A stretch of 64,000 nt of DNA from assembly GCA_040183005.1 (NCBI GenBank), contig JAMPIW010000002.1:186001-250000 (forward strand), written 5' to 3'. A model generated the notes under the pieces. That model made no database searches. It saw only the letters and a list, made by a program, of their open reading frames with translations, and was not told where the DNA came from. The stretch comes from Gammaproteobacteria bacterium (GTDB lineage Bacteria > Pseudomonadota > Gammaproteobacteria > Ga0077554 > Ga007554). A program made the position numbers and the translations under genes. Of the stretch, positions 1-64,000 are shown piece by piece. Position 1 is the stretch's first letter, and each line of letters opens with the position of its first letter.

Positions 1-1
1 T

Positions 2-409
2 GCTGATCGCGAGTGGGCTCGCAACTCCGATGTGCCGAAGTCCGGTACGCGGGCCAAGGTCGCAAAGGTCGTCGTGCCAGAGGGTGGCGGCGACGGGCCT
101 GCAGCTCTACCTGCTGGTGGTGCGTCGCTGCTTCAGGCGCGGACGGTCAACGAGGTGGTCAAGGCGCAGACCAACAAGGTGCGTCTGGCCCGACTGAAGG
201 GCGAGTTGGTGGATCGGCCGCAGGCCATCGCCCATGTTTTCAAGCTGGCGCGCTCCGAGCGCGATGCGTGGCTGAACTGGCCCGCGCGCATCTCGGCGCA
301 GATGGCGGCCAAGCTCAATATTGATCCGCACACGATGCACGTCGCCCTGGAGGCGGCGGTACGTGAGCACCTGCAGGAACTGGGCGAACTGCGGCCCCGG
401 GTGGACTGA
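2..409 (+). CDS. Phage terminase small subunit-like protein (5' partial)
   Basis: The reading frame is open from base 2, and the GTG at 32 is only an internal codon option, so the gene very likely begins left of the window. The visible protein has a low-complexity Gly/Ala/Pro stretch, then a basic helical region and a C-terminal helix ending in LRPRVD. It sits directly before the large terminase, with its TGA overlapping the ATG at 409. Position, size and charge fit a terminase small subunit or DNA-packaging protein, which recognises phage DNA and recruits the large subunit. No diagnostic motif was recognised, so the call rests mainly on context. Confidence 0.65.
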   Translation, partial: ADREWARNSDVPKSGTRAKVAKVVVPEGGGDGPAALPAGGASLLQARTVNEVVKAQTNKVRLARLKGELVDRPQAIAHVFKLARSERDAWLNWPARISAQMAAKLNIDPHTMHVALEAAVREHLQELGELRPRVD

Positions 410-2376
410 TGCTGGATGTTGAATACGAAGGCGCTGCCGAAATCGAGCGCGCGTGGCGTGAAGGGCTCACACCTGATCCTCTGCTCTCGGTGTCCGAATG
501 GTCGGATCGGCACAGGATGCTGTCCAGCAAGGCCTCGGCCGAGCCCGGTCGCTGGCGCACCAGCCGCACGCCGTACCTGAAGGCCATCATGGACTGCCTG
601 TCGCCTACCTCGCCGGTCGAGCGCGTGGTGTTCATGAAGGCCGCACAGCTCGGTGCGACTGAAATGGGCTCGAACTGGATTGGCTATGTGATCCACCACG
701 CGCCGGGGCCGATGATGGCGGTATGGCCGACGGTGGATATGGCCAAGCGCAATTCCAAGCAGCGGATCGATCCGTTGATCGAGGAGTCGGCGGCACTGAG
801 CGAGTTGATCTCGCCAGCACGGTCACGCGACTCGGGCAACACCATTCTGGCCAAGGAGTTCCGGGGTGGCGTCCTGGTGATGACCGGTGCAAACAGCGCG
901 GTCGGACTGCGCTCGATGCCGGTTCGGTATTTGTTCCTCGACGAGGTAGACGGCTATCCATTGGACGTCGAGGGTGAAGGTGATGCGATCTCGCTGGCCG
1001 AGGCGCGCACGCGAACTTTCGCCCGGCGCAAGATCTTCATCGTGTCGACGCCGACGATCTCGGGGGCGAGCGCCATCGAACGCGAGTACGAAGCCAGTGA
1101 TCAGCGCCGCTACTTCGTGCCGTGCCCGCATTGCTCGCATCGCCAGTGGCTGCGCTTCGAACAGTTGCGCTGGGAGAAGGGACAACCGGACACGGCGTCC
1201 TACATCTGCGAGTCCTGCGATGAGCCAATTGCCGAGCACCACAAGACCTGGATGCTGGAGCACGGTGAGTGGCGCGCGATGATCAGCGACGGCACGGGCA
1301 AGACAGCGGGGTTTCACCTGTCGTCGCTTTACAGCCCGGTTGGCTGGCGCGGTTGGCGCGACATTGCCGCAGCGTGGGAAAGCTCTGTCAACAAGGAATC
1401 GGGTTCGGCGGCTGCCATCAAGACCTTCAAGAACACCGAACTGGGTGAAACCTGGGTCGAGGAAGGCGAAGCACCCGACTGGCAAAGGCTGGTCGAACGC
1501 CGCGAGGACTACCGGATCGGTACGGTGCCACCGGGCGGATTGCTCCTGGTGGGCGCTGCCGACGTGCAGAAGGATCGCATCGAGGCGTCCATCTGGGCCT
1601 TCGGGCGCGGCAAGGAGTCCTGGCTGGTCGAACACCGCGTGCTGATGGGCGACACCGCCCGAGACGCCGTGTGGAAGCGACTCGCCGAGTTGCTTGCCGA
1701 AAACTGGACACACGCCTCGGGCGCGGTGATGCCGCTGGCCCGTTTCGCCCTGGACACCGGCTTTGCGACGCAGGAGGCCTACGCCTTCGTGCGTGCCTGC
1801 CGCGACCCGCGCGTGATGCCGGTCAAGGGGGTGCCGCGCGGCGCGGCCCTGATCGGCACGCCGACGGCCATCGATGTTTCGCAGGGCGGCAAGAAGCTGC
1901 GCCGGGGCATCAAGGTTTTCACGGTGGCGGTTGGCATCGCCAAGCTGGAGTTCTACAACAACCTGCGCAAGGGCGCGGACGTCAGCGAGGACGGCGTGAC
2001 CATCCTCTACCCGACGGGGTTCGTCCATCTGCCCAAGATCGACGCAGAGTTCATCCAGCAGCTCTGCGCCGAGCAGTTGATTACCCGCCGTGACCGCAAC
2101 GGCTTCCCGGTGCGCGAGTGGCAAAAGATGCGCGAGCGCAATGAAGCGCTCGATTGCTACGTGTACGCCCGGGCTGCCGCATCGGCGGCGGGCCTTGATC
2201 GTTTCGAGGAACGCCACTGGCGCGAACTGGAGCGCCAACTCGGGATGGAGCGGCCACCGGATGAGCCACCGCCGATTCAAGCATTCGACCCAGACGAGGC
2301 CACCCAACGAGGTGGCCTCTCTGTTTCTGCAACCCCACCACGGCGGCGCGTCATCAAAAGCCGCTGGTTGTCCTGA
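409..2376 (+). CDS. Phage terminase large subunit, GpA family
   Basis: This is the DNA-packaging motor ATPase and nuclease that cuts concatemeric phage DNA and pumps it into the prohead. The 655-residue length fits the lambda gpA family. A Walker A-like segment is seen around residues 76-85 (MKAAQLGATE), the Walker B LFLDEVD is at about 175-181, and a zinc-ribbon-like pair CPHC / CESC follows near residues 239-268. The C-terminal half carries the conserved aspartates expected of the nuclease domain. Its start overlaps the previous stop, and the portal lies four genes downstream, as in lambda-like head modules. Confidence 0.95.
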   Translation: MLDVEYEGAAEIERAWREGLTPDPLLSVSEWSDRHRMLSSKASAEPGRWRTSRTPYLKAIMDCLSPTSPVERVVFMKAAQLGATEMGSNWIGYVIHHAPGPMMAVWPTVDMAKRNSKQRIDPLIEESAALSELISPARSRDSGNTILAKEFRGGVLVMTGANSAVGLRSMPVRYLFLDEVDGYPLDVEGEGDAISLAEARTRTFARRKIFIVSTPTISGASAIEREYEASDQRRYFVPCPHCSHRQWLRFEQLRWEKGQPDTASYICESCDEPIAEHHKTWMLEHGEWRAMISDGTGKTAGFHLSSLYSPVGWRGWRDIAAAWESSVNKESGSAAAIKTFKNTELGETWVEEGEAPDWQRLVERREDYRIGTVPPGGLLLVGAADVQKDRIEASIWAFGRGKESWLVEHRVLMGDTARDAVWKRLAELLAENWTHASGAVMPLARFALDTGFATQEAYAFVRACRDPRVMPVKGVPRGAALIGTPTAIDVSQGGKKLRRGIKVFTVAVGIAKLEFYNNLRKGADVSEDGVTILYPTGFVHLPKIDAEFIQQLCAEQLITRRDRNGFPVREWQKMRERNEALDCYVYARAAASAAGLDRFEERHWRELERQLGMERPPDEPPPIQAFDPDEATQRGGLSVSATPPRRRVIKSRWLS

Positions 2377-2393
2377 TTTTCAGAGGAGTTTTC

Positions 2394-2885
2394 ATGAGTC
2401 TTGCCACCCGTATCGAGAGCCTGGTCATCCGGGTTGCTCAGGAGTTCAACGACGTCCGTGCGACGGCAGGCAGTCTGGCCAGCCTGTCCACCAACGACAA
2501 GTCGAGTCTGGTCGCCGCCATCAACGAGCTCAAGGCGGCGGTTTTGTCCGCGATGGCCATCGACGACAACCAGATCGCCACCACCAGCACCTACTCGTCG
2601 AACAAGATCGTGTCGCTGCTGGACGCGCTCAAGGCCGATATTCTGGGTGGTGCAGACGCCGCCTACGACACCCTGGTGGAAATCCAGCAGGCGCTGCAGA
2701 ACGGCACCAGCGGTCTGGATGCGATTCTGGCTGCGGTCAATCTCCGTGTCCGCTTCGACGCGGCGCAGACCTTGACGGTCGCCGAGCAGCTGCAGGCCCG
2801 CACCAACATCGGGGCGGTCGCGGTCAGCGATGTCGGCAACACCGACACCGATTTCGTCGTGATCTTTGACGGCGCGCTGGCCTGA
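2394..2885 (+). CDS. Phage virion-associated protein, fibre-like (unknown function)
   Basis: The 163-residue protein starts at an ATG preceded by an AGAGGAG ribosome site. It is rich in Ala, Ser and Asn, with a predicted helical middle (INELKAAV, LVEIQQAL) and a C-terminal segment TVAEQLQARTNIGA of the kind often seen in phage tail-fibre and head-fibre proteins. It lies between terminase and portal, where lambda has no equivalent. It could be a head fibre, a neck whisker or a relocated tail-fibre piece; nothing catalytic is visible. Confidence 0.55.
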   Translation: MSLATRIESLVIRVAQEFNDVRATAGSLASLSTNDKSSLVAAINELKAAVLSAMAIDDNQIATTSTYSSNKIVSLLDALKADILGGADAAYDTLVEIQQALQNGTSGLDAILAAVNLRVRFDAAQTLTVAEQLQARTNIGAVAVSDVGNTDTDFVVIFDGALA

Positions 2886-3277
2886 TGAGCCTCGCTTCCA
2901 GCATTGCCGCTTTGGCGGCGCGCATCGGCTTCGAGGTCAAAACCAAGATCGACGCCACGCATCCCGGCATTGCCCGGGTGTGGGTCAGCTTCGGCTACGT
3001 GGGCGGTCAGGTCGTGATCGCCAGCGCGCACAACGTCGCCAGCGTGGTGCGCACGGCGGCGGGCCGGTACCGCGTGCATTTCGCGGTAGCGATGCCGGAT
3101 GCGAATTACTGCTGGACGGCACTCGCTCGCAGCAGCACCAACACCGGCCAGCAGCGTGTGGCCCTTGTGCGTGCCAGCTCCGACCTCAAGACCGCGCAGT
3201 ACGTCGACATCTCCTGTGCGACGGCTGCGGCCTCATTTGACGACTCCTCTGAAATCAACCTCGTGGTGTACCGCTAA
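2885..3277 (+). CDS. Phage virion protein of unknown function (fibre C-terminal-like)
   Basis: The start overlaps the stop of the preceding gene by one base, so the two are probably translated together. The 130-residue product begins with the same MSLA(S/T) lead as its neighbour and then becomes a beta-rich domain (VWVSFGYVGGQVV, YRVHFAVAMPDANYCW) resembling the receptor-binding ends of phage fibres. The pair may form the shaft and tip of one appendage. No enzyme motif was recognised. Confidence 0.55.
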   Translation: MSLASSIAALAARIGFEVKTKIDATHPGIARVWVSFGYVGGQVVIASAHNVASVVRTAAGRYRVHFAVAMPDANYCWTALARSSTNTGQQRVALVRASSDLKTAQYVDISCATAAASFDDSSEINLVVYR

Positions 3278-3498
3278 TGGCCTACACAGAAGCCCAACTC
3301 CAGGCATTGGAGACCGCGCTCGCCAAGGGCGAACACCGCGTCAGCTTCAGCGACAAGACCGTCGAGTACCGCTCGGTCGATGAACTGAAGGCTGCAATTC
3401 GCGAGGTCAAGCGCGGAATTTTGGAACAGGCCGCCGCTACTGGACTCATTCCCCCCACAGCGCGACAGGTCCGGCTCACCACAGGCAAGGGATTCTGA
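3277..3498 (+). CDS. Head-tail joining protein, gpW-like
   Basis: The protein is 73 residues, close to the 68 of lambda gpW, and shows the family pattern: an N-terminal helix with YTEAQLQALETALAKG, a short beta hairpin containing VEYRSVDELKAAI, and a C-terminal helix. gpW joins the filled head to the tail after packaging. It sits directly before the portal gene with one-base overlaps on both sides, the same order as lambda W-B. Length, fold pattern and position agree. Confidence 0.85.
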   Translation: MAYTEAQLQALETALAKGEHRVSFSDKTVEYRSVDELKAAIREVKRGILEQAAATGLIPPTARQVRLTTGKGF

Positions 3499-4988
3499 TG
3501 CGCCTATTTCAAAACATCCGCCGCAAGCTGTTCGGCGCCAGTCCTACGTATGACGGCATCGGCGGTGGCCGTCGATCTCTGGCCTGGATGGTGGGAAACC
3601 CGGGCGCGGTTGGTGCGCTGCTCCATACCCAGTCCGAGTTGCGTGCCAAGAGCCGTGACTTGGTACGCCGCAACGCCTGGGCCAACGCCGCCCTGGAATC
3701 GTATGTGGCCAACGCCATCGGGACTGGGATCAAGCCGCAGTCGATGGTGAAGGCTGCTGAACAGCGTGAAGCAATCCAAACCTTGTGGCGTGACTGGGCG
3801 TTGGAGGCAGATGCGGCCGGGCTCACGGACTTCTACGGTCTGCAGGCATTGGCATGCCGCGCGATGCTCGAAGGCGGTGAAGCCATCGTGCGATTGCGCT
3901 ACCGCCGACTCGAAGACGGTCTGCCGGTGGCTTTGCAGATCCAGGTGCTGGAGGCAGAGCATTTGCCCGTCACCCTGAACATCACGGCGGACAACGGCAA
4001 CGTCATTCGTGCTGGTATCGAGTTCGACCGATTGGGCCGGCGCGTGGCGTATCACCTTTACCGTTCGCATCCGGAGGACGGAATGCTGGCGCCGATGTCC
4101 GGCGATGGTGGACTGGCCACGGTGCGCGTGGACGCTTCCGAGGTCATGCATCTTTTTCGTCCGATGCGCCCGGGTCAGATCAGGGGCGAGCCCTGGCTAG
4201 CACGGGCGTTGGTCAAGCTCAACGAGCTCGATCAGTACGACGACGCTGAACTGGTTCGCAAGAAGACCGCTGCCATGTTCGCCGGTTTCGTGACGCGCCT
4301 CGCGCCTGAAGACAGTCTGCTCGGAGAAGGCTTGGCCGACGCTACCGGCGTGGCACTCGCGGGCCTTGAGCCCGGAACCATGCAGATCCTGGAGCCGGGC
4401 GAGGACATCAAGTTCTCCCAGCCTGCCGATGTTGGTGGGTCCTACTCCGAGTTCTTGCGTATGCAATTCCGCGCTGTGGCGGCGGCCATGGGCGTGACTT
4501 ACGAACAACTCACTGGTGATCTCACCCAGGTCAACTATTCCTCGATCCGGGCTGGACTGCTTGAGTTTCGGCGTCGGGTCGAATCCTTGCAGCACGGCGT
4601 CATCGTTCATCAGTTGTGCCGCCCGATCTGGCAAGCGTGGATGACCCAGGCCGTTCTGGAAGGCGCGCTCTCGTTGCCTGGCTTTGCCCGTGGTGGCGTG
4701 GCCAAGCGCCGGACCTACCAAGCCGTCAAGTGGATTCCCCAGGGCTGGCAGTGGGTCGATCCGCTGAAGGAAGCCGATGCGATGAAGGCCGCGATTCGCT
4801 CCGGTCTGATGTCCCGATCCGAGGCCATCTCTGCCAATGGGTACGACGCCGAGGACGTCGACCGGGAGATTGCAGCAGACAACGCGAGAGCGGACGGGCT
4901 TGGACTCGTCTTTGACTCGGACCCGCGTCATGAACTGCCGACTCCGGCAGCAGCGGTTCCCTCCGACCCACCTCCCCAAGGAAACTGA
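3498..4988 (+). CDS. Phage portal protein, lambda gpB family
   Basis: The 496-residue product forms the dodecameric ring at one capsid vertex through which DNA enters and leaves. Typical lambda-family segments are present: an N-terminal RSRDLVRRNAWANAAL-like region, GIKPQS, the LEAEHLP segment, HLFRPMRPGQIRGEPWL and a C-terminal YEQLTGDLTQVNYSS motif. The C-terminus trails off into a Pro-rich tail. The stop at 4986-4988 is followed one base later by the protease ATG, as in the lambda B-C arrangement. Confidence 0.95.
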   Translation: MRLFQNIRRKLFGASPTYDGIGGGRRSLAWMVGNPGAVGALLHTQSELRAKSRDLVRRNAWANAALESYVANAIGTGIKPQSMVKAAEQREAIQTLWRDWALEADAAGLTDFYGLQALACRAMLEGGEAIVRLRYRRLEDGLPVALQIQVLEAEHLPVTLNITADNGNVIRAGIEFDRLGRRVAYHLYRSHPEDGMLAPMSGDGGLATVRVDASEVMHLFRPMRPGQIRGEPWLARALVKLNELDQYDDAELVRKKTAAMFAGFVTRLAPEDSLLGEGLADATGVALAGLEPGTMQILEPGEDIKFSQPADVGGSYSEFLRMQFRAVAAAMGVTYEQLTGDLTQVNYSSIRAGLLEFRRRVESLQHGVIVHQLCRPIWQAWMTQAVLEGALSLPGFARGGVAKRRTYQAVKWIPQGWQWVDPLKEADAMKAAIRSGLMSRSEAISANGYDAEDVDREIAADNARADGLGLVFDSDPRHELPTPAAAVPSDPPPQGN

Positions 4989-4989
4989 C

Positions 4990-6288
4990 ATGCAGTTGCC
5001 TCACTTGGCGTCCCGTTTGTACGGGACGCCGCTCCTCGTTGCGCGCTCGAAACTGGACATCATCCTGTCGGTGCTGGGCGAGCGCATTCACTGGCCCGAA
5101 CCCCAGTCGGCGCTACCGACCCCGGTCACCCGCAATCAGTCAAGCGCGCCCACTGGGATCGCCGTGATCCCGGTCTACGGAACGCTGGTGCGCCGCGTGC
5201 TTGGCCTGGATGCGGCGTCTGGTCTGGCGTCGTACTCCGAGCTGGGTTCGATGCTCAATGCGGCAGTCGCTGATCCCGCCGTGTCGGGCATTTTGCTCGA
5301 CGTCGATTCACCTGGCGGCGAGGCAGGCGGTGTGTTCGAACTCGCTCATCGAGTCCGCGCAGCCGATGCCGTGAAGCCTGTCTGGGCGATCGCCTCCGAC
5401 TCCGCGTATTCGGCGGCCTATGCCATCGCGTGCGCAGCATCTCGCGTCTACGTCACACAGACCGGCGGCATGGGTTCGATCGGTGTCATCGCCATGCACG
5501 TCGACCAGTCCGCTCGGGATGCGCAGGCGGGCTACCGCTACACGGCGATCACCGCGGGTGATCAGAAGAACGACTTCTCGCCGCACCAGCCACTCGACAA
5601 GGAAGCCTCCGCACGCCTTCAAGCCGAGGTGGACCGTCTCTACGGAATCTTTGTCGACCACGTCGCTGCGATGCGGGGACTGGAGTCGCGCTTCGTGCGG
5701 TCGACCCAGGCCGGCCTGTACTTCGGCCCCGATGCGGTGGCGGCGGGCCTGGCAGATGTCACGGGCGGCTTTGACGCTGCCGTGAGTGATTTCACCACTT
5801 TTCTTGCCAGTTCCGTTTCGGCTCGTCGTGTGCGGAATGCGGCGACCCAGAGTTCGTCCATTTCCGCAACTCCAACCTCCAAGCCCCACAGAAAGGAAGT
5901 TCACATGAACGCAGAAGACCCTGGCACCAGCACTGATCCGGCAACCCCGGTTTCCACGGACTCGCCCGCTGCCACTCCCGCAGTGCCGGAGGTCGCGAAA
6001 GACCATGGTACTGCACTCGAGGAAGCCGTCAATGCCGCAACCAAGACGGCTCGCGCAGATGCAGTGGCTATCGCCGAGCTCTGCCAACTGGCAGGTCAGC
6101 CGCAGCGTACAGCAGCGTTCCTCGCTGAAGGTGCAAGCGAAGCCCAAGTGCGCCGATCGCTGTTGGCATCGCGCGCCGAGAGCCCGGAGATCTCCTCCGT
6201 GATCCACCCGGACGCTGCTGCAAAGGCTGCATCGCCCGAGCAGAACCCCCTCATGAAAGCCGTCAAGAAACTCACTGGAAAGGACTGA
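4990..6288 (+). CDS. S49-family prohead protease with C-terminal scaffold region (gpC-like)
   Basis: The start is placed at 4990 (MQLPHLAS), just after the portal stop; the frame is open further upstream but runs inside the portal gene. Residues about 55-270 form an SppA/ClpP-type serine peptidase, with DVDSPGG at 105-111, a likely nucleophile Ser at 141 in AYSAAYAIA and a likely Lys at 193 in GDQKNDF. It is expected to cleave the scaffold and itself during head maturation. Residues from 306 on are an Ala/Glu/Pro-rich scaffold-like tail that can also be made alone from an internal start at 5905. Confidence 0.92.
   Translation: MQLPHLASRLYGTPLLVARSKLDIILSVLGERIHWPEPQSALPTPVTRNQSSAPTGIAVIPVYGTLVRRVLGLDAASGLASYSELGSMLNAAVADPAVSGILLDVDSPGGEAGGVFELAHRVRAADAVKPVWAIASDSAYSAAYAIACAASRVYVTQTGGMGSIGVIAMHVDQSARDAQAGYRYTAITAGDQKNDFSPHQPLDKEASARLQAEVDRLYGIFVDHVAAMRGLESRFVRSTQAGLYFGPDAVAAGLADVTGGFDAAVSDFTTFLASSVSARRVRNAATQSSSISATPTSKPHRKEVHMNAEDPGTSTDPATPVSTDSPAATPAVPEVAKDHGTALEEAVNAATKTARADAVAIAELCQLAGQPQRTAAFLAEGASEAQVRRSLLASRAESPEISSVIHPDAAAKAASPEQNPLMKAVKKLTGKD
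5905..6288 (+). CDS. Nested capsid scaffold protein (Nu3-like), internal in-frame start
   Basis: An ATG at 5905 lies in the same frame as the protease (codon 306) and is preceded by GAAAGGAAGT at 5891-5900, a strong ribosome site at good spacing. The product would be 127 residues, acidic and Ala-rich with a helical C-terminus, which is what scaffolds look like. In lambda the scaffold Nu3 is made from an internal start in gene C in this way. The short protein would build the prohead shell and be removed before packaging. Expression is inferred, not shown. Confidence 0.75.
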   Translation: MNAEDPGTSTDPATPVSTDSPAATPAVPEVAKDHGTALEEAVNAATKTARADAVAIAELCQLAGQPQRTAAFLAEGASEAQVRRSLLASRAESPEISSVIHPDAAAKAASPEQNPLMKAVKKLTGKD

Positions 6289-6291
6289 TCC

Positions 6292-6672
6292 ATGCCCGCT
6301 CTGAACGAACCCCTCAATCTCGGCGACCTCATCAAGTACGAAGAGGACAGCCTCAACTATTCGCGTGACCAGGTCACCGTGGAGTCCGGTCAAAACCTGG
6401 AGCTTGGCGCCGTGGTGGGCCGCGTCACGGCGACTGGCAAGGTCAAGCGCTTTGATCCCAACGCGACCGACGGTGCGGATCTTCCCGCAGGCATCTTGCT
6501 GGGTGCGTGCAACGCCACCCTGATCGAGCGCGATGACGCCTTGCTGCTCGCGCGTCACGCCGTGGTCGCCACCCATGCCGTCGTTTGGCCGACTGGCATC
6601 ACTGCCGAGCAAAAGGCGGCTGCAACCGCCGCACTCGAAGCGCGCGGCATTCTCATCCGCCAGTCCGCCTGA
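6292..6672 (+). CDS. Head decoration protein (gpD-like)
   Basis: The 126-residue protein shows the gpD-family layout: an N-terminal arm (LGDLIKYEEDSLNYSRD), then a small beta domain with VTVESGQNLELGAVVGRVT and ADLPAGILL. These proteins form trimers on the expanded capsid and strengthen it against internal DNA pressure. The gene lies three bases after the protease/scaffold stop and just before the major capsid gene, matching the lambda order C-Nu3-D-E. Confidence 0.9.
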   Translation: MPALNEPLNLGDLIKYEEDSLNYSRDQVTVESGQNLELGAVVGRVTATGKVKRFDPNATDGADLPAGILLGACNATLIERDDALLLARHAVVATHAVVWPTGITAEQKAAATAALEARGILIRQSA

Positions 6673-6696
6673 TCGATCTACACAAGGAAATCACCC

Positions 6697-7701
6697 ATGA
6701 ACAACCCGTTCAACACTCCGGCCTTTTCGATGGCGGCTTTGACCTCCGCCATCAACATCATTCCCAACCGCTACGGTCGAATGGAGGCGCTGAACCTCTT
6801 TCCGGTCAAGCCGGTGCGTACGCGCCAAGTGATCGTTGAAGAGCAGAACGGCGTACTCAATCTCCTGCCCACGCTGCCGCCCGGTGCCCCGGGCACTGTC
6901 GGCACCCGAGGCAAGCGCAAGGTCCGCTCTTTCGTGATTCCGCACATCCCGCATGACGACGTGGTACTGCCCGAGGAAGTCCAGGGCATCCGGTCGTTCG
7001 GATCTGAAACCGAGATGGAGTCCGTCGCGGGTGTGATGGCACGCCACCTCGAGACCATGCGCAACAAGCACGCCATCACCCTGGAGCACCTTCGCATGGG
7101 TGCCTTGAAGGGCGTGATCTTGGACGCCGACGGCTCGGTGATCTACGACCTCTACGACGAGTTCGACATCACCCCGGCGGCGGTCAGCTTCGATCTGGCC
7201 AATGCCAACGCGAACGTCAAGAAGAAGTGCGCCGACGTCCTGCGCCACCTGGAGGACAACCTCAAGGGTGAGTTCATGACAGGCATTCATTGCCTGTGCT
7301 CGCCGGAGTTCTACGACGCACTGACCGACCACCCGAAGGTCAAGGAGGCGTTCACCTACTGGCAGCAGGGCGCGGTGTTGATCAACGACATGCGCGCAGG
7401 CTTCACCTTCGGCGGCGTCACGTTCGAGGAATACCGTGGCCAGGCGACGGACGCCAACGGCACGACCCGTCGTTTCATCGCGGCAGGCGAGGCCCATGCG
7501 TTTCCGCTCGGAACCGTGGACACCTTCAGCACCTACTTCGCGCCGGCCGACTTCAACGAGACCGCCAACACGCTGGGTCAGGTCCTCTACGCCAAGCAGG
7601 AGCCGCGCAAGTTCGATCGCGGCACCGATTTGCACACGCAGGCCAACCCGCTGCCGATGTGCCACCGCCCGGGCGTGCTGGTCAAGCTCACGGTAGGTTG
7701 A
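6697..7701 (+). CDS. Major capsid protein (gpE-like, HK97 fold)
   Basis: The 334-residue length and segments such as FSMAALTSAINIIPNRYGRM, the basic RTRQVIVEE region and the PRKFDRGTDLHTQANPLP C-terminal segment fit the lambda gpE family. An AAGGAAAT ribosome site precedes the ATG. The protein builds the icosahedral shell. It follows the decoration protein and precedes two small connector genes, as expected. Confidence 0.93.
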   Translation: MNNPFNTPAFSMAALTSAINIIPNRYGRMEALNLFPVKPVRTRQVIVEEQNGVLNLLPTLPPGAPGTVGTRGKRKVRSFVIPHIPHDDVVLPEEVQGIRSFGSETEMESVAGVMARHLETMRNKHAITLEHLRMGALKGVILDADGSVIYDLYDEFDITPAAVSFDLANANANVKKKCADVLRHLEDNLKGEFMTGIHCLCSPEFYDALTDHPKVKEAFTYWQQGAVLINDMRAGFTFGGVTFEEYRGQATDANGTTRRFIAAGEAHAFPLGTVDTFSTYFAPADFNETANTLGQVLYAKQEPRKFDRGTDLHTQANPLPMCHRPGVLVKLTVG

Positions 7702-7714
7702 TGGGGTTGCAGCG

Positions 7715-8017
7715 ATGAATGTCGTTGATGCGATCTACGAGGCCGCCGCCAACGTCGGATTCTTGCGGGAATGCCGCTGGCAACCCACAGACGGCACCGC
7801 GCTGCAGACCCATCAGGTCGGCTTCGCGGCCCCTGACGACACCGTACTCGACGGACTGACCCTGAGCACCGAGTACGTGATGACCTACCCGGCCACCGCG
7901 CTCGTGGGGCTCGCTGCGCGCGAGGTGGTCGAGATCGGTGGAACGACCTTCCAGGTGCGAGACATCCGGGCTGTGGGCGACGGCTCCGAAATCCGCGCCA
8001 AGCTCACCCGGCTCTGA
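7715..8017 (+). CDS. Head-tail joining protein, gpFII-like
   Basis: The 100-residue protein begins 13 bases after the capsid stop. Its mixed beta pattern, including VGFAAPDDTVLDG, YVMTYPATAL and IGGTTFQVRDIR, is like the lambda FII attachment-protein family, which caps the head connector and receives the tail. Function is inferred from size, position and the FQVRDI-like strand; no catalytic role is expected. Confidence 0.75.
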   Translation: MNVVDAIYEAAANVGFLRECRWQPTDGTALQTHQVGFAAPDDTVLDGLTLSTEYVMTYPATALVGLAAREVVEIGGTTFQVRDIRAVGDGSEIRAKLTRL

Positions 8018-8032
8018 ACGGGAGATTCGCCA

Positions 8033-8479
8033 ATGGCTGACAACTCGATCCGCGAGCGGATTCTGCTGGCGGTGATGGCGGCTGCCCGTCCTGCAGTCGA
8101 AGGGCTCGGGGCCACGCTGCACCGGTCGCCCACGGTGGCCATCAGCCGCGAACTTTGCCCGGCGCTCGCGGTGTTTCCCGAGTCGGAGTCCATCACCGAG
8201 CGCGCCAACGACCGCGTCACACGCGAACTGACCGTTCGCGTCGTGGCTCTGGCTCGGGCCGTTCCACCCGCGTCTCCCGAAACCGAGGCCGACCGCCTGC
8301 TTACCGCCGTCCACGCCGCCTTGATGGCGGACGGGAATCTCGGTGGCTTGGCGCTCGGCATCCGGGAGCAGGAATGCGAGTGGGAAGTCGAGGACGCCGA
8401 TGCGGTGGCCGTGGCGCTCCCTGCGCGCTATCGCATCACGTACCGGACGCTGGCCAATGACCTTTCAACCCTTGGATGA
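8033..8479 (+). CDS. Tail terminator / minor tail protein (gpU-like position)
   Basis: The 148-residue product has an N-terminal helix (SIRERILLAVMAAARPA), beta strands with RELTVRVVALAR and a C-terminal YRITYRTLANDLSTLG. This strand order resembles tail-completion proteins that cap the tail tube at its set length. It stands between the connector and the tail tube gene, where phages of this type encode the terminator. The family is not firmly recognised. Confidence 0.65.
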   Translation: MADNSIRERILLAVMAAARPAVEGLGATLHRSPTVAISRELCPALAVFPESESITERANDRVTRELTVRVVALARAVPPASPETEADRLLTAVHAALMADGNLGGLALGIREQECEWEVEDADAVAVALPARYRITYRTLANDLSTLG

Positions 8480-8679
8480 CACCTATGACCCACCTCGTTT
8501 TGACGCGCCCGCACACCCACGCGGGCAAGGCGTATGGCGTCGGTGAACGGGTCGAGATCGATGCGACTTTCGCCGACTGGCTGATCGCGCACGGTATCGC
8601 CACCCCGGAGCCGACCGCCCCAACCGCTGAACCCATTCCCGAACCCAAACCCCTCCAACGCAAGGAACCCAAGCAATGA
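8476..8679 (+). CDS. Small phage protein, 67 residues (DUF7210-like)
   Basis: The start overlaps the previous stop by four bases and the stop overlaps the tail tube start by four bases, so it is translationally coupled on both sides and very likely real. The protein has a short beta domain with HAGKAYGVGERVEIDATFADWLIAHG, followed by a Pro/Glu/Lys-rich tail. Small proteins of this kind are common before tail tube genes; their role is unknown. Confidence 0.7.
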   Translation: MTPMTHLVLTRPHTHAGKAYGVGERVEIDATFADWLIAHGIATPEPTAPTAEPIPEPKPLQRKEPKQ

Positions 8680-9428
8680 GCACCTATGCCAGTTTTCAAG
8701 GCCGCGTATTCCTCGGCAAGCGCGACATCGACGGCCTTCCCATCGAAGTGCGCTCGCCCGGCAACGTCGCCGAGCTGAAGCTCTCCCTCAAGACCGATGT
8801 GCTGGAGCACTACGAAAGCCAAACCGGCCAGCGCTCGCTGGATCACCGGATGGTCAAGCAGAAGTCCGCCACCGTGAACCTCACCATCGAGGAATTCACC
8901 AAGGAGAACCTGGCGCTGGCCCTCTACGGCAACCACGTCGTCGGCACGCCGGGCACGGTCACGGCCGAACCTGTGGGCGGTGCCACCCCGATTGCGGGCG
9001 ACCGCTACTTCCTGGCCCACCCGAAGGTGTCGTCCTTGGTCGTGACGGATTCGGCTGGCACGCCCGCGACCCTGGCCTTGGGCACGAACTACACGGCTGA
9101 TCCCGACTTCGGGGCCCTCCAGTTTCTGGATACCACCGGCTTCACTGCGCCGTTCAAGGCCAGTTACGCCTACGGTGTGGCCACCGAGATCGGCATCTTC
9201 ACGCAGGCACTGCCGGAGCGTTTCCTGCGGCTCGAAGGCATCAACACGGCCCAGGGCAATGCCAAGGTGCTGGTCGAGCTCTACCGCGTGGCCTTCGATC
9301 CGCTGAAGGAAATCTCTTTCATCTCGGACGAGTACAACAAGTTCGAGCTGGAAGGCTCGTTGCTGGCCGACACCACCAAGCCCTTCGACGCGGTGTTGGG
9401 CCAGTTCGGCCGCATCGTGCAACTCTGA
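8676..9428 (+). CDS. Major tail tube protein
   Basis: The 250-residue protein has the pattern of long-tailed phage tube subunits: FQGRVFLGKRDIDG at the start, a beta-rich core with LKLSLKTDVLEHYESQTG, and SATVNLTIEEFTKENLALALYG. It should polymerise in hexameric rings around the tape measure to make the DNA channel. An inserted region near residues 90-170 may be a surface-exposed Ig-like decoration. It lies just upstream of the tail assembly chaperone, as usual. Confidence 0.82.
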   Translation: MSTYASFQGRVFLGKRDIDGLPIEVRSPGNVAELKLSLKTDVLEHYESQTGQRSLDHRMVKQKSATVNLTIEEFTKENLALALYGNHVVGTPGTVTAEPVGGATPIAGDRYFLAHPKVSSLVVTDSAGTPATLALGTNYTADPDFGALQFLDTTGFTAPFKASYAYGVATEIGIFTQALPERFLRLEGINTAQGNAKVLVELYRVAFDPLKEISFISDEYNKFELEGSLLADTTKPFDAVLGQFGRIVQL

Positions 9429-9440
9429 TCGGAGTGAGCC

Positions 9441-9842
9441 ATGAGTGACTTGGACACCCTGATTCCGCAGGCGGTCGAACTGGTGATCGACGGTGAGCCG
9501 CTGGCCATCAAACCGCTGAAGGTCGGGCAGATGCCCGGTTTTCTGCGAGCGATCTCGCCGGTGATGCAGCAGCTCACTGCCTCCAACATCGACTGGCTGG
9601 CGTTGTTCGGCGAGCGCGGCGACGACCTGCTGTCGGCCATCGCCATTGCCGTCGGCAAGCCTCGGGCGTGGGTCGATGAGCTGGCTGCCGACGAGGCAAT
9701 CCTGCTAGCGGCCAAGGTGATCGAGGTGAACGCTGATTTTTTTACCCGGACGGTGATCCCGAAGCTCGACGGGCTGTTCGGCCAAGTGAAGCTGCCGCCC
9801 ATCGTGAAAGCGGCGGCTGGTTCGATGCCGTCCAGCACCTGA
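9441..9842 (+). CDS. Tail assembly chaperone, short form (gpG-like)
   Basis: The 133-residue product is an all-alpha protein with an N-terminal beta lead (VELVIDGEPLAIKPLKVGQMP) and helices containing DWLALFGERGDDLLSAIAIA. This is the gpG-type chaperone that coats the tape measure before tube assembly. The gene sits directly between the tail tube and the tape measure region. A second reading frame takes over at its end, giving an extended form. Confidence 0.85.
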   Translation: MSDLDTLIPQAVELVIDGEPLAIKPLKVGQMPGFLRAISPVMQQLTASNIDWLALFGERGDDLLSAIAIAVGKPRAWVDELAADEAILLAAKVIEVNADFFTRTVIPKLDGLFGQVKLPPIVKAAAGSMPSST

Positions 9843-10042
9843 TCGAGCACGGGCACCGCTTGCCCGACATCCTCGACTACACGTTGGCGCAGGTGCTCGG
9901 CTTCGTCGCAGCGACGGCGCGCACCGATGCGGCCCGCGATGCACGGCTGCTGTCAGTGATTGCCATCGGCACGCGCGGCGACGCCCGTCACCTTGACCAA
10001 ACCCTCGACCGACTCACCGACAAGGCCGCCGACCGTGCCTGA
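9441..10042 (+). CDS. Tail assembly chaperone, -1 frameshift extended form (gpGT-like)
   Basis: In the -1 frame the last stop is TGA at 9734-9736; after it the frame stays open to the TGA at 10040-10042. It encodes a typical chaperone extension (GGWFDAVQHLIEHG, RLPDILDYTLAQVLGF) that has no good start of its own (only TTG at 9860). In most long-tailed phages this extension is made by programmed -1 frameshifting and links the chaperone to tail tube protein. Ribosomes would have to shift between 9737 and about 9840. The exact slip site is uncertain. Confidence 0.8.
9737..9743 (+). promoter_or_regulatory. Candidate -1 slippery heptamer T TTT TTT
   Basis: Seven T residues are set in the canonical X XXY YYZ phase of the chaperone frame (GAT TTT TTT). 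They lie immediately after the last stop in the -1 frame, so any shift here or later gives the extended protein. A second, lambda-like candidate is GTGAAAG at 9804-9810, nearer the end of the short form. It is favoured by how protein-like the zero frame remains up to that point, but its phase is not canonical. The run of T could also cause transcript slippage. Confidence 0.5.
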
Positions 10043-10047
10043 CGACC

Positions 10048-10692
10048 ATGCGCATTTCCGTCCAGATCGATAGCGCCGCAGCCCAGGCGCAGTTGCGCCG
10101 GTGGGGCGGCGAGTTCCGCAACAAGGTCAAGAAAGCGGTGTCGCGGGCGATTGCCAGCGAAGCGGTCGAACTCAAGCAGGACGTGCGCAGTCACGTCGCA
10201 AGCCAGATGGCCGTCGTCAAGAAGTCCTTTCTCAAGGGCTTTACCGCCAAGGTGCTGGACAAAAACCCGAGCCGACTGCCTGCACTCTACGTGGGCTCGC
10301 GCATTCCGTGGTCGGGGATGCACGAGACCGGCGGCCAGATTGCCGGGCGGATGTTGATTCCACTGAATGGTCGGGTGGGCCGCAAGCGCTTCAAGGCGCA
10401 GGTGGCCGAGCTGATGCGCGGCGGCAATGCCTATTTCATCAAGAACGCGAAGGGAAACATCGTCCTGATGGCCGAAAACATCAAAGAGCACGACCGGCCA
10501 CTGGCGGGCTTCAAGCGCCGCTACCGCAAGGCAGAGGGCATCAAGCGCCTCAAGCGCGGCGCGGACATCCCGATTGCCGTCCTGGTGCCCAAGGTCGTGC
10601 TTAAGAAGCGTATCGACGTCGAGAGGCTGGTCGCTGGTCGCATCCCGCGTCTGGCGGCGGCGGTCGAGAAGCAGATCAGCACGGTGGATTGA
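10048..10692 (+). CDS. Minor tail / virion protein (DUF6441- or gpZ-like)
   Basis: The 214-residue, very basic protein begins MRISVQIDSAAAQAQLRRW and includes SRIPWSGMHETGGQIAGRM and ENIKEHDRPLAGF. Proteins like this occur beside the tape measure in many siphoviruses and are counted as minor tail or virion components (gpZ-type or DUF6441). It may help join tail to head, but its role cannot be read from the sequence. Its position between chaperone and tape measure is somewhat unusual, because gpZ normally lies before the tube gene. Confidence 0.55.
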   Translation: MRISVQIDSAAAQAQLRRWGGEFRNKVKKAVSRAIASEAVELKQDVRSHVASQMAVVKKSFLKGFTAKVLDKNPSRLPALYVGSRIPWSGMHETGGQIAGRMLIPLNGRVGRKRFKAQVAELMRGGNAYFIKNAKGNIVLMAENIKEHDRPLAGFKRRYRKAEGIKRLKRGADIPIAVLVPKVVLKKRIDVERLVAGRIPRLAAAVEKQISTVD

Positions 10693-10709
10693 AGGGCTGA
10701 GAAAAACTT

Positions 10710-13700
10710 ATGGCCAAGCGAATTTCCATCCTCGTCGCGCTCGAAGGGGCCGACGAGGGGCTCAAACGCGCCATCACGTCGGCCGAGCGCAGTCTCGGTG
10801 AGCTGTCGACCACCGCCAAGACCGCCGGAGCCAAGGCTGCCGCCGGAATGGCCGAGGTCAAGGCCGGGATGTCGGCCTTCGGCGATCAGGTGGCGACGGC
10901 CAAGACGCAATTGCTGGCCTTCCTATCGATCAGCTGGGCGGCAGGAAAGGTGCAGGAGATCGTCCAGATCGCCGATGCCTGGAACATGATGTCCGCGCGC
11001 CTGAAGTTGGCGACGGCGGGACAGCGTGAATTCACGACCGCGCAATCGGCCCTGTTCGACATCGCCCAGCGCATCGGTGTGCCGATTCAGGAAACGGCCA
11101 CGCTGTACGGCAAGCTCCAGCAGGCTGTTCGGATGCTGGGTGGCGAGCAGAAGGACGCGCTCACGATCACCGAGAGCATTTCGCAGGCACTGCGCCTGTC
11201 GGGCGCATCGGCCTCTGAGGCGCAGTCGTCCCTGCTGCAATTCGGGCAGGCGCTCGCCTCCGGTGTGCTGCGGGGCGAGGAATTCAACTCCGTCGTCGAA
11301 AACAGCCCCCGTCTGGCGCAGGCCCTGGCCGATGGTTTGAACGTGCCCATCGGGCGGTTGCGTAAGCTGGCTGAGGAAGGCCGCCTGACTGCTGATGTGG
11401 TGGTCAACGCGCTGATGAGCCAGAAGGACAAGCTGGCCAGCGAGTACGCCCAACTGCCGCAGACCGTGAGCCAGGCCTTCGAGCGCCTGCGCAATGCCTT
11501 CGGGCAGTGGATCAACCGGGTCGATGAATCGACGGGCCTGACCAAGAAGCTGGCCGAGGCGCTGACCTTCCTGGCCAGCAACCTCGATACGGTGATGCAA
11601 TGGCTCAAGCGGATCGCCGAAGTTGGGCTCGCGGTGCTGATCTACCGCCTGATCCCGGCGCTCATCACCGCGTGGCAGACCGCCGGTGCGGCGGCCGTCA
11701 CGGCCGCCAGTGCCACCGCTGCGGCGTGGACGACGGCCAACCTGTCGGTGTCGGCCGCCGTGGCCAGCGTCGGCTTGCTCAAGACGGCATTCGCCGTGCT
11801 GGGTGCCTTCCTGGTCGGCTGGGAGATCGGCACGTGGCTGTCGGAGAAGTTCGAGATCGTCCGCAAGGCGGGCATCTTCATGGTCGAGATGCTGGTCAAG
11901 GCGGTCGAGCAGTTGCGCTACCGCTGGGAGGCATTCGCCGCCATCTTCACCTCGGACACGATTGCCGAGGCGACCCAGCGCCACGAGGCCCGTCTCGCGG
12001 AGATGAACCAGATCTTCGCGCAGATGTACGCCGACGCGACCAAGGGGGCGGATGCTGCCAAGGGCGCGATGAATACCGCCGCGACGGCTGCGGAGGAAAT
12101 CGCCAAGCGGCTCGAAGCCGTGCGTCAGGGCACGCAGGAGGCGGTCGGGCGCGGCGTCGAGGCCGTCCACAGTGCCCTGGAGAAGCTGAAATCCCGCCTC
12201 GGTGAGGTCGAGCAGGCCGTCGGCAAGGCCAATCAGACGGTCAACGACGCCACCGCCAAAATGGCCGAGGCCTACAAGGGCCTGACGTCCATCGTCGAGG
12301 CCAACCTGCTGCGCCAGATCGAAGCGGTCAAGGCGCGCTACCATCAGGAACAGTCGGCGCTGGAGACATCCAAGCAGTCCGAAGCGGCGCTGATCACCAA
12401 GTCGACGCAGTTGCTGACGGAAGCCCTCACGCAGCAGACCACGTTGCGGCGGCAGTCCACGACAGACACGCTGAAGCTCATTGACGATGAGTCCAAGGCG
12501 CGGATCGAGTCGGCCCGCCGCCAGGGTCAGACGGAAGAAGAGCGCCGCGCCAACGTCCAGCGGGTCGAAAACGACATCCTGGCCACCAAGCGCCAGACGA
12601 TGACGCAGGCGCTGGCCGAGTACCGGCAGCACATTGATGCGCTCAACGCTGAGGCCAACCGGCATCTGACTGAGATCAAGCGCATCGAGGAGGAGAAGCG
12701 CCAGCTCTCAATGACGACGGAGGAACGTGTCCGCGACATCCGTCGCCAGGGCATGACCGACTTCGAGGCGACAGAAGACCGCAAGCGTCAGATCGCCGAG
12801 TACCAGGGGAAGGCGCGCGAGGCGCTGGCCAATGGCGAGTTCGAGCAGGCTCGGCAACTCGCCCAGAAAGCGATGGATCTGGCCTCGCAGGTGGCCAGCT
12901 CGCAAACCAGCGAGGCCAAGCGCGGCGAAGATGCCCGCAAGCAGTCCGAACAGGCGGTTTCGCAGGTCACCCAGCTCGAATCGCAGTCACGCGATGCCTA
13001 TCGCAAGCAGGAATACGCGCAAGCCGAAGCCCTGATGCGCCAAGCAGACGCGTTGCGCGCCGAACTGGCCCAGAAGACCAAGGATGCGGACACCCAGATT
13101 GCGCAAGGCAAGGATGGTGTCAATCAGGCCATCCAGCGCATCCGCGAGTCAGAGGAAATCCTCAACAAGACCCTGGATGCCGAAGCCAAGGCGCACCAGA
13201 CGGCCGCACAGTCAGCATTGACAGCGCGCGACCAAATCCAGCAGACCCTCACGCAGACCGAAAACCAGATCGACCAGATCACGGACAAGTTGAAAGACGG
13301 TCTGAAGGTCACGCTGGACGCCGATACGACCCGCTTCGACAAAGCCATCGCCGATCTGGACAAGGCCCTGGCAGAAAAAGAGTACCTGCTCAAAATTCAG
13401 GCCGACTTGCAGGAGGCCGAGAAAAAGCTGCAGCAGTACGAGCAACTGCTGAAAGAGGGCAAGACACTCCCGGTCGATGCCGACGTGTCCAAGGCCAAGG
13501 AGGCGCTGGACAAGCTCAAGACCTACGCCGACCAGAACTCGCAGTTCGAACTGAAGGTGGCGACCGAGAAGGCGCAGGCCGCGATCACCAACGTCGAAGG
13601 GATGATCAAGGCGCTAGACCGCATCCAGACCGAGTCCCGGCATCAGGTCAGCACCAATGCCGACGCAGCCCGCTCGGAAATCATGAGTCTCAACGGGGCC

Positions 13701-14753
13701 AACACCTCGAGCACGCACACGATCTATGTGCGCAAGGTAGAGGCAAACGCGACTGGCGGTTTGGTGGGCGCTGGCGTGCGCCGCTTCGCTGACGGCGGCG
13801 CTGTTGCCCCGGCCTTTCCCCGAATGAGCGGTGGATCGGTTCCCGGCTCTGGCCACCACGACACCGTGCCGCGCACCTTGGAAGCTGGGGCCTTCGTGAT
13901 TCGCAAGGCGGCGGTGCAGAAGTACGGCGGCGGTGCGCTCTCACGGCTGGCCAACGGTGTCGCCCGATTCGCTGTCGGTGGTCGCGTGCAGGGCTTTGGC
14001 AACGGTCGATCTCAAGGCACCGATCCCGATGGCAAGCCGATAGTCCCGAAAAAGAACCGGGAGGCAGTCGAGGCTATGAAGATGATCGACCTCGGCCTGC
14101 AGGGGATGAACGAGTACACCAATTGGCTCCAGTGGAACTACGGTGCCTCGGTCAGTCTGGATATGCGCAGCAAGACGATGGAGAGCTACGGCAAGCAGGC
14201 CCAGCAGGATCGGCGCGCGCTGGAAGACTTCATCAGTCGTAAAACGCTCACCGGCAACGAGCGCCAGAACCTGGAGCGCATCAAGCAGACGTGGCGGCAG
14301 GCGATGGCCCAACCACTGCTCTGGGGCAAAGACCTGGATCGCGAGCTGATCGACTACATGGAGCAGAACCAGGGCGAGTTCTACCGGCGCGGCGGCATGG
14401 CCAAGTCCGATACCGTCCCGGCGATGCTCACGCCGGGCGAGTTCGTCGTGAACAAGGATGCCGTGTCCCGCTACGGGGCTGGCTTTTTCGAAGCGATCAA
14501 CAACCTGTCGGCCCCGGCGCAAGCCCTGGCCGGGCGTGCGCTTGCGGGCGTTCAGGGCTTTGCCACGGGCGGGCTGGTGCAACCCAGCGGGTCGCGGCTG
14601 GCCCGTCCGGTGTTGGCCACCGATGCTGGACCCAGCCGCACGGTACGCGTGGAACTGTCCTCGGGACAGCAGAAGGTCAACGCCACCGTCGACGCACGAG
14701 ACGAGTCTCGTCTGCTGCAACTGCTGGACGCTGCTCGCGCCCGCACTGCCTGA
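10710..14753 (+). CDS. Tail tape measure protein
   Basis: This 1347-residue protein sets tail length and is ejected with the DNA. The N-terminal 280 residues carry the tape-measure domain (RLKLATAGQREF, FGQALASGVLRGEEFNSVVENSPRLAQALADGL). Two hydrophobic stretches follow at about 300-380. A very long coiled coil rich in Gln, Glu, Lys and Ala spans about 430-1000. The C-terminus has repeated Gly-rich turns of the type FADGGAV, FAVGGRV and FATGGLV, with two DTVPxxLxxGxFVxxKxAV segments, a common tape-measure ending. Confidence 0.95.
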   Translation: MAKRISILVALEGADEGLKRAITSAERSLGELSTTAKTAGAKAAAGMAEVKAGMSAFGDQVATAKTQLLAFLSISWAAGKVQEIVQIADAWNMMSARLKLATAGQREFTTAQSALFDIAQRIGVPIQETATLYGKLQQAVRMLGGEQKDALTITESISQALRLSGASASEAQSSLLQFGQALASGVLRGEEFNSVVENSPRLAQALADGLNVPIGRLRKLAEEGRLTADVVVNALMSQKDKLASEYAQLPQTVSQAFERLRNAFGQWINRVDESTGLTKKLAEALTFLASNLDTVMQWLKRIAEVGLAVLIYRLIPALITAWQTAGAAAVTAASATAAAWTTANLSVSAAVASVGLLKTAFAVLGAFLVGWEIGTWLSEKFEIVRKAGIFMVEMLVKAVEQLRYRWEAFAAIFTSDTIAEATQRHEARLAEMNQIFAQMYADATKGADAAKGAMNTAATAAEEIAKRLEAVRQGTQEAVGRGVEAVHSALEKLKSRLGEVEQAVGKANQTVNDATAKMAEAYKGLTSIVEANLLRQIEAVKARYHQEQSALETSKQSEAALITKSTQLLTEALTQQTTLRRQSTTDTLKLIDDESKARIESARRQGQTEEERRANVQRVENDILATKRQTMTQALAEYRQHIDALNAEANRHLTEIKRIEEEKRQLSMTTEERVRDIRRQGMTDFEATEDRKRQIAEYQGKAREALANGEFEQARQLAQKAMDLASQVASSQTSEAKRGEDARKQSEQAVSQVTQLESQSRDAYRKQEYAQAEALMRQADALRAELAQKTKDADTQIAQGKDGVNQAIQRIRESEEILNKTLDAEAKAHQTAAQSALTARDQIQQTLTQTENQIDQITDKLKDGLKVTLDADTTRFDKAIADLDKALAEKEYLLKIQADLQEAEKKLQQYEQLLKEGKTLPVDADVSKAKEALDKLKTYADQNSQFELKVATEKAQAAITNVEGMIKALDRIQTESRHQVSTNADAARSEIMSLNGANTSSTHTIYVRKVEANATGGLVGAGVRRFADGGAVAPAFPRMSGGSVPGSGHHDTVPRTLEAGAFVIRKAAVQKYGGGALSRLANGVARFAVGGRVQGFGNGRSQGTDPDGKPIVPKKNREAVEAMKMIDLGLQGMNEYTNWLQWNYGASVSLDMRSKTMESYGKQAQQDRRALEDFISRKTLTGNERQNLERIKQTWRQAMAQPLLWGKDLDRELIDYMEQNQGEFYRRGGMAKSDTVPAMLTPGEFVVNKDAVSRYGAGFFEAINNLSAPAQALAGRALAGVQGFATGGLVQPSGSRLARPVLATDAGPSRTVRVELSSGQQKVNATVDARDESRLLQLLDAARARTA

Positions 14754-14763
14754 AGGTTTCCCT

Positions 14764-15171
14764 ATGCAACTGACGAACCTCGAAACCGGGGTGGCTTTGC
14801 CATTGCCCGATGACTTGCTGTGGAGCGACGAGCACGCGTGGTCGCCAGCTGTGGCGACCACGTCTTACCTCATCACCGGAGCCTTGCTGATCCAGTCTGC
14901 CACCCGGCAAGCCGGTCGCCCCATCACGCTGGTGGGCGCACCCGACATGGCTTGGGTGACGCGGGCCACGGTCGAGCAACTGCGGGCCTGGGCCGCGCTT
15001 CCAGTCGGCAGCGCTACCGGCCGATTCGGCCTGACCTTCGCCGATGGCCGCTCGTTCACCGTGGCATTCCGCCACGCGGAAACGGCCATCGAAGCTGAGC
15101 CCGTGCTGGGCATCCCGGCCCGTGCCGCTACTGACTTCTATCGCATGACCCTTCGATTCCTGGAGATTTGA
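14764..15171 (+). CDS. Tail protein of unknown function, 135 residues
   Basis: The ATG at 14764 follows the tape measure stop after about ten bases; the frame is open upstream but runs through the tape measure gene, so this start is preferred. The product has beta strands with SYLITGALLIQSATR, a GRPITLVGAPDMAWVTRATVEQL segment and RFGLTFADGRSFTVAFRH, ending MTLRFLEI. Small proteins after the tape measure are usually distal tail adaptors, and this fits by place and size only. Confidence 0.65.
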   Translation: MQLTNLETGVALPLPDDLLWSDEHAWSPAVATTSYLITGALLIQSATRQAGRPITLVGAPDMAWVTRATVEQLRAWAALPVGSATGRFGLTFADGRSFTVAFRHAETAIEAEPVLGIPARAATDFYRMTLRFLEI

Positions 15172-15172
15172 A

Positions 15173-18100
15173 ATGCCGATCCAATCCGGCGACGTGAAAC
15201 TGCTGAAGTCCGCCGTGATGGCGGATGTGCCCGAGGGCGGTGGCGCGCCCACGGGCAACACCATTGCCGATGGCGTCTCGAACGCCATCTTTCCTGACAT
15301 CTCCGAGCTGGATCGCGCCGGGGGTCGGGTCAACCTGCGCAAGTCCTTCGTGTCGGTGCAGACCGACGACACCGACACCTACTTCGGTGCCAACGTGATC
15401 GTGGCAGAGCCGCCGCAGGATGCGCGCGTCAGCGTCACGCTGTTCAGCACCGAGAAGACCTTCGACACCCGCGAGCAGGCGCAAGTCCGCATCGAGGCCT
15501 ACCTCAACAAGGGCCCGGAGTGGGCTGGCTACCTGTTCGAGAACCACATCGCCGGTCAGCGGGTGATTCAGCTTTTCCAGCGCACCACCGACACCGTTCC
15601 CAATGTCGGCCAGACCTTGGTCTTGATCGAGAACGAGGGGCTGGGCACTCAGAAAGAGCAGTACATCCGCGCCACCTCGGTGTCCGTTGTCGAGCGCACC
15701 TTCACTTACGACGGCGACAAGGACTACAAGGCCAGCATCGTCACGGTCGACATCAGCGACGCCCTGCGCTACGACTTCACCGGCTCGCCCGCAAGTCGCA
15801 CGTTCACTCGCGCCGCGAATAGCACCAAGACGCGCGACACGGTCGTGGCGGACGCCGGAACCTACGTCGGGGTAGTACCGCTGACGCAGGCCGCCGCCGT
15901 CGGCGACTTCACGATTAAGGGCACCTCGATCTACACGCAGTTGGTGCCGAGCGCGCAGACCGAGACGCCCATTTCCTTCGTGCCGCCGTATGCGGCAGCA
16001 GGACTGCCAGTACCAGGGGCCGTCGCGGTGAGCTACACGGCCAGCCACGCTTGGACGACCAGCATCAAATTCAATCTGCCGGGCGGTTGCTTGCCGGGGT
16101 CACTGACCATCGGCACGGACGGCATCACGATATTTGACGACGCAGGCCTGCTCAAGACCGCCAGCGGGACGGTCGGAACCATCGACTACGCCAACGGCAT
16201 CCTGACCCTGAACTCGGGGACGATGTCGAACGCGAAGGCCATCACCTACACGCCCGCCGCGCAGATTCTGCGTGCTCCGCAAAGCTCGGAGATCCCGGTC
16301 ACGCCCGAGTCGCGCAGCCAGTCCTACGTGGGCACGGTCAACCCGGTGCCGCAGCCCGGAACGCTGTCCATCAGCTACATGGCCCAAGGGCGCTGGTATG
16401 TGCTTTCCGACAGTGGCAACGGCTCGCTCAAGGGCCTGGACGCCAGCTACGGCGCGGGCACCTTCAACAGGAATACCGGAGCCTTCGTGGTCACGCTGGG
16501 TGCGTTGCCCGACGTAGGCAGTTCGCTCGTGCTGACCTGGAATGTGCCGACGCAGGAGACGCAGCAGCCATCCACCACCCTGAAGGCCGCCCAGAGCCTG
16601 GCATTGAACCCACCTGCAGGGACGGCGGTGCAACCCGGGTCGCTCACCGTGTCCTGGGAGTACGGCGGCACCAAGACGGCAACGGCGGCCACGTCGGGCG
16701 TGCTGTCGGGTGCCGCCACGGGCAGTCTGAGCGTGGCGCAGAACCGCGTGGACTTCGCGCCCAATGTGCTGCCAGCGGTGGGCACGCAACTCACTGTGAG
16801 CTACGTCGCAGGCCCGAAGCAGGAGGACTCGTTCGCTCACCCCTCCCGCAATGGCGCGGGGACGCTGCCAGTCACCGCGACCCTCGGAGCCATCGAACCG
16901 GGCTCGCTCGAAGTCGAGTGGAACACGTTCACCGACGAGGCGGTTCTCGGCGCGTACACCTTCGCTCAATTGCAGGAGATGGGCATCGCCGTTTCGATCT
17001 GGCGCGACCCCACCCAGATCGCCCGAGATGACGGGAACGGCGGCGTAGTGCTGAACGGGATCTCTATTGGCACCGTCAACTACGCAACCGGTCAGGTGAC
17101 ATTCAATCCGGATGTCTCGATCCGTATCCCGCGCCCGGTCTACACGGCAGTCGCCATCAACGGCACGGGTCGGTGGCGGTTGAACTACGGTGGCATCTCC
17201 TACGTTGATGCGCCATCGCTGTACCCCAACGACGAGTCCGGCTACGTCAAGCTGCGCTACAACAGCGCGGGCTCGACCAGCAACCAGTCCGAGACCTTCC
17301 AGTTCCTCCCGGCCTTCAAGTTGGTGCCGGGTGTGAATGCCCAGGTGGTGACGGGCACGGTGCTTCTATCCATCAGTGGAGCGCAGCCGTGGGGCGACAA
17401 CGGCCAGGGCACGTTGCGCGAATTCACGACCAGCGGCTGGGTCACGCGCGGCACGATCAACTACTTGTCAGGGGACGTAGCGCTGACGTCCTGGACGGCG
17501 GGCACGAACAACGCGATTCAACGCGCCAGTTGCGTGACCACGGTCGGCGAGAACATCTCCAGCGAGTTTGTGTTCCGCACCGGCGCAGCACCGCTGCGTC
17601 CGGGGTCGCTGTCGATCCAGTACGCCCGCGCGGTTGGTGGCACGCAAAGCGTGACGGCCGGGATTGACGGCAAGATCGAGGCAACCGGCATCAGCGGCAG
17701 CGTCGACTACGAAACCGGTCTGGTGCGCGTGCGCTTCGGAACGATGGTCACGGCGGCTGGGAACGAGAGCCAGCCTTGGTACGCCGCCGACCGGGTGGGC
17801 ACGGACGGCAAGATCTTCCGGCCCGAGCCGGTGGCTGCATCCAGCGTGCGCTACAGCGCGGTGGCCTACAGCTATCTGCCGCTGGACGCTGATCTGCTTG
17901 GCATCGATCCGGTGCGCCTGCCCAGCGATGGGCGGGTGCCGATCTTTCGCCCGGGCGGCTTCGCCGTGGTGGGCCACACCGGCAAGATCACGACCTCGGT
18001 CAGCAACGGCCAGACCATCAACTGCGCTCGGGTGCGCCTGTCGCGCGTGCGCGTCGTCGGCCACGACGGAGCGGTGATCAACACCGGGTACTCCACCGAT

Positions 18101-18736
18101 CTGGAAGCGGGCACCGTCACCTTCATCAACGTGTCGGGCTACAGCCAGCCCGTGACCATCGAGCACCGCATCGAGGACATGGCCGTGGTACGGGATGTGC
18201 AGATCAGTGGCGAGATCAGTTTCACGCGCGCCCTGACACACGAATATCCGCTGGGGAGTCACGTCTCCAGCGCCCTGGTGGCCGGAGACCTGTTTGCCCG
18301 CGTGAATCTGGTGTTCGACCAGTCGACCTGGAACGGTACGTGGTCGGATGCCTTGTCGGGCAGTTCTGCAACAGCGACCTTCAACAACACGCAGTACCCG
18401 ATCCGCGTCACGAACCGGGGGGCACTGACCGAGCGTTGGATCGTGCGCCTGACCAACAGCACCTCGTTCGAAGTCATCGGCGAGAACGTCGGCGTGATCG
18501 CCACGGGCAACACCAGTGCGGATTGCGCGCCCAACAACCCGGCGACCGGCGTGCCGTACTTCCATCTGCCCGCGCTCGGCTGGGGCAATGGCTGGGCCAC
18601 CGGCAACGTGCTGCGCTTCAACACCATCGGCGCGCAGTTCCCGGTCTGGGTGGTGCGCACCGTCCAGCAGGGGCCGGAATCCGTGCCCGACGACAACTTC
18701 ACGTTGCTGATTCGCGGGGATGTTGACACGCCTTGA
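15173..18736 (+). CDS. Large tail-tip/structural protein with repeated beta modules
   Basis: The 1187-residue protein is almost entirely Gly, Ser, Thr and Val with a beta pattern. Modules of about 80-100 residues recur, each with PG(S/T)L(T/S)(V/I)xY/W near the start, a Gly-rich loop, and a (V/I)xYxxGxxxxxxG strand (for example TIDYANGILTLNSG, SVDYETGLVRVRFG, TVNYATGQVTFNP). This suggests a chain of beta sandwiches on the tail tip or side. Its start lies one base after the previous stop. No hydrolase motif was seen. It may replace the gpL/gpJ-type tip proteins. Confidence 0.7.
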   Translation: MPIQSGDVKLLKSAVMADVPEGGGAPTGNTIADGVSNAIFPDISELDRAGGRVNLRKSFVSVQTDDTDTYFGANVIVAEPPQDARVSVTLFSTEKTFDTREQAQVRIEAYLNKGPEWAGYLFENHIAGQRVIQLFQRTTDTVPNVGQTLVLIENEGLGTQKEQYIRATSVSVVERTFTYDGDKDYKASIVTVDISDALRYDFTGSPASRTFTRAANSTKTRDTVVADAGTYVGVVPLTQAAAVGDFTIKGTSIYTQLVPSAQTETPISFVPPYAAAGLPVPGAVAVSYTASHAWTTSIKFNLPGGCLPGSLTIGTDGITIFDDAGLLKTASGTVGTIDYANGILTLNSGTMSNAKAITYTPAAQILRAPQSSEIPVTPESRSQSYVGTVNPVPQPGTLSISYMAQGRWYVLSDSGNGSLKGLDASYGAGTFNRNTGAFVVTLGALPDVGSSLVLTWNVPTQETQQPSTTLKAAQSLALNPPAGTAVQPGSLTVSWEYGGTKTATAATSGVLSGAATGSLSVAQNRVDFAPNVLPAVGTQLTVSYVAGPKQEDSFAHPSRNGAGTLPVTATLGAIEPGSLEVEWNTFTDEAVLGAYTFAQLQEMGIAVSIWRDPTQIARDDGNGGVVLNGISIGTVNYATGQVTFNPDVSIRIPRPVYTAVAINGTGRWRLNYGGISYVDAPSLYPNDESGYVKLRYNSAGSTSNQSETFQFLPAFKLVPGVNAQVVTGTVLLSISGAQPWGDNGQGTLREFTTSGWVTRGTINYLSGDVALTSWTAGTNNAIQRASCVTTVGENISSEFVFRTGAAPLRPGSLSIQYARAVGGTQSVTAGIDGKIEATGISGSVDYETGLVRVRFGTMVTAAGNESQPWYAADRVGTDGKIFRPEPVAASSVRYSAVAYSYLPLDADLLGIDPVRLPSDGRVPIFRPGGFAVVGHTGKITTSVSNGQTINCARVRLSRVRVVGHDGAVINTGYSTDLEAGTVTFINVSGYSQPVTIEHRIEDMAVVRDVQISGEISFTRALTHEYPLGSHVSSALVAGDLFARVNLVFDQSTWNGTWSDALSGSSATATFNNTQYPIRVTNRGALTERWIVRLTNSTSFEVIGENVGVIATGNTSADCAPNNPATGVPYFHLPALGWGNGWATGNVLRFNTIGAQFPVWVVRTVQQGPESVPDDNFTLLIRGDVDTP

Positions 18737-18786
18737 CGGCGTGGGTGGACACCCTTTGAACCCGACTTTTTGCAGGAACCCATGAA

Positions 18787-20052
18787 ATGACCGACCTGAC
18801 CGTCAAATACTTCAACAGCGGCATGACCGGCGCACCGCAGATCGCCAACAATTGGGGCGATCTGGTGACGATGCTTGATGCCTGCCTCGTCAACGGCTTC
18901 GCGTTGAAGGCCATCGACACGCTGACCTTCGCCGATGGCATCGCCACAGCCACCATTTCCACCGGCCACGCCTATCGGCCTTTTCAGGTGGTCGAGATCG
19001 CTGGAGCCGAGCAGCCTGAGTACAACGGTTCATTCCGTGTGCTGTCGACGACCACGACCGCCTTCACCTATGCGGTGACCGGAGCGCCGGTGTCGCCCGC
19101 GACGACGACCACTAACCTGAGCGCCAAAGTGGCTCCACTTGGGTGGGAGAAGCTGTTCGCGGGGACGAGCAAGGCCGCCTATCGCAGCAAAAACCCACAG
19201 TCGCCGCAGAACATCCTGCTGATCGACAACAGCCTCAAGACGCCCAACTACACGACGGGGTGGGCGAAGTGGGCCAACGTCGGGATCGTGGAAGACCTGT
19301 CCGACATCGACACCATCGTTGGCGCACAGGCTCCGTATGACCCGAACAACCCGACGCAGAACTGGAAACAGGTCACCGCTAGCCAGTGGGGTTGGTACAA
19401 ATGGTTCCACGCACGTGGCCCCCAGTACGAAAGCAACGGCGACAGCGGCGGCGGAGGTCGCAACTGGGTGTTGATCGGTGACGACCGTCTGTTCTTCCTG
19501 TTCTGCACCAATGCAGCGGGCTACGGCTGGTATGGCCGCAACAGCTATTGCTTCGGCGATCTGATCAGCTTCAAACCCGGTGACAACTATGCGACGGTGC
19601 TGGCCGCCGACGACAACTACTCGGGGATGAGCAACTACTGGAGCTATCCAGGGCAGTTCAGCGGCTACGGGCTGGTTTCGTCCCTGGACTTCACCGGGAA
19701 GGTGCTGCTGCGCAATCACACCCAACTCGGCAATCCCGTCCGGTTCGGACTCACGTCGCTGAACACCAACAACGGCCAGCAGATTTGCGGTCGGGGCCCG
19801 ATGCCGTTCCCGAATGGAGCCGACTACAGCTTGTGGCTGTTGCCCACCTACGTGCGGCAGGAGGACGGCCATATGCGCGGCATCCTGCCCGGGATGCTGT
19901 GGATGCCCCAAGACCGGCCCTACAGCGATCAGACCATCGTGGACAACGTGGTCGGTCAGGCTGGCAAGCGCTTCCTGCTGGTCAGGACGCAGTACAGCTC
20001 GGAGACGGAAGGCGCACAGATCGCGTTCGACATCACTGGCCCGTGGAGGTAA
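18787..20052 (+). CDS. Tail-tip protein of unknown function, 421 residues
   Basis: The protein starts with MTDLTVKYFNSGMTGAPQIANNWG and has a short beta domain up to about residue 110 (FQVVEIAGAEQPEYNGSFRVLS). A long, Trp/Tyr/Asn-rich domain follows (WGWYKWFHARGP, SYCFGDLISFKPGDNYATVLAADDNY). Such aromatic-rich, Cys-poor domains are typical of exposed virion proteins that touch the cell surface. Function is unknown; it belongs to the tail-tip block by position. Confidence 0.65.
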   Translation: MTDLTVKYFNSGMTGAPQIANNWGDLVTMLDACLVNGFALKAIDTLTFADGIATATISTGHAYRPFQVVEIAGAEQPEYNGSFRVLSTTTTAFTYAVTGAPVSPATTTTNLSAKVAPLGWEKLFAGTSKAAYRSKNPQSPQNILLIDNSLKTPNYTTGWAKWANVGIVEDLSDIDTIVGAQAPYDPNNPTQNWKQVTASQWGWYKWFHARGPQYESNGDSGGGGRNWVLIGDDRLFFLFCTNAAGYGWYGRNSYCFGDLISFKPGDNYATVLAADDNYSGMSNYWSYPGQFSGYGLVSSLDFTGKVLLRNHTQLGNPVRFGLTSLNTNNGQQICGRGPMPFPNGADYSLWLLPTYVRQEDGHMRGILPGMLWMPQDRPYSDQTIVDNVVGQAGKRFLLVRTQYSSETEGAQIAFDITGPWR

Positions 20053-20055
20053 GCC

Positions 20056-21141
20056 ATGAGCTACCCGCTGAGCGAGTCTTTCGCCACGGCTCCTGCGACC
20101 GGCTACACCGCAGTCCTCGGCGGAATGGCCGCGGCACACAACAACGTGCAGCAGTCCATCGATATCTCGGCCCCCAATAGCCAGTCCATCCTGCGCTTCA
20201 ACGAAACCGCCCACGGCGACTTCTGGTTCGAGGCGGATGTTGAGTTTCTGACCGACCCGAGCGCCCGCAAGCACATCGGCCTGTGGATGACCACCGGCAA
20301 CGGTTCCGAGGGCTACCGGTTCGCACATATTGACGGTGCCTGGAGCGTGACACGCTGGAACAGTGGTTTCGGCGACGGCGCGGCAGTGACGGGCGGCGTC
20401 AACGATGGAGCGAAGCCGGTCGCGGGCGTTATAGACGTGGCCCCGACCTTCAACGTCGGCCAGCGGATGACCCTGCGATGCGAGGTCATCGTCGGAGCCT
20501 TCGACGCCAACGGCGTTCCGTGGGCTCGTCTGATCCAGTTCAAGGCCGGTGGGGTGCTGATATTCCAGGTCGGGGATGCTGCCTACCGGGGCAAGCTGAT
20601 CCCGGGCGTGTTCCTGTATGGGGCCACGGCGCGCGTCCACGCGATTGCGGGTGACACGCCGTCAGGTCTGCCCGCGTTTCCGGCAACCGTGGGCGTGAAC
20701 GCCGCCGATGACCTGCTGCCGCTGGCCGGTGGATCGACTTCGGTGCTGCCTGATCCTGCCGCCAACATCGCCGTCAACGCCGACTGCGACCTGATGCGCT
20801 TGAACAGCCCCAACTCTGAGCTGTGGAACCGGGGTGGTGGCTACGACTGGCACTTCCACGCGATTCCGAATGGCCGCAAGGACATCCACTTCAGTGGCCA
20901 CGGCGTGATCGCCGGAACCGTCAAGGAGAAGGGGCAGCCCGACCAGCCCCTGGTGCGGCGAGTGCAACTGGTCAGCGAGAACACCCGCGTCCTGGTGGCA
21001 GAAACCTGGAGCGATGCCACGGGCGCGTACCGGTTCGATCTGATCGACCCGGCCCAGAGATACACCGTGGTCAGCTACGACCACAAGCAGATGTACCGCG
21101 CCGTGATCGCGGACAACCTTCATCCGGAGATGATGCCGTGA
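20056..21141 (+). CDS. Tail-tip adhesion-like protein with carboxypeptidase regulatory-like domain
   Basis: Residues 1-190 look like a concanavalin-type jelly roll (NETAHGDFWFEADVEFL, HIGLWMTTGNGSEGYRF). The C-terminal part, from about residue 280, has the pattern of a carboxypeptidase regulatory-like or transthyretin-like fold (GVIAGTVKEKG, TWSDATGAYRFDLID, YTVVSYDHK). Both folds are common in surface-binding proteins, so a role in host attachment is likely but inferred. The start follows the previous stop by three bases and the stop overlaps the next GTG. Confidence 0.65.
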   Translation: MSYPLSESFATAPATGYTAVLGGMAAAHNNVQQSIDISAPNSQSILRFNETAHGDFWFEADVEFLTDPSARKHIGLWMTTGNGSEGYRFAHIDGAWSVTRWNSGFGDGAAVTGGVNDGAKPVAGVIDVAPTFNVGQRMTLRCEVIVGAFDANGVPWARLIQFKAGGVLIFQVGDAAYRGKLIPGVFLYGATARVHAIAGDTPSGLPAFPATVGVNAADDLLPLAGGSTSVLPDPAANIAVNADCDLMRLNSPNSELWNRGGGYDWHFHAIPNGRKDIHFSGHGVIAGTVKEKGQPDQPLVRRVQLVSENTRVLVAETWSDATGAYRFDLIDPAQRYTVVSYDHKQMYRAVIADNLHPEMMP

Positions 21142-21533
21142 CCGTTGCCATCACTGTCGAACACAACGAGGCGCGACTGGCGGGCACCCTGGCATTCCTG
21201 GATGCCGGTAGCAATCCGGCGCGTCTGCGCATCTACGGCGGGATACGACCCGCCAACCCGGCCACGACGCCGACCAGCGCGATGCTGGTCGAGATCAGGC
21301 TGACCAAACCCGCAGGCACGATTGCAGGTGGACTCTTGACGCTGACGCAGCAAGAAGACGGGCTGATCACGGCGACCGGCATCGCCACTTGGGCGCGGCT
21401 GGTCAACGGCAACGAGGTCACGGCCCTGGATCTGGACTGCAGCGGCACCGATGGCAGCGGTGACGTGAAGCTGGCCAGCACCAATCTCTATCTGGGTGGC
21501 GATGCCCGGATGGTGTCTGCGATCCTGGGGTAG
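21138..21533 (+). CDS. Small tail protein, 131 residues, unknown function
   Basis: The GTG at 21138 overlaps the preceding TGA by four bases, which supports it over upstream starts inside the previous gene. The product is a beta-rich protein (ITVEHNEARLAGTLAFLDAG, SAMLVEIRLTKPAGTIAGG, VTALDLDCSGTDGSGDV). It resembles the small accessory proteins that occur in tail-tip operons. No function is recognised. Confidence 0.65.
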   Translation: MTVAITVEHNEARLAGTLAFLDAGSNPARLRIYGGIRPANPATTPTSAMLVEIRLTKPAGTIAGGLLTLTQQEDGLITATGIATWARLVNGNEVTALDLDCSGTDGSGDVKLASTNLYLGGDARMVSAILG

Positions 21534-21536
21534 GTC

Positions 21537-23552
21537 GTGCCTGCCGTTCTCAACGAGGTGACCCTGGTGGCCGCGTTGCCTGCGCCCACCGCCAGCGTGG
21601 TGGTCGGGCCTCCGCTGGTCGATCTGCTGTTTGACCAACCGGCTGCCACCGACGCCAACTTGGTGTTCGGGGCCAACTACATCGCGCCGCGCGACGACGT
21701 CGTGGTGCTGGCCAGCCTGCCGTTGCCGGTCGTGGCGATCAAGTTCATCCCGCCAGCGCGGGCCGAATTGCTGGCCGAGCTACCTGCCTTGACTGTCAGC
21801 ACGTTACTGCTGCGCCCAAGCGTGCCCTTGGACGTGGCGGGCGCAAGCCTTCCCGGTGTCGTGTTCTCCGGCGAGGTCAGGTACTTCTCGCGCACGCAGC
21901 GACCGACGGTGGGCCATACCGCTCACCCTTGGCAATTGGCGAGACAAATCGAGGACGGTGCCACGCAGGGCCAGCAGGACGCTGCCGCGACACCCGCAGG
22001 CTGGGACACGTTCTGGCGACGCACCTTGGGTGTTCCTCAAGGCATCGAGCACAGGTTGCCGCCGGTGCTGGCGGCAGCGCCCGAGCAACGAGGCGCTCGC
22101 CACCAGGATGCGACCCGGCTGCAGGATTCGACGTGGTTCGCGCACCAGGACGCCACGCGTTTTGCGGCGACCCGACAAGGTCTGTTCCAGAACGCAGGCC
22201 CGATACGGGATGCCACGCGGTTCCGGCATCAGGACGGTGACCGCACCAAGCGCGCGGGGAGGTTGTCCCGGTGGCAAAGCGCTGTGTTGGTGGTACGCGG
22301 CCAGGGGAGCGATTTTCAGACCGCACGGCCGCAACTAAAGGGCTGGCGCGGCAGGTATCAGGAGGCGGTGCCGCCGCCACCGGGCATCAGCCGGTGGGTG
22401 GTGCCCGAGCCGCCCGTTCCGCAGCCTTGCTACACGCCCAGTCCGCACCTGCTGTTTGCCGCGCTGGCCGCGACCGATGGGCATCTGCTGTTCCTTTGTG
22501 AAAGCCACGTCACCCCACCACCTCCGGATGGTGAGCCGGTGGTCATTCCTGTTCGGAGGATCTATTTCGTGATCAACAACGTGACCCTGTACCGCGTGTC
22601 CGATGGCGCGCCGGTGCCGGTGTTCAACCTCTCGCTGTCGCTCGATGCATCGTCCTGGGCGTGGGGCTTCGATGCGGTGCTGCCTGCGAAAGCCGAAGCG
22701 CTGGTCGCGGGCAGCGCGTCCGGGCCCGTCGAACTCATGGCCAGCGTCAACGGCACCCCGTTTCGCGTGCTGGCCGAGAGCATCAGCCGCGAGCGCATCT
22801 TCGGTGACGCCAGCATTCGCATTTCCGGCCGGGGGTGCAACGCCGTTCTGGCCGCGCCTTACGCGCCGGTGATGACGTTTTCGAATACCGAGGGTCGCAC
22901 TGCTCGGCAGTTGATGGACGACGTGCTCGCGGTCAACGGCATCCCGCTGGGCTGGACGGTCGATTGGGGCCTGACGGACTGGAACGTCCCCGCCGGTGCG
23001 TTCGCGCAACAGGGATCGTGGATCGACGCATTGACCGCCATTGCTGGCGCTGCCGGTGGATACCTGATCCCGCACCCATCAGCGCAGACCATTCGTGTGC
23101 GTCATCGCTACCCGGTCGCCCCGTGGGAATGGAGCACGGTCACGCCCGACTTCGTGTTGCCCGTCGATGCTGTCACCCGCGAGTCGCTGCGCTGGTTGGA
23201 AAAGCCTGCGTACAACCGCGTGTTCGTTTCCGGGCAGGACGTAGGCGTGCTCGGGCAGGTGACCCGAGCCGGGACTGCCGGAGAAGTGCTGGCACCGATG
23301 GTCGTCGACCCGCTGATCACCGAGGCCGCCGCCGCGCGGCAGCGTGGCGTAGCCGTGCTGGCCGACACGGGTCACCAGCTTGAGGTCAGCCTGCGCCTGC
23401 CGGTGCTCGCCGAGACCGGGATTATCGAGCCCGGTGCGTTCGTGGAGTACCAGGACGGCAGCGTCACCCGGCTGGGCATCGTCCGCGCGATCCAAGTGGA
23501 AGCCGGGTTGCCCGAGGTCTGGCAGACGCTGGGAGTGCAGGCCTATGCATAA
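21537..23552 (+). CDS. Tail-tip hub-like protein with an N-terminal DATR repeat region
   Basis: GTG at 21537 is the likely start. Residues 1-110 are hydrophobic beta strands. Residues about 185-237 repeat a (H)QDATR(F/L) motif with Gln, Asp, Arg and aromatic residues. The part from about residue 340 is a hub-like domain (YFVINNVTLYRVSDGAPVPV, ARQLMDDVLAVNG, GYLIPHPSAQTIRVRHRY) similar in layout to gp27/gpD-type baseplate hubs. A paired ATD(A/G)(N/H)L(V/L)F motif near residues 37 and 312 frames the repeat region. It probably forms the tip through which DNA exits. Confidence 0.7.
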   Translation: MPAVLNEVTLVAALPAPTASVVVGPPLVDLLFDQPAATDANLVFGANYIAPRDDVVVLASLPLPVVAIKFIPPARAELLAELPALTVSTLLLRPSVPLDVAGASLPGVVFSGEVRYFSRTQRPTVGHTAHPWQLARQIEDGATQGQQDAAATPAGWDTFWRRTLGVPQGIEHRLPPVLAAAPEQRGARHQDATRLQDSTWFAHQDATRFAATRQGLFQNAGPIRDATRFRHQDGDRTKRAGRLSRWQSAVLVVRGQGSDFQTARPQLKGWRGRYQEAVPPPPGISRWVVPEPPVPQPCYTPSPHLLFAALAATDGHLLFLCESHVTPPPPDGEPVVIPVRRIYFVINNVTLYRVSDGAPVPVFNLSLSLDASSWAWGFDAVLPAKAEALVAGSASGPVELMASVNGTPFRVLAESISRERIFGDASIRISGRGCNAVLAAPYAPVMTFSNTEGRTARQLMDDVLAVNGIPLGWTVDWGLTDWNVPAGAFAQQGSWIDALTAIAGAAGGYLIPHPSAQTIRVRHRYPVAPWEWSTVTPDFVLPVDAVTRESLRWLEKPAYNRVFVSGQDVGVLGQVTRAGTAGEVLAPMVVDPLITEAAAARQRGVAVLADTGHQLEVSLRLPVLAETGIIEPGAFVEYQDGSVTRLGIVRAIQVEAGLPEVWQTLGVQAYA

Positions 23553-23766
23553 CCTCTACGAGCAGTTTCGCCAACTGATTCCCGACCCGCCGCTGCAGGC
23601 GGGCACCGTGATCGACGTCGGCTCTGGCGTGGTCACTGTCGCATTGCCCGGTGGTGGCCGAATCAAGGCGCGGGGCTCTGCGGCCCTTGGCCAGAAGGTG
23701 TTCGTCCGCGACGACGCCATCGAAGGTATCGCCCCCAGCCTGACGCTGGAAATCATCGAGATCTGA
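23545..23766 (+). CDS. Small tail-tip protein with spike-like beta fold, 73 residues
   Basis: The ATG at 23545 overlaps the end of the hub-like gene by eight bases. The protein has an N-terminal helix (LYEQFRQLIPDPP) and an OB-like beta domain (GTVIDVGSGVVTVALPGGGRIKARGSAALGQKVFVRDD) like the OB domain of phage spike or hub-cap proteins. It is the last tail gene before a terminator. Confidence 0.7.
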   Translation: MHNLYEQFRQLIPDPPLQAGTVIDVGSGVVTVALPGGGRIKARGSAALGQKVFVRDDAIEGIAPSLTLEIIEI

Positions 23767-23789
23767 AACCGAACTGATTCAACCCTGAG

Positions 23790-23828
23790 ACCCGCCCTGA
23801 TGCTCACGCATCGGGCGGGTTTCGCATT
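23790..23828 (+). terminator. Intrinsic-type terminator after the tail genes
   Basis: A stem of 13 pairs with one bulged T is formed by ACCCGCCCTGATGC and GCATCGGGCGGGT around a TCAC loop (23790-23820). A T-rich stretch TTCGCATTT follows. It separates the tail operon from the lysis genes. Confidence 0.75.
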
Positions 23829-23842
23829 TCTGGAGCACGCAA

Positions 23843-24133
23843 ATGAACGCACCGACTGTGACAGAGGGCATGGTGACCATGCCCAAGGACGAATTCGAAG
23901 AACTGCTGGAGCGCGTCGCCGAACGCGGCGCTCGCCACGCGCTGGCTGACGTGGGCCTCGATGGCGAAGACGCTGCCAGCGACATCCGCGAGCTGCGGGG
24001 CCTGCTGGAAGCCTTCAACACGGCGAAGCACACCGCGTGGCAAACGGTGGTCAAGGTGATCACCACCGGCTTTCTGCTGGCGTTGGTAGCAGGCGCAGTC
24101 ATCAAGCTCAAGCTGATGGGAGCCCCCCAATGA
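23843..24133 (+). CDS. Small phage membrane protein, one transmembrane segment (holin-region)
   Basis: The 96-residue product has an acidic N-terminal helix (DEFEELLERVAERGARHALADVGLD) and one C-terminal hydrophobic segment (VVKVITTGFLLALVAGAVI). It opens the lysis cassette after the terminator and its end overlaps the next start. It may be a DUF6127-like protein, an antiholin or a holin partner. Topology is inferred from the single hydrophobic stretch. Confidence 0.65.
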   Translation: MNAPTVTEGMVTMPKDEFEELLERVAERGARHALADVGLDGEDAASDIRELRGLLEAFNTAKHTAWQTVVKVITTGFLLALVAGAVIKLKLMGAPQ

Positions 24134-24606
24134 TCGAGACATTACTCGGTGGTCTCCTCGGCGGGGCCTTCCGTCTCGCGCCCGAAATCCTCAAGTGGCT
24201 GGATCGCAAGGGCGAACGCGGCCACGAGCTGGCGATGCAGGACAAGGCGCTGGAGTTCGAGAAAATTCGCGGCGCGCAGCGGATGGCCGAAATCGGCGCG
24301 AGTGCCGAGGCCGCCTGGAACGTCGGTGCCGTCGATGCGCTGCGCGAGGCGGTTCGCACCCAAGGGGAGAAGACCGGTGTGCGCTGGGCAGACGCGTTGT
24401 CGATCAGCGTTCGGCCCGTCATCACCTACTGGTTCATGGCGTTGTACTGCGCAGCCAAGACGGCAGCGTTCGCGGCCGCTGTGACCGCTGGCGCTGGCTG
24501 GGGCACGGCCATCCTGCACGCATGGACGGAAGCCGATCAGGCGCTGTGGGCCGGGGTGTTGAATTTCTGGTTCCTGGGACGCGTGTTCGACCGGGTGCGC
24601 TCGTGA
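24130..24606 (+). CDS. Putative holin-like phage membrane protein
   Basis: ATG at 24130 overlaps the preceding TGA. The 158-residue protein has a soluble, charged middle helix (GHELAMQDKALEFEKIRGAQ) and hydrophobic segments near 105-128 (ITYWFMALYCAAKTAAFAAAV) and 135-155. This layout resembles the three-segment holin family found beside lysozymes in transducing particles. Its place directly before the lysozyme supports a role in lysis; experimental class is unknown. Confidence 0.6.
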   Translation: MIETLLGGLLGGAFRLAPEILKWLDRKGERGHELAMQDKALEFEKIRGAQRMAEIGASAEAAWNVGAVDALREAVRTQGEKTGVRWADALSISVRPVITYWFMALYCAAKTAAFAAAVTAGAGWGTAILHAWTEADQALWAGVLNFWFLGRVFDRVRS

Positions 24607-25061
24607 CCAGGGTGCCAAAAACGGCTATCGAGCTGGCCAAGCGCTTCGAAGGGTTCCACCGCGTACCGAAGGCCGATCCTGGACGCGCACATCCGTACAT
24701 CTGTCCGGCGGGCTATTGGACGATTGGCTACGGCCGTCTGTGCGAGCCGAAGCACCCGCCCATCACTGAAGCGGAAGCCGAGGTCTATCTGGCACACGAC
24801 CTACAAACGGCGCTCGCCGCGACGCTGCGCTACTGCCCGGTGTTGGCCACAGAGCCTGAGGGGCGACTCTCGGCCATCGTGGACTTCACCTTCAACCTTG
24901 GCGCGGGGCGGCTGCAGACGTCGACGTTGCGGAGAAGGATCAACCAGCGGGACTGGCCCGCTGCAGGGCAGGAATTGCGCCGCTGGGTCTATGGCGGCGG
25001 CAAGGTACTCCCAGGATTAGTCGCGCGCCGTGAGATCGAAGCGCGCATCCTGTCGGCCTGA
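24603..25061 (+). CDS. Phage lysozyme (endolysin), GH24 family
   Basis: GTG at 24603 overlaps the previous TGA by four bases and gives a 152-residue protein, the usual size for T4/P21-type lysozymes. The catalytic Glu is in KRFEGFH, and the downstream YWTIGYGR segment supplies the conserved Thr and GYG turn. FTFNLGAGRLQTSTLRRRIN is the common helical core. It cleaves peptidoglycan at the end of infection. No clear signal-anchor is seen, so release probably depends on the holin. Confidence 0.93.
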   Translation: MTRVPKTAIELAKRFEGFHRVPKADPGRAHPYICPAGYWTIGYGRLCEPKHPPITEAEAEVYLAHDLQTALAATLRYCPVLATEPEGRLSAIVDFTFNLGAGRLQTSTLRRRINQRDWPAAGQELRRWVYGGGKVLPGLVARREIEARILSA

Positions 25062-25069
25062 CACACGAC

Positions 25070-25960
25070 TCATACCCAAACTTGATCCAGGTTCTTCGCA
25101 GCCAGCAACTTGTCTCGAAGCGCGTAGCGCGACGACTGCATATTGACCTCGCTACTCTCCGGGCGCGGGATCGGAACAATTGCCGTTGCCGCCCCTTTGA
25201 ACTTGATCATGTACTTGCCCGTATCGTTGTACGGAACGATGGCGTCGATCTCGGCGATGTGGGTGATGGCGGCAACGGGGGCGACCTGATAGGCCGCGAT
25301 GAACTTCAGTTTCGAGATGTGCTTCGCATTTATACGCACGGCAAACCAGCAGTGTTCATTCAGAAAGCGTTGCTTGAACCCTTCCTCACGTGCCGGGACA
25401 ACGATGGTGTCGAACTTGTCGTTCTCAGAACCGACGGGCTGTACCTGATCGCTCGGGTCGTCCTGCTTGGTCGGCGTGAAAGCGTTGATTCCAAGCATCG
25501 GCAGGATCAACAACATGTCAGCAAGGAATGCCTGGGCCGTGGCCTTTGCTGCGGGGGCCATCGTCGGAGCAGTCGGGTTATTCTTGTTCAGAAGAATGGC
25601 CCTGTCGTGTTTCTTGGCCAGAGCAACCAATGCCGACTCCAGGTACTGAACTTCCGTCTTGCCGATCTTGTGGTTGCGGTCGAAGAAGTAGACGCCCCAA
25701 ACCCATCCCTCCTTGTTCGAGACGTGATTCTTCAAGCGGTCGCCGACTGGATCAGCCTCGCCGATGTAGATCGTCTCTTCGGCGGCATTGCCCACAAGGA
25801 TGTAGATACCGGCCTGGGAGAAGCCCGGTTCCTGCTTCAACAAGTGAAAGAGCTCCCTGTTAAAGACGACGCCGTAGCCTGACCAGTTCGACTTGTCGAG
25901 ATGGCGTATGCCTTCCGGATCGCCGGTGGTCGCGAAGAGGGTGATTGAAAACGGCTGCAT
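25070..25960 (-). CDS. GIY-YIG nuclease-domain protein, last gene of the defence operon
   Basis: The start is taken at 25960 (MQPFSITL); 22 further upstream residues are possible. The 296-residue protein carries GIY at 51-53 and YIG at 65-67, followed by GEADPVGDRLKNHV, a spacing typical of GIY-YIG endonuclease domains found in bacterial proteins linked to restriction systems. The C-terminal half is unassigned. It lies 97 bases after hsdR on the same strand and is convergent with the phage lysozyme. It may add a nicking or nuclease activity to the system, or be an independent cargo gene. Confidence 0.75.
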   Translation of the reverse strand: MQPFSITLFATTGDPEGIRHLDKSNWSGYGVVFNRELFHLLKQEPGFSQAGIYILVGNAAEETIYIGEADPVGDRLKNHVSNKEGWVWGVYFFDRNHKIGKTEVQYLESALVALAKKHDRAILLNKNNPTAPTMAPAAKATAQAFLADMLLILPMLGINAFTPTKQDDPSDQVQPVGSENDKFDTIVVPAREEGFKQRFLNEHCWFAVRINAKHISKLKFIAAYQVAPVAAITHIAEIDAIVPYNDTGKYMIKFKGAATAIVPIPRPESSEVNMQSSRYALRDKLLAAKNLDQVWV

Positions 25961-26056
25961 TAGTTGCTCTCCACCGCTGGCGACATATGCTGGATAGCTC
26001 CCGGAAAATGTGGCGACCAGCTGCATCTTCTAAGGTGAATTTCTCGATCAGTCATT

Positions 26057-29000
26057 TCAAGCAGTCCCTCCGCGTGAGACAGTCCAACTTGACGACAACG
26101 CCTCTGCCTGCTGCAAAACGGTCTGTACAGCCGCGTCCTGTAAGTCAGGCGGATAGCCGTACTTGCGCAGAATGCGTTTGACCAGCACCCGCATCCGCGC
26201 ACGAGCTGAATCGCGGTGAGCCCAGTCGACCGAGACGTTTTCACGCAAGCTCACCAACAACTCGTGGGCAATGAGTTTCAATTTGTCGTCACCCATCATC
26301 TGAATCGCGCTCTCGTTCTCGGCCAGCGCGTCGTAGAAGGCGATTTCATCCTCGGACAAGCCTTGCTCTTCGCCACGCTGTCGCGCGGCCCGGATGTCTT
26401 TGGCAAGCTCGATCAGCTCCTGAAGCACCTCAGCAGTCGTGATCGCATTGGCGTGGTAACGCGCTACCGCATCCTCAAGCCGTTCTGAGAAGGCCTTGGT
26501 CTGCACGACGTTGGACTTGCTACGTGAGCGAATGCCGTCGTTGATCAGTTTGCGCAAGGCCTCCAGTGCGAGGTTCTTGCGCTCCATCTGCTGGACTTCA
26601 GCCAGGAATTCATCGGACAGGATGGAGATGTCCGGGCTCTTAATGCCTGCGGCAGCAAGGATGTCCACAATCTCGGTCGAGACCACCGCACGGCTGACGA
26701 TTTGCTGGATTGCCAATTCGCGCTCTTGCTGGGTTACACCAGAACCCGTGCTGGTCTTGACCAGCGCCGCTCGGATCGCCTGGAAGAAACCGACTTCCTC
26801 TCGGATCTCGCGGGCCTCGTCCGATGCCGACGCAAGTGAGAACGCCTTGGACAGAGACAAAACCGCATCCTGATAGCGGCGATGTGCGTTCTTCTTACCT
26901 TCCGCTGTTTTTTCCTTCTCTGCCAATTTCTGCTGTAGATCGAGAATCCACTCGATGGCCCCGGCCATCATTGCCAAGCGCTGCTGCGGTGTCCCGGACA
27001 TTGCCGACGTGTAGTCGAAGCCGTGGTACATGTCCCGCACCACCTCGTACTTTTCCATCATCACCGCGACCGCTTGCGCTTCATCGACGCCGGTGTTCTC
27101 CTGGTCGTTCTTAGAATATTGCTGCAGCGCTGACTTGAGGTTCTGCGCGATGCCGATGTAGTCCACGATCAACCCTGCAGGCTTGTCGCGGAACACCCGA
27201 TTCACTCGGGCAATCGCCTGCATCAGACCGTGGCCTTGCATCGGCTTGTCCACGTACATCGTGTGCATGCACGGTGCGTCAAAGCCGGTCAACCACATAT
27301 CCCGCACGATCACGAGCCTCAGAGGGTCCTTTGGATCTCGGGCGCGCTTGGCCAGCAGATCACGCCGGGCCTTGTTGCCGATATGCTGTTGCCACTCCTG
27401 CGGATCACTTGCCGCGCCCGTCATCACGATTTTGACTGCGCCCGCGTTGTCATCAGCGCTATGCCAGTCCGGGCGCAGCTTCACGATTTCGTCGTACAGC
27501 TTCACGCAGATGCGACGGCTCATACAAACCACCATCGCCTTCCCATCCAGGGCCACCACGCGATCCTCAAAGTGGGTGACCATGTCCTTCGCCACCAATG
27601 CCAGTCGCTTGTCGCTGCCCACCAAGGCTTCAACGGTTGACCACTTTTTCTTGAAACGCTCCTGCTCGACTTCCGGGTCGTCCTCAGTGAGTTCGTTTAC
27701 CTCAGCATCAATCTTGGGCTTCTCGTCCTCGTCCAACTCAATGCGCGCCAGCCGTGACTCGTAGTAGATCGGCACGGTTGCACCGTCTTCGACGGCACGA
27801 CTGATGTCATACACGTCGATGTAGTTGCCGAAAACGGCCGGGGTGTTCACGTCATCGGCTTCGATGGGCGTGCCTGTAAAGCCAATGAACGATGCATTGG
27901 GCAGGGCGTCGCGCATGTGCTTGGCGAAGCCATAAGAAATTTCGCCGGTCTTCGCGTCCACCTTGGCTCTGAAGCCGTATTGGCTGCGGTGGGCCTCATC
28001 CGCGATCACGATCACGTTGCGGCGATCAGTCAGCGCTTGGCTGGTCTCGCCAAATTTCTGCAGGGTGGTGAAAATCACACCGCCGGATGCACGTGCCAAG
28101 TGCTTCTGCAAGTCCTCGCGGCTGTCTGCCTGTACCGGTGTCTGGCGAATCAAATCGCGGCACATCGAAAAGGTCGCGAACAGTTGATCGTCAAGATCGT
28201 TCCGGTCTGTCAGCACCACCAGTGTTGGGTTGGCCATAGCCGGGTGCTTGACCAACTGCCCAGCATAGAACGCCATCAGCAGGCTTTTACCGGAACCCTG
28301 TGTGTGCCAGATCACACCTACACGCTGGTTTCCGCCAGGGGCCGATGCCGTCACTGTGCTGTTGACGGCGTGCTGCACTGCATGGAACTGGTGGTAGCCA
28401 GCGATGATCTTTGCCAGTCCTGACCCTGTCTCGCCAAACACCGTGAAGTAGCAAAGCAGGTCGAGCAGACGGCGCTGATGGAAAACGCCCTCAATCAATG
28501 TAGATAGTTCGGGCGCTCCCCTCGGTGCAACGTCCTTGCCGTCAGTCGTGCGCCACGGCATGAATCGCTCAAGGTCGGCGGTAAGTGAGCCGACTCGGGC
28601 GGTGATCCCGTCCGATGTCACCAGCAGCGCATTGAGGTTGAACAGGGCCGGAATCTGCTTCTTGTAGGTCTGTAGCTGGTTGAATGCCCCGACCAATGTT
28701 GCGTTACCGCTTCCCGGTGCCTTCAACTCGATCACACCAAGTGGCAAGCCGTTCACGAAGACGACTACGTCGGGCCGCCGGTTGTGCTGCCCAGCAATCA
28801 CCACGAACTGGCTCACAGCCAACCAGTCGTTCTGATCAGGCTGCTCGAAGTTGATCAGCGAAACCTTACCCGCAGTCAGGGTGCCATCGTCGGCGTAGTA
28901 CTCGACATCGACACCCTCTGTGATCAGCCTGTGAATACGGCGGTTCTCTTCGAGTAGCGACGGCAGTTCATGCTGCATCACCTTCCGAATTGCATCCTGA

Positions 29001-29203
29001 CGTGCCTCTAGCGGCAGTCCGGGGTTGAGCAACGCCACGGCATTCTCGAAGCGCTTTTTCAATATCACTTCGTCATGACTTTCGCGCTCGGGGCGGTGGC
29101 CATCGGGGCCAATGTTTTCCTCGTGCTCGATGCTGTATCCCAGCCCCCGCAATTGCTCCAGTAGAGCCAGCTCAACGGCGGCCTCCGACAAAAACGCCAT
29201 CAT
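26057..29203 (-). CDS. hsdR: Type I restriction endonuclease subunit HsdR
   Basis: This is the motor and nuclease subunit that translocates DNA and cuts unmodified targets together with HsdM and HsdS. The 1048-residue length is normal. A PD-(D/E)xK nuclease site is read at D145 and E159-x-K161 ([17 protein letters not shown]). The SF2 helicase has Walker A QGSGKS at 302-307 and DEAH at 402-405, with further motifs such as GFTGTPIE and [13 protein letters not shown] at 29203 overlaps the end of the Abi_C-like gene by four bases, so it is translated with the embedded genes rather than directly after hsdS. Confidence 0.97.
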
Positions 29204-29946
29204 TCTTCTCCTTGTTCTCCGCTTTGACCTACCAACGGTGCAGGTGCTCCGCGCGAAGCGTTCAGCGCCTCCACATAGGCGTCTCGATCCAGTTGGTAAA
29301 GCAAACGGCTGACTTCGATATTGATGGGCAGCTCATCACCGCCCGGCAGCAGGAACCGTAAGGTCGGCGAGTCGCCATCCTCGGCGTCCACCGCCAGCCC
29401 CACGTGCGCGTCGATCAGCGCGTTGTCTTCCGCGAATCGCTCCCAAGGTTCCCGGGAACTGATCGGGTCGAGCAGCGCATCCAGATAGGCCTGATGCAGA
29501 AATGCCACGATGGCGTCTGCGGCCAGAACCGCGCTGCGGCGGTGGTGCTCTGCCAACCGCGCCAGATACGGGTCTTTGCCGTGGCTGGCGGGGCCCGCCT
29601 TGTTGCGCAGATCGTTCAGGGCGTCGGCCAACTTGTGGTGGCTGGACACCAGCTTCTTGAACCGGTCATCACGGACATCGCCCAGTTTGAGCGCGCGAAT
29701 GGCTGCCGTCAGCCAGTCAGACAGCGAGGGCGTTTCCTGCGTGGGCTTGAGCGGGGCTTGCTGGGTGTGGAAACTCTCCACCACAACGCGACAGACCACC
29801 TCGACGACGGTCTTGGCGCAGTCGATGCACGCATCGTTGTTCTGCTCCAGATTGCGCTCCATCGCCTCGAAGGTTTGCTGCAACATCGGCGCGTCACGCC
29901 AATGCCCGCAGGCCTCACGGATGCCTGGGCACCAGTCGAGGGTCAT
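29200..29946 (-). CDS. Abortive infection C-terminal (Abi_C)-like protein
   Basis: The 248-residue protein has a helical N-terminal half and a segment [13 protein letters not shown] at residues 113-125, the signature of the Abi_C domain, where Arg, Asn and His-Gly are conserved. Members occur in phage-exclusion proteins and near restriction systems; the motif recalls HEPN-type RNase folds, but that link is inferred. The gene sits 19 bases after the SIR2-like gene and overlaps hsdR by four bases. It is probably the partner or regulator of the SIR2 effector. Confidence 0.72.
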
Positions 29947-29965
29947 ACGTTGCCTCTAGCGGTTT

Positions 29966-31726
29966 TCAGAACCATCGCAGCTCCCGCACCCAGGCTGCAA
30001 ATGCATTGATCCCCGTGATGCACTGCTCGGCCGAATGGCCAAAGAGGCCGCTTCTGACGTAGGGCGAGTTATCTCCGAGATTTTCGATTGAGGACTGCAT
30101 CTCCTTGAGGATGCGTTCCAGGCTATCCCTCCGATAGCCATAGCACCCTGGCGGTACCCAATATGGCCATCCTTCAGCTCGTTTGGCGTGATGCGCAAAG
30201 CTCAGTGCCATCAGAACTTCCAACCGGTCGAAGCCATACGAGAATCTGGCCTCTGATGGGATCAGGCTTCGGAATCGAGGTTGCAGCAGCGCATGGAGCC
30301 AGTCATTGAGCGGCGCATGCCGACGATCCATTCCCTCGAGAAGCTTCGCAGGCTCATTGCCCCGCTCGAACAGGCTAAACGCGGGCAAGAGTTCGACAGC
30401 GGTCTTATCCTCCTTATGTTCCCGGTGGACTGTGGTGCCGAATAGTTTCCCCATGAACAGCAATCCCCGTTCGCCAGCCTCGACCGCACCAAGTCCCAGG
30501 GTGTAGAGCAGCAAGGTGGCTGGATAGCGCTGCGATTCAACCCAAAGGTTGAAGCCAGCCTCTCCCCGCCGTGTAGCCAACCTTGTTAGTGCTGTCTGCC
30601 ACGTGGCGCAATGCCAATCCTCCACCCAGTAGCCGCCCACGGCGGCCATCGCTATCAGCGTCTCGCACGCAGCCTCATACGCGCGCACCCGTGCTGTAAA
30701 AGTATTCGTATCCGGTGCTGGCCCGCCTTGCAGAGCGAATGCAGGGGTCGCAGTGGCGTCGAGCACCCGGTCTACCTCACCGCCGACCAGATCAGCTAGA
30801 CGGATGCGGTGCTTGGGTTCGGCGAGGTAGCCCTTGAGGCTGGCAACCGCGGCATCGGTAGAGAGAGGATGTGGTCGCGAGAACTGTTCTAGCGCCTCAA
30901 CCAGACGTCCGAGCTCCGAAAAGAAGCTGTCCGCATCTGCAATCGGTAATTTCTGCCCTTGTCGGTGCTCAATCAGTCGCTTGGCGGCGTTCCCCGGCTC
31001 ACCGCGCACGGCCCAGAAGTGAGAGAAGCGGCGGGACACTGATCGCTCGACAGTGGCACGCAAAGCGGTATCCCATTCAGCCGACCAGCCGCAGACGATC
31101 AGTCCAAACTCGTCGAGGATGCGATCCAACAGAACGTCAAATTCCTTGGGGTAGTTCTCCAGTTCGGCGGGCGTGTTGCGGATGCGGGTGTCCAGGTAAT
31201 CGCCATGCACTTTGAATACGCAGCAGCGGGTGTGGATCAAGGGCATCGCACCGTGCACCTGATCCGGCGAACTGAGAACGGTCGGCACCACACCAACATC
31301 CGCCAGGGCCGTCTCCATCAGACGGTCGAAATTTGTGGTGATGATGATGCGGATGTATCCCTTGGCGGCAAGGCTGGCAATGGCCCTGTGCGCGGCGGTG
31401 GGTGCCTTGAGGCCATCGGCACGTTCCACTTCGGAAGGTTCCAGATAGGCACGGAGCAACTGCTGGCGCTCGGCTGGAGTCTTGGCCAGTGCATCCAGCA
31501 AATCAGAATAGTCGGGCTCTTTGCCGTAACGCTCGCGATACCAATGAGCAGGATCGGTACTGCAGGTTTCGCCCGCTACCTCGGCCAGTTTGCGCACGAA
31601 ATCGAGAGTGATTTCCCAACCTGTGGGAATCTGAGCGGAGCGCGACACGCCCGAGCCAACCAATACGGCATAGACGCCAGGATTCGCCTGGACGGAGAAA
31701 GCAAGGGAGTGCAGCGGATCGATCAT
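29966..31726 (-). CDS. SIR2-like domain protein, putative NAD-consuming defence effector
   Basis: The N-terminal 260 residues form a SIR2 fold: a dinucleotide-binding GSGVSRS at 24-30, TTNFD at 130-134 with the Asn used in NAD cleavage, KVHGD at 172-176 with the catalytic His, and VCGWSAEWD at 211-219. In several phage-defence systems such domains deplete cellular NAD. The C-terminal 300 residues are a helical domain I do not recognise, perhaps a sensor. ATG at 31726 overlaps the hsdS stop by four bases, placing an effector inside the restriction operon. Confidence 0.85.
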   Translation of the reverse strand: MIDPLHSLAFSVQANPGVYAVLVGSGVSRSAQIPTGWEITLDFVRKLAEVAGETCSTDPAHWYRERYGKEPDYSDLLDALAKTPAERQQLLRAYLEPSEVERADGLKAPTAAHRAIASLAAKGYIRIIITTNFDRLMETALADVGVVPTVLSSPDQVHGAMPLIHTRCCVFKVHGDYLDTRIRNTPAELENYPKEFDVLLDRILDEFGLIVCGWSAEWDTALRATVERSVSRRFSHFWAVRGEPGNAAKRLIEHRQGQKLPIADADSFFSELGRLVEALEQFSRPHPLSTDAAVASLKGYLAEPKHRIRLADLVGGEVDRVLDATATPAFALQGGPAPDTNTFTARVRAYEAACETLIAMAAVGGYWVEDWHCATWQTALTRLATRRGEAGFNLWVESQRYPATLLLYTLGLGAVEAGERGLLFMGKLFGTTVHREHKEDKTAVELLPAFSLFERGNEPAKLLEGMDRRHAPLNDWLHALLQPRFRSLIPSEARFSYGFDRLEVLMALSFAHHAKRAEGWPYWVPPGCYGYRRDSLERILKEMQSSIENLGDNSPYVRSGLFGHSAEQCITGINAFAAWVRELRWF

Positions 31727-33069
31727 GCCTTCTCCACCTCCCCAATAAGCCGCTCTGCATCCGCTACGCGCAGCTCGCCTGAAATGAGCTTTGGCAGCAG
31801 GGTGTCGCGGAGCCGTGCCAACGCTAGGCTCTCATTTCTCGACGTGTTTTCGAGCAATGACTGAGCTTGCGCCGTGAAAGCACTAAGTAATTTCTCTGGT
31901 GGCATAGCAACCATTTCAGATTCAAGGAAGTGCGTGGTCTGAAAATTTGCAATACCAGTGCTTTGATTTTGATACTCCCAAGTTCCGCCCGAGGCATAAA
32001 GATTCTGCAGGTGCATGAAAGCTAGCAGGCCTAGCTCTGCGCTCTTGGGGCGGAAGCGCCTACAAAAACTTGCGCAGACAAGAGCACTGCTAAATCGTTT
32101 TAGGGTCGCCTCGGAAACAAATATAGAACGACCTGTTGGCTGTGTAGGGCTGCCGCCGGAAATTTCCACAACGATATCGCCAGCCTGCAATTGACGGGAT
32201 GCGAGTTTTTTTGCGGTTGTGAACCGAGTTGGTACTTTTCCGATACCACCTGAGGCGACGGCGGGGAAATCGGTTCCTCGGATGATGGATACTGCTCTGG
32301 AGTGGTCTTCGTCTGGGGTATCTTTCCCCCAATCTCCACCGATTGTGCTGTCGAGTAATGTGCCGAATGGGACGTAACCCCATCCCAATGGAATCTCACC
32401 AAACTCAGTTTCCACGAGCTGGTCGGGGAAGAATTCGTACAAGTGAGTTGGCATACCGGGAAGCGATTCGCCTTGCAACCAGCGACCTTCCACCTTGGCG
32501 CGCACCGGCTCAAAGTCCACAAACCACGCTTTAAAAAGAGCCAGAGCCATCCTCTCCATTGTTTCGTTTGTCCGACGGTTCGTGGCGATAAGGTCATCTA
32601 TCGAAGACAAAATGCTTCCAATGCCTTTTCGCTCAGAGCTTGAAAACTCGGGAATGACGTAATCCGCGATGGCCTGCCAAGAAACCCGCTGCCGCCCAGA
32701 TGTGCCTTCCATTCGTGTCTGGGCATAAGCTCGAAACTCGGGGTGCCGCGCCACGTAATAGACAAAATCCTGATCGATGTCTGGTTCTTTCGCGGACATG
32801 ACGATGAATTCAGTCGATCCATGGCCAACAGCGTTTTCGGGTAGTCCGCTTACCTTCGCGGTTTTTCCGTTTTCGAGGCAGGGGGTAATTCGAGCGAACA
32901 GGGTGTCCCCATTTCTGAATTTACTACCACCACCATTGAAAACGCGCTTGCCGATTCCTGAAACGTCTCTTTCTCCCTCAGGTAGATCTGCCATCTCGAT
33001 AAAGGAAGCCACGACACCCTTCTCAAGAGGGCGCTTTGGATTGAAATCAATCAGGTCGGAAAGCTTCAT
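31723..33069 (-). CDS. hsdS: Type I restriction-modification specificity subunit HsdS
   Basis: HsdS selects the DNA sequence for methylation and cleavage. The 448-residue protein has two variable target-recognition regions joined by conserved helices; the central one reads [20 protein letters not shown] followed by [14 protein letters not shown], a common HsdS spacer. The C-terminal helix ([19 protein letters not shown]) is the second conserved region. Its start overlaps the hsdM stop and its stop overlaps the SIR2 start. The target site cannot be predicted. Base composition in the first recognition region is more AT-rich than its neighbours, as often seen after domain exchange. Confidence 0.95.
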
Positions 33070-34631
33070 TGGTCACTCTCCGGAATTGGGAACCCAATGA
33101 GTTTCAATTGCGTTCGCATCGTGGTCTGGAGAACAGCAGAATCGGCTAGCTGTTCCCCGAGTTCGGCCGTAAGTCGTGTCATCCGTTCTTCGAAGGATTC
33201 GTCATCCTTTTCGACGCCGCCTGTTCCGACATACCGTCCCGGCGCAAGGACGTAGTCATGCTTGCGTAGGTCTTCAAGCGAGGCGGATTTGCAGAATCCT
33301 GATACGTCGGCGTACTCGCCTGCAGCATCCTCCCCGCGCCAAGCGTGGTAGGTATCGGCGATCTTTTGGACTTCCTCGTCCGTCAGTTCGCGTCTGGTGC
33401 GATCTACCAAAACGCCGAGCTTGCGGGCGTCGATGAACAGCACTTGCCCACGCCGGTCGCGCAGACCCTTGCCGGGGTTCTTGTTGCGAGCCAGGAACCA
33501 CAGGCAGGCGGGGATCTGCGTCGAGTAAAAGAGTTGTCCGGGCAGGGCCACCATGCAATCCACTGCGTCGGCTTCGATCATCGCCTTACGGATCTCGCCC
33601 TCGCCGGACTGGTTGGAGCTCATCGATCCGTTGGCCAGCACTACGCCCGCTGTGCCGTAGGGCGCGAGGTGATGGTAAATGTGCTGCAACCACGCGTAGT
33701 TGGCGTTGCCAACCGGTGGAGCGCCGAATTTCCAGCGCACGTCCTCCCGCAGACGGTCGCCACCCCAGTCGGAGATGTTGAACGGTGGATTGGCGAGGAT
33801 GTAGTCTGCCTTGAGGTCGCGCAGTTCGTCCTTGTGAAAGCTGCCCTCGTTGTTCCATCTGATGTCAGAGTCGATGCCGCGCACCGCGAGGTTCATCTTG
33901 GCCAGCCGCCAAGTCACGTAGTTCGATTCCTGGCCGTAGATGGCGATGTCGCCGATGCGTCCGCCGTGCTCCTGAACAAACTTTTCGGACTGAACAAACA
34001 TCCCGCCTGAGCCGCAGCACGGGTCATAGATGCGGCCTTGGTAGGGTTCCAGCATTTCCACCAGCACCCGCACAACTGAGCGCGGCGTGTAGAACTCACC
34101 ACCGCGCTTGCCCTCGGCCCCGGCGAACTGGCCAAGAAAATACTCGTAGACGCGGCCAAGGATGTCGCGCGATGCGTGGCCTTCTTCATTGAGCGCGATG
34201 CCAGAGATCAAGTCGATCAGCTCGCCGAGCATCACCTTGTTGAGGGCAGGCCGGGCGTAGTCTTTGGGCAGCACGCCCTTGAGCGACTCGTTGTCCTTTT
34301 CGATGGCGCGCATCGCGTCATCGATCAGCGTGCCAATGGTCGGCAGCTTGGCGTTCGCCTGCAGGTGCGACCAGCGTGCATCCTTGGGCACCCAGAACAC
34401 GTTGTCCGCGAGGTACTCGTCTTTGTCCTCGGCGGCCTGCGGGTCTTCGGCCAGCAGTGCCTTGTGCCGCGCCTCGAAGGCATCCGAGATGTACTTCAAG
34501 AAAATTAGCCCGAGCGCGACGTGTTTGTAGTCGGACGGCTCCATATTGCCGCGCAGCTTGTCGGCGGCCTTGAACATCTCGGCCTCGAAGCCGAGGTTGC
34601 CGCCGTTCTTGTTTGTGTCGTTGGTTGCCAT
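33066..34631 (-). CDS. hsdM: Type I restriction-modification methyltransferase HsdM
   Basis: The start at 34631 ([11 protein letters not shown]) is chosen over an upstream option at 34748 because the upstream part runs into the end of the previous gene. The 521-residue enzyme has the N-terminal helical domain ([23 protein letters not shown]), the SAM-binding [10 protein letters not shown] and the catalytic NPPF motif of adenine-N6 methyltransferases. It protects host DNA and forms M2S with HsdS. It begins four bases after the DUF262 gene. Confidence 0.96.
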
Positions 34632-34635
34632 GTTC

Positions 34636-36387
34636 TTATCCCTGCGTGGTTGGTACATTGACCGCGTGTTGATTGGTAGTCTTAGATTCGGTGGTGGATA
34701 GTTCCCAGTGCTTCTCAAGGACACCCAAGAGGCGCCTCTGCCGGTCATCCAACATTGCCGGCGTCCACGTGGCTTCCGCCCGGACCTCTTGCGTCAGGAT
34801 GAAGGGGGACGCAGTGCCCTTGCCCTTGAAGTACACATCCTTCTTCTTGGCAAAGTCGTAGTTGCTGGCAGACGAGTTCTTGTTCCTATCTAGCGGAACC
34901 AGATTGGCCAAACGGTGCGTCCAGCCATCGCGCTCGTCTTCATCCGGGAACCACTTGATCCAGTCCGAACCGTCGGGCGGGGTTTGCGGCAGAACGTGCT
35001 CTAGAGACACGGCATCTTGAAGCTGTACGCCGGGGGCGCGCACCAAGGACTCAAGGCGTAAGACCAGCGCCATCCGGGCCTTGGGCAGATCGTCGTACAC
35101 GTCGCCATCGAGTGCCGCGACGAACTTGCGCTTTTGCGCGTCTGTCAGTGCCAGCGTGGTGAGCGCGGCCAGATCCCCCTTGAAGGTCTCCGGCTCGATT
35201 TCCTTGGTAAGCGCGGCGTAGGTTTCGATGCGCTCGTTGATGCCCACCTTGGTGACCAGCAGGAAATAGGTCAGGCGTTCCAGCGACTGGAAAAATTCTG
35301 CAAGTAGTTTTGGTTGCTGCCGGAAGCGCTTGAAGTAGACCAGCGCTGGTGGCACCCAGTCCTTGAAGTCCACGCGGTTGAGCCAAGACAGGTGTTCGTT
35401 GATAGTCTCGGCGTGTTCAGTGGCCTCGAAGTCGGCATCTCGCACGAAGTCCCACACCTCGGCGTAGGGTTTGATGACCTTGTCTACGAGGTCGATAGGG
35501 GTCTTGTACTCGGTGACGTGCTCCTGGAACTCCTTGACCAGGATGTACTTCTGCTTCTTCTTGGCGTAGATGCTGCGGATGTGACCAAACAGGTCACCGA
35601 AGGCTTCGCGGCCCAGCGAGTTTTCGATCCGGCTCCATTCCTTGGCGTAGGCGCGGCTCTTGACGTCGCCTGCCGTGGTGCGGATCAGGCCCAGCACCTG
35701 CGCCTTGATGATGTCGATAGGCGCGAGGTCGAGCCCCCGGTTGTTGAGCACGGAGAAGATGCGGTACGCGGCTTCGAGGTCGGGCGTGGAGATGACAACC
35801 AGCGAGCAGTCGTTGGCGAGGAATTTCCACAGAGCAATCAGTTCGGCAGGCGGAAGCGCCTTGGCCTTTTCGAGCAGCAGCGTGGCGTTTTCACGGTAAC
35901 GCAGACGGCTGTCTTTCAGCTTGTCCGTACTGGCGACTAACTGTGCGATGCCACCCGGTTCCTGGATATTGGTGCGGAAGAAGTCAGCATCTTCCTCGCG
36001 GGCGGTCAGGCGATACTCGTTTTTCTCGCCAAGACTGACCTTGCCTTTTTTGTAGAGGAAGTCGGTGATGTCGTCTGCCGCATCCGGCATCACGGTGCGC
36101 AACACGGCGAACAGCATCGTGAGCGTAGACAGGCGTTGCTGGCCGTCGACCACCGATGACTTCGGGTCCCGGTCGTTCTTGATCAGAACGATGCTGCCCA
36201 GGAAGTATTGGCTGCTGGCCCCCGAGATACGCGCGTCCTGCATCGCCGAGTACAGATCATCGAACAGCTCCGTGGCCTGTTCGATTGTCCAGGCGTAGGG
36301 GCGCTGGTAGTCCGGAATCTCGAACTGGTAGCTGCCTTCGAAGATCTCCCGGATCAGCTTGTCGTGAGCTTCAAGTGTCTTGGCCAT
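34636..36387 (-). CDS. DUF262/DUF1524 (GmrSD-like) defence protein
   Basis: The N-terminal DUF262 domain shows PDYQRPYAW at 25-33 and [11 protein letters not shown] at about 79-89; the DGQQR element acts in nucleotide-driven DNA cleavage in related proteins. The C-terminal DUF1524 domain has SLEHVLPQ and [20 protein letters not shown], an HNH-type nuclease core. This domain pair is the GmrSD family, type IV enzymes against modified phage DNA. Here it is 583 residues and lies between the WYL regulator and hsdM, so it could handle phage that escapes HsdR by base modification. Confidence 0.85.
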
Positions 36388-36402
36388 TGCGTTTGTTCTT
36401 CC

Positions 36403-37323
36403 CTATCGTTTCTTGGGGCTGCTCGGGGCTTGGTAGCCCGGAGCCAGCTTGGCGTTCTCAACGCCATAAAGCGCCAGCGGATCGCTGAGCCATAGGCGGT
36501 ACTGTTCCTCTTTGAGGCGATGGTCAGGCGAGCAGTCCACGCTCCAGCGCAGCAGCATGTAGCCCGCGACCGCCGCGCGCACGCGCATCCGGATCGCGCC
36601 ATCCTGCATCCCGTAGTCCATCTTGATGATTTCGGGGCGCTCAAGGCGCGGATGCGGCACGAAGTCCAGCTCGACGATGCGCGTCCACTGGATGTCGTTG
36701 TCCGGCCGTTCGTTGGTCTGTGGCTCCTCGTCGAGCAGGGTCGGGGCTTCGATGCGCGTGACGACGAAATCGCGGAACTCGCCGCTCTTGCGATCAAAGG
36801 CACGGACGTGCCAGCGTAGGCCGGTGTCGACAAGTGCGAACGGGACGATGACCCGTTCGGACTCACCACTGCTCATCGAGTGGTAGCGGATGGCGACTGG
36901 CCGCTTGGCGTAAATGGCCCGGCAGATCGGAGCCAACACATCCATCCTGGGGTTGCTCAGGGCGGTCGGAGATTCGCACGGCAGCAGCGGTTGCGTTGCG
37001 CCGTTCACGCCATCGCCGAAGCCGAGAGCCAGCGCTGACAGCACGCGCTGCGATGCGTGATCGAACAGCGGGGAGAACGCCTGCCCGATGCGGTAGACCT
37101 TGTTGCTACCGTCAAAGGTGATGTTCTGCGGCGCAACTTCCCGGTACAGCGCCAAGTCGCGCGTCGCCCCGGCCGGAGCCACGCCGAAACGGTCGATCAG
37201 GTCTGGCCGACCGATTTCGCCGAAAAAGTAGAGCCGGAAGTCGATGTAGGCCAACCGCTCGCGCTGGGCGTGGCTCAAGCTCTCGACGCGCTGGGGTTGA
37301 GTCACCGATGGCTCCTCATCCAA
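36403..37323 (-). CDS. WYL-domain transcriptional regulator (BrxR/CapW-like)
   Basis: The 306-residue protein has an N-terminal winged helix (RLAYIDFRLYFFGEIGRPDLIDRFG), a WYL ligand-sensing domain around 120-205 (VAIRYHSMSSGE, LRWHVRAFD) and a C-terminal WCX-like region. BrxR and CapW have this layout and repress defence operons until infection changes the ligand or DNA state. It is the first gene of the eight-gene operon, 15 bases before the DUF262 gene, and a palindrome lies upstream at 37383-37397, so autoregulation is likely. Confidence 0.87.
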   Translation of the reverse strand: MDEEPSVTQPQRVESLSHAQRERLAYIDFRLYFFGEIGRPDLIDRFGVAPAGATRDLALYREVAPQNITFDGSNKVYRIGQAFSPLFDHASQRVLSALALGFGDGVNGATQPLLPCESPTALSNPRMDVLAPICRAIYAKRPVAIRYHSMSSGESERVIVPFALVDTGLRWHVRAFDRKSGEFRDFVVTRIEAPTLLDEEPQTNERPDNDIQWTRIVELDFVPHPRLERPEIIKMDYGMQDGAIRMRVRAAVAGYMLLRWSVDCSPDHRLKEEQYRLWLSDPLALYGVENAKLAPGYQAPSSPKKR

Positions 37324-37382
37324 GACGGACGACCGAAAGGCTGTGATTGGTTTTATGTTTGTCCATTGCTAGGCGGTTCATA

Positions 37383-37427
37383 TCATCAAACTGATGACAT
37401 TATGCGCCACAACTTGGACTGCAACAA
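37383..37427 (-). promoter_or_regulatory. Candidate promoter and operator of the defence operon
   Basis: On the minus strand, TTGTTG (37427-37422) and CATAAT (37404-37399) are 17 bases apart, a plausible -35/-10 pair with a weak -35. Directly after the -10 lies the palindrome TCATCA-GTT-TGATGA (37397-37383), which covers the expected transcription start. A repressor bound there would block polymerase. It is the only clear palindrome in the 100 bases before the regulator. Confidence 0.5.
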
Positions 37428-37656
37428 CACGAACGTAGCTACGCCTCGGGAGTCGAGTTCGATTCCGTGTTTGGGAATTGAACCGGCGTCCGCAAGTCTC
37501 GCGTTACACGAGATGGGATTTGCAGCTTTTGGCGGGATCAGCCTACAATCTTCCTTGATTGGTGCTCAAGGGAATCCATTGCAGCCGTGATAGGCCGCGT
37601 GGCGTCGCCTCAGCTCCACCATTTACCCATCCAAACACATCCAGCAACATCCACCT
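37428..37656. other. Non-coding stretch at the island/integration boundary
   Basis: No convincing gene is seen. Two things stand out. GTTCGATTCCGT at 37457-37468 opens an imperfect inverted repeat and recurs at 40419-40430. TCAGCTCCACCA at 37610-37621 equals the expected 3' acceptor end of tmRNA (CAGCTCC + ACCA), a common integration site. No T-arm or other tmRNA part is visible upstream, so at most a remnant attachment site is present. Confidence 0.4.
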
Positions 37657-37681
37657 AACCCGCCTAAGTGCGGGTTTTTTA
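37657..37681 (+). terminator. Intrinsic terminator before the decayed integrase
   Basis: AACCCGC and GCGGGTT pair around a six-base loop (CTAAGT), followed by a T tract to 37680. It would stop rightward transcription from a gene once lying to the left, in line with an RNA-gene integration site. Confidence 0.75.
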
Positions 37682-37734
37682 TTGCCTTACTGTCCATTTC
37701 GGGGTAACACTGTCCAATAGCATCCGGCTTTAGG

Positions 37735-37785
37735 TGGGGGTAACTCTTAGGGATAACTCCACAATTCAAAAAGGAGTTACCCCCA
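37735..37785. repeat. 12-bp inverted repeat flanking the integrase ribosome site
   Basis: TGGGGGTAACTC (37735-37746) and GAGTTACCCCCA (37774-37785) are perfect inverted copies 27 bases apart, ending at the integrase ATG. A partial third copy, GGGGTAAC, occurs at 37701-37708. They may be arm-type integrase binding sites or an operator controlling the start codon. Confidence 0.6.
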
Positions 37786-38675
37786 ATGCCCCTAACTGAT
37801 ACCGCAATACGCAATGCCAAGCCCGGTGCGAAGCCTGCCAAGCTGTTTGACGGGCGCGGCTTATTCCCTGCTTGTTACCCCTGCCGGGGGTAAGTGGTGG
37901 CGGCTGAAATACCGCTTCGACAACAAGGAAAAGCTGTTGTCCCTGGGCACTTACCCCGACGTGAGCCTGAAGGATGCCAGAGGACGGCGCGACGCTGCCC
38001 GCAAGTTACTGGCCGACGGCATAGACCCCGGCGAAAACCGCAAAGCCGTGAAGGCGACAAAAGTGGAACGGGCAGCGAACAGCTTTGAAGTGGTGGCGCG
38101 GGAGTGGTACGCGAAGCACGCCCCCAATTGGGTAGAGCATCACGGCGACCGCATTATCAGACGCTTGGAGCGCGATATTTTCCCGTGGATGGGTGGCACC
38201 CCAATTGCCGACGTGACCGCACCCCAATTGCTGGCCGTGGTGCGCCGCATTGAAGACCGTGGCGCACTGGAAACCGCACACCGGGCGCTGGGCAACTGCG
38301 GGCAGGTATTCCGCTACGCCGTGGCTACCGGGCGGGCAATACGCGACCCATCCGGCGACTTGCGCGGCGCACTGCCCCCGGCGAAGGGCGAACACTTCGC
38401 GGCTACCACAGAACCGAAGCAGGCGGCGGAATTACTGCGAACACTCGACGGCTATCAAGGCACCTTCACTGTTGCGTGTGCGCTGCGTCTTGCGCCCTTG
38501 GTGTTTGTCCGGCCCGGTGAGCTTCGCACAGCGCAATGGGCAGACATTGACCTTGAGGCGGCGGAATGGCGGGTACACCGTCACCAAGACCGGCACGGCG
38601 CACATTGTCCCGCTGGCTACTCAAGCGGTGATGATCCTGCGCGAGCTTCACGCCTTGACCGGCAGCGGGCATTAA
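37786..38675 (+). pseudogene. Tyrosine integrase, frameshifted and truncated
   Basis: The start reads MPLTDTAIRNAKPGAKPAKL, the usual N-terminus of P4-type integrases. The frame breaks near 37860 (net +1; expected FDGxGLYLLV) and continues in the next frame with WWRLKYRF, LSLGTYPDVSLKDAR and the catalytic Arg region FVRPGELR. A second +1 shift, one extra G near 38578, leads to YTVTKTGTAHIVPL. It ends at GSGH, before the His-x-x-Arg box and the catalytic Tyr. It cannot be active. It sits downstream of the tmRNA-like end, as integrases of islands usually do. Confidence 0.88.
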
Positions 38676-38735
38676 GGCTTTTAAGCGGATGATCTCGCGG
38701 GTCACCCAAGCCGGCTTATGCTGTGCCCGGCAAAA
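38664..38735 (-). pseudogene. Transposase N-terminal scrap
   Basis: On the minus strand the stretch CRAQHKPAWVTREIIRLKAL resembles the N-terminal helix-turn-helix lead of DDE transposases of the type that begins with KPAWVRxxIxRLKALMP. Nothing else of the enzyme is left on either side, and it abuts the broken end of the integrase pseudogene. The match is short, so the assignment is tentative. Confidence 0.35.
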
Positions 38736-38951
38736 CACAGGCGCTACCTCTCTGCGCCTCCGGCCGCCGTGCCTGCGCCGAAGCATCCCCGCAAACCATG
38801 CTTTGATCCGAACCACTACTCCCCACAAAAACATCAACGCCATGACCGCCTCCGCCAGCTGAAAGGGCGAAGCCTGACATGCACATATGACAACGTTCCT
38901 GTCACATTAGAAAGCTAAACTTGCCTGACCACTGCCAACATCAAGTTCGTT

Positions 38952-39235
38952 ATGTTCAACCGCTGCCGGTTAGCCATTATATTGGGAATACTGCTGACCA
39001 CCACCCTGGCTTACGCCGGCGGCTACGTCGACGGCAACGTGGTCTTTAACCCCGCCAAAGCCATCAACACCGGTGCTGTCTCCATCACCCCCACCTTCAA
39101 CAACGACCAGTTCAACGTCACCCGCGAACAGGACGCCCTGGGCCGCACGGTAGACATGAGCTACGGCCCGCTGGATCAAGTGGCCACCACCAAGGACAAG
39201 CGCGGCAATGAGCATGTCTCGATAATGGGTGTAAA
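38952..39235 (+). pseudogene. Truncated secreted YD-repeat (RHS-like) protein
   Basis: The reading frame starts with a clear signal peptide (RLAIILGILLTTTLAYAGG) and ends in DALGRTVDMSYGPLDQVATT, a YD-repeat pattern of RHS/WapA-type toxins. Full-length members have many such repeats and a toxin tip; here only about 95 residues remain before the sequence turns into the upstream region of the Fic gene. It is probably the 5' stump of a large surface protein cut by insertion or deletion. Confidence 0.55.
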
Positions 39236-39253
39236 TGGGTGTATTATTGGTTT

Positions 39254-40303
39254 ATGCTCCGATCTGACACGCTCCAGATAACCCCGGAGATCCTGAGCCT
39301 GATCGCCGGGATCGACGAGTTCAAAGGCGCCTGGCGCGCCTTGGGCACGCTCGCGCCTGACCGGCTGTTGGCCCTGCGGTGGGTGGCCACCATCGAGAGC
39401 ATCGGCTCCTCCACCCGCATCGAGGGCAGCAAGCTGTCCGACCGGGAAGTGGAGCAACTGCTGTCGAACCTCGAGATCAAGTCCTTCGCCACTCGCGACG
39501 AACAGGAGGTGGCCAGCTACGCCGATCTGATGGATTTGGTGTTCAGCTCCTGGCAGGACATCCCGTTCACCGAGAACCACATCAAGCAGTTGCATCAGAT
39601 CCTGCTGCGCTATAGTGAAAAAGACACCTGGCATCGCGGCAACTACAAAACGAACTCGAACAGCGTCGCCGCTTTCGACGAGAACGGCGCGCAGATTGGC
39701 ATCGTGTTCCAGACGGCGCCGCCTTTCGACACGCCCCGCCTGATGACGGAACTGGTGGCTTGGGTGAACGAGGAACGAGAAGCGGCCCGCCTGCATCCGT
39801 TACTGGTTATCGCACTGTGCATCGTGGTGTTTCTGGAAATCCATCCATTCCAGGACGGCAATGGTCGGCTGAGTCGCGTACTGACGACGCTGCTGCTCAT
39901 GCAGGCGGGATACGCCTATGTGCCGTATAGCTCATTGGAGAGCGTGATCGAACAGAGCAAGGAAGCATACTACCTGGCCTTGCGGCAGACGCAGGGCACG
40001 ATCCGCACCGATGCACCGAATTGGCAACCATGGCTGATGTTCTTTCTGCGCTCCCTGGCCGAGCAGGTGCAGCGTCTGGAGAAAAAGGTCGAACGTGAAA
40101 AACTCGTGTTGGCATCCATGCCCAAGCTATCGCTACAGATTATCGAATTCGCACGCGAGCATGGCCGCGTCACCATCGGTGAGGCCATCAAGCTGACCGG
40201 GGCCAGTCGCAACACGCTCAAGCAGCATTTCCGCGCACTGGTCGAACGTGGCACGCTGAACCAGCATGGTAGCGGCCGAGGCGTCTGGTATAACCTGCGC
40301 TGA
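39254..40303 (+). CDS. Fic family protein (AMPylation enzyme), self-inhibited class II type
   Basis: The start is put at ATG 39254; a GTG at 39239 would add five residues. The 349-residue protein has the Fic core HPFQDGNGRLSR (catalytic His about 197), which transfers AMP from ATP to target proteins. An N-terminal S-TRI-EG matches the inhibitory (S/T)xxxE(G/N) motif of class II Fic enzymes, so it carries its own brake. The C-terminus is a winged helix (VTIGEAIKLTGASRNTLKQHF), common in DNA-linked Fic proteins. It stands alone between pseudogenes, without an antitoxin gene. Confidence 0.92.
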   Translation: MLRSDTLQITPEILSLIAGIDEFKGAWRALGTLAPDRLLALRWVATIESIGSSTRIEGSKLSDREVEQLLSNLEIKSFATRDEQEVASYADLMDLVFSSWQDIPFTENHIKQLHQILLRYSEKDTWHRGNYKTNSNSVAAFDENGAQIGIVFQTAPPFDTPRLMTELVAWVNEEREAARLHPLLVIALCIVVFLEIHPFQDGNGRLSRVLTTLLLMQAGYAYVPYSSLESVIEQSKEAYYLALRQTQGTIRTDAPNWQPWLMFFLRSLAEQVQRLEKKVEREKLVLASMPKLSLQIIEFAREHGRVTIGEAIKLTGASRNTLKQHFRALVERGTLNQHGSGRGVWYNLR

Positions 40304-40415
40304 TCTTGGTTTCGGACTGCAGCATTTCCGCGCACTGGTCGAACGTGGCACGCTGAACCAGCATGGTAGCGGCCGAGGCGTCTGGTATAACCTGCGCTGA
40401 TCTTGGTTTCGGACT
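40222..40415 (+). repeat. Perfect 97-bp tandem duplication at the Fic 3' end
   Basis: Bases 40222-40318 are repeated exactly as 40319-40415. The unit holds the last 27 codons of the Fic gene, its stop and 15 bases downstream. The first copy keeps the gene intact; the second is out of use. Identity without a single change suggests a recent event. Confidence 0.95.
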
Positions 40416-40707
40416 AGGGTTCGATTCCGTATTCGGAACTGAATACGCACCGGAAAGCATATGAGGTTGAACAGTCTTTCCGGCGACCAAACCAGAGGAA
40501 AAACCGCTTGATTGTCCGCAGCCGAACGGCTGTCTGGGTGGCCGTTTCGATTGAATCCGCTTCGCAGGCGCGCTGGCTGGCGATATAGGCATGCCCCGCA
40601 TCGCGCTGGGCGTCAATGGAGTTGTAGTCCTGATCCAGCCCCTCCTCGGTCGATTTACGGGTATAGACGGCGCAGCGTTGGCGCTTCCTGGCGGGATCGG
40701 CACTCAT
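40414..40707 (-). pseudogene. Serine recombinase, N-terminal fragment
   Basis: The start [20 protein letters not shown] is the conserved N-terminus of large serine recombinases with the active Ser in YTRKS, followed by [16 protein letters not shown]. After about residue 45 the similarity stops and the frame runs into unrelated sequence until 40414. The catalytic domain, recombinase domain and zinc ribbon are missing. The gene start overlaps the DUF2924 stop, the normal pairing in such elements. Confidence 0.85.
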
Positions 40708-40890
40708 GCACGTCCCTCCTTGCGATCCTTCTTCAGCGAATCGCGTAGCCCGAAGAACGCCGGGCCTGACCAGCGTGAACCGGAGATTTCGTTAGCGATT
40801 CGCGTGAGGCTGTTGTAGGGTTTGCCGTTGTATTCAAATTGCCCATCGGACATGGCCACCACGCGGTGCGTCTGCCCCATGAATTCACCA
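40704..40890 (-). pseudogene. DUF2924 protein, C-terminal fragment
   Basis: On the minus strand the frame reads MGQTHRVVAMSDGQFEYNGK, then [21 protein letters not shown], the hallmark end of DUF2924 proteins, which normally precede a serine recombinase in integrated elements. Its TGA overlaps the recombinase ATG (ATGA). The upstream part of the gene is replaced by the second integrase remnant near 40890, so only the last 60 or so residues remain. Confidence 0.75.
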
Positions 40891-41163
40891 GAGGGCGGCG
40901 CGACGCTGCCCGCAAGTTACGGGAATGGTGAACCGCAAGGCACAAAAAGCAGCAAAACAGGATCGAGCGGCGAACAGCTTTGAAGTGGTGGTGTGGGAAT
41001 GGTACGCGAAAAATGCCCCCAATTGGGTAGAGCATCACGGCAACCGCATTATTCGGCGTTTGGAGCGCGGTATTTTCCCGTGGATTAGCGGGCGACCAAT
41101 TGCCGACGTGACCGCCCCCGAATTACTGGCTACGGTGCAGCGCATCGAAAAACGGGGGTGCAT
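40891..41163 (+). pseudogene. Second tyrosine integrase remnant (internal fragment)
   Basis: The stretch starts with GGCGGCGCGACGCTGCCCGC, nearly the same as inside the first integrase at about 37984, and goes on as AANSFEVVVWEWYAKNAPNW, VEHHGNRIIRRLERG and VTAPELLATVQRIE with frameshifts. It is a diverged copy of the middle of the integrase at 37786-38675. It lacks start, catalytic part and end. Confidence 0.85.
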
Positions 41164-41206
41164 TGGAAGAAGCGTTCGATCTAATCCCGACAGGCCGCTA
41201 TTCCTA

Positions 41207-41277
41207 CTGTGTCACAAAGTGATCAGGGGATGTAGCGCAAGGCAAAACCATGCGCCCTTCAGCACTTTATGACACAG
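41207..41277. mobile_element. MITE-like 71-bp inverted-repeat element
   Basis: CTGTGTCACAAAGTG (41207-41221) and CACTTTATGACACAG (41263-41277) are inverted copies with one mismatch in 15. The inner bases continue a partial hairpin (GCGCA with TGCGC). There is no coding capacity. It is either a miniature transposable element, paired insertion-sequence ends, or a large terminator for the wspR-like gene, whose stop is six bases away. Confidence 0.5.
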
Positions 41278-41282
41278 CCGGA

Positions 41283-42347
41283 CTATGCCACTTGACTGGC
41301 CGACGCCTGCTCCACCGGGCCAGGAACCGGGGCTGCGGCGATGCGGAATCTGTTGCGGCCCGACTCTTTCGCCTCATAAAGTGCCTCGTCAGCTATTTTC
41401 ACCAAGTCTGCGGGGTTTCCGCCATCTCTGGGTACGATGCCCGCCACCCCCAAACTGATGGTAACGTGATCCGTCGTTTTGGAATGCGCATGAGCAAAGC
41501 CCAACGCATCCACGCTGGCACGCAGTTTCTCGGCAATCAAAGCCGCACCACCGGCATCGGTATCGGGTAGCACTACCGCAAACTCCTCCCCCCCATAACG
41601 CGCCACCACATCACCGGCGCGTTTTAGCGTTGCATCAAGTGTCTGCGCCACTTTGCGCAGACACTCGTCACCGCCCTGGTGACCGTAATTATCGTTGTAG
41701 GCCTTGAAGTGATCGATATCAATCAATATCAGAGACAGGATATTGCCATCCCGTGCGGCACGCAGCCATTCCTGCTCAAGATATTCGTCGAAACGGCGCC
41801 GGTTACCGATGCCTGTTAGGCCATCCAGGCTGGAGAGACGCTGCAATTCGGCATTTTTCATTTCCAGCTCAATTTGCATACTGCGTAACGCACGGTAAGC
41901 TTCGTCGCGCTGCTGCTGGGCAAGATAGGTGCGAGTGTGTGCGCGAATCCTGGCTATCACTTCAATCTGATCAGGAAATTTGACCAAATAATCGGTCGCC
42001 CCCAATTTGAACGCCTCGCTCTTGGTCTTGGGGTCCTCTTTGCTCGACAAGACAATGATCGGTGTAGTCTTGGTTACCGGATTGGCGCGAAAAAACCGCA
42101 GCAGCACCAGCCCATCAATTTCCGGCATTACCAGATCCTGCAGGATGACGGTAGGCTGAAATTCAATGGCTGCGCTCATCGCCCTTGTCGGATCCGCACA
42201 ATAATGCCACGCGATATCCGGCTCGCTTTCCACCATGCGCCGTAGCGCCTCACCCACAATAGCTTGATCATCAATCAACAATACCCGAGCAAACACTGCT
42301 GATTCGGTCGATATGTTATCCACTGCTTTGTAATGTGTCTCATTCAT
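41283..42347 (-). CDS. wspR: WspR-like response regulator with diguanylate cyclase domain
   Basis: The 354-residue output protein has a receiver domain with phospho-acceptor Asp71 in LQDLVMP, a linker coil, and a GGDEF domain with the active GGEEF at 252-256. RAGD at 243-246 is a product-inhibition site (RxxD) five residues before it. Phosphorylation by the CheA-type kinase should switch on cyclic di-GMP synthesis. It is the last gene of the operon and its ATG overlaps the CheB stop by four bases, as in the Pseudomonas wsp operon. Confidence 0.93.
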   Translation of the reverse strand: MNETHYKAVDNISTESAVFARVLLIDDQAIVGEALRRMVESEPDIAWHYCADPTRAMSAAIEFQPTVILQDLVMPEIDGLVLLRFFRANPVTKTTPIIVLSSKEDPKTKSEAFKLGATDYLVKFPDQIEVIARIRAHTRTYLAQQQRDEAYRALRSMQIELEMKNAELQRLSSLDGLTGIGNRRRFDEYLEQEWLRAARDGNILSLILIDIDHFKAYNDNYGHQGGDECLRKVAQTLDATLKRAGDVVARYGGEEFAVVLPDTDAGGAALIAEKLRASVDALGFAHAHSKTTDHVTISLGVAGIVPRDGGNPADLVKIADEALYEAKESGRNRFRIAAAPVPGPVEQASASQVA

Positions 42348-43405
42348 AATGACGATACACCTCTCTTCCTTGTATCGGCAGATGTTGGAAAACGCTTAAT
42401 AAGCGCAGGCGCGATAAGCTCGATAGACATCACCTCCACTGCCGCATTCAGATCGGCCGCCGCCTTGGGCATACCGTATACGGCACAACTGGCCTGATCC
42501 TGAGCAATGGTATGAGAACCTTTATTCCGTAATTTCAGCAACCCCTGCGCACCATCCCTGCCCATGCCGGTCAGCAAAACACCTACCGTTACCCCGCGCC
42601 AGTTTTCCGCGACACTGCAAAAGAACACATCTGCCGAGGGACGATATACTAGATCGCGTGGCAGAGGAGTGTATCCAAGCGACTGGTTTGGATACATCAC
42701 CAGATGGTCGTTAGTACCTGCTATCAATACCGTACCTACAACCGGGTGATCACCCTCGCGTGCCAAACGCACATGCAGCGGCGTTTGTTTATCCAGCCAT
42801 CGGCTCAACTCTTCGACAAACTGGGCATCGACGTGCTGGACAATAATGATAGGCACGGGATAATCCGCCGGCAGATGTGACAGGATATTGGCCAATGCCT
42901 GTGGGCCACCGGTGCTTGATCCAATCACCAGTAAACGCTCTCCGCCGCCAATCACGGGATTCACCTGCTGCTCAAATGGAATACAACGCGCACCTACAAC
43001 ACGACGGGTTAGTTTTTCAATCGTCATTATCTTTGACTGGAAGGTCTCGCAGGTATCACAGCCATACACGACACCCTGCATGCTGAGCACTGGCGTATTC
43101 ACTGCATCCAAGGCTCCCGCGCCCATCGCCTCAAAAACACGGGGTGACTGACTATCCACTGAGCCTGTTACGATCAGAATAGGGCAGGGTGTCGCCGCCA
43201 TGATGCGCCGTGTTGCCTCCACGCCGTCCATCACCGGCATCATCAAATCCATGAGAATCAGGTCCGGCTTGTCTACAGCACATCGTTGCACTGCCTCGGC
43301 ACCATCGTATGCCACCCAGGCTATCTGGTGTGCGCCAGTCGCCAGCACGCCGCGGCGCAAGCTTTCCACAGCCAGGATCATGTCATTAACAATTGCAATT
43401 CTCAT
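42344..43405 (-). CDS. wspF: Chemotaxis methylesterase CheB (WspF-like)
   Basis: The protein of 353 residues has a receiver domain (ILMDLMMPVMDGVE) and a C-terminal methylesterase domain with the catalytic Ser in GSSTGGPQA, His in QHVDAQF and Asp in TGMGRDGAQG. It removes methyl groups from the receptor and thereby lowers kinase output; loss of WspF in Pseudomonas gives constant cyclic di-GMP. It overlaps both neighbours by four bases. Confidence 0.93.
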   Translation of the reverse strand: MRIAIVNDMILAVESLRRGVLATGAHQIAWVAYDGAEAVQRCAVDKPDLILMDLMMPVMDGVEATRRIMAATPCPILIVTGSVDSQSPRVFEAMGAGALDAVNTPVLSMQGVVYGCDTCETFQSKIMTIEKLTRRVVGARCIPFEQQVNPVIGGGERLLVIGSSTGGPQALANILSHLPADYPVPIIIVQHVDAQFVEELSRWLDKQTPLHVRLAREGDHPVVGTVLIAGTNDHLVMYPNQSLGYTPLPRDLVYRPSADVFFCSVAENWRGVTVGVLLTGMGRDGAQGLLKLRNKGSHTIAQDQASCAVYGMPKAAADLNAAVEVMSIELIAPALIKRFPTSADTRKRGVSSL

Positions 43406-46149
43406 CGTACAGGCTCCCCAATCAAATCATGCACCGCTTGCCGCAAGGTGTCGTCGTGAAAACTGCCTTTTGTCAAATAATAATCTGCGCCGGCATTCAA
43501 GCCGCGGCGGCGATCTTCCTCCCGGTCTTTATAAGACACAATCATCACTGGCGTGTGCCGTAAATTTGCATCCTGCTTGATCATGCGCACCAATTCGATG
43601 CCATCCATACGCGGCATATCCACATCGGTAATCACCAAACTATATTCTCCAGCACGCACGGTGCTCCAGCCATCCACGCCATCCACCGCAACATCAACCT
43701 CATAACCAATCGACTCCAGCAGATTGCGCTCCACTTCACGCACCGTGATGGAATCATCCACTACAAGAATGCGCTTGCCATGCACCTGATTTGGTACGCC
43801 ACCCGCATCATCCCCGATGCGGATCAATCGCCCCTCTTTTGCCACCACTTTAATCGAATGCAGCATGTCATCCACATCAATAATGAGTACCGGCGAGCCA
43901 TCTTCCATCAGTGCGGCGGCGCTGATGTCCGCCACCTTACCCAGACGCGGCGGCAACACATGCACCACCAGATCACGCTCACCAAGAAAACGCTCAACCA
44001 CGAGGCCATATTTTTCATCACGGTCTGCCAAAACCACCACGGAGAGAGTATCCGGCGATTCCGTAATGCCCTCTGCACCCAGGATCTGAGCGGCTGATAC
44101 CAGACCGACGCGTTGCCCACCAATGCTTGTGAATTGGTGCCCCTCAATAGACTCTATCTCACTCTGTTCAGGCCGAAAAATTCGCTCAATACGGGCCAAT
44201 GGAAAGGCATACGGCTCGCCTGCAATCTCCACCAGCAATGCCGGAATCACCGACAAGGTCAACGGTAATTGCATATGAAAACGCGTACCCTTGCCCGGAT
44301 GTGAAATAACTCTTACCGTGCCACGCATTTCCTGAACAGTGTCATGCACCACATCCAGCCCCACGCCACGCCCGGAAATTTCACTGACAGCATCCCTTGT
44401 TGTAAATCCAGGCAAGAACAAAAATTCGAGCAGTTCCGCTTCGCTAAGGTTAGTCGCCATGTCAGGGCTTACCAAACCACGATCAAGCACTTTTTTTCGG
44501 AGCTTATCAAGATCCACGCCGCGTCCATCATCATCCAGTACAATCGACAACATACCCGACTGATGATAGGCAGACAGATACAAAGTACCTTTGGCTGGTT
44601 TACCTGCCTTGATACGTTCATCGGGCATCTCAACGCCATGATCAACAGCATTGCGCAACAAGTGGTTGAGAGGCGCTTCAACTTTTTCCAGGATCTCTCT
44701 ATCCACCATGGTTTCTTGCCCGGCGATCTCCAACTGCACGTCCTTGCCCAGTGAACGCGCCACATCACGGACCATGCGTGAAAAACCATGGATCCCGTCT
44801 GCAAAGGGACGCATGCGACTGGCGATCACCTCACGGCGCAAACGCCAGGAAAGATTATTCAAGCGATTATCGAATGCCTCCAACTCAGCCAAACGCTCCG
44901 CAAGAAACTCACGGCTACTGGCAATCTTGCGCTGTGCATCACGCAACTGCGCTTGCACCTGATCATCACGCCGCCCAGCTTCCAATAAATCCCGCAAACC
45001 ATCGAGCGAAGAAATCAGCTCGGCTTGGCCGCGTTTTAGCCTTAACATGGATTCCGTATAAGGCCTCACCCAACGCGACTCCACCATTGACTCGCCGGCC
45101 AACCCCATCAAGCGATTCAACTGTTCAGAGCTGATACGTAGCGCCCTGTCCTTTGCAGGAGCCTCCGGTTCTTTTCGAACAGGAACAAGGGGCGGCGACA
45201 CCGCAGGCTGAGCGATAGGCGCCTGCGCGAGCTTTACGGGATATTTTTCACCCTGAAGAATGGCATCTAAAGACACCAGCAGAGCATCGTATTCCACCTG
45301 ATTCTGGCTAACCCACGCATCTGCCGGGCCATCCAGCGTGGCAATACGCGAGATCATGTCTACACCCTTCAAGAGGGCATCAACATGATCGGCATTTAGC
45401 ATCAACTTTCCTTCCTGAGCCGCTACAAAAACATCTTCCATGCGATGCGCGACCTTCACCGCCGCCGACACACCTACCAATCGCGCAGCACCTTTAACGG
45501 AATGTGCCGAGCGCATTAGTGGTTCCAGACGCTTTACTGATGCGGGATCTTGCTCCAGTGCCAACAACCCCTCCGTCAACACTACTGCCTGCTGTTCAAC
45601 CTCCATGCGAAACAACGACAACATCGAAAAATCGCTCAGCCCACCGCCATGGGCTCCTTCAACCACAGCAGTTTCGTCAGAAACCGGGTGGGCAACAAAT
45701 GTTATTTCTGGAGAAAATATCTCATGGCTATCGCTCGTCACCGCAGGCGGCGAATTCAACACCCCATCCAGCGCATTAAGCAGAGCGTCAAACTCGCCCT
45801 GATGCTCGCCAAGCCAAACCTCGTCCGCTTCATTCAGCGCGGCAATACGGGAGATCATATCAACAGCTTTCAAAAGCACATCGACATGATCAGCGGTTAA
45901 AACAATTTTCCCCTGCTGCGCGGCCACAAAGCCATCTTCCATCAGATGTGAAATGCTGACCACCGTCGGCACACCAACAAGACGAGCCGCCCCCTTGATG
46001 GAATGCGCCGCACGCATTAATGGCTCAATGTGATTCCGATCGACAGGCGTCTTTTCGAGAAACAGCAACCCTTCAATCAACGCCGCCGTCTGTTGTTCTG
46101 CCTCCACACGAAACAGATCCATCATGGAAAAGTTGCCAAGATCCATCAT
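43402..46149 (-). CDS. wspE: Hybrid chemotaxis kinase CheA-REC with two Hpt domains (WspE-like)
   Basis: Of the 915 residues, two Hpt domains come first, with phospho-His at about 49 and 216, each in (R)AAHS(I/V)KGAARLVG-type helices. Then follow the dimerisation helices, the ATPase domain (LLRNAVDHGVE, DDDGRGVD, SGRGVGLDVV), a CheW-like domain and a C-terminal receiver with Asp842 in ITDVDMP. It phosphorylates the REC-GGDEF and CheB proteins. Two Hpt domains are more than the single one in the usual WspE. The repeats are similar, so they arose by duplication. Confidence 0.93.
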   Translation of the reverse strand: MMDLGNFSMMDLFRVEAEQQTAALIEGLLFLEKTPVDRNHIEPLMRAAHSIKGAARLVGVPTVVSISHLMEDGFVAAQQGKIVLTADHVDVLLKAVDMISRIAALNEADEVWLGEHQGEFDALLNALDGVLNSPPAVTSDSHEIFSPEITFVAHPVSDETAVVEGAHGGGLSDFSMLSLFRMEVEQQAVVLTEGLLALEQDPASVKRLEPLMRSAHSVKGAARLVGVSAAVKVAHRMEDVFVAAQEGKLMLNADHVDALLKGVDMISRIATLDGPADAWVSQNQVEYDALLVSLDAILQGEKYPVKLAQAPIAQPAVSPPLVPVRKEPEAPAKDRALRISSEQLNRLMGLAGESMVESRWVRPYTESMLRLKRGQAELISSLDGLRDLLEAGRRDDQVQAQLRDAQRKIASSREFLAERLAELEAFDNRLNNLSWRLRREVIASRMRPFADGIHGFSRMVRDVARSLGKDVQLEIAGQETMVDREILEKVEAPLNHLLRNAVDHGVEMPDERIKAGKPAKGTLYLSAYHQSGMLSIVLDDDGRGVDLDKLRKKVLDRGLVSPDMATNLSEAELLEFLFLPGFTTRDAVSEISGRGVGLDVVHDTVQEMRGTVRVISHPGKGTRFHMQLPLTLSVIPALLVEIAGEPYAFPLARIERIFRPEQSEIESIEGHQFTSIGGQRVGLVSAAQILGAEGITESPDTLSVVVLADRDEKYGLVVERFLGERDLVVHVLPPRLGKVADISAAALMEDGSPVLIIDVDDMLHSIKVVAKEGRLIRIGDDAGGVPNQVHGKRILVVDDSITVREVERNLLESIGYEVDVAVDGVDGWSTVRAGEYSLVITDVDMPRMDGIELVRMIKQDANLRHTPVMIVSYKDREEDRRRGLNAGADYYLTKGSFHDDTLRQAVHDLIGEPVR

Positions 46150-46838
46150 GAAATGCCCCGCTCAAGGGAGGGAAACAGTAGATTTTCATCCAGGCAACCA
46201 ATGTGCCTCTCTTGGCCTTTTTCTTTCCAGTGCAACATGCCGCACAAATAATTTGTAGCATTATGTATCGCTGTAGCGGGCTGGCTTAACAATTCCAGAT
46301 GGGTGTACCGCAGAACACCTCTCACCTCACCTACCGGGAATACATAACGGGCATCACCTTTTGCAATCAGCATCATCCGCTCATAGACACCATTGACAAC
46401 ATTATTGCCATGCACATCCCCGCGTCGAATGCCGAGCAATTGCCCAAGAGAAACACACAACTGAAGCTCACCACGTATGTTTACCAAGCCACGCAAGACC
46501 TTTCCTCGACGGTGTGGAACACTATGTATCTTGCGGAAATCTACCACTTCTTTAAATAAATGGGTCGGCAATCCAAGCCACTCATCACCTATTCTGAAGA
46601 CAACCACCGACGAGGCGCTACGTTCCTTTTTTTTTCGCGACTCCCTGGCAACTTCCTCTGTTCTCTCATTTATATATTCCACAGAGGCATTGCGGTCCAA
46701 CAACTTTCGCCCTGCTTCGGAATAGACCTTACAGTTAACGCAATGAATAACACTTTCTAGCTCAGGGCATCGCGGAACCTCACGGCCCCACACACCGATC
46801 TTGTTCCAGCAATCATTGATATCGATTTTATTATCCAT
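46146..46838 (-). CDS. wspD: CheW-type coupling protein (WspD-like)
   Basis: The 230-residue protein has an N-terminal Cys-containing lead (VIHCVNCKVYSEAGRKLLDRNA) typical of WspD, then a CheW domain (VVVFRIGDEWLGLP, GLVNIRGELQLCVSLG, RGVLRYTHLEL). It links receptor and kinase. A run of nine A on the coding strand (46635-46627) encodes the Lys triplet before GluArg. It overlaps the kinase start by four bases. Confidence 0.88.
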   Translation of the reverse strand: MDNKIDINDCWNKIGVWGREVPRCPELESVIHCVNCKVYSEAGRKLLDRNASVEYINERTEEVARESRKKKERSASSVVVFRIGDEWLGLPTHLFKEVVDFRKIHSVPHRRGKVLRGLVNIRGELQLCVSLGQLLGIRRGDVHGNNVVNGVYERMMLIAKGDARYVFPVGEVRGVLRYTHLELLSQPATAIHNATNYLCGMLHWKEKGQERHIGCLDENLLFPSLERGIS

Positions 46839-46847
46839 AAATTATTA

Positions 46848-48152
46848 TTAACTCTTATGAGAGCCTGGAATCCATTTATCATTCATCATAATGATTCTCT
46901 GGGCACGGGAGCGATAACCCTCCCCAGACTTCATATCACCTTGTTTTTCGGCATGCATGGCAAGATGCATCAGTGCCTGATAGTGCCTTGGATCAAGGTA
47001 AACTGCCTTGTGGAATAGTTCATTCGCCAAAATAGAATTACCTTCCGCCTCACGTATCACGCCCAAAAGGTAATAAGCAGGCGCCGAACAGGAATAATTC
47101 CTTAGGCAATCCTCACACAGGGCGGCGGCCAATGCCAACCCCCCCTGATCCGCATACCGCTTTGCCTCCTCTATAAAGTCAGCCTCAGTCCGCACCGCAA
47201 TCGACGTGATTTTTTCAAACATATCCACTTTTTTTTGTTTGGGGAGATGCATCCGCTGGGAAGATGATGGAATCCGTCCATTTAAAATATCACGCGCGTT
47301 TACTTGCAAGGGGGGGGTTCGGGGGACGGCAGCATATTCCGTTGATTGATTATTTTTTATATAGGCAAATGCACCGCTACGGCGCACATATTTGAATAAC
47401 GCATTATCAACGCAACCACCTTCAGCATGACCCAAAAAAAGCAATCCGCTTGACGTCAATAATCCGTGCAACTTTCTTAATGCTCTATTCTGGGTTGGAC
47501 GGTCAAAATAAATAAGGAGATTTCGGCAAAATATGACATCGTACATCTCACTACCAAACAGAAATTCATCGTCAAGAACATTACCACACTTGAAATTGAC
47601 CGAGCTGCGAATAATTTCATTTAACTCATAGCTATCGTCAACTTTTTTAAAATGTCGGTCACACGCATCACCCTCATCTCCTCGAAATGAATTTCTCCCA
47701 TAGACACCACGCTTCGCCCGACTCACTATGCGTGTACTAATATCCACTGCATCAATGCGAAAGCTTCCTCGCTCCAGACCGATGTCAGTCAATATCATTG
47801 CGATTGAATATGGCTCTTCACCACTTGAACAGGGAACACTTAAGACACGCAGAACCCTTCCATCATTCGTGGGGAGCCATTCCTGAGAAACATGCTCGGC
47901 AAGTAAACGAAAAGGTTCAAGATCACGAAAAAACCATGTTTCAGGAACAGTGACCTCGTCAACCAGCTCCTGTAATTCGTTCGCGGAACTCCGCAGCAAG
48001 GCAAGATATGCGTCGTCATTTTCCACCTGGCACGACTCCATGCGCCTACGCACCGCTCTCATAACAGTAGCGGAGCCTACGGAGGCGCTATCCAGGCCCA
48101 TGGCCTTTTCAAGCAGGGCCTCAATCGCCGCTATCATTGAGGCATCCATCAC
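46848..48152 (-). CDS. wspC: Chemotaxis methyltransferase CheR with TPR repeats (WspC-like)
   Basis: The N-terminal 260 residues are a CheR SAM methyltransferase (PETWFFRDLEPFR, SVPCSSGEEPYSIAM, DVIFCRNLLIYFD); the C-terminus has TPR helices (YYLLGVIREAEGNSILANEL, AVYLDPRHYQALMHLAMHAE). It methylates receptor glutamates. The linker holds a run of eight C (coding strand, 47317-47310) and one of eight A (47236-47229). The start overlaps the end of the wspB-like gene by 32 bases; internal ATGs at 48149 or 48137 would shorten that. Confidence 0.9.
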   Translation of the reverse strand: MMDASMIAAIEALLEKAMGLDSASVGSATVMRAVRRRMESCQVENDDAYLALLRSSANELQELVDEVTVPETWFFRDLEPFRLLAEHVSQEWLPTNDGRVLRVLSVPCSSGEEPYSIAMILTDIGLERGSFRIDAVDISTRIVSRAKRGVYGRNSFRGDEGDACDRHFKKVDDSYELNEIIRSSVNFKCGNVLDDEFLFGSEMYDVIFCRNLLIYFDRPTQNRALRKLHGLLTSSGLLFLGHAEGGCVDNALFKYVRRSGAFAYIKNNQSTEYAAVPRTPPLQVNARDILNGRIPSSSQRMHLPKQKKVDMFEKITSIAVRTEADFIEEAKRYADQGGLALAAALCEDCLRNYSCSAPAYYLLGVIREAEGNSILANELFHKAVYLDPRHYQALMHLAMHAEKQGDMKSGEGYRSRAQRIIMMNDKWIPGSHKS

Positions 48153-48630
48153 TATGATTTTCAGCGCTATCCGTTTCGTCCACTGAGGTGAAAAACGTCC
48201 TATGCAACTGTACAGGCAATAATTTTTCTATATCAATGAGCTGAATAATATTCCCTTGATAAACTGCAACGTCCCCAAGGAATCCCGTGTCGCTCGTATC
48301 GACCCCCGACGGCGAAAACGCTGACTCCGGCAGCTTAATGGTGCTTGCAATCCTTTCCGCCAACAGTGCGAGAAGATGGGGGTTTTTTCTGTCGTCCTGA
48401 ATATTCACCAAAATAATCCGGCTACTTAACCAGGCACGTGAAATATTCCCTGTCATCAATACGGTCAGATCAACAACTGGGACGCTCCTTCCCCGGTAGT
48501 TGAGCAAACCCGCCACATAATCTGGTGCACGTGGAATCTCCTTTAACGTAACGTAAGGTATAACCTCAACGACCTGAGTCACATCAAGCCCGTAGCTATC
48601 CTTGCCAATCACAAAAAGCAGCAGCATCAT
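48121..48630 (-). CDS. wspB: CheW-type coupling protein (WspB-like)
   Basis: The 169-residue protein is a single CheW domain (LLLFVIGKDSYGLDVTQVVEVIPYV, GLLNYRGRSVPVVDLTVLM, GNIIQLIDIEKLLP). It lies between the receptor gene (27 bases away) and the methyltransferase gene. Two CheW proteins, one before and one after CheR, are a mark of the Wsp operon. Confidence 0.9.
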   Translation of the reverse strand: MMLLLFVIGKDSYGLDVTQVVEVIPYVTLKEIPRAPDYVAGLLNYRGRSVPVVDLTVLMTGNISRAWLSSRIILVNIQDDRKNPHLLALLAERIASTIKLPESAFSPSGVDTSDTGFLGDVAVYQGNIIQLIDIEKLLPVQLHRTFFTSVDETDSAENHSDGCLNDSGD

Positions 48631-48657
48631 ATTCAGCCGTTCCGTTTATCAAAAGAC

Positions 48658-50655
48658 TCAGGAGACACTCAGAACCTTGAATCGTGAAACACCATTTTGT
48701 AAACCATGAGCTGCGTCATTTAGCCGATCTATGACGACATTCGACTGACGTAACGATTCCACTGTCTGTTGTGCAGATTCACTCAATTGGACAATCGCCT
48801 GCTTAATCTGGTCGGCACCCTGAGATTGCTGATGCATGCTGTCATTGACCATTTCAAAGCGCGGCGTCAACGCCTGCACTTGATCAATAATATGCGTTAA
48901 TTGACCACCAACCTGGCGCACATCCTCAACACTGCGGCGAACCTCATCGGAGAATTTATCGACACTCATCACACCCGCGTTTACCGCGGATTGCATCTCC
49001 TTGATCATTTGCTCGATATCCCATGTGGCGACCGCAGTCTGATCGGCAAGGCGACGTATTTCTGTTGCGACAACCGAGAACCCAAGGCCATATTCACCGG
49101 CTTTCTCCGCTTCAATGGCGGCATTCAGAGAAAGAAGATTTGTCTGATCAGCCACCTTGGAGATGGTCGTAACCACTGTATTGATGTTGCTGGCCTTTTC
49201 GCTGAGCACTTCAAGTTTGGCCGCAATGGAAGCCGATGCTTCGACCATCTTGCGCATGGTATCTTCCATCTTCACCAGCGCATCCTGACCGTTAGCCGCA
49301 GACTCGGCGGTACTTTCCGCCACCCTGGAAACTGCGTCCATGGTATTTGTCAGCTCTTTCGTGGTCGCGGAAATCTCTGTCGATGTCGCCACAATTTCAT
49401 TCACCGTCGCGACCTGCTCGGTCATCGTCGCCTCCTGCTGCCGGGCGGTGGCCGCAATCTCCGTACTCGATGATGTCACCTGAATCCCTGAGCGCTGCAC
49501 CTGGGCTACCAGAACGTTCAAGTTATCCATCATACGTTGCACACCGCTAGCCAAGTGTCCAATGGCATCTTCACCATGTACCTGAATTTTCCCTGTCAAA
49601 TCGCCTTCGGCGGCCTTAGAAACCACAGAGGAAATACTATCCACTTTAGTCTTCAAATCCTCCATCGCCACACGTTTTTCTTCGATTGATGACCTAAGGT
49701 TATCAATCATTCCCTGTAATCCGGCTGCAAGTTCGCCTATTGCGTCGTTACCGGAAAAAGTGATTTTCCCCGTCAAATCACCCTTTGCCGCCTTGTTGAC
49801 CACATCAAGAAGGATATTTACTTTATTTCTCAGATCCTGGGTGGTTTCTCGTTCGCGCGCATCTGCCATATCCATCTTGTCAGCCATGGCATTGAAAGCC
49901 TGCCCCAGATGGCCTATTTCATCAGCGCTGGAGACGCTAACTCGAGCGCCGATATCGCCATTGGCCCGCCGTGTCACAACATCAATCAATCCCGCCAGGG
50001 GCCGGGTAATCCAGCTGCGCAACAAGAAACTGGCCAGTATCAATCCCAGCGTCATTAACACCAGATTCGCGCCTGCACCAATCCACAAGTCACGCTCCAC
50101 CGTAGCATCCATATCCGCCAGTGAATACGTTACTCGTATCGCGCCATTCACACTGCCGGATGGCACGTTATGACAGGCAAGGCAATTGACATCATTGGTA
50201 TTTTCCGTCGCCAGGAAGGGGGTGACCACTGTCAGCGCACGCCCTTCCTTGTGACTATCCACCTGAACAATCTGTTCACCACGCAGCGCCTTAAAATCCA
50301 GCTCATCAACCGGCTTTTCCTCGGCACGCCCCGGCCCAAACTGATTATTAACGGGTTCGCCGCGAATAACACGCGCATCCATGACGCCCTGCCGCCTTAA
50401 CACTTTCTTGCGCAAGATATCGCGTTGCGACATTGTGCCCGTCAACATCAGGGTATTCAGGGCATCAAAGTAAGAGGTTGTCATGTCTTTGGTGTGACTT
50501 TTGGCCAGATCCAGGATGCGCGCCTTTTCACTAATGCCGGAATAAAGCGTCACCGAGCCTACCACCAGAAGAAAGATCATGGCGATGGTCACATTGACCT
50601 TGGCCAGGACAGAAAGACGATTAAGCGCAGGAATGCGGTTGATCAGAGATAACAT
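48658..50655 (-). CDS. wspA: Methyl-accepting chemotaxis receptor with periplasmic CxxCH motif (WspA-like)
   Basis: The start is put at 50655, with AAGGA upstream; an ATG at 50700 is less likely. The 665-residue receptor has membrane segments near 18-38 and 192-213. Its periplasmic part contains CLACH at 158-162, the covalent heme-c motif. A HAMP domain follows at 214-266, then two repeated HAMP-like units (AAKGDLTGKI and AAEGDLTGKI). The signalling tip reads ISKVADQTNLLSLNAAIEAEKAGEYG. It should control the CheA kinase. The heme motif is not known in Pseudomonas WspA and suggests redox or gas sensing. Confidence 0.92.
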   Translation of the reverse strand: MLSLINRIPALNRLSVLAKVNVTIAMIFLLVVGSVTLYSGISEKARILDLAKSHTKDMTTSYFDALNTLMLTGTMSQRDILRKKVLRRQGVMDARVIRGEPVNNQFGPGRAEEKPVDELDFKALRGEQIVQVDSHKEGRALTVVTPFLATENTNDVNCLACHNVPSGSVNGAIRVTYSLADMDATVERDLWIGAGANLVLMTLGLILASFLLRSWITRPLAGLIDVVTRRANGDIGARVSVSSADEIGHLGQAFNAMADKMDMADARERETTQDLRNKVNILLDVVNKAAKGDLTGKITFSGNDAIGELAAGLQGMIDNLRSSIEEKRVAMEDLKTKVDSISSVVSKAAEGDLTGKIQVHGEDAIGHLASGVQRMMDNLNVLVAQVQRSGIQVTSSSTEIAATARQQEATMTEQVATVNEIVATSTEISATTKELTNTMDAVSRVAESTAESAANGQDALVKMEDTMRKMVEASASIAAKLEVLSEKASNINTVVTTISKVADQTNLLSLNAAIEAEKAGEYGLGFSVVATEIRRLADQTAVATWDIEQMIKEMQSAVNAGVMSVDKFSDEVRRSVEDVRQVGGQLTHIIDQVQALTPRFEMVNDSMHQQSQGADQIKQAIVQLSESAQQTVESLRQSNVVIDRLNDAAHGLQNGVSRFKVLSVS

Positions 50656-50720
50656 ATATAGAGTGTCCTTTTCCCAAACGGAAATGCAACGAAGCAGCAA
50701 AGCAAAACCTACCCCGCTAA

Positions 50721-50747
50721 TCAGCGGCAGGAAATTGCAAAACTTTA
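50721..50747 (-). promoter_or_regulatory. FliA (sigma-28) type promoter for the wsp-like operon
   Basis: On the minus strand TAAAGTTT (50747-50740) matches the enterobacterial sigma-28 -35 element in all eight bases. After 11 bases comes GCCGCTGA (50728-50721), six of eight with GCCGATAA. It lies about 66 bases before the receptor ATG. This would place the operon under the flagellar late-gene sigma factor. Confidence 0.7.
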
Positions 50748-50874
50748 ACGGAGTGTTTCGTCAGGAAAGGACGGAAAGAAGCGCCATCTGCACGCAGCCT
50801 GCGCGCACAAAACACTATCGCGCTTTTTACGATCGGAGAATCAAGGAGTTACAGGATGACAAACAGACAAAGAA

Positions 50875-51492
50875 TCAAAGCTTGCGGTGATTAAGGTGGC
50901 GGCGCACATACCAGACAAGAGCTATCACCAGGATAACGCCAATGATCGCATCGAAGCGATGGAAATAAACACCTAATGTATTCCAGTTTTGGCCGAGCTT
51001 CATGCCAACCCAGGCCAATCCCCAGGACCAGATATAGGAACCTACAAATGTATAAACAACAAAACGCCCCATTGCCATACGGCTGATACCGGCGGGAAAG
51101 GCGATAAAAGTGCGAATCACCGGCAGCAGGCGGCCTACAAAGATAGTGATATCACCGTAGCGTTGAAACCAGCGGTCCGCCAGCGCCAGATCATGATGCG
51201 ACACGAGAATATATTTGCCATATTTTTCCACCAATGGCCGTCCACCCCATGCGCCAACATAATATGCCACCAGCGAACCCAGCACACAACCCACCGCGCC
51301 CGCTAGTGCCACCAACCATAACTGCATTTCACCTGTAAATACCAGATAGCCTGCAAAGGGCATGATGATTTCCGAGGGCAAAGGGATGCATGCACTCTCG
51401 ATTGCCATAAGCAGTACAACACCGCCATAACCCAAGCGGGAAATGGTGGCAATGATGAAACCTGCAAGCAGTGTAATGATCTTTTCGATCAC
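50875..51492 (-). CDS. DedA family membrane protein
   Basis: The 205-residue protein has the DedA pattern: an N-terminal membrane helix, ESACIPLPSEIIMPFAGYL, a GSLVAYYVGAWGGRPLVEKYGKY segment, FVGRLLPVIRTFIAFPAGISRM and further membrane helices. Members flip polyprenyl or phospholipid carriers across the inner membrane and support envelope integrity. It ends at the region upstream of the wspA-like gene and lies six bases from uppP, so the two are probably one operon; both concern undecaprenyl lipids. Confidence 0.92.
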   Translation of the reverse strand: MIEKIITLLAGFIIATISRLGYGGVVLLMAIESACIPLPSEIIMPFAGYLVFTGEMQLWLVALAGAVGCVLGSLVAYYVGAWGGRPLVEKYGKYILVSHHDLALADRWFQRYGDITIFVGRLLPVIRTFIAFPAGISRMAMGRFVVYTFVGSYIWSWGLAWVGMKLGQNWNTLGVYFHRFDAIIGVILVIALVWYVRRHLNHRKL

Positions 51493-51498
51493 AAGGCT

Positions 51499-52293
51499 TT
51501 ACCAAAAATAGAGTAAAACAATCGCACCAAAAATAATGCGGTAGTAGGCAAACACCGTGAAGTCATGGCGCGCCACATAAGCCAGAAACAACTTCACCAC
51601 TACCAGAGCCGTCAGAAAAGCAGCGATGAAACCCGTGGCAAAAATTGCTCCATCCTCAGCATGCAAAAGTTCCCGGCTTTTATATAACTCATAGAGCGTT
51701 GCCGCGAACATGGTAGGCATGGAAAGAAAAAATGAAAACTCAGTAGCAGCGGTACGCGACAGGCCACTCAGCAGCCCTCCCATTATAGTTGATCCAGAGC
51801 GGGACACCCCCGGAAAGAGCGCCAACATCTGCGCCAGACCAACCTTTAACGCGTCCATAGGACGCAGATCATCGACGCTCATCACCCGTGGCTGAAACTG
51901 CCGACGCTCAATCAGCAGAATAATGACACCACCCACAATCAGGGCCATAGCCACACTCACCGGGTTAAACAAGTATTCCTTAATGGCTTTATGAAATAAC
52001 AATCCCACACACGCCGCCGGAAGAAATGCGATCGCCAGGTTCAAAACAAAGCGCTGCGCCGGTGGCTTATTCAGCCCCCCCAGCACACTGAACACCTTGT
52101 GCCGGTAATACCACACCACACCCAATACCGCACCGAGCTGGATAAAAATATCAAATGTCTTGGCGCGTTCCCCCGTGAAATCGAGCAGGTCATTCATAAT
52201 AATTAGATGGCCTGTTGACGATACCGGAAGAAACTCGGTCAAGCCTTCAATAATGCCAAGGATCAACGCCTTTAGCAGCAGTACACTATCCAT
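51499..52293 (-). CDS. uppP: Undecaprenyl-diphosphatase UppP (BacA)
   Basis: The start at 52293 (MDSVLLLKALILG) has a GAGGG ribosome site; an ATG at 52311 is less well placed. The integral membrane enzyme recycles undecaprenyl pyrophosphate to the monophosphate for peptidoglycan synthesis and gives bacitracin resistance. It carries the two family signatures EGLTEFLPVSSTGHLI and PGVSRSGSTIMGGL, and its 264-residue length is normal. Several membrane helices follow. Confidence 0.96.
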   Translation of the reverse strand: MDSVLLLKALILGIIEGLTEFLPVSSTGHLIIMNDLLDFTGERAKTFDIFIQLGAVLGVVWYYRHKVFSVLGGLNKPPAQRFVLNLAIAFLPAACVGLLFHKAIKEYLFNPVSVAMALIVGGVIILLIERRQFQPRVMSVDDLRPMDALKVGLAQMLALFPGVSRSGSTIMGGLLSGLSRTAATEFSFFLSMPTMFAATLYELYKSRELLHAEDGAIFATGFIAAFLTALVVVKLFLAYVARHDFTVFAYYRIIFGAIVLLYFW

Positions 52294-52472
52294 GGATACC
52301 CTCAACCCCATTATACAAACAAGTACAGCACTCTCTTCTTCAGGTGTGCAACCAGATCCAACCTGAAAAACCGGCGAACAAAGTCCTCCATTTTACCCTA
52401 AAAACGGTGACTGGAGCGGTTACCAGAAATGAATTGAAGACGCAGGCGGGTAAAAAACAGATGGGGTTTGGG

Positions 52473-52904
52473 TCACGCCCTGGTGCATCGCACTTCCGAG
52501 TGAAAGCTGTGTCCCTGGGAGATACAGTAATCCAGCCATTCGCCAAGGAATTTATTGATTTGCCGTTTCTCGCACAAATTCAACTCACTCAAGATTGGCG
52601 AAGGATGAAGGAACTGGAACCGGTGATTCTGGTAACTGAGCACCTCCGCCACCCTCGCATCAAGGTAAATACGAATTTTCATATATGGATCAGATACTAG
52701 AGCTCCGTCCGAACGAAAATAGTGCGTCAACGCTACGGTCAGCGTGTACCTGCAACGCTCCACAACTTCCAATTGCAGGTCCATCAAATCCCTCCCCTCG
52801 GACAGGGCCAAGCCTTCCATGCTTTGGAGGCCAGGAATAAGCCACGTCAGGCGCTCGAAATTAGCCTCGTAGCAACTCATGTGCATAACCATACTATATT
52901 TCAT
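52473..52904 (-). CDS. DUF1249 family protein (YqiB-like)
   Basis: The 143-residue protein resembles the E. coli YqiB family: an N-terminal helix (CYEANFERLTWLIPGL), RYTLTVALTHYF, PYMKIRIYLDARVAEVLSYQ and the C-terminal KRQINKFLGEWLDYCISQGH. The function is unknown. In many gammaproteobacteria this gene lies next to nudF, which is also close here (54.4 kb). Its ATG overlaps the TGA of a small upstream frame by four bases. The 160 bases between it and uppP hold no gene that I can see. Confidence 0.88.
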   Translation of the reverse strand: MKYSMVMHMSCYEANFERLTWLIPGLQSMEGLALSEGRDLMDLQLEVVERCRYTLTVALTHYFRSDGALVSDPYMKIRIYLDARVAEVLSYQNHRFQFLHPSPILSELNLCEKRQINKFLGEWLDYCISQGHSFHSEVRCTRA

Positions 52905-53107
52905 AGATCATCAGTCACCCTATTGAGGACACCCCCCTTTCCCTGTCGCAAGCCAGCCTCTTTGTTTGTATATATTATAGCGTCCATCATGGAGAAATAA
53001 TTTATAACAACCCGCTTAAATCTAGAAATTCTGCCTCCGCGAATCATCTCAATATCTACAAAATATTTCCCTTGCCCACTAAAAATTCCGCATGAGCGGT
53101 CCCACAT
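52901..53107 (-). CDS. Small hypothetical protein, 68 residues, coupled to the DUF1249 gene
   Basis: The frame ends in an ATGA overlap with the DUF1249 start, which suggests a coupled gene. The product is basic (YFVDIEMIRGGRISRFKRVVINYF) and matches no family that I recognise. The overlap argues for it; the lack of a clear ribosome site and an A/T-rich setting argue against. It could also be a degraded 5' gene. Confidence 0.4.
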   Translation of the reverse strand: MWDRSCGIFSGQGKYFVDIEMIRGGRISRFKRVVINYFSMMDAIIYTNKEAGLRQGKGGVLNRVTDDL

Positions 53108-53179
53108 AGGGTTTGAAGGGTTTGTTGAAATAATCCATCACAAACCGCACAAAAAAGTCTTTTTTCGAGGAAAACGGCC

Positions 53180-53314
53180 ATGACAGAGTTACTCGCAGAA
53201 GCAATTGTGGTGTCATTCGCGATAGGCAGTCTCGCAGGCGCGATTACCGTTCTTAATCTAAAGAGTAAAGAGAAAGCAACCAAGCGGGAAACAGAAAATT
53301 CGTTACGGCCATAG
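53180..53314 (+). CDS. Small membrane protein, 44 residues
   Basis: An ATG at 53180 follows GAGGA with good spacing. The protein has one hydrophobic helix (AEAIVVSFAIGSLAGAITVL) and a charged tail (NLKSKEKATKRETENS), the layout of a single-pass small membrane protein. It stands alone on the + strand in an AT-rich gap between the DUF1249 and thiol-disulfide genes. No family is recognised. Confidence 0.5.
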   Translation: MTELLAEAIVVSFAIGSLAGAITVLNLKSKEKATKRETENSLRP

Positions 53315-53483
53315 CTGCACGAAAACCCCGACCAGCCAGAAACGGCCAACTGCCATTCCCAGATCATCCTCTTGTTTGCACCATGGGTGAGGTGATATCT
53401 GAAAATGATCGATTGCGATATTGTTCTCGCGGCAAGAAATTTGCTACAGTGAAAAAAGCCGCCACCGAACAAAGGATATCGCT

Positions 53484-54326
53484 ATGCAACCCTCTTCAAT
53501 CCACTCCGGATCAATCTCATCAGCTCTTGGCTCAGTGAAGGCAATGCTTATGGCGCTTTTGTTCGCGGCCATCCTTGCACCTTGCCCATCCCTCATGGCC
53601 GCCGAACCCGCTACAAAGACTGGCAACACCTCCACAACCAAGGATCCACTTGCGGAATTCCTGAAGTCCCTCCCTCCCCCCGTCCAACAAGCCGTCAGCG
53701 ACTCCATGTTGATCTACCGGAATTCGCCGCGCATCGCCAAGGCAGCCGATCCGAAACGCCTAACTTTCGGTAATGCCGATGCTCCCGTCCACCTTATAGA
53801 ATGGACCGATATCCGCTGCCCCCACTGCAAACACCTGGAAGAGGCTCTCACGGAAATCCGCCAGGAAGCGCCTCCTGGCTCCTGGAGTGAAGAAGCTCGC
53901 CACTTCCCTCTGGATGCGGAATGCAACCCCTACATCCAGCGCTCCGATGGCAGCGGGGTCAGTTGCCTGGCGGCCAAAATACAAATCTGCCTGGCGGGAT
54001 CAACCGATTTCAGCCGGGTACGTTCCACATTATTCAAGGAACAAACCCGGCTTAACCGTAACCGGATATGGGAAATTGCCGCATCCAACCCCGATCAGCG
54101 CAAAAAACTCGAAGCCTGCGTCAAATCACCGCAAACCGCTGCCACTTTGAAAGAAGACCTGGACTACGCAGTGCAACACAAACTGGAAGGCACACCGCTG
54201 GTGGTCATCAATAACCGCAAAGCAACGCCCGTACCCGCGATGATCTATACGATGATAATGGTGATGGGGCAGGACAATGCCCCTGGTTTTAAAGTTTTGC
54301 CACCGCCCAATACCCAAACGCGTTAA
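53484..54326 (+). CDS. Periplasmic thiol-disulfide oxidoreductase, DsbA/thioredoxin-like
   Basis: The start at 53484 has an AAAGGA ribosome site and gives a 280-residue protein with a signal or anchor segment (MLMALLFAAILAPCPSLMA). A thioredoxin fold follows, with FGNADAPVHLIEWTDIRCPHC; the CPHC pair is the redox site, as in DsbA. Near the C-terminus comes LEGTPLVVINNR with the cis-Pro. A second Cys pair (CNPY, SCLAAKIQICL) may be structural. It is a + strand gene among minus-strand genes. Substrates are unknown; heme-protein or disulfide maturation is possible. Confidence 0.83.
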   Translation: MQPSSIHSGSISSALGSVKAMLMALLFAAILAPCPSLMAAEPATKTGNTSTTKDPLAEFLKSLPPPVQQAVSDSMLIYRNSPRIAKAADPKRLTFGNADAPVHLIEWTDIRCPHCKHLEEALTEIRQEAPPGSWSEEARHFPLDAECNPYIQRSDGSGVSCLAAKIQICLAGSTDFSRVRSTLFKEQTRLNRNRIWEIAASNPDQRKKLEACVKSPQTAATLKEDLDYAVQHKLEGTPLVVINNRKATPVPAMIYTMIMVMGQDNAPGFKVLPPPNTQTR

Positions 54327-54349
54327 GGACACCACTCACATGGATATAG

Positions 54350-54372
54350 GCCGGGTAGCGCTGCTGCCCGGC
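54350..54372 (+). terminator. Hairpin after the thiol-disulfide gene
   Basis: GCCGGGTAGC and GCTGCCCGGC form a ten-pair stem with one G-T pair and a three-base loop, 23 bases after the stop. A T tract is lacking, so termination is uncertain. Confidence 0.4.
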
Positions 54373-54399
54373 TGATGGGCTGGAGACAACACTCCCGGA

Positions 54400-55017
54400 T
54401 CAGCGCGCAGAGCGGCCGGACACCCCCCAGCGGCTGCGCAGATCATCGCGATTGAGTGCCAGCCATTGCAGGGCGATGATCGCACTTGCGGAATTTATTT
54501 TCCCTGTTTGAATATCGCGCATGGCATCCACAAACGGCATGGTGAATACCCGGATGTCCTCCCCCTCCGCAGCCAAACCATGGATACCGTTGGCGCAAGA
54601 TGCGTCCACTTTACCGCAAAACAAACTGATGCGCTCCGATGTCCCACCGGGACTCACCCAATATTCACAAACCGGGATCAACGCCTGAATCAAACAGTTC
54701 GCCTCTTCCAGCGCCTCGCGCTGCACCACCTGTTCCGCCGTCTCGCCATGGTCAATAACCCCAGCCACAATCTCCAACAACCATGGTCCATCCGGCGCTG
54801 TCAGCGCTCCGACCCGAAACTGCTCGATCAACACTACATGATCCAGATCAGGATCGTACAGCAACACAGCAGCGGCATCACCACGCTCGAACAGCTCCCT
54901 CGACAACACCGGACTCCAGCCACCATTAAACAATTGATGGCGCAACCGGTAACGCTCCATGCGAAAAAATCCGGCGTAGCACACCGTTTTTTCGAGTATT
55001 TCAACATCTTTCCCCAT
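54400..55017 (-). CDS. nudF: ADP-ribose pyrophosphatase (Nudix hydrolase, NudF-like)
   Basis: The 205-residue protein has the Nudix box GVIDHGETAEQVVQREAL followed by EEAN, which fits GX5EX7REUXEE with Asn where Gly is usual near the end. N-terminal ELFERGDAAAVLLYDPDLDHVVLIEQFR and C-terminal YWVSPGGTSERISLFCG are typical of ADP-ribose pyrophosphatases. It cleaves ADP-ribose to AMP and ribose phosphate. The 180 bases upstream, towards ubiB, show no gene. Confidence 0.9.
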   Translation of the reverse strand: MGKDVEILEKTVCYAGFFRMERYRLRHQLFNGGWSPVLSRELFERGDAAAVLLYDPDLDHVVLIEQFRVGALTAPDGPWLLEIVAGVIDHGETAEQVVQREALEEANCLIQALIPVCEYWVSPGGTSERISLFCGKVDASCANGIHGLAAEGEDIRVFTMPFVDAMRDIQTGKINSASAIIALQWLALNRDDLRSRWGVSGRSAR

Positions 55018-55197
55018 CTATTCCTCTCCTTAAAGTTCAGGCAATCTAATCAGCATCCTTCAACTTGACATGCGTCATGGTAGGTGAGTATGCGTCGTAG
55101 GCATGTATGGTTCATTGCAACGTTAAGGAGCCAAGCATTGGCTGGAGGGAATATTATTCACATTGCCTTTGTGGTGTTGCGGTAATCAGCAGTCCAA

Positions 55198-56850
55198 TTA
55201 ATCATCAGGCCATGCCAGAAAGAGAATAATAATGCCCATGCCACCGAGCAACCACGTAAGCAGCGGCGCACCGCCAATCATCGCGGGGGCATTGCCATCC
55301 AGTCCCTTGATGACGGCGGCGCTGATAATCAAGGCGGCGCCGACGATGGCGGCAAAGGTGCGCTGGTTGGCGCGTTTGACCTCACGGTGAATCTTTTGCA
55401 GTTCTTCGGATTGCCATTCCACACGCAGCTTGCCGTCACGCGCTTGTTGTAATACGTCATGCACCAGGGCGGGCAATTGCGGCAGACTTGAGGCCCATCC
55501 AGGGATCTGGGCGCGCAGGTTTTTATAAAGTGCGCGCACCCCAAACTGTTCGCGCATCCAACGTTCCAGAAAGGGTTTGGCTGTGGTCCACAGATCGAGA
55601 TCAGGGTACAGCTCGCGCCCCAGCCCTTCGATATTCAACAAGGTCTTTTGCAGCAACACCAATTGAGGTTGCACTTCCATGTTGAAACGGCGCGCAGTCT
55701 GAAACAGGCGCAGCAGCAGATAGCCGAAGGAGATGTCCTTGAGTGGACGCTCGAAGATCGGCTCACAGACGCTGCGAATGGCGGACTCAAATTCGTCAAC
55801 ACGAGTGCCTGCGGGCACCCATTCGGACTCTACATGCAGTTCGGCGACGCGCCGGTAGTCGCGATTGAAGAAGGCCAGCAGATTCTCGGCGAGATAACGC
55901 TGATCCTCGGGGCTGAGCGTACCCATGATGCCGAAGTCCACGGCGATGTAACGGCCCTGAGGAGAAACGAAAATGTTGCCGGGGTGCATGTCGGCATGAA
56001 AGAAGTTGTCGCGGAACACCTGGGTGAAGAAGATCTCCACGCCCTTCTCTGCCAGTTTTTTGAGGTCAATGCCCTGCTGCAACAAGGATGGAACATCACT
56101 GATCGGTGTACCGAAGATGCGCTCCATCACCATTACGTTGCGGCGCGTCTGTGGCCAGTAGATCTCCGGCACGTATAGCAAATCCGAATCGATAAAGTTG
56201 CGGCGCAGTTGCGAGGCGTTGGCGGCCTCGCGCATCAGATCGAGTTCGCCGAGAATGGTCTTTTCATATTCGGCCACCACATCGCGCGGACGCAGGCGCC
56301 GCGCCTCTTTCCAGTAGCGTTCGGCGAGGTCAGCGACGATATAGAGCAAACCGATGTCGCGTTGGATGACCTTCTCGATGCTGGGACGCACTACTTTGAC
56401 CACCACCTCTTTGCCGTCGTGCAGGCGCGCGACATGCACCTGGGCGATGGAGGCCGAACCCAGCGGGGTTTCATCGAAGTCCTGAAATACCTCTGTGAGT
56501 GGCCTGCCATAGGCCTGTTCGATGATCACGCGCGCCTGCAGCCCTGGAAACGGCGGCACACTGTCTTGCAGTCGCGCCAGTTCCTGGGCAATGTCAGGGG
56601 GAAGTAAATCGGGACGCGTAGAGAGGGTTTGGCCGAATTTGACGAAGATCGGCCCCAGGTCTTCCAGGGCGCGCCGGATGCGCACACCACGCGCCTCTTG
56701 GGATACGCCAAACCAGCGCCACGGCATAAGATAAAGAAGAAAACGGAAGGGACGGAATAGGTGCGTGGCAAGGACGATTTCATCCAAACCGTGCCGTACC
56801 AGAATACGATTAATGTGCAGCAGGCGTAACGCCTGGCCGGGGCGGATCAT
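55198..56850 (-). CDS. ubiB: Ubiquinone biosynthesis regulatory ATPase/kinase UbiB
   Basis: The 550-residue member of the ABC1/UbiB atypical kinase family has the KxGQ motif [16 protein letters not shown], an Ala-rich nucleotide loop ([14 protein letters not shown]), [11 protein letters not shown] and AVDFGIMG, and two C-terminal membrane helices. It is needed for hydroxylation steps in ubiquinone synthesis, probably by extracting membrane precursors. Its start overlaps the ubiJ stop by four bases, the usual ubiE-ubiJ-ubiB operon. Confidence 0.97.
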
Positions 56851-57473
56851 CCGGCACCCCTATGTTGCATCAGCCCGTGCAAACGGTGGATACGCGCTTC
56901 GATCCGGTCAGCGTCGGAACGTAGCATATCGACGCCAGCAAGAAACTCTTCCACTTCATCGCGTTTGGGTAAATCACGGCTTTCCTCGTGCAGGAATTCG
57001 GCGGTATCGCGACCAAGAGTGTCCGCCGCGCGGCGGCTCCAGCCAAGTATGTCGCGCACCGCGTTGCCAATCTGGTGAGCAATGACATCGCCGGTCAACT
57101 TGGATAACTGTTCTTCCCAGTCAATGTCGATGGCATCGAGAATAGATTTGAAACGCTGCCCCAGCTCGATGTCGCCACGGATTTCCACATCACCGGAAAA
57201 CAACGCGCCCGGCTCGCGCTTGGCCGCGCCCAGCCGTGCCAAGGCCAGAGGCGTACCGCTCAACAAGGTATCCGGCGCGCCTTCATGGACGCCCGACACC
57301 TGCATGCCATTCGCGCTGGGCAACAAATATAAGGTGAGATCCAAACCACGCAGTTCGATGGCGATCACCTTGCCGGACAGCGCAGTGAGACGCTGGAGAG
57401 TGCCAGGGTCGAGGCGCAGACAGGCGTTTAACGCAGCATCAAGTGCAGAGAGAAAAAGTGTAGGTACTTGCAC
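56847..57473 (-). CDS. ubiJ: Ubiquinone biosynthesis accessory protein UbiJ
   Basis: A GTG at 57473, after AAGGG, is preferred to the ATG at 57515, giving [20 protein letters not shown] at the start. The 208-residue protein has an SCP2-like lipid-binding domain in the first half ([38 protein letters not shown]) and a helical C-terminus. It binds lipid intermediates and joins the soluble Ubi complex. It stands between ubiE and ubiB as expected. Confidence 0.9.
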
Positions 57474-57546
57474 TATAGTGCCCTTAAAAATTCGCCACGG
57501 AGACACAGGGTACACAGAGGTTTTTTAATGTGGATGTTACGCACCG

Positions 57547-57703
57547 TCCACGAAAAACACGAAAGGCACGAAAAAGCCTCATAGAACAATCCGTTCGACT
57601 GTTGCTTTCGAATAGTAACTGAAATTGCCTGGCAGGCACTATTGATAAGCAACCTCAAGAAAACCACAGCCCATTTTTTCGTGCCTTTCGTGTTTTTCGT
57701 GGA
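57547..57703. repeat. 29-bp inverted repeats in the ubiJ-ubiE gap
   Basis: Bases 57547-57575 (starting TCCACGAAAAACACGAAAGG) return as an exact inverted copy at 57675-57703. Next to them, CCACGGAGACACAGGGTACA at 57496-57515 is a related-looking short element. Such CACGAAA and CACGGAGACAC words are common intergenic repeats in proteobacteria. The pair could fold into a long hairpin in the transcript. Confidence 0.85.
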
Positions 57704-57744
57704 TCACACTTTCTCGTTGGATGCGTTAGCACACAGGCTCGCCC

Positions 57745-58506
57745 CTACAACTTATACCCCCGGTGCAACGCCACAATCCCGCCCGCCAGGTTAAAATATT
57801 CGCAACGCTCGAAACCTGCGTGTTGCATCATCCCCTTGAGGCTTTCCTGGTCGGGATGCATGCGTATCGACTCGGCCAGGTAGCGGTAGCTTTCGGCATC
57901 TCCGGCGATCATCTTGCCCATCAGCGGCAGCAGTTTGAATGAATAGGTGTCATAGACAGATTTGAGCCCAGGCACCACTGGGCTGGAAAATTCCAGCACC
58001 AGCAACCGCCCGCCGGGCCGCAGCACGCGACACATGGAGCGCAGCGCGGCATCCTTGTCGGTAACATTGCGCAGGCCGAAGGCGATAGTGACGCAGTCGA
58101 AATGATTATCGGGAAACGGCAAGCATTCGGCGTTGGCCTGCACATAGCGCACATTGCCCACCACGCCTTGATCCATTAGACGCGCGCGCCCGGTATTGAG
58201 CATATTGGCGTTGATATCGGAAGAAACAACATAGCCGGCCGGCCCCACTTTGCGCGCAAACTGGGCAGCCAGATCACCCGTACCGGAGGCCAGATCCAGT
58301 ACATGCTGCCCGGCGCGCACATTGCTCATCTCAATGGCAAAACGCTTCCACAAGCGGTGAATGCCGAACGACATGACATCATTCATCACGTCATATTTGG
58401 ACGCTACGGAGTCGAACACTCCCGCTACCTTGCGCGCCTTTTCCGTCACCGGCACGCGCTGGAAACCGAAGTGGGTGGTGTCGTCTGTTGGTTCGCGTTT
58501 ATCCAT
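57745..58506 (-). CDS. ubiE: Ubiquinone/menaquinone methyltransferase UbiE
   Basis: The 253-residue SAM methyltransferase carries out C-methylation in ubiquinone (and menaquinone) synthesis. Seen are [22 protein letters not shown], the SAM motif [16 protein letters not shown], and [19 protein letters not shown], ending in [12 protein letters not shown]. These are highly conserved in UbiE. It follows the DUF971 gene by 12 bases and heads the ubi block. Confidence 0.98.
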
Positions 58507-58517
58507 GAGCTTATCCT

Positions 58518-58901
58518 TTAGGAATCTATGCTGGGTTCATTACGAGCATGTCCGGCCTTTTCAAGGCGCGCCAGATACTCCCGCCAGAAGGTGTCGTAGT
58601 TTTCGCCCAGGGTGTAGATCACATTCCAGGAATACAGCCCGGTGTTGTGTCCGTCGTCAAACACCAGACGCACGGCATAGTTGCCGACCGGCTCGATGGC
58701 GGAGATATTTACGTTCTCCTTATCCAGCTGCAACACCTCCTGCCCCGGCCCGTGGCCGCGCACCTCCGCCGACGGCGAGTAAACACGCAGATACTCGCAT
58801 GGTAGCCGGTAGTGCGCGCCGTCATCGAAGAACACTTCAAGCACCCGCGATTTTTGGTGCAGACGGATGTCGGTGGGCCTGGGTTTGTTGTCTGTGATCA
58901 T
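58518..58901 (-). CDS. DUF971 domain protein
   Basis: The start at 58901 ([19 protein letters not shown]) is chosen because DUF971 proteins begin this way. The 127-residue protein has the fold of the N-terminal domain of gamma-butyrobetaine hydroxylase, with [40 protein letters not shown] and SWNVIYTLG. It often lies between hslU and ubiE. A role in iron-sulfur or iron handling has been proposed for relatives; none is shown here. Confidence 0.88.
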
Positions 58902-58927
58902 TTTAAAAATAAATTCCGCGAATAGGT

Positions 58928-59224
58928 TCAAGCACGCTTGCTTAGCCATTCCTTAAAAGAAGTTTGGCTTTCGCCCGATGCCTTACCAACTATCAAGTCA
59001 TCGACACTAATGTCTTCGTCAATGTCTTCCCAATGGATGCCCTGACCCTTGCCAATCAATCGCCAGTTGTTCCGCTCCTCTGGAGTGGCATATGAGAGCC
59101 TGGGAAACCAGGCCAGCGGCACTGAAATGGTTCGTCCATCGCTCAAATCCACACTCAAGGTATCCTCGGTTACCGTGACGCCCTCGGCATAGGGAATCTC
59201 CATTTCAATTGCCAAAATACCCAT
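58928..59224 (-). CDS. DUF2442 family protein
   Basis: The 98-residue protein has VTVTEDTLSVDLSDGRTISVPLAWFPRL and NWRLIGKGQGIHWEDIDEDISVDDLI, the full DUF2442 pattern. Its start overlaps the DUF4160 gene end by 20 bases. The pair occurs in many genomes as a mobile two-gene unit that resembles toxin-antitoxin modules. It has been inserted between hslU and the DUF971 gene. Confidence 0.9.
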   Translation of the reverse strand: MGILAIEMEIPYAEGVTVTEDTLSVDLSDGRTISVPLAWFPRLSYATPEERNNWRLIGKGQGIHWEDIDEDISVDDLIVGKASGESQTSFKEWLSKRA

Positions 59225-59441
59225 ACCACGCCTCCGCTAACTGCAGGTGATGTTCATTGATAATCTTCTGGATTTGACCAATTTCTACCCGGCTGAACCC
59301 GCCACTACTCTGTAACCTGATTGGATCAAGCCAGAATTTCGCAATCTTGTCATCACGCTCAATATGAATATGCACGGGTTCGTTCCCGTCACCCGCATAA
59401 AAGAAAAATCGGTAAGGCCCAATTCTAAGTACAGTCGGCAT
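59205..59441 (-). CDS. DUF4160 family protein
   Basis: The 78-residue protein shows PTVLRIGPYRFFFYAGDGNE, PVHIHIERDDKIAKFWLDP and a C-terminal IIxxHxxxLxxAW helix (IINEHHLQLAEAWYGYF), the DUF4160 signature. It lies upstream of and overlaps DUF2442. Function is unknown; the partner gene and mobility suggest a small stress or toxin-antitoxin-like module. Confidence 0.9.
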   Translation of the reverse strand: MPTVLRIGPYRFFFYAGDGNEPVHIHIERDDKIAKFWLDPIRLQSSGGFSRVEIGQIQKIINEHHLQLAEAWYGYFGN

Positions 59442-59472
59442 CTGATTTATATCTCGTCTATGCCTGCCAACC

Positions 59473-60807
59473 CTACAAAATATACCTGCTCAAATCCTCA
59501 TCCTTCGCCAGTTTTGCAAGGTGCTCATCCACATAGGCGGAGTCGATCTCAAGCGTTTGACCGCCGCGGTCGGAGGCCTCGAAGGAGAGAGTTTCCAGCA
59601 GCCGTTCCAGCACGGTATGCAGGCGCCGCGCGCCGATGTTTTCGGTGCGCTCGTTGACTTGCCAGGCCACCTCTGCGATACGTTTGATGGCATTCTCGCT
59701 AAAGGTAAGTGTTACACCTTCCGTCAGCAGCAACGCGCGGTATTGTTCGGTGAGAGAGGCGCTGGGTTCGGTGAGTATCCTGACGAAATCATCCACCGTC
59801 AGCGCATCCAGTTCAACGCGGATCGGCAGCCGCCCCTGTAGCTCAGGGATAAGGTCCGACGGCTTGGAAAGATGAAACGCGCCCGAGGCGATGAATAAAA
59901 TATGATCGGTACGCACCGTACCGGACTTGGTGGATACAGTGGAGCCTTCCACCAGGGGCAGCAAATCGCGCTGCACACCTTCGCGCGACACATCCGGCCC
60001 GCCGTGCTCGCCGCGCTTGGCGATTTTGTCTATCTCGTCCAGAAACACAATACCGTTCTGCTCGACATTCTGCACGGCTTTGAGCTTGATCTCTTCTTCG
60101 TTGACGAGCTTGGCGGCCTCCTCATCGGTGAGCACCTTGAAGGCCTCTTTGACACGCATCTTGCGTGTGCGGGTACGCCCTGTCCCGATATTCTGAAACA
60201 GGCTCTGCAACTGGCTGCTCATATCTTCCATGCCGGGCGGCGCCATGATTTCCACGCCGACGGGCGCGACACTGACCTCCACCTCGATCTCACGCTCATC
60301 CAGCTCGCCTTCGCGCAATTTCTTGCGGAATTTCTGGCGTGTTGACGACGTCTCGGAATTGGCTGCCTCCACACCAAAACCCATGCTGCGTGCGGGTGGA
60401 AGCAAAATGTCGAGGATGCGCTCTTCAGCCGCATCCTCGGCACGAGTACGCACTTTCTTCACCTCATCCTCGCGTGTCATCTTGATGGAGATGTCCATCA
60501 GATCACGGATGATCGACTCCACGTCGCGTCCGACATAGCCTACCTCGGTAAACTTGGTGGCTTCGATCTTGATAAACGGCGCGTTGGCCAGTTTGGCAAG
60601 GCGCCGTGCGATCTCCGTCTTGCCCACGCCGGTGGGGCCGATCATGAGGATATTCTTCGGCGTGACCTCGCTGCGCAGCGGCTCGCTGAGATTCATCCTG
60701 CGCCAGCGGTTGCGCAGGGCAATGGCCACGGCGCGCTTGGCAGCGGCCTGGCCGACGATGTGTTTGTCCAGTTCCTGGACGATTTCTCTTGGGGTCATTT
60801 CGGACAT
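59473..60807 (-). CDS. hslU: HslU, ATPase subunit of the HslUV protease
   Basis: The AAA+ unfoldase of 444 residues feeds substrates into HslV. It has Walker [18 protein letters not shown], the pore motif GYVGRDVES, an I-domain in the middle (about 110-240), Walker [13 protein letters not shown], sensor and C-terminal [20 protein letters not shown]. The C-terminal SRYIL docks into HslV. It lies 31 bases after hslV. Confidence 0.98.
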
Positions 60808-60838
60808 GGTTTAGGACTCACGGATAACGCTCTCACCG

Positions 60839-61402
60839 TCAAGGTGATAATGAATCGGGGTTGACCGATTCCAGCTCTTCAATGGTCAGGTTATGGTTGG
60901 TGTATACACAGATGTCGGCGGCAATAGACAGCGCACGTTCGACAATGGTGCGCGCATCCATCTCGGTGTTTTCCAGCAGGGCGCGCGCCGCAGCCTGGGC
61001 AAACGCGCCGCCGGAGCCTATCGCCATCAAGCTGTTTTCCGGCTCAATCACATCGCCGTTACCGGAAATAATCAACGAGACATGCTTGTCGGCCACTGTC
61101 AGCATGGCCTCCAGGCGGCGCAGCATACGGTCGGTACGCCAGTCTTTGGCAAGTTCAACCGCTGCGCGTTGCAAGTTGCCGGAATATTTCTCAAGCTTGC
61201 CCTCAAAACGCTCAAACAGGGTAAAGGCGTCCGCCGTACCTCCGGCAAAACCGGCCAACACCCCGCCATTATAGAGGCGACGCACCTTACGGGCATTGCC
61301 CTTCATGATGGTATTGCCCAGCGACACCTGCCCGTCGCCACCGATCACCACCCGCCCGGCACGACGCACCGACAGGATCGTGGTGCCACGAAATTGCTCC
61401 AA
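60839..61402 (-). CDS. hslV: HslV, peptidase subunit of the HslUV protease
   Basis: This is the proteasome-like threonine peptidase. The mature protein should start at Thr7 ([16 protein letters not shown]). [37 protein letters not shown] and [18 protein letters not shown] are conserved. The 187-residue length is normal. A TACAAT hexamer upstream at 61443-61438 might be a -10 element, but no heat-shock consensus was found. Confidence 0.98.
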
Positions 61403-61492
61403 TGGGGACTCCTCGCGTTATTTCTATGAGATGGATGATTGTACACCATCCCGGCGAGTTTAAAGAAATGACGGGGCGCAGGATTCCCAACG

Positions 61493-61843
61493 CTACGATT
61501 TGGTCTTTTTGGAGGATTTTTTGCCGCCGGAAGCCTTGCATAGCGCCACGGACAACGCCTTGTTAGCCCACACCCGCAACTCTGCAATATCCTCGAGCAC
61601 GTCTACCGGAACCTCGTAGTACTGCATGGTGTAGCCGGGCCTGTCAGCAAACGGCTGGAACGGCCCCATGCCCGCAGCCTCGTAATCAGGCCGATTAAAG
61701 TAGAGGGTGTCACTGGCAATCAAGGCGAAAAACATGCCCTTTAAATAAAGACCAACCCCGCCAAACATTTTCCTGGCGGTCACCTGTCCGGCGCAGCGCA
61801 ACTGCTCAAGCACATAGTCACGGCACTGATCACTGACAGGCAT
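61493..61843 (-). CDS. TfoX N-terminal domain protein
   Basis: The start at 61843 (MPVSDQCRDYVLEQL) overlaps the end of tag by 14 bases. The 116-residue protein has the TfoX/Sxy N-terminal fold with ARKMFGGVGLYLKGMFFALIA, DTLYFNRPDYEA and YYEVPVDVLEDIAELRVWA, and a Lys-rich tail. The C-terminal domain of competence regulators is absent, so a regulatory role is uncertain. It is the second gene of a small operon with tag. Confidence 0.87.
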   Translation of the reverse strand: MPVSDQCRDYVLEQLRCAGQVTARKMFGGVGLYLKGMFFALIASDTLYFNRPDYEAAGMGPFQPFADRPGYTMQYYEVPVDVLEDIAELRVWANKALSVALCKASGGKKSSKKTKS

Positions 61844-62390
61844 GATAGCGATGGCACTCCACCGTGTGATCATTCACCATCCCGGTCGCCTGCATAAAAG
61901 CGTAACAGATGGTGGAGCCGACGAATTTAAAGCCGCGCTTGGCCAGATCCTTGCTCATGGCATCCGATTCCGCTGTTTTGGCGGGAACATCCTTAGCGAT
62001 TTGCCGGGCATTGATGATGGGCTTGCCACCGACGAAACTCCAGATATAACGATCAAAACTGCCAAATTCTTTTTGCACAGCCAAAAATAACTGGGCGTTC
62101 AAAACCGTTGCGGCCACTTTCAGCCGGTTGCGCACAATGCCGGGATCAGCAAGAAGGGCCGCGATTTTATGTTCATCGTACTGCGCGATTTTTTGGGCAT
62201 CAAAATCATCGAATGCCACTCGATAATTCTCACGCTTTTTGAGAATTGTAGACCAGCTCAAACCCGCCTGTGCGCCTTCCAGAATCAAAAACTCGAACAA
62301 TACCCGGTCATCATGGACAGGCACGCCCCACTCGCTATCGTGATACTCCATTTCCAATGGGCTTCCGTTTGCCCACTCACAACGCCGCAT
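61830..62390 (-). CDS. tag: DNA-3-methyladenine glycosylase I (Tag)
   Basis: The start at ATG 62390 (MRRCEWANG) follows GGGAG at the right spacing; a GTG at 62399 is less likely. The 186-residue enzyme removes 3-methyladenine from alkylated DNA. It shows the zinc site residues in RRCEW, YHDSEWG and NDHTVECH, the GLSWSTILKKRENYR helix and KRGFKFVGSTICYAFMQA, as in E. coli Tag. Confidence 0.96.
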   Translation of the reverse strand: MRRCEWANGSPLEMEYHDSEWGVPVHDDRVLFEFLILEGAQAGLSWSTILKKRENYRVAFDDFDAQKIAQYDEHKIAALLADPGIVRNRLKVAATVLNAQLFLAVQKEFGSFDRYIWSFVGGKPIINARQIAKDVPAKTAESDAMSKDLAKRGFKFVGSTICYAFMQATGMVNDHTVECHRYHACQ

Positions 62391-62423
62391 TGTTTTCACT
62401 CCCGTTTACGCGACACACAACAA

Positions 62424-62490
62424 AAAAATCCTGCAAGGTTTGGGGGAGTCCCTATGCCTCCGCCAAACCCGCAGGAGTCTCGATTTTTTG
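62424..62490 (-). terminator. Terminator between the VOC gene and tag
   Basis: CCTGC and GCAGG, with an inner GGTTTGG/CCAAACC stem, form a long imperfect hairpin (62430-62475). It is flanked by AAAAAAA on the left and TTTTTT on the right, so it can work in both directions. It follows the stop of the VOC gene on the minus strand. Confidence 0.75.
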
Positions 62491-62510
62491 GGGTGATACT
62501 TATTGTGTTT

Positions 62511-62906
62511 CTAACTCTGATTCAAATTCTGCCAGATGCCAATGGTGTTGCCTTCGGTATCTTTAACATACGCATAAAGGCCCATATCGGCGATCTGCAT
62601 TGTCTCCATCACGACGATGCCACCAGAGGCTTTCACTTTCGCAAGTGATACTTTAATGTCTTCGACGGTTATTGCAACCACTGGGCCTTGCACAGGAAAT
62701 TTCGGGTTGCGCTCGAACATACCGCCATTGATATAGCCCGCCTCCTTCGGCATGTTTTTTTCGTCTACCGGGCCGGTGTGTAGCCCCACGTACTGCATAC
62801 CCGGCATGGGAAACACCATCGTATTCCACCCAAACACGCCTTCGTAAAATTTTCTCGCGCGGGTGACATCATCGGCCGGGATTTCAAAATGCTGCACTTT
62901 GTCCAT
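62511..62906 (-). CDS. VOC/glyoxalase superfamily protein
   Basis: The 131-residue protein has two beta-alpha-beta-beta-beta halves: FEIPADDVTRARKFYEGVFGW, GYINGGMF, VAITVEDIKVSLAKVKASGG and DTEGNTIGIWQN. His and Glu residues at typical metal positions are present (QHFEIP, TEGNTIG). The substrate is unknown; such proteins include glyoxalases, dioxygenases and resistance proteins. Confidence 0.88.
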   Translation of the reverse strand: MDKVQHFEIPADDVTRARKFYEGVFGWNTMVFPMPGMQYVGLHTGPVDEKNMPKEAGYINGGMFERNPKFPVQGPVVAITVEDIKVSLAKVKASGGIVVMETMQIADMGLYAYVKDTEGNTIGIWQNLNQS

Positions 62907-62984
62907 ATGCCTCTCCTCCAGCTTGAAGTTAATCGACTTTGACCGCTTGGCTTATTGCCAAATGGAGGTACAACTTTACGACAT

Positions 62985-63012
62985 CCCTCCTGACAGCATT
63001 ATGTCAGGAGGG
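62985..63012 (-). terminator. Hairpin after lipA
   Basis: CCCTCCTGACA and TGTCAGGAGGG form a perfect 11-pair stem with a six-base loop, 13 bases after the lipA stop on the minus strand. The tract after the stem is not T-rich, so it may act as a weak or factor-assisted terminator. Confidence 0.55.
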
Positions 63013-63024
63013 GTTAAAAGAAAG

Positions 63025-63957
63025 CTATACGACTTTAGGGTGGGCTTTTTCACCCGCCGCCTGGAGATCGGCGTGGTAGGAGGAGCGCACCATCGGGCCG
63101 CTGGCGACATTGGCAAAGCCCATTTTGCGGCCTACTTCCGCGAGACGATCAAACTCATCAGGCGTAACGTAGCGCGCCACAGGCAGGTGGTGTTGGCTGG
63201 GTTGCAGATATTGACCGAGGGTGAGCATGTTGCAGCCGTGAGCGCGCAAATCCATCATCACCTGTTCAACTTCCTCGATGGTCTCACCGAGGCCGAGCAT
63301 CACACCGGACTTGGTAGGGATGGCGGGATGAGCCGCCTTGAAGCGCTGCAGCAGCTTGAGAGACCACTCATAATCGGAGCCGGGGCGTGCCTGTTTGTAG
63401 AGGCGCGCCACGGTTTCCAGGTTGTGGTTGAAAACATCCGGAGGATTGTCGTTGAGCACCTCCAGCGCGACATCCATGCGTCCACGAAAATCAGGCACAA
63501 GGATTTCGAGCCGCGTGTTCGGCGCCCTGCGGCGTATTGCCTGGATGCAGGCGGCAAAGTGGCCCGCACCGCCGTCGCGCAGGTCGTCGCGGTCCACCGA
63601 GGTCACCACCACATAGCGCAGCCCCATCGCCTCAATGGTACGCGCAAGGTTCTCCGGCTCGTCGGCATCCAGCGCATTGGGCCTGCCGTGGGCGACATCG
63701 CAAAACGGGCAACGCCGCGTGCAAATATTGCCCATGATCATAAAGGTAGCGGTGCCGTGACCGAAGCATTCCCCCAGATTCGGGCATGACGCCTCTTCGC
63801 ACACCGTATGCAACCTGTGTTCGCGCAATACGCCCTTGAGCCGCGCAACCTCCGGACTGTTGGGCGAACGGGCGCGTATCCATGCCGGTTTTCTCAGGGG
63901 CACCGCAGCGGGCACCACTTTAACCGGGATACGAGACACTTTTGACTCGCCCTTCAT
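63025..63957 (-). CDS. lipA: Lipoyl synthase LipA
   Basis: This radical-SAM enzyme inserts two sulfur atoms into octanoylated proteins. It has the auxiliary cluster motif [12 protein letters not shown], the radical-SAM CTRRCPFC (CxxxCxxC), and the C-terminal RSSY with the Ser ligand. The frame stays open upstream of the ATG at 63957 to the window edge, so a longer N-terminus is possible. The 310 residues cover the full catalytic enzyme. Confidence 0.97.
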
Positions 63958-64000
63958 AGGGTTGGGCGCCAGGGGAGGAAGTTCGTCGCTATCGAATATG

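Follow-up and report, generated by a model that had tools for sequence, protein, structure and literature searches.

The operon and its receptor

The window (the whole stretch of 64,000 nucleotides that was analysed) carries on its minus strand an operon of seven genes, given here in their order of reading:

48658-50655, minus strand: receptor (WspA position), its periplasmic sensor domain predicted to be of the c-type-haem kind (CLACH at residue 158), with a HAMP domain and an MCP signalling domain
48121-48630, minus strand: CheW (WspB position)
46848-48152, minus strand: CheR methyltransferase (WspC position)
46146-46838, minus strand: CheW (WspD position)
43402-46149, minus strand: hybrid CheA, with two Hpt stretches and a receiver domain (WspE position)
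42344-43405, minus strand: CheB methylesterase (WspF position)
41283-42347, minus strand: REC-GGDEF diguanylate cyclase (WspR position), with GGEEF and RxxD present

Neighbouring genes of the operon are at most 27 bases apart, and the gene upstream of it lies 219 bases away on the same strand. MCP, CheW, CheR, CheW, CheA-REC, CheB and REC-GGDEF, the mark of a Wsp-type system, thus stand in one operon, and its content and order bear out the original prediction of a Wsp-like operon. The Pseudomonas counterpart, which we take to be ordered wspABCDEF-wspR, has the same seven functions, the last again a REC-GGDEF diguanylate cyclase; by contrast, the receptor here has a periplasmic c-type-haem domain and the CheA two Hpt stretches. 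The gene order is common to the compared loci as far as their contigs reach, apart from a CheB match absent in L094 and a first CheW match absent in L106 at the threshold used. In the hybrid CheA (43402-46149) the two Hpt stretches are in tandem, and the orthologous matches differ in length. Because GGEEF, RxxD and the receiver aspartate are all present in the REC-GGDEF protein, it would be expected to act as an active, feedback-controlled diguanylate cyclase. Adjoining the end of the operon, positions 33066-41272 hold what we take to be an HsdM-like methylase, DUF262-like and Fic-like ORFs and two integrase-like fragments, likely a mobile or defence island.

The receptor departs from the Wsp model in its sensor. 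A CXXCH motif is found in the periplasmic domain of all 38 receptors compared (38/38). The best match among sequences of solved structures is the Geobacter receptor domain 3b47 (E 0.01), two related Pfam families score below their cut-offs, and an AlphaFold model of the receptor (mean pLDDT 91) has as its best Foldseek match 3b42, the GSU0935 sensor domain (E 3.7e-06, with a TM-score by query length of only 0.38). CXXCH in a periplasmic Cache-like domain is a feature shared with the haem chemoreceptor domains of Geobacter GSU0935 and GSU0582 and with the sCache_heme family (PMC12889525; this and the other PMC papers cited below are used in extract). The domain here differs from them in falling below the Pfam cut-offs of the known families and in being joined to a Wsp-type operon. 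According to the same 2026 preprint, haem Cache domains fused to signalling modules have the properties of sensors for nitric oxide and not for oxygen (PMC12889525), and the cue of the present receptor is likely to be nitric oxide or redox state. In Wsp systems WspA is needed for surface sensing (PMC8036289). Here the place of Wsp's surface sensor is taken by a domain of the c-type-haem kind, so that the expectation that the system favours attachment follows from the cyclic-di-GMP output only.

The site upstream of the receptor gene

Between the operon and the gene upstream of it lies a promoter-like site, whose parts are as follows:

50721-50747, minus strand: candidate sigma-28 (FliA)-type promoter TAAAGTTT-N11-GCCGCTGA, 14 of 16 matches to the FliA consensus
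50740-50747, minus strand: -35 element TAAAGTTT, with TAAAGTTTT invariant in 8 of 8 aligned family members
50721-50728, minus strand: -10 element GCCGCTGA, with GCCG invariant in the family
50715 (+/- 2), minus strand: predicted transcription start, taking the spacing between -10 and +1 from the sigma-28 promoter of E. coli aer
50714-50727, minus strand: inverted repeat CCGCTGATTAGCGG over the -10, intact only in the four genus members of the alignment
50666-50672, minus strand: ribosome-binding site AAAAGGA, from the family alignment

Read from 50747 to 50721 on the minus strand, the site is TAAAGTTT-TGCAATTTCCT-GCCGCTGA, with a spacer of 11, and was scored against TAAAGTTT-N11-GCCGATAA. Recomputed on that strand, the sequence, coordinates, N11 spacer and 14/16 score of the original prediction all came out the same; the distance from the end of the site to the receptor ATG (50655) is 65 bases, not the 66 it had given. 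The arrangement is that of FliA promoters of E. coli (PMC2859248) and Pseudomonas (PMC7286023), a TAAAG-type -35 and a GCCG-type -10 separated by 11-12 bases. It differs from them in its second half of the -10, where ATAA is missing (GCCGCTGA here) and a GCCG[CT]TGA-like element is kept across lineages. The description "near-consensus sigma-28 promoter" accordingly holds for a sigma-28-type site conserved beyond the genus, but not for the strong promoter that it implies, both mismatches lying in that second half and the departure being kept across lineages.

The genome has the machinery to read such a site. It codes for FliA (C7:1028200; 269 bits, cut-off 189.6), FlgM (C7:913035), FlhA and a flagellin, with a second Flagellin_N match resembling flgL. 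The FliA gene lies in what we take to be a flhA-flhF-fleN-fliA-che-like cluster. FliA-type sites precede flagellin, flgK, flgM, cheV and a STAS-cheY-cheA-like operon; the flagellin, FlgM, CheW-REC protein and STAS protein were checked, the remaining names (flgK for example) being presumed. The site in the window resembles those before flagellin, flgK, flgM, cheV and the che operon. A FliA-family search of this genome (G000) returns three genes only, FliA and two which by length and score are like RpoD and RpoH, so that RpoS may be absent; many other genomes show more than three matches.

The original prediction had suggested looking for the same site in relatives, and it extends well beyond the genus. 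Seven relatives in the genus and family keep it with a changed spacer. In the 155 bases before the ATG of eight family members, the main invariant blocks are TAAAGTTTT, GCCG-TG-TTAGC and the ribosome-binding site. With TAAAG and GCCG required intact and at least 11/16 matches, 23 of the 39 upstream regions of orthologs have the site; of 386 control regions, taken from other ORFs of the same loci, 2 have it. Orthologs came from a search of named genomes, among the best 80 matches, and are mainly gammaproteobacterial MAGs: 31 of 79 loci of that search had a near-full-length receptor with upstream DNA, and 8 other loci complete the 39 rows. L035, L037 and L044, which have the same sites as L081, L082 and L106, were left out, and L101 and L109 share one best match. 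Some rows call for care: in L119 the bases at the site position are masked, which makes its lack of a site uninformative; L096, L099, L110 and L134 keep TAAAGTTTT and CCG without the first G, and are counted as lacking the site in the 23/39 figure; and the site of L108 is of a different make, with spacer 12 and GCCGATAG.

On a receptor tree of 38 rows, built quickly without L109 and with SH-aLRT as its sole measure of support, the site is found in 21 of the 23 rows of the main clade (SH-aLRT 100). Five changes are needed to place it, against a mean of 8.7 with shuffled labels (five or fewer in 4 of 500 shuffles); ten rows have no site, including two labelled Gallionellaceae, the four weak rows and the masked one being uncounted. 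Across 13 lineages, mean pairwise identity is 0.56 at the non-core motif positions versus 0.32 in the spacer. A common operator beside the site was sought by eye, and the dyads seen in L086-L089 and in L038 are not shared. In L086-L089 the dyad lies about 110 bases before the receptor (TAGAACTT-ATTA-AAGTTCTA in L089) and overlaps the -35; it is possibly an operator of that lineage.

Of the 23 genomes with the site, 18 have a FliA that scores above the family cut-off. The other five assemblies (G007, G056, G058, G061 and G070) gave neither FliA nor FlhA. Loss of flagella with retention of the site, which would oppose a role of FliA, was considered and rejected, each of the five having a Flagellin_N match (G056, G061 and G070, that of G070 being of flgL size), FliG (G058 and G061) or rod-type genes (G007, G058, G061 and G070). 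Incomplete assembly is the likelier cause of the missing FliA, which is no proof that these organisms have it. Among the genomes tested for all five markers, only G073 lacks every one, and it also lacks the site. Presence of FliA does not predict the site, because 8 of 9 tested genomes without the site have FliA.

Similar sites occur before some Wsp operons with other receptors. In a set of 47 loci with other receptors or cut-off matches, 42 had an upstream region, and the same definition of a site was satisfied in three of these 42 (L115, L116 and L123) and nearly so in L117; receptor matches are on record for 11 of the 42, and an earlier receptor gene may be missed in the rest. L115 (8004-8031) and L116 (2640-2667) have perfect 16/16 FliA sites with spacer 12 before two-receptor Wsp-type operons, L117 has 14/16 with one core mismatch and L123 has 13/16. 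The remaining other-receptor loci, many labelled as Oxalobacteraceae genera or Verrucomicrobia, had no site by this definition. The layout of paired receptor genes is common to L115, L116 and L117, which may be one lineage; in L115 the site ends 54 bases before a GTG start candidate, and the first receptor has a dCache-type domain.

The -10 element and competing readings

Of the readings considered, the best is that the site would serve as promoter of the seven-gene haem-receptor Wsp operon, read by FliA (sigma-28) RNA polymerase; judged from sequence, we give it about two chances in three (0.68). Against it speak the ten rows without a site, the five site-bearing assemblies in which neither FliA nor FlhA was found, the incomplete separation by a scoring matrix (below) and, above all in the sequence, the -10 element. 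This was tallied in the 21 sites whose spacer is 11, two of the 23 having spacer 12 and being set aside: position 5 is never A (0/21; T in 12, C in 9) and position 7 is A once (1/21; G in 13). Flagellin promoters from the same collection of ortholog-bearing genomes behave otherwise. The FliA motif was found in 22 of 28 flagellin upstream regions examined (28 of 30 loci used, L203 and L209 left out), with A at position 5 in 17/22 and at position 7 in 22/22. Fisher tests of this difference give 7.7e-08 and 2.2e-11 at the two positions (7.4e-06 and 1.6e-08 with 13 lineages), figures that treat related sequences as independent and that compare with flagellin sites picked by consensus match, a choice favouring A at 5 and 7. 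Position 5 also varies in other FliA-type sites, being C in the organism's own flgM (GCCGCTAT) and T or G in 5 of 22 flagellin sites. With a matrix built from 21 of the 22 passing flagellin sites (training median 22.4 bits), the site in the window scores 15.9 bits, next to 16.9 for flgK, 15.9 for cheV and 13.7 for flgM. This matrix separates incompletely, three controls reaching at least 19 bits and a threshold of 10 bits taking 27/39 against 12/386, and the 13.6 bits of L119 are an artefact of its N run. A -10 placed further downstream (TGATTA) was weighed as an alternative and rejected, since other lineages do not conserve it.

Because the -35 and GCCG are conserved and the rest of the -10 departs from consensus in a conserved way, the site would be a conserved weak, perhaps helper-dependent, FliA promoter. 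In our own alignment position 5 corresponds to the melting adenine. At E. coli flgBP2, opening of the promoter by sigma-28 polymerase is poor unless a helper frees the base at which melting begins (PMC12781870), and the sigma-28 promoter of E. coli aer has CRP as its activator (PMC2859248). The aer promoter falls silent when three bases of its -10, CGA, are replaced together (PMC2859248), which counts against the FliA reading of the present site. Like this site, the aer promoter is of the FliA type, precedes a sensory gene and has a non-consensus -10, and it needs its helper; aer is a single aerotaxis receptor, whereas here a whole cyclic-di-GMP operon would be served.

The same -10 can be read otherwise. 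The conserved element could be a protein-binding site, or the promoter of another factor that happens to resemble a FliA promoter, FliA being uninvolved; the recurrent GCCG[CT]TG, which most FliA -10 elements do not have, would then be the mark of that factor. The consistent departure from consensus agrees with this, as do the continuation of the family's conserved block into TTAGC past the -10 and the dyads, seen by eye, of L086-L089 (overlapping the -35) and of L038 (on either side of the site). However, these dyads differ between lineages, the spacing and both half-sites are those of sigma-28, the flgM site of this very genome has C at position 5, and the sites of L115, L116, L117 and L123, before other Wsp-type operons, do have A at positions 5 and 7. 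We consider this account unlikely, if worth keeping in mind.

It is improbable, too, that the FliA promoter is real but minor, with most of the transcript made from a main promoter further upstream or by read-through from the preceding gene. That gene, DedA-like, is on the same strand at 219 bases, and the sole terminator-like hairpin found in 50600-50900 sits on the -10 itself; but in the more distant loci with the site no DedA-like gene was found at that place, and a simple, crude scan of 50600-50900 detected no sigma-70-like promoter in the gap. The hairpin might also be the terminator of the upstream gene, the promoter likeness being incidental. CCGCTGATTAGCGG is indeed followed by GGTAGGTTTT, yet one such match compares with 0.6 by shuffles, and the repeat is broken in G004, G005, G006 and G007 while the -35 and GCCG stay; with the repeat broken outside the genus, the terminator reading was rejected as very improbable.

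There remains chance, which for a motif of this kind has to be reckoned with. At two or fewer mismatches the window has one match, the site itself, where dinucleotide shuffles average 0.01. The whole 3.33-Mb genome has 13 sites at that level and 48 at three or fewer, against 34 for the reversed pattern, so that the bare match is weak evidence; since the site is conserved in orthologous upstream regions, across genera in which the spacer diverged, it is more than that, and a chance match is hardly credible.

Sensory arrays and the flagellar sigma factor

If FliA does read the site, the following sequence of events can be proposed. FliA would bind it, transcription would start near 50715, and production of the operon would wait until the flagellar hook is complete and FlgM has been exported. 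The weak promoter would be tuned to supply low amounts of a signalling array, or would need a helper protein. In the array, the haem receptor might report nitric oxide, oxygen or redox state, and CheA would drive cyclic-di-GMP synthesis. In this manner a flagellated cell would be equipped in advance for leaving the swimming state. In short, what the conserved site suggests is that a cell assembling its flagellum at the same time produces the system that could end its swimming later on.

The links between FliA and cyclic di-GMP that we found in extracts of the literature are mostly to enzymes of breakdown, which keep cells swimming. FliA is tied to the phosphodiesterases YhjH in E. coli (gene yhjH, PMC4866697) and BifA in Pseudomonas putida (gene bifA, PMC5300878); in both cases, as here, FliA is linked to enzymes of cyclic di-GMP, but the target here is a system of synthesis, with the opposite expected effect. 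In an rpoF mutant of Acidithiobacillus caldus the transcript of a diguanylate cyclase/phosphodiesterase gene is very low (PMC6543871), and two genes for diguanylate cyclases are among those with lowered transcripts in the tabulated fliA transcriptome of P. aeruginosa (PMC4866697). In Halomonas, the extracts of PMC5907407 place sigma-28 sites before the flagellar-type che cluster and mention none for the GGDEF-containing cluster. Control of a wsp operon by FliA was not reported in those parts of the open-access literature that the search covered. If true, such control would let one switch govern both swimming and the exit from it, with a built-in delay. The conserved weak -10 elements would also form a natural set of sigma-28 promoters for studies of DNA melting.

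A broader proposal is made tentatively, at somewhat less than even odds: in this group of gammaproteobacteria the flagellar sigma factor would command sessile-side arrays too, namely the haem-receptor Wsp operon and, in the family of the window, a pilG (Pil-Chp-type) operon. A completed flagellum would in that case be the checkpoint for arming both the cyclic-di-GMP and the pilus-signalling arrays, the Wsp promoter being held weak by a conserved, poorly melting -10 that needs a helper. That FliA commands both arrays in this family is a possibility because a pilG-like operon carries a similar site there. This operon codes for receiver, receiver, CheW and MCP, genes which we presume to be pilG-pilH-pilI-pilJ, and has TAAAGTCT-N11-GCCGATAC 110 bases before its first gene:

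L074:13323-13349 (own genome C7:173323): FliA-type site of the pilG-like operon

Fourteen loci of this kind were fetched and nine compared. Among these nine, the site is absent in L172, L173 and L174, weaker in L168 and L170, and present with its full core in L166, L167, L169 and L171.
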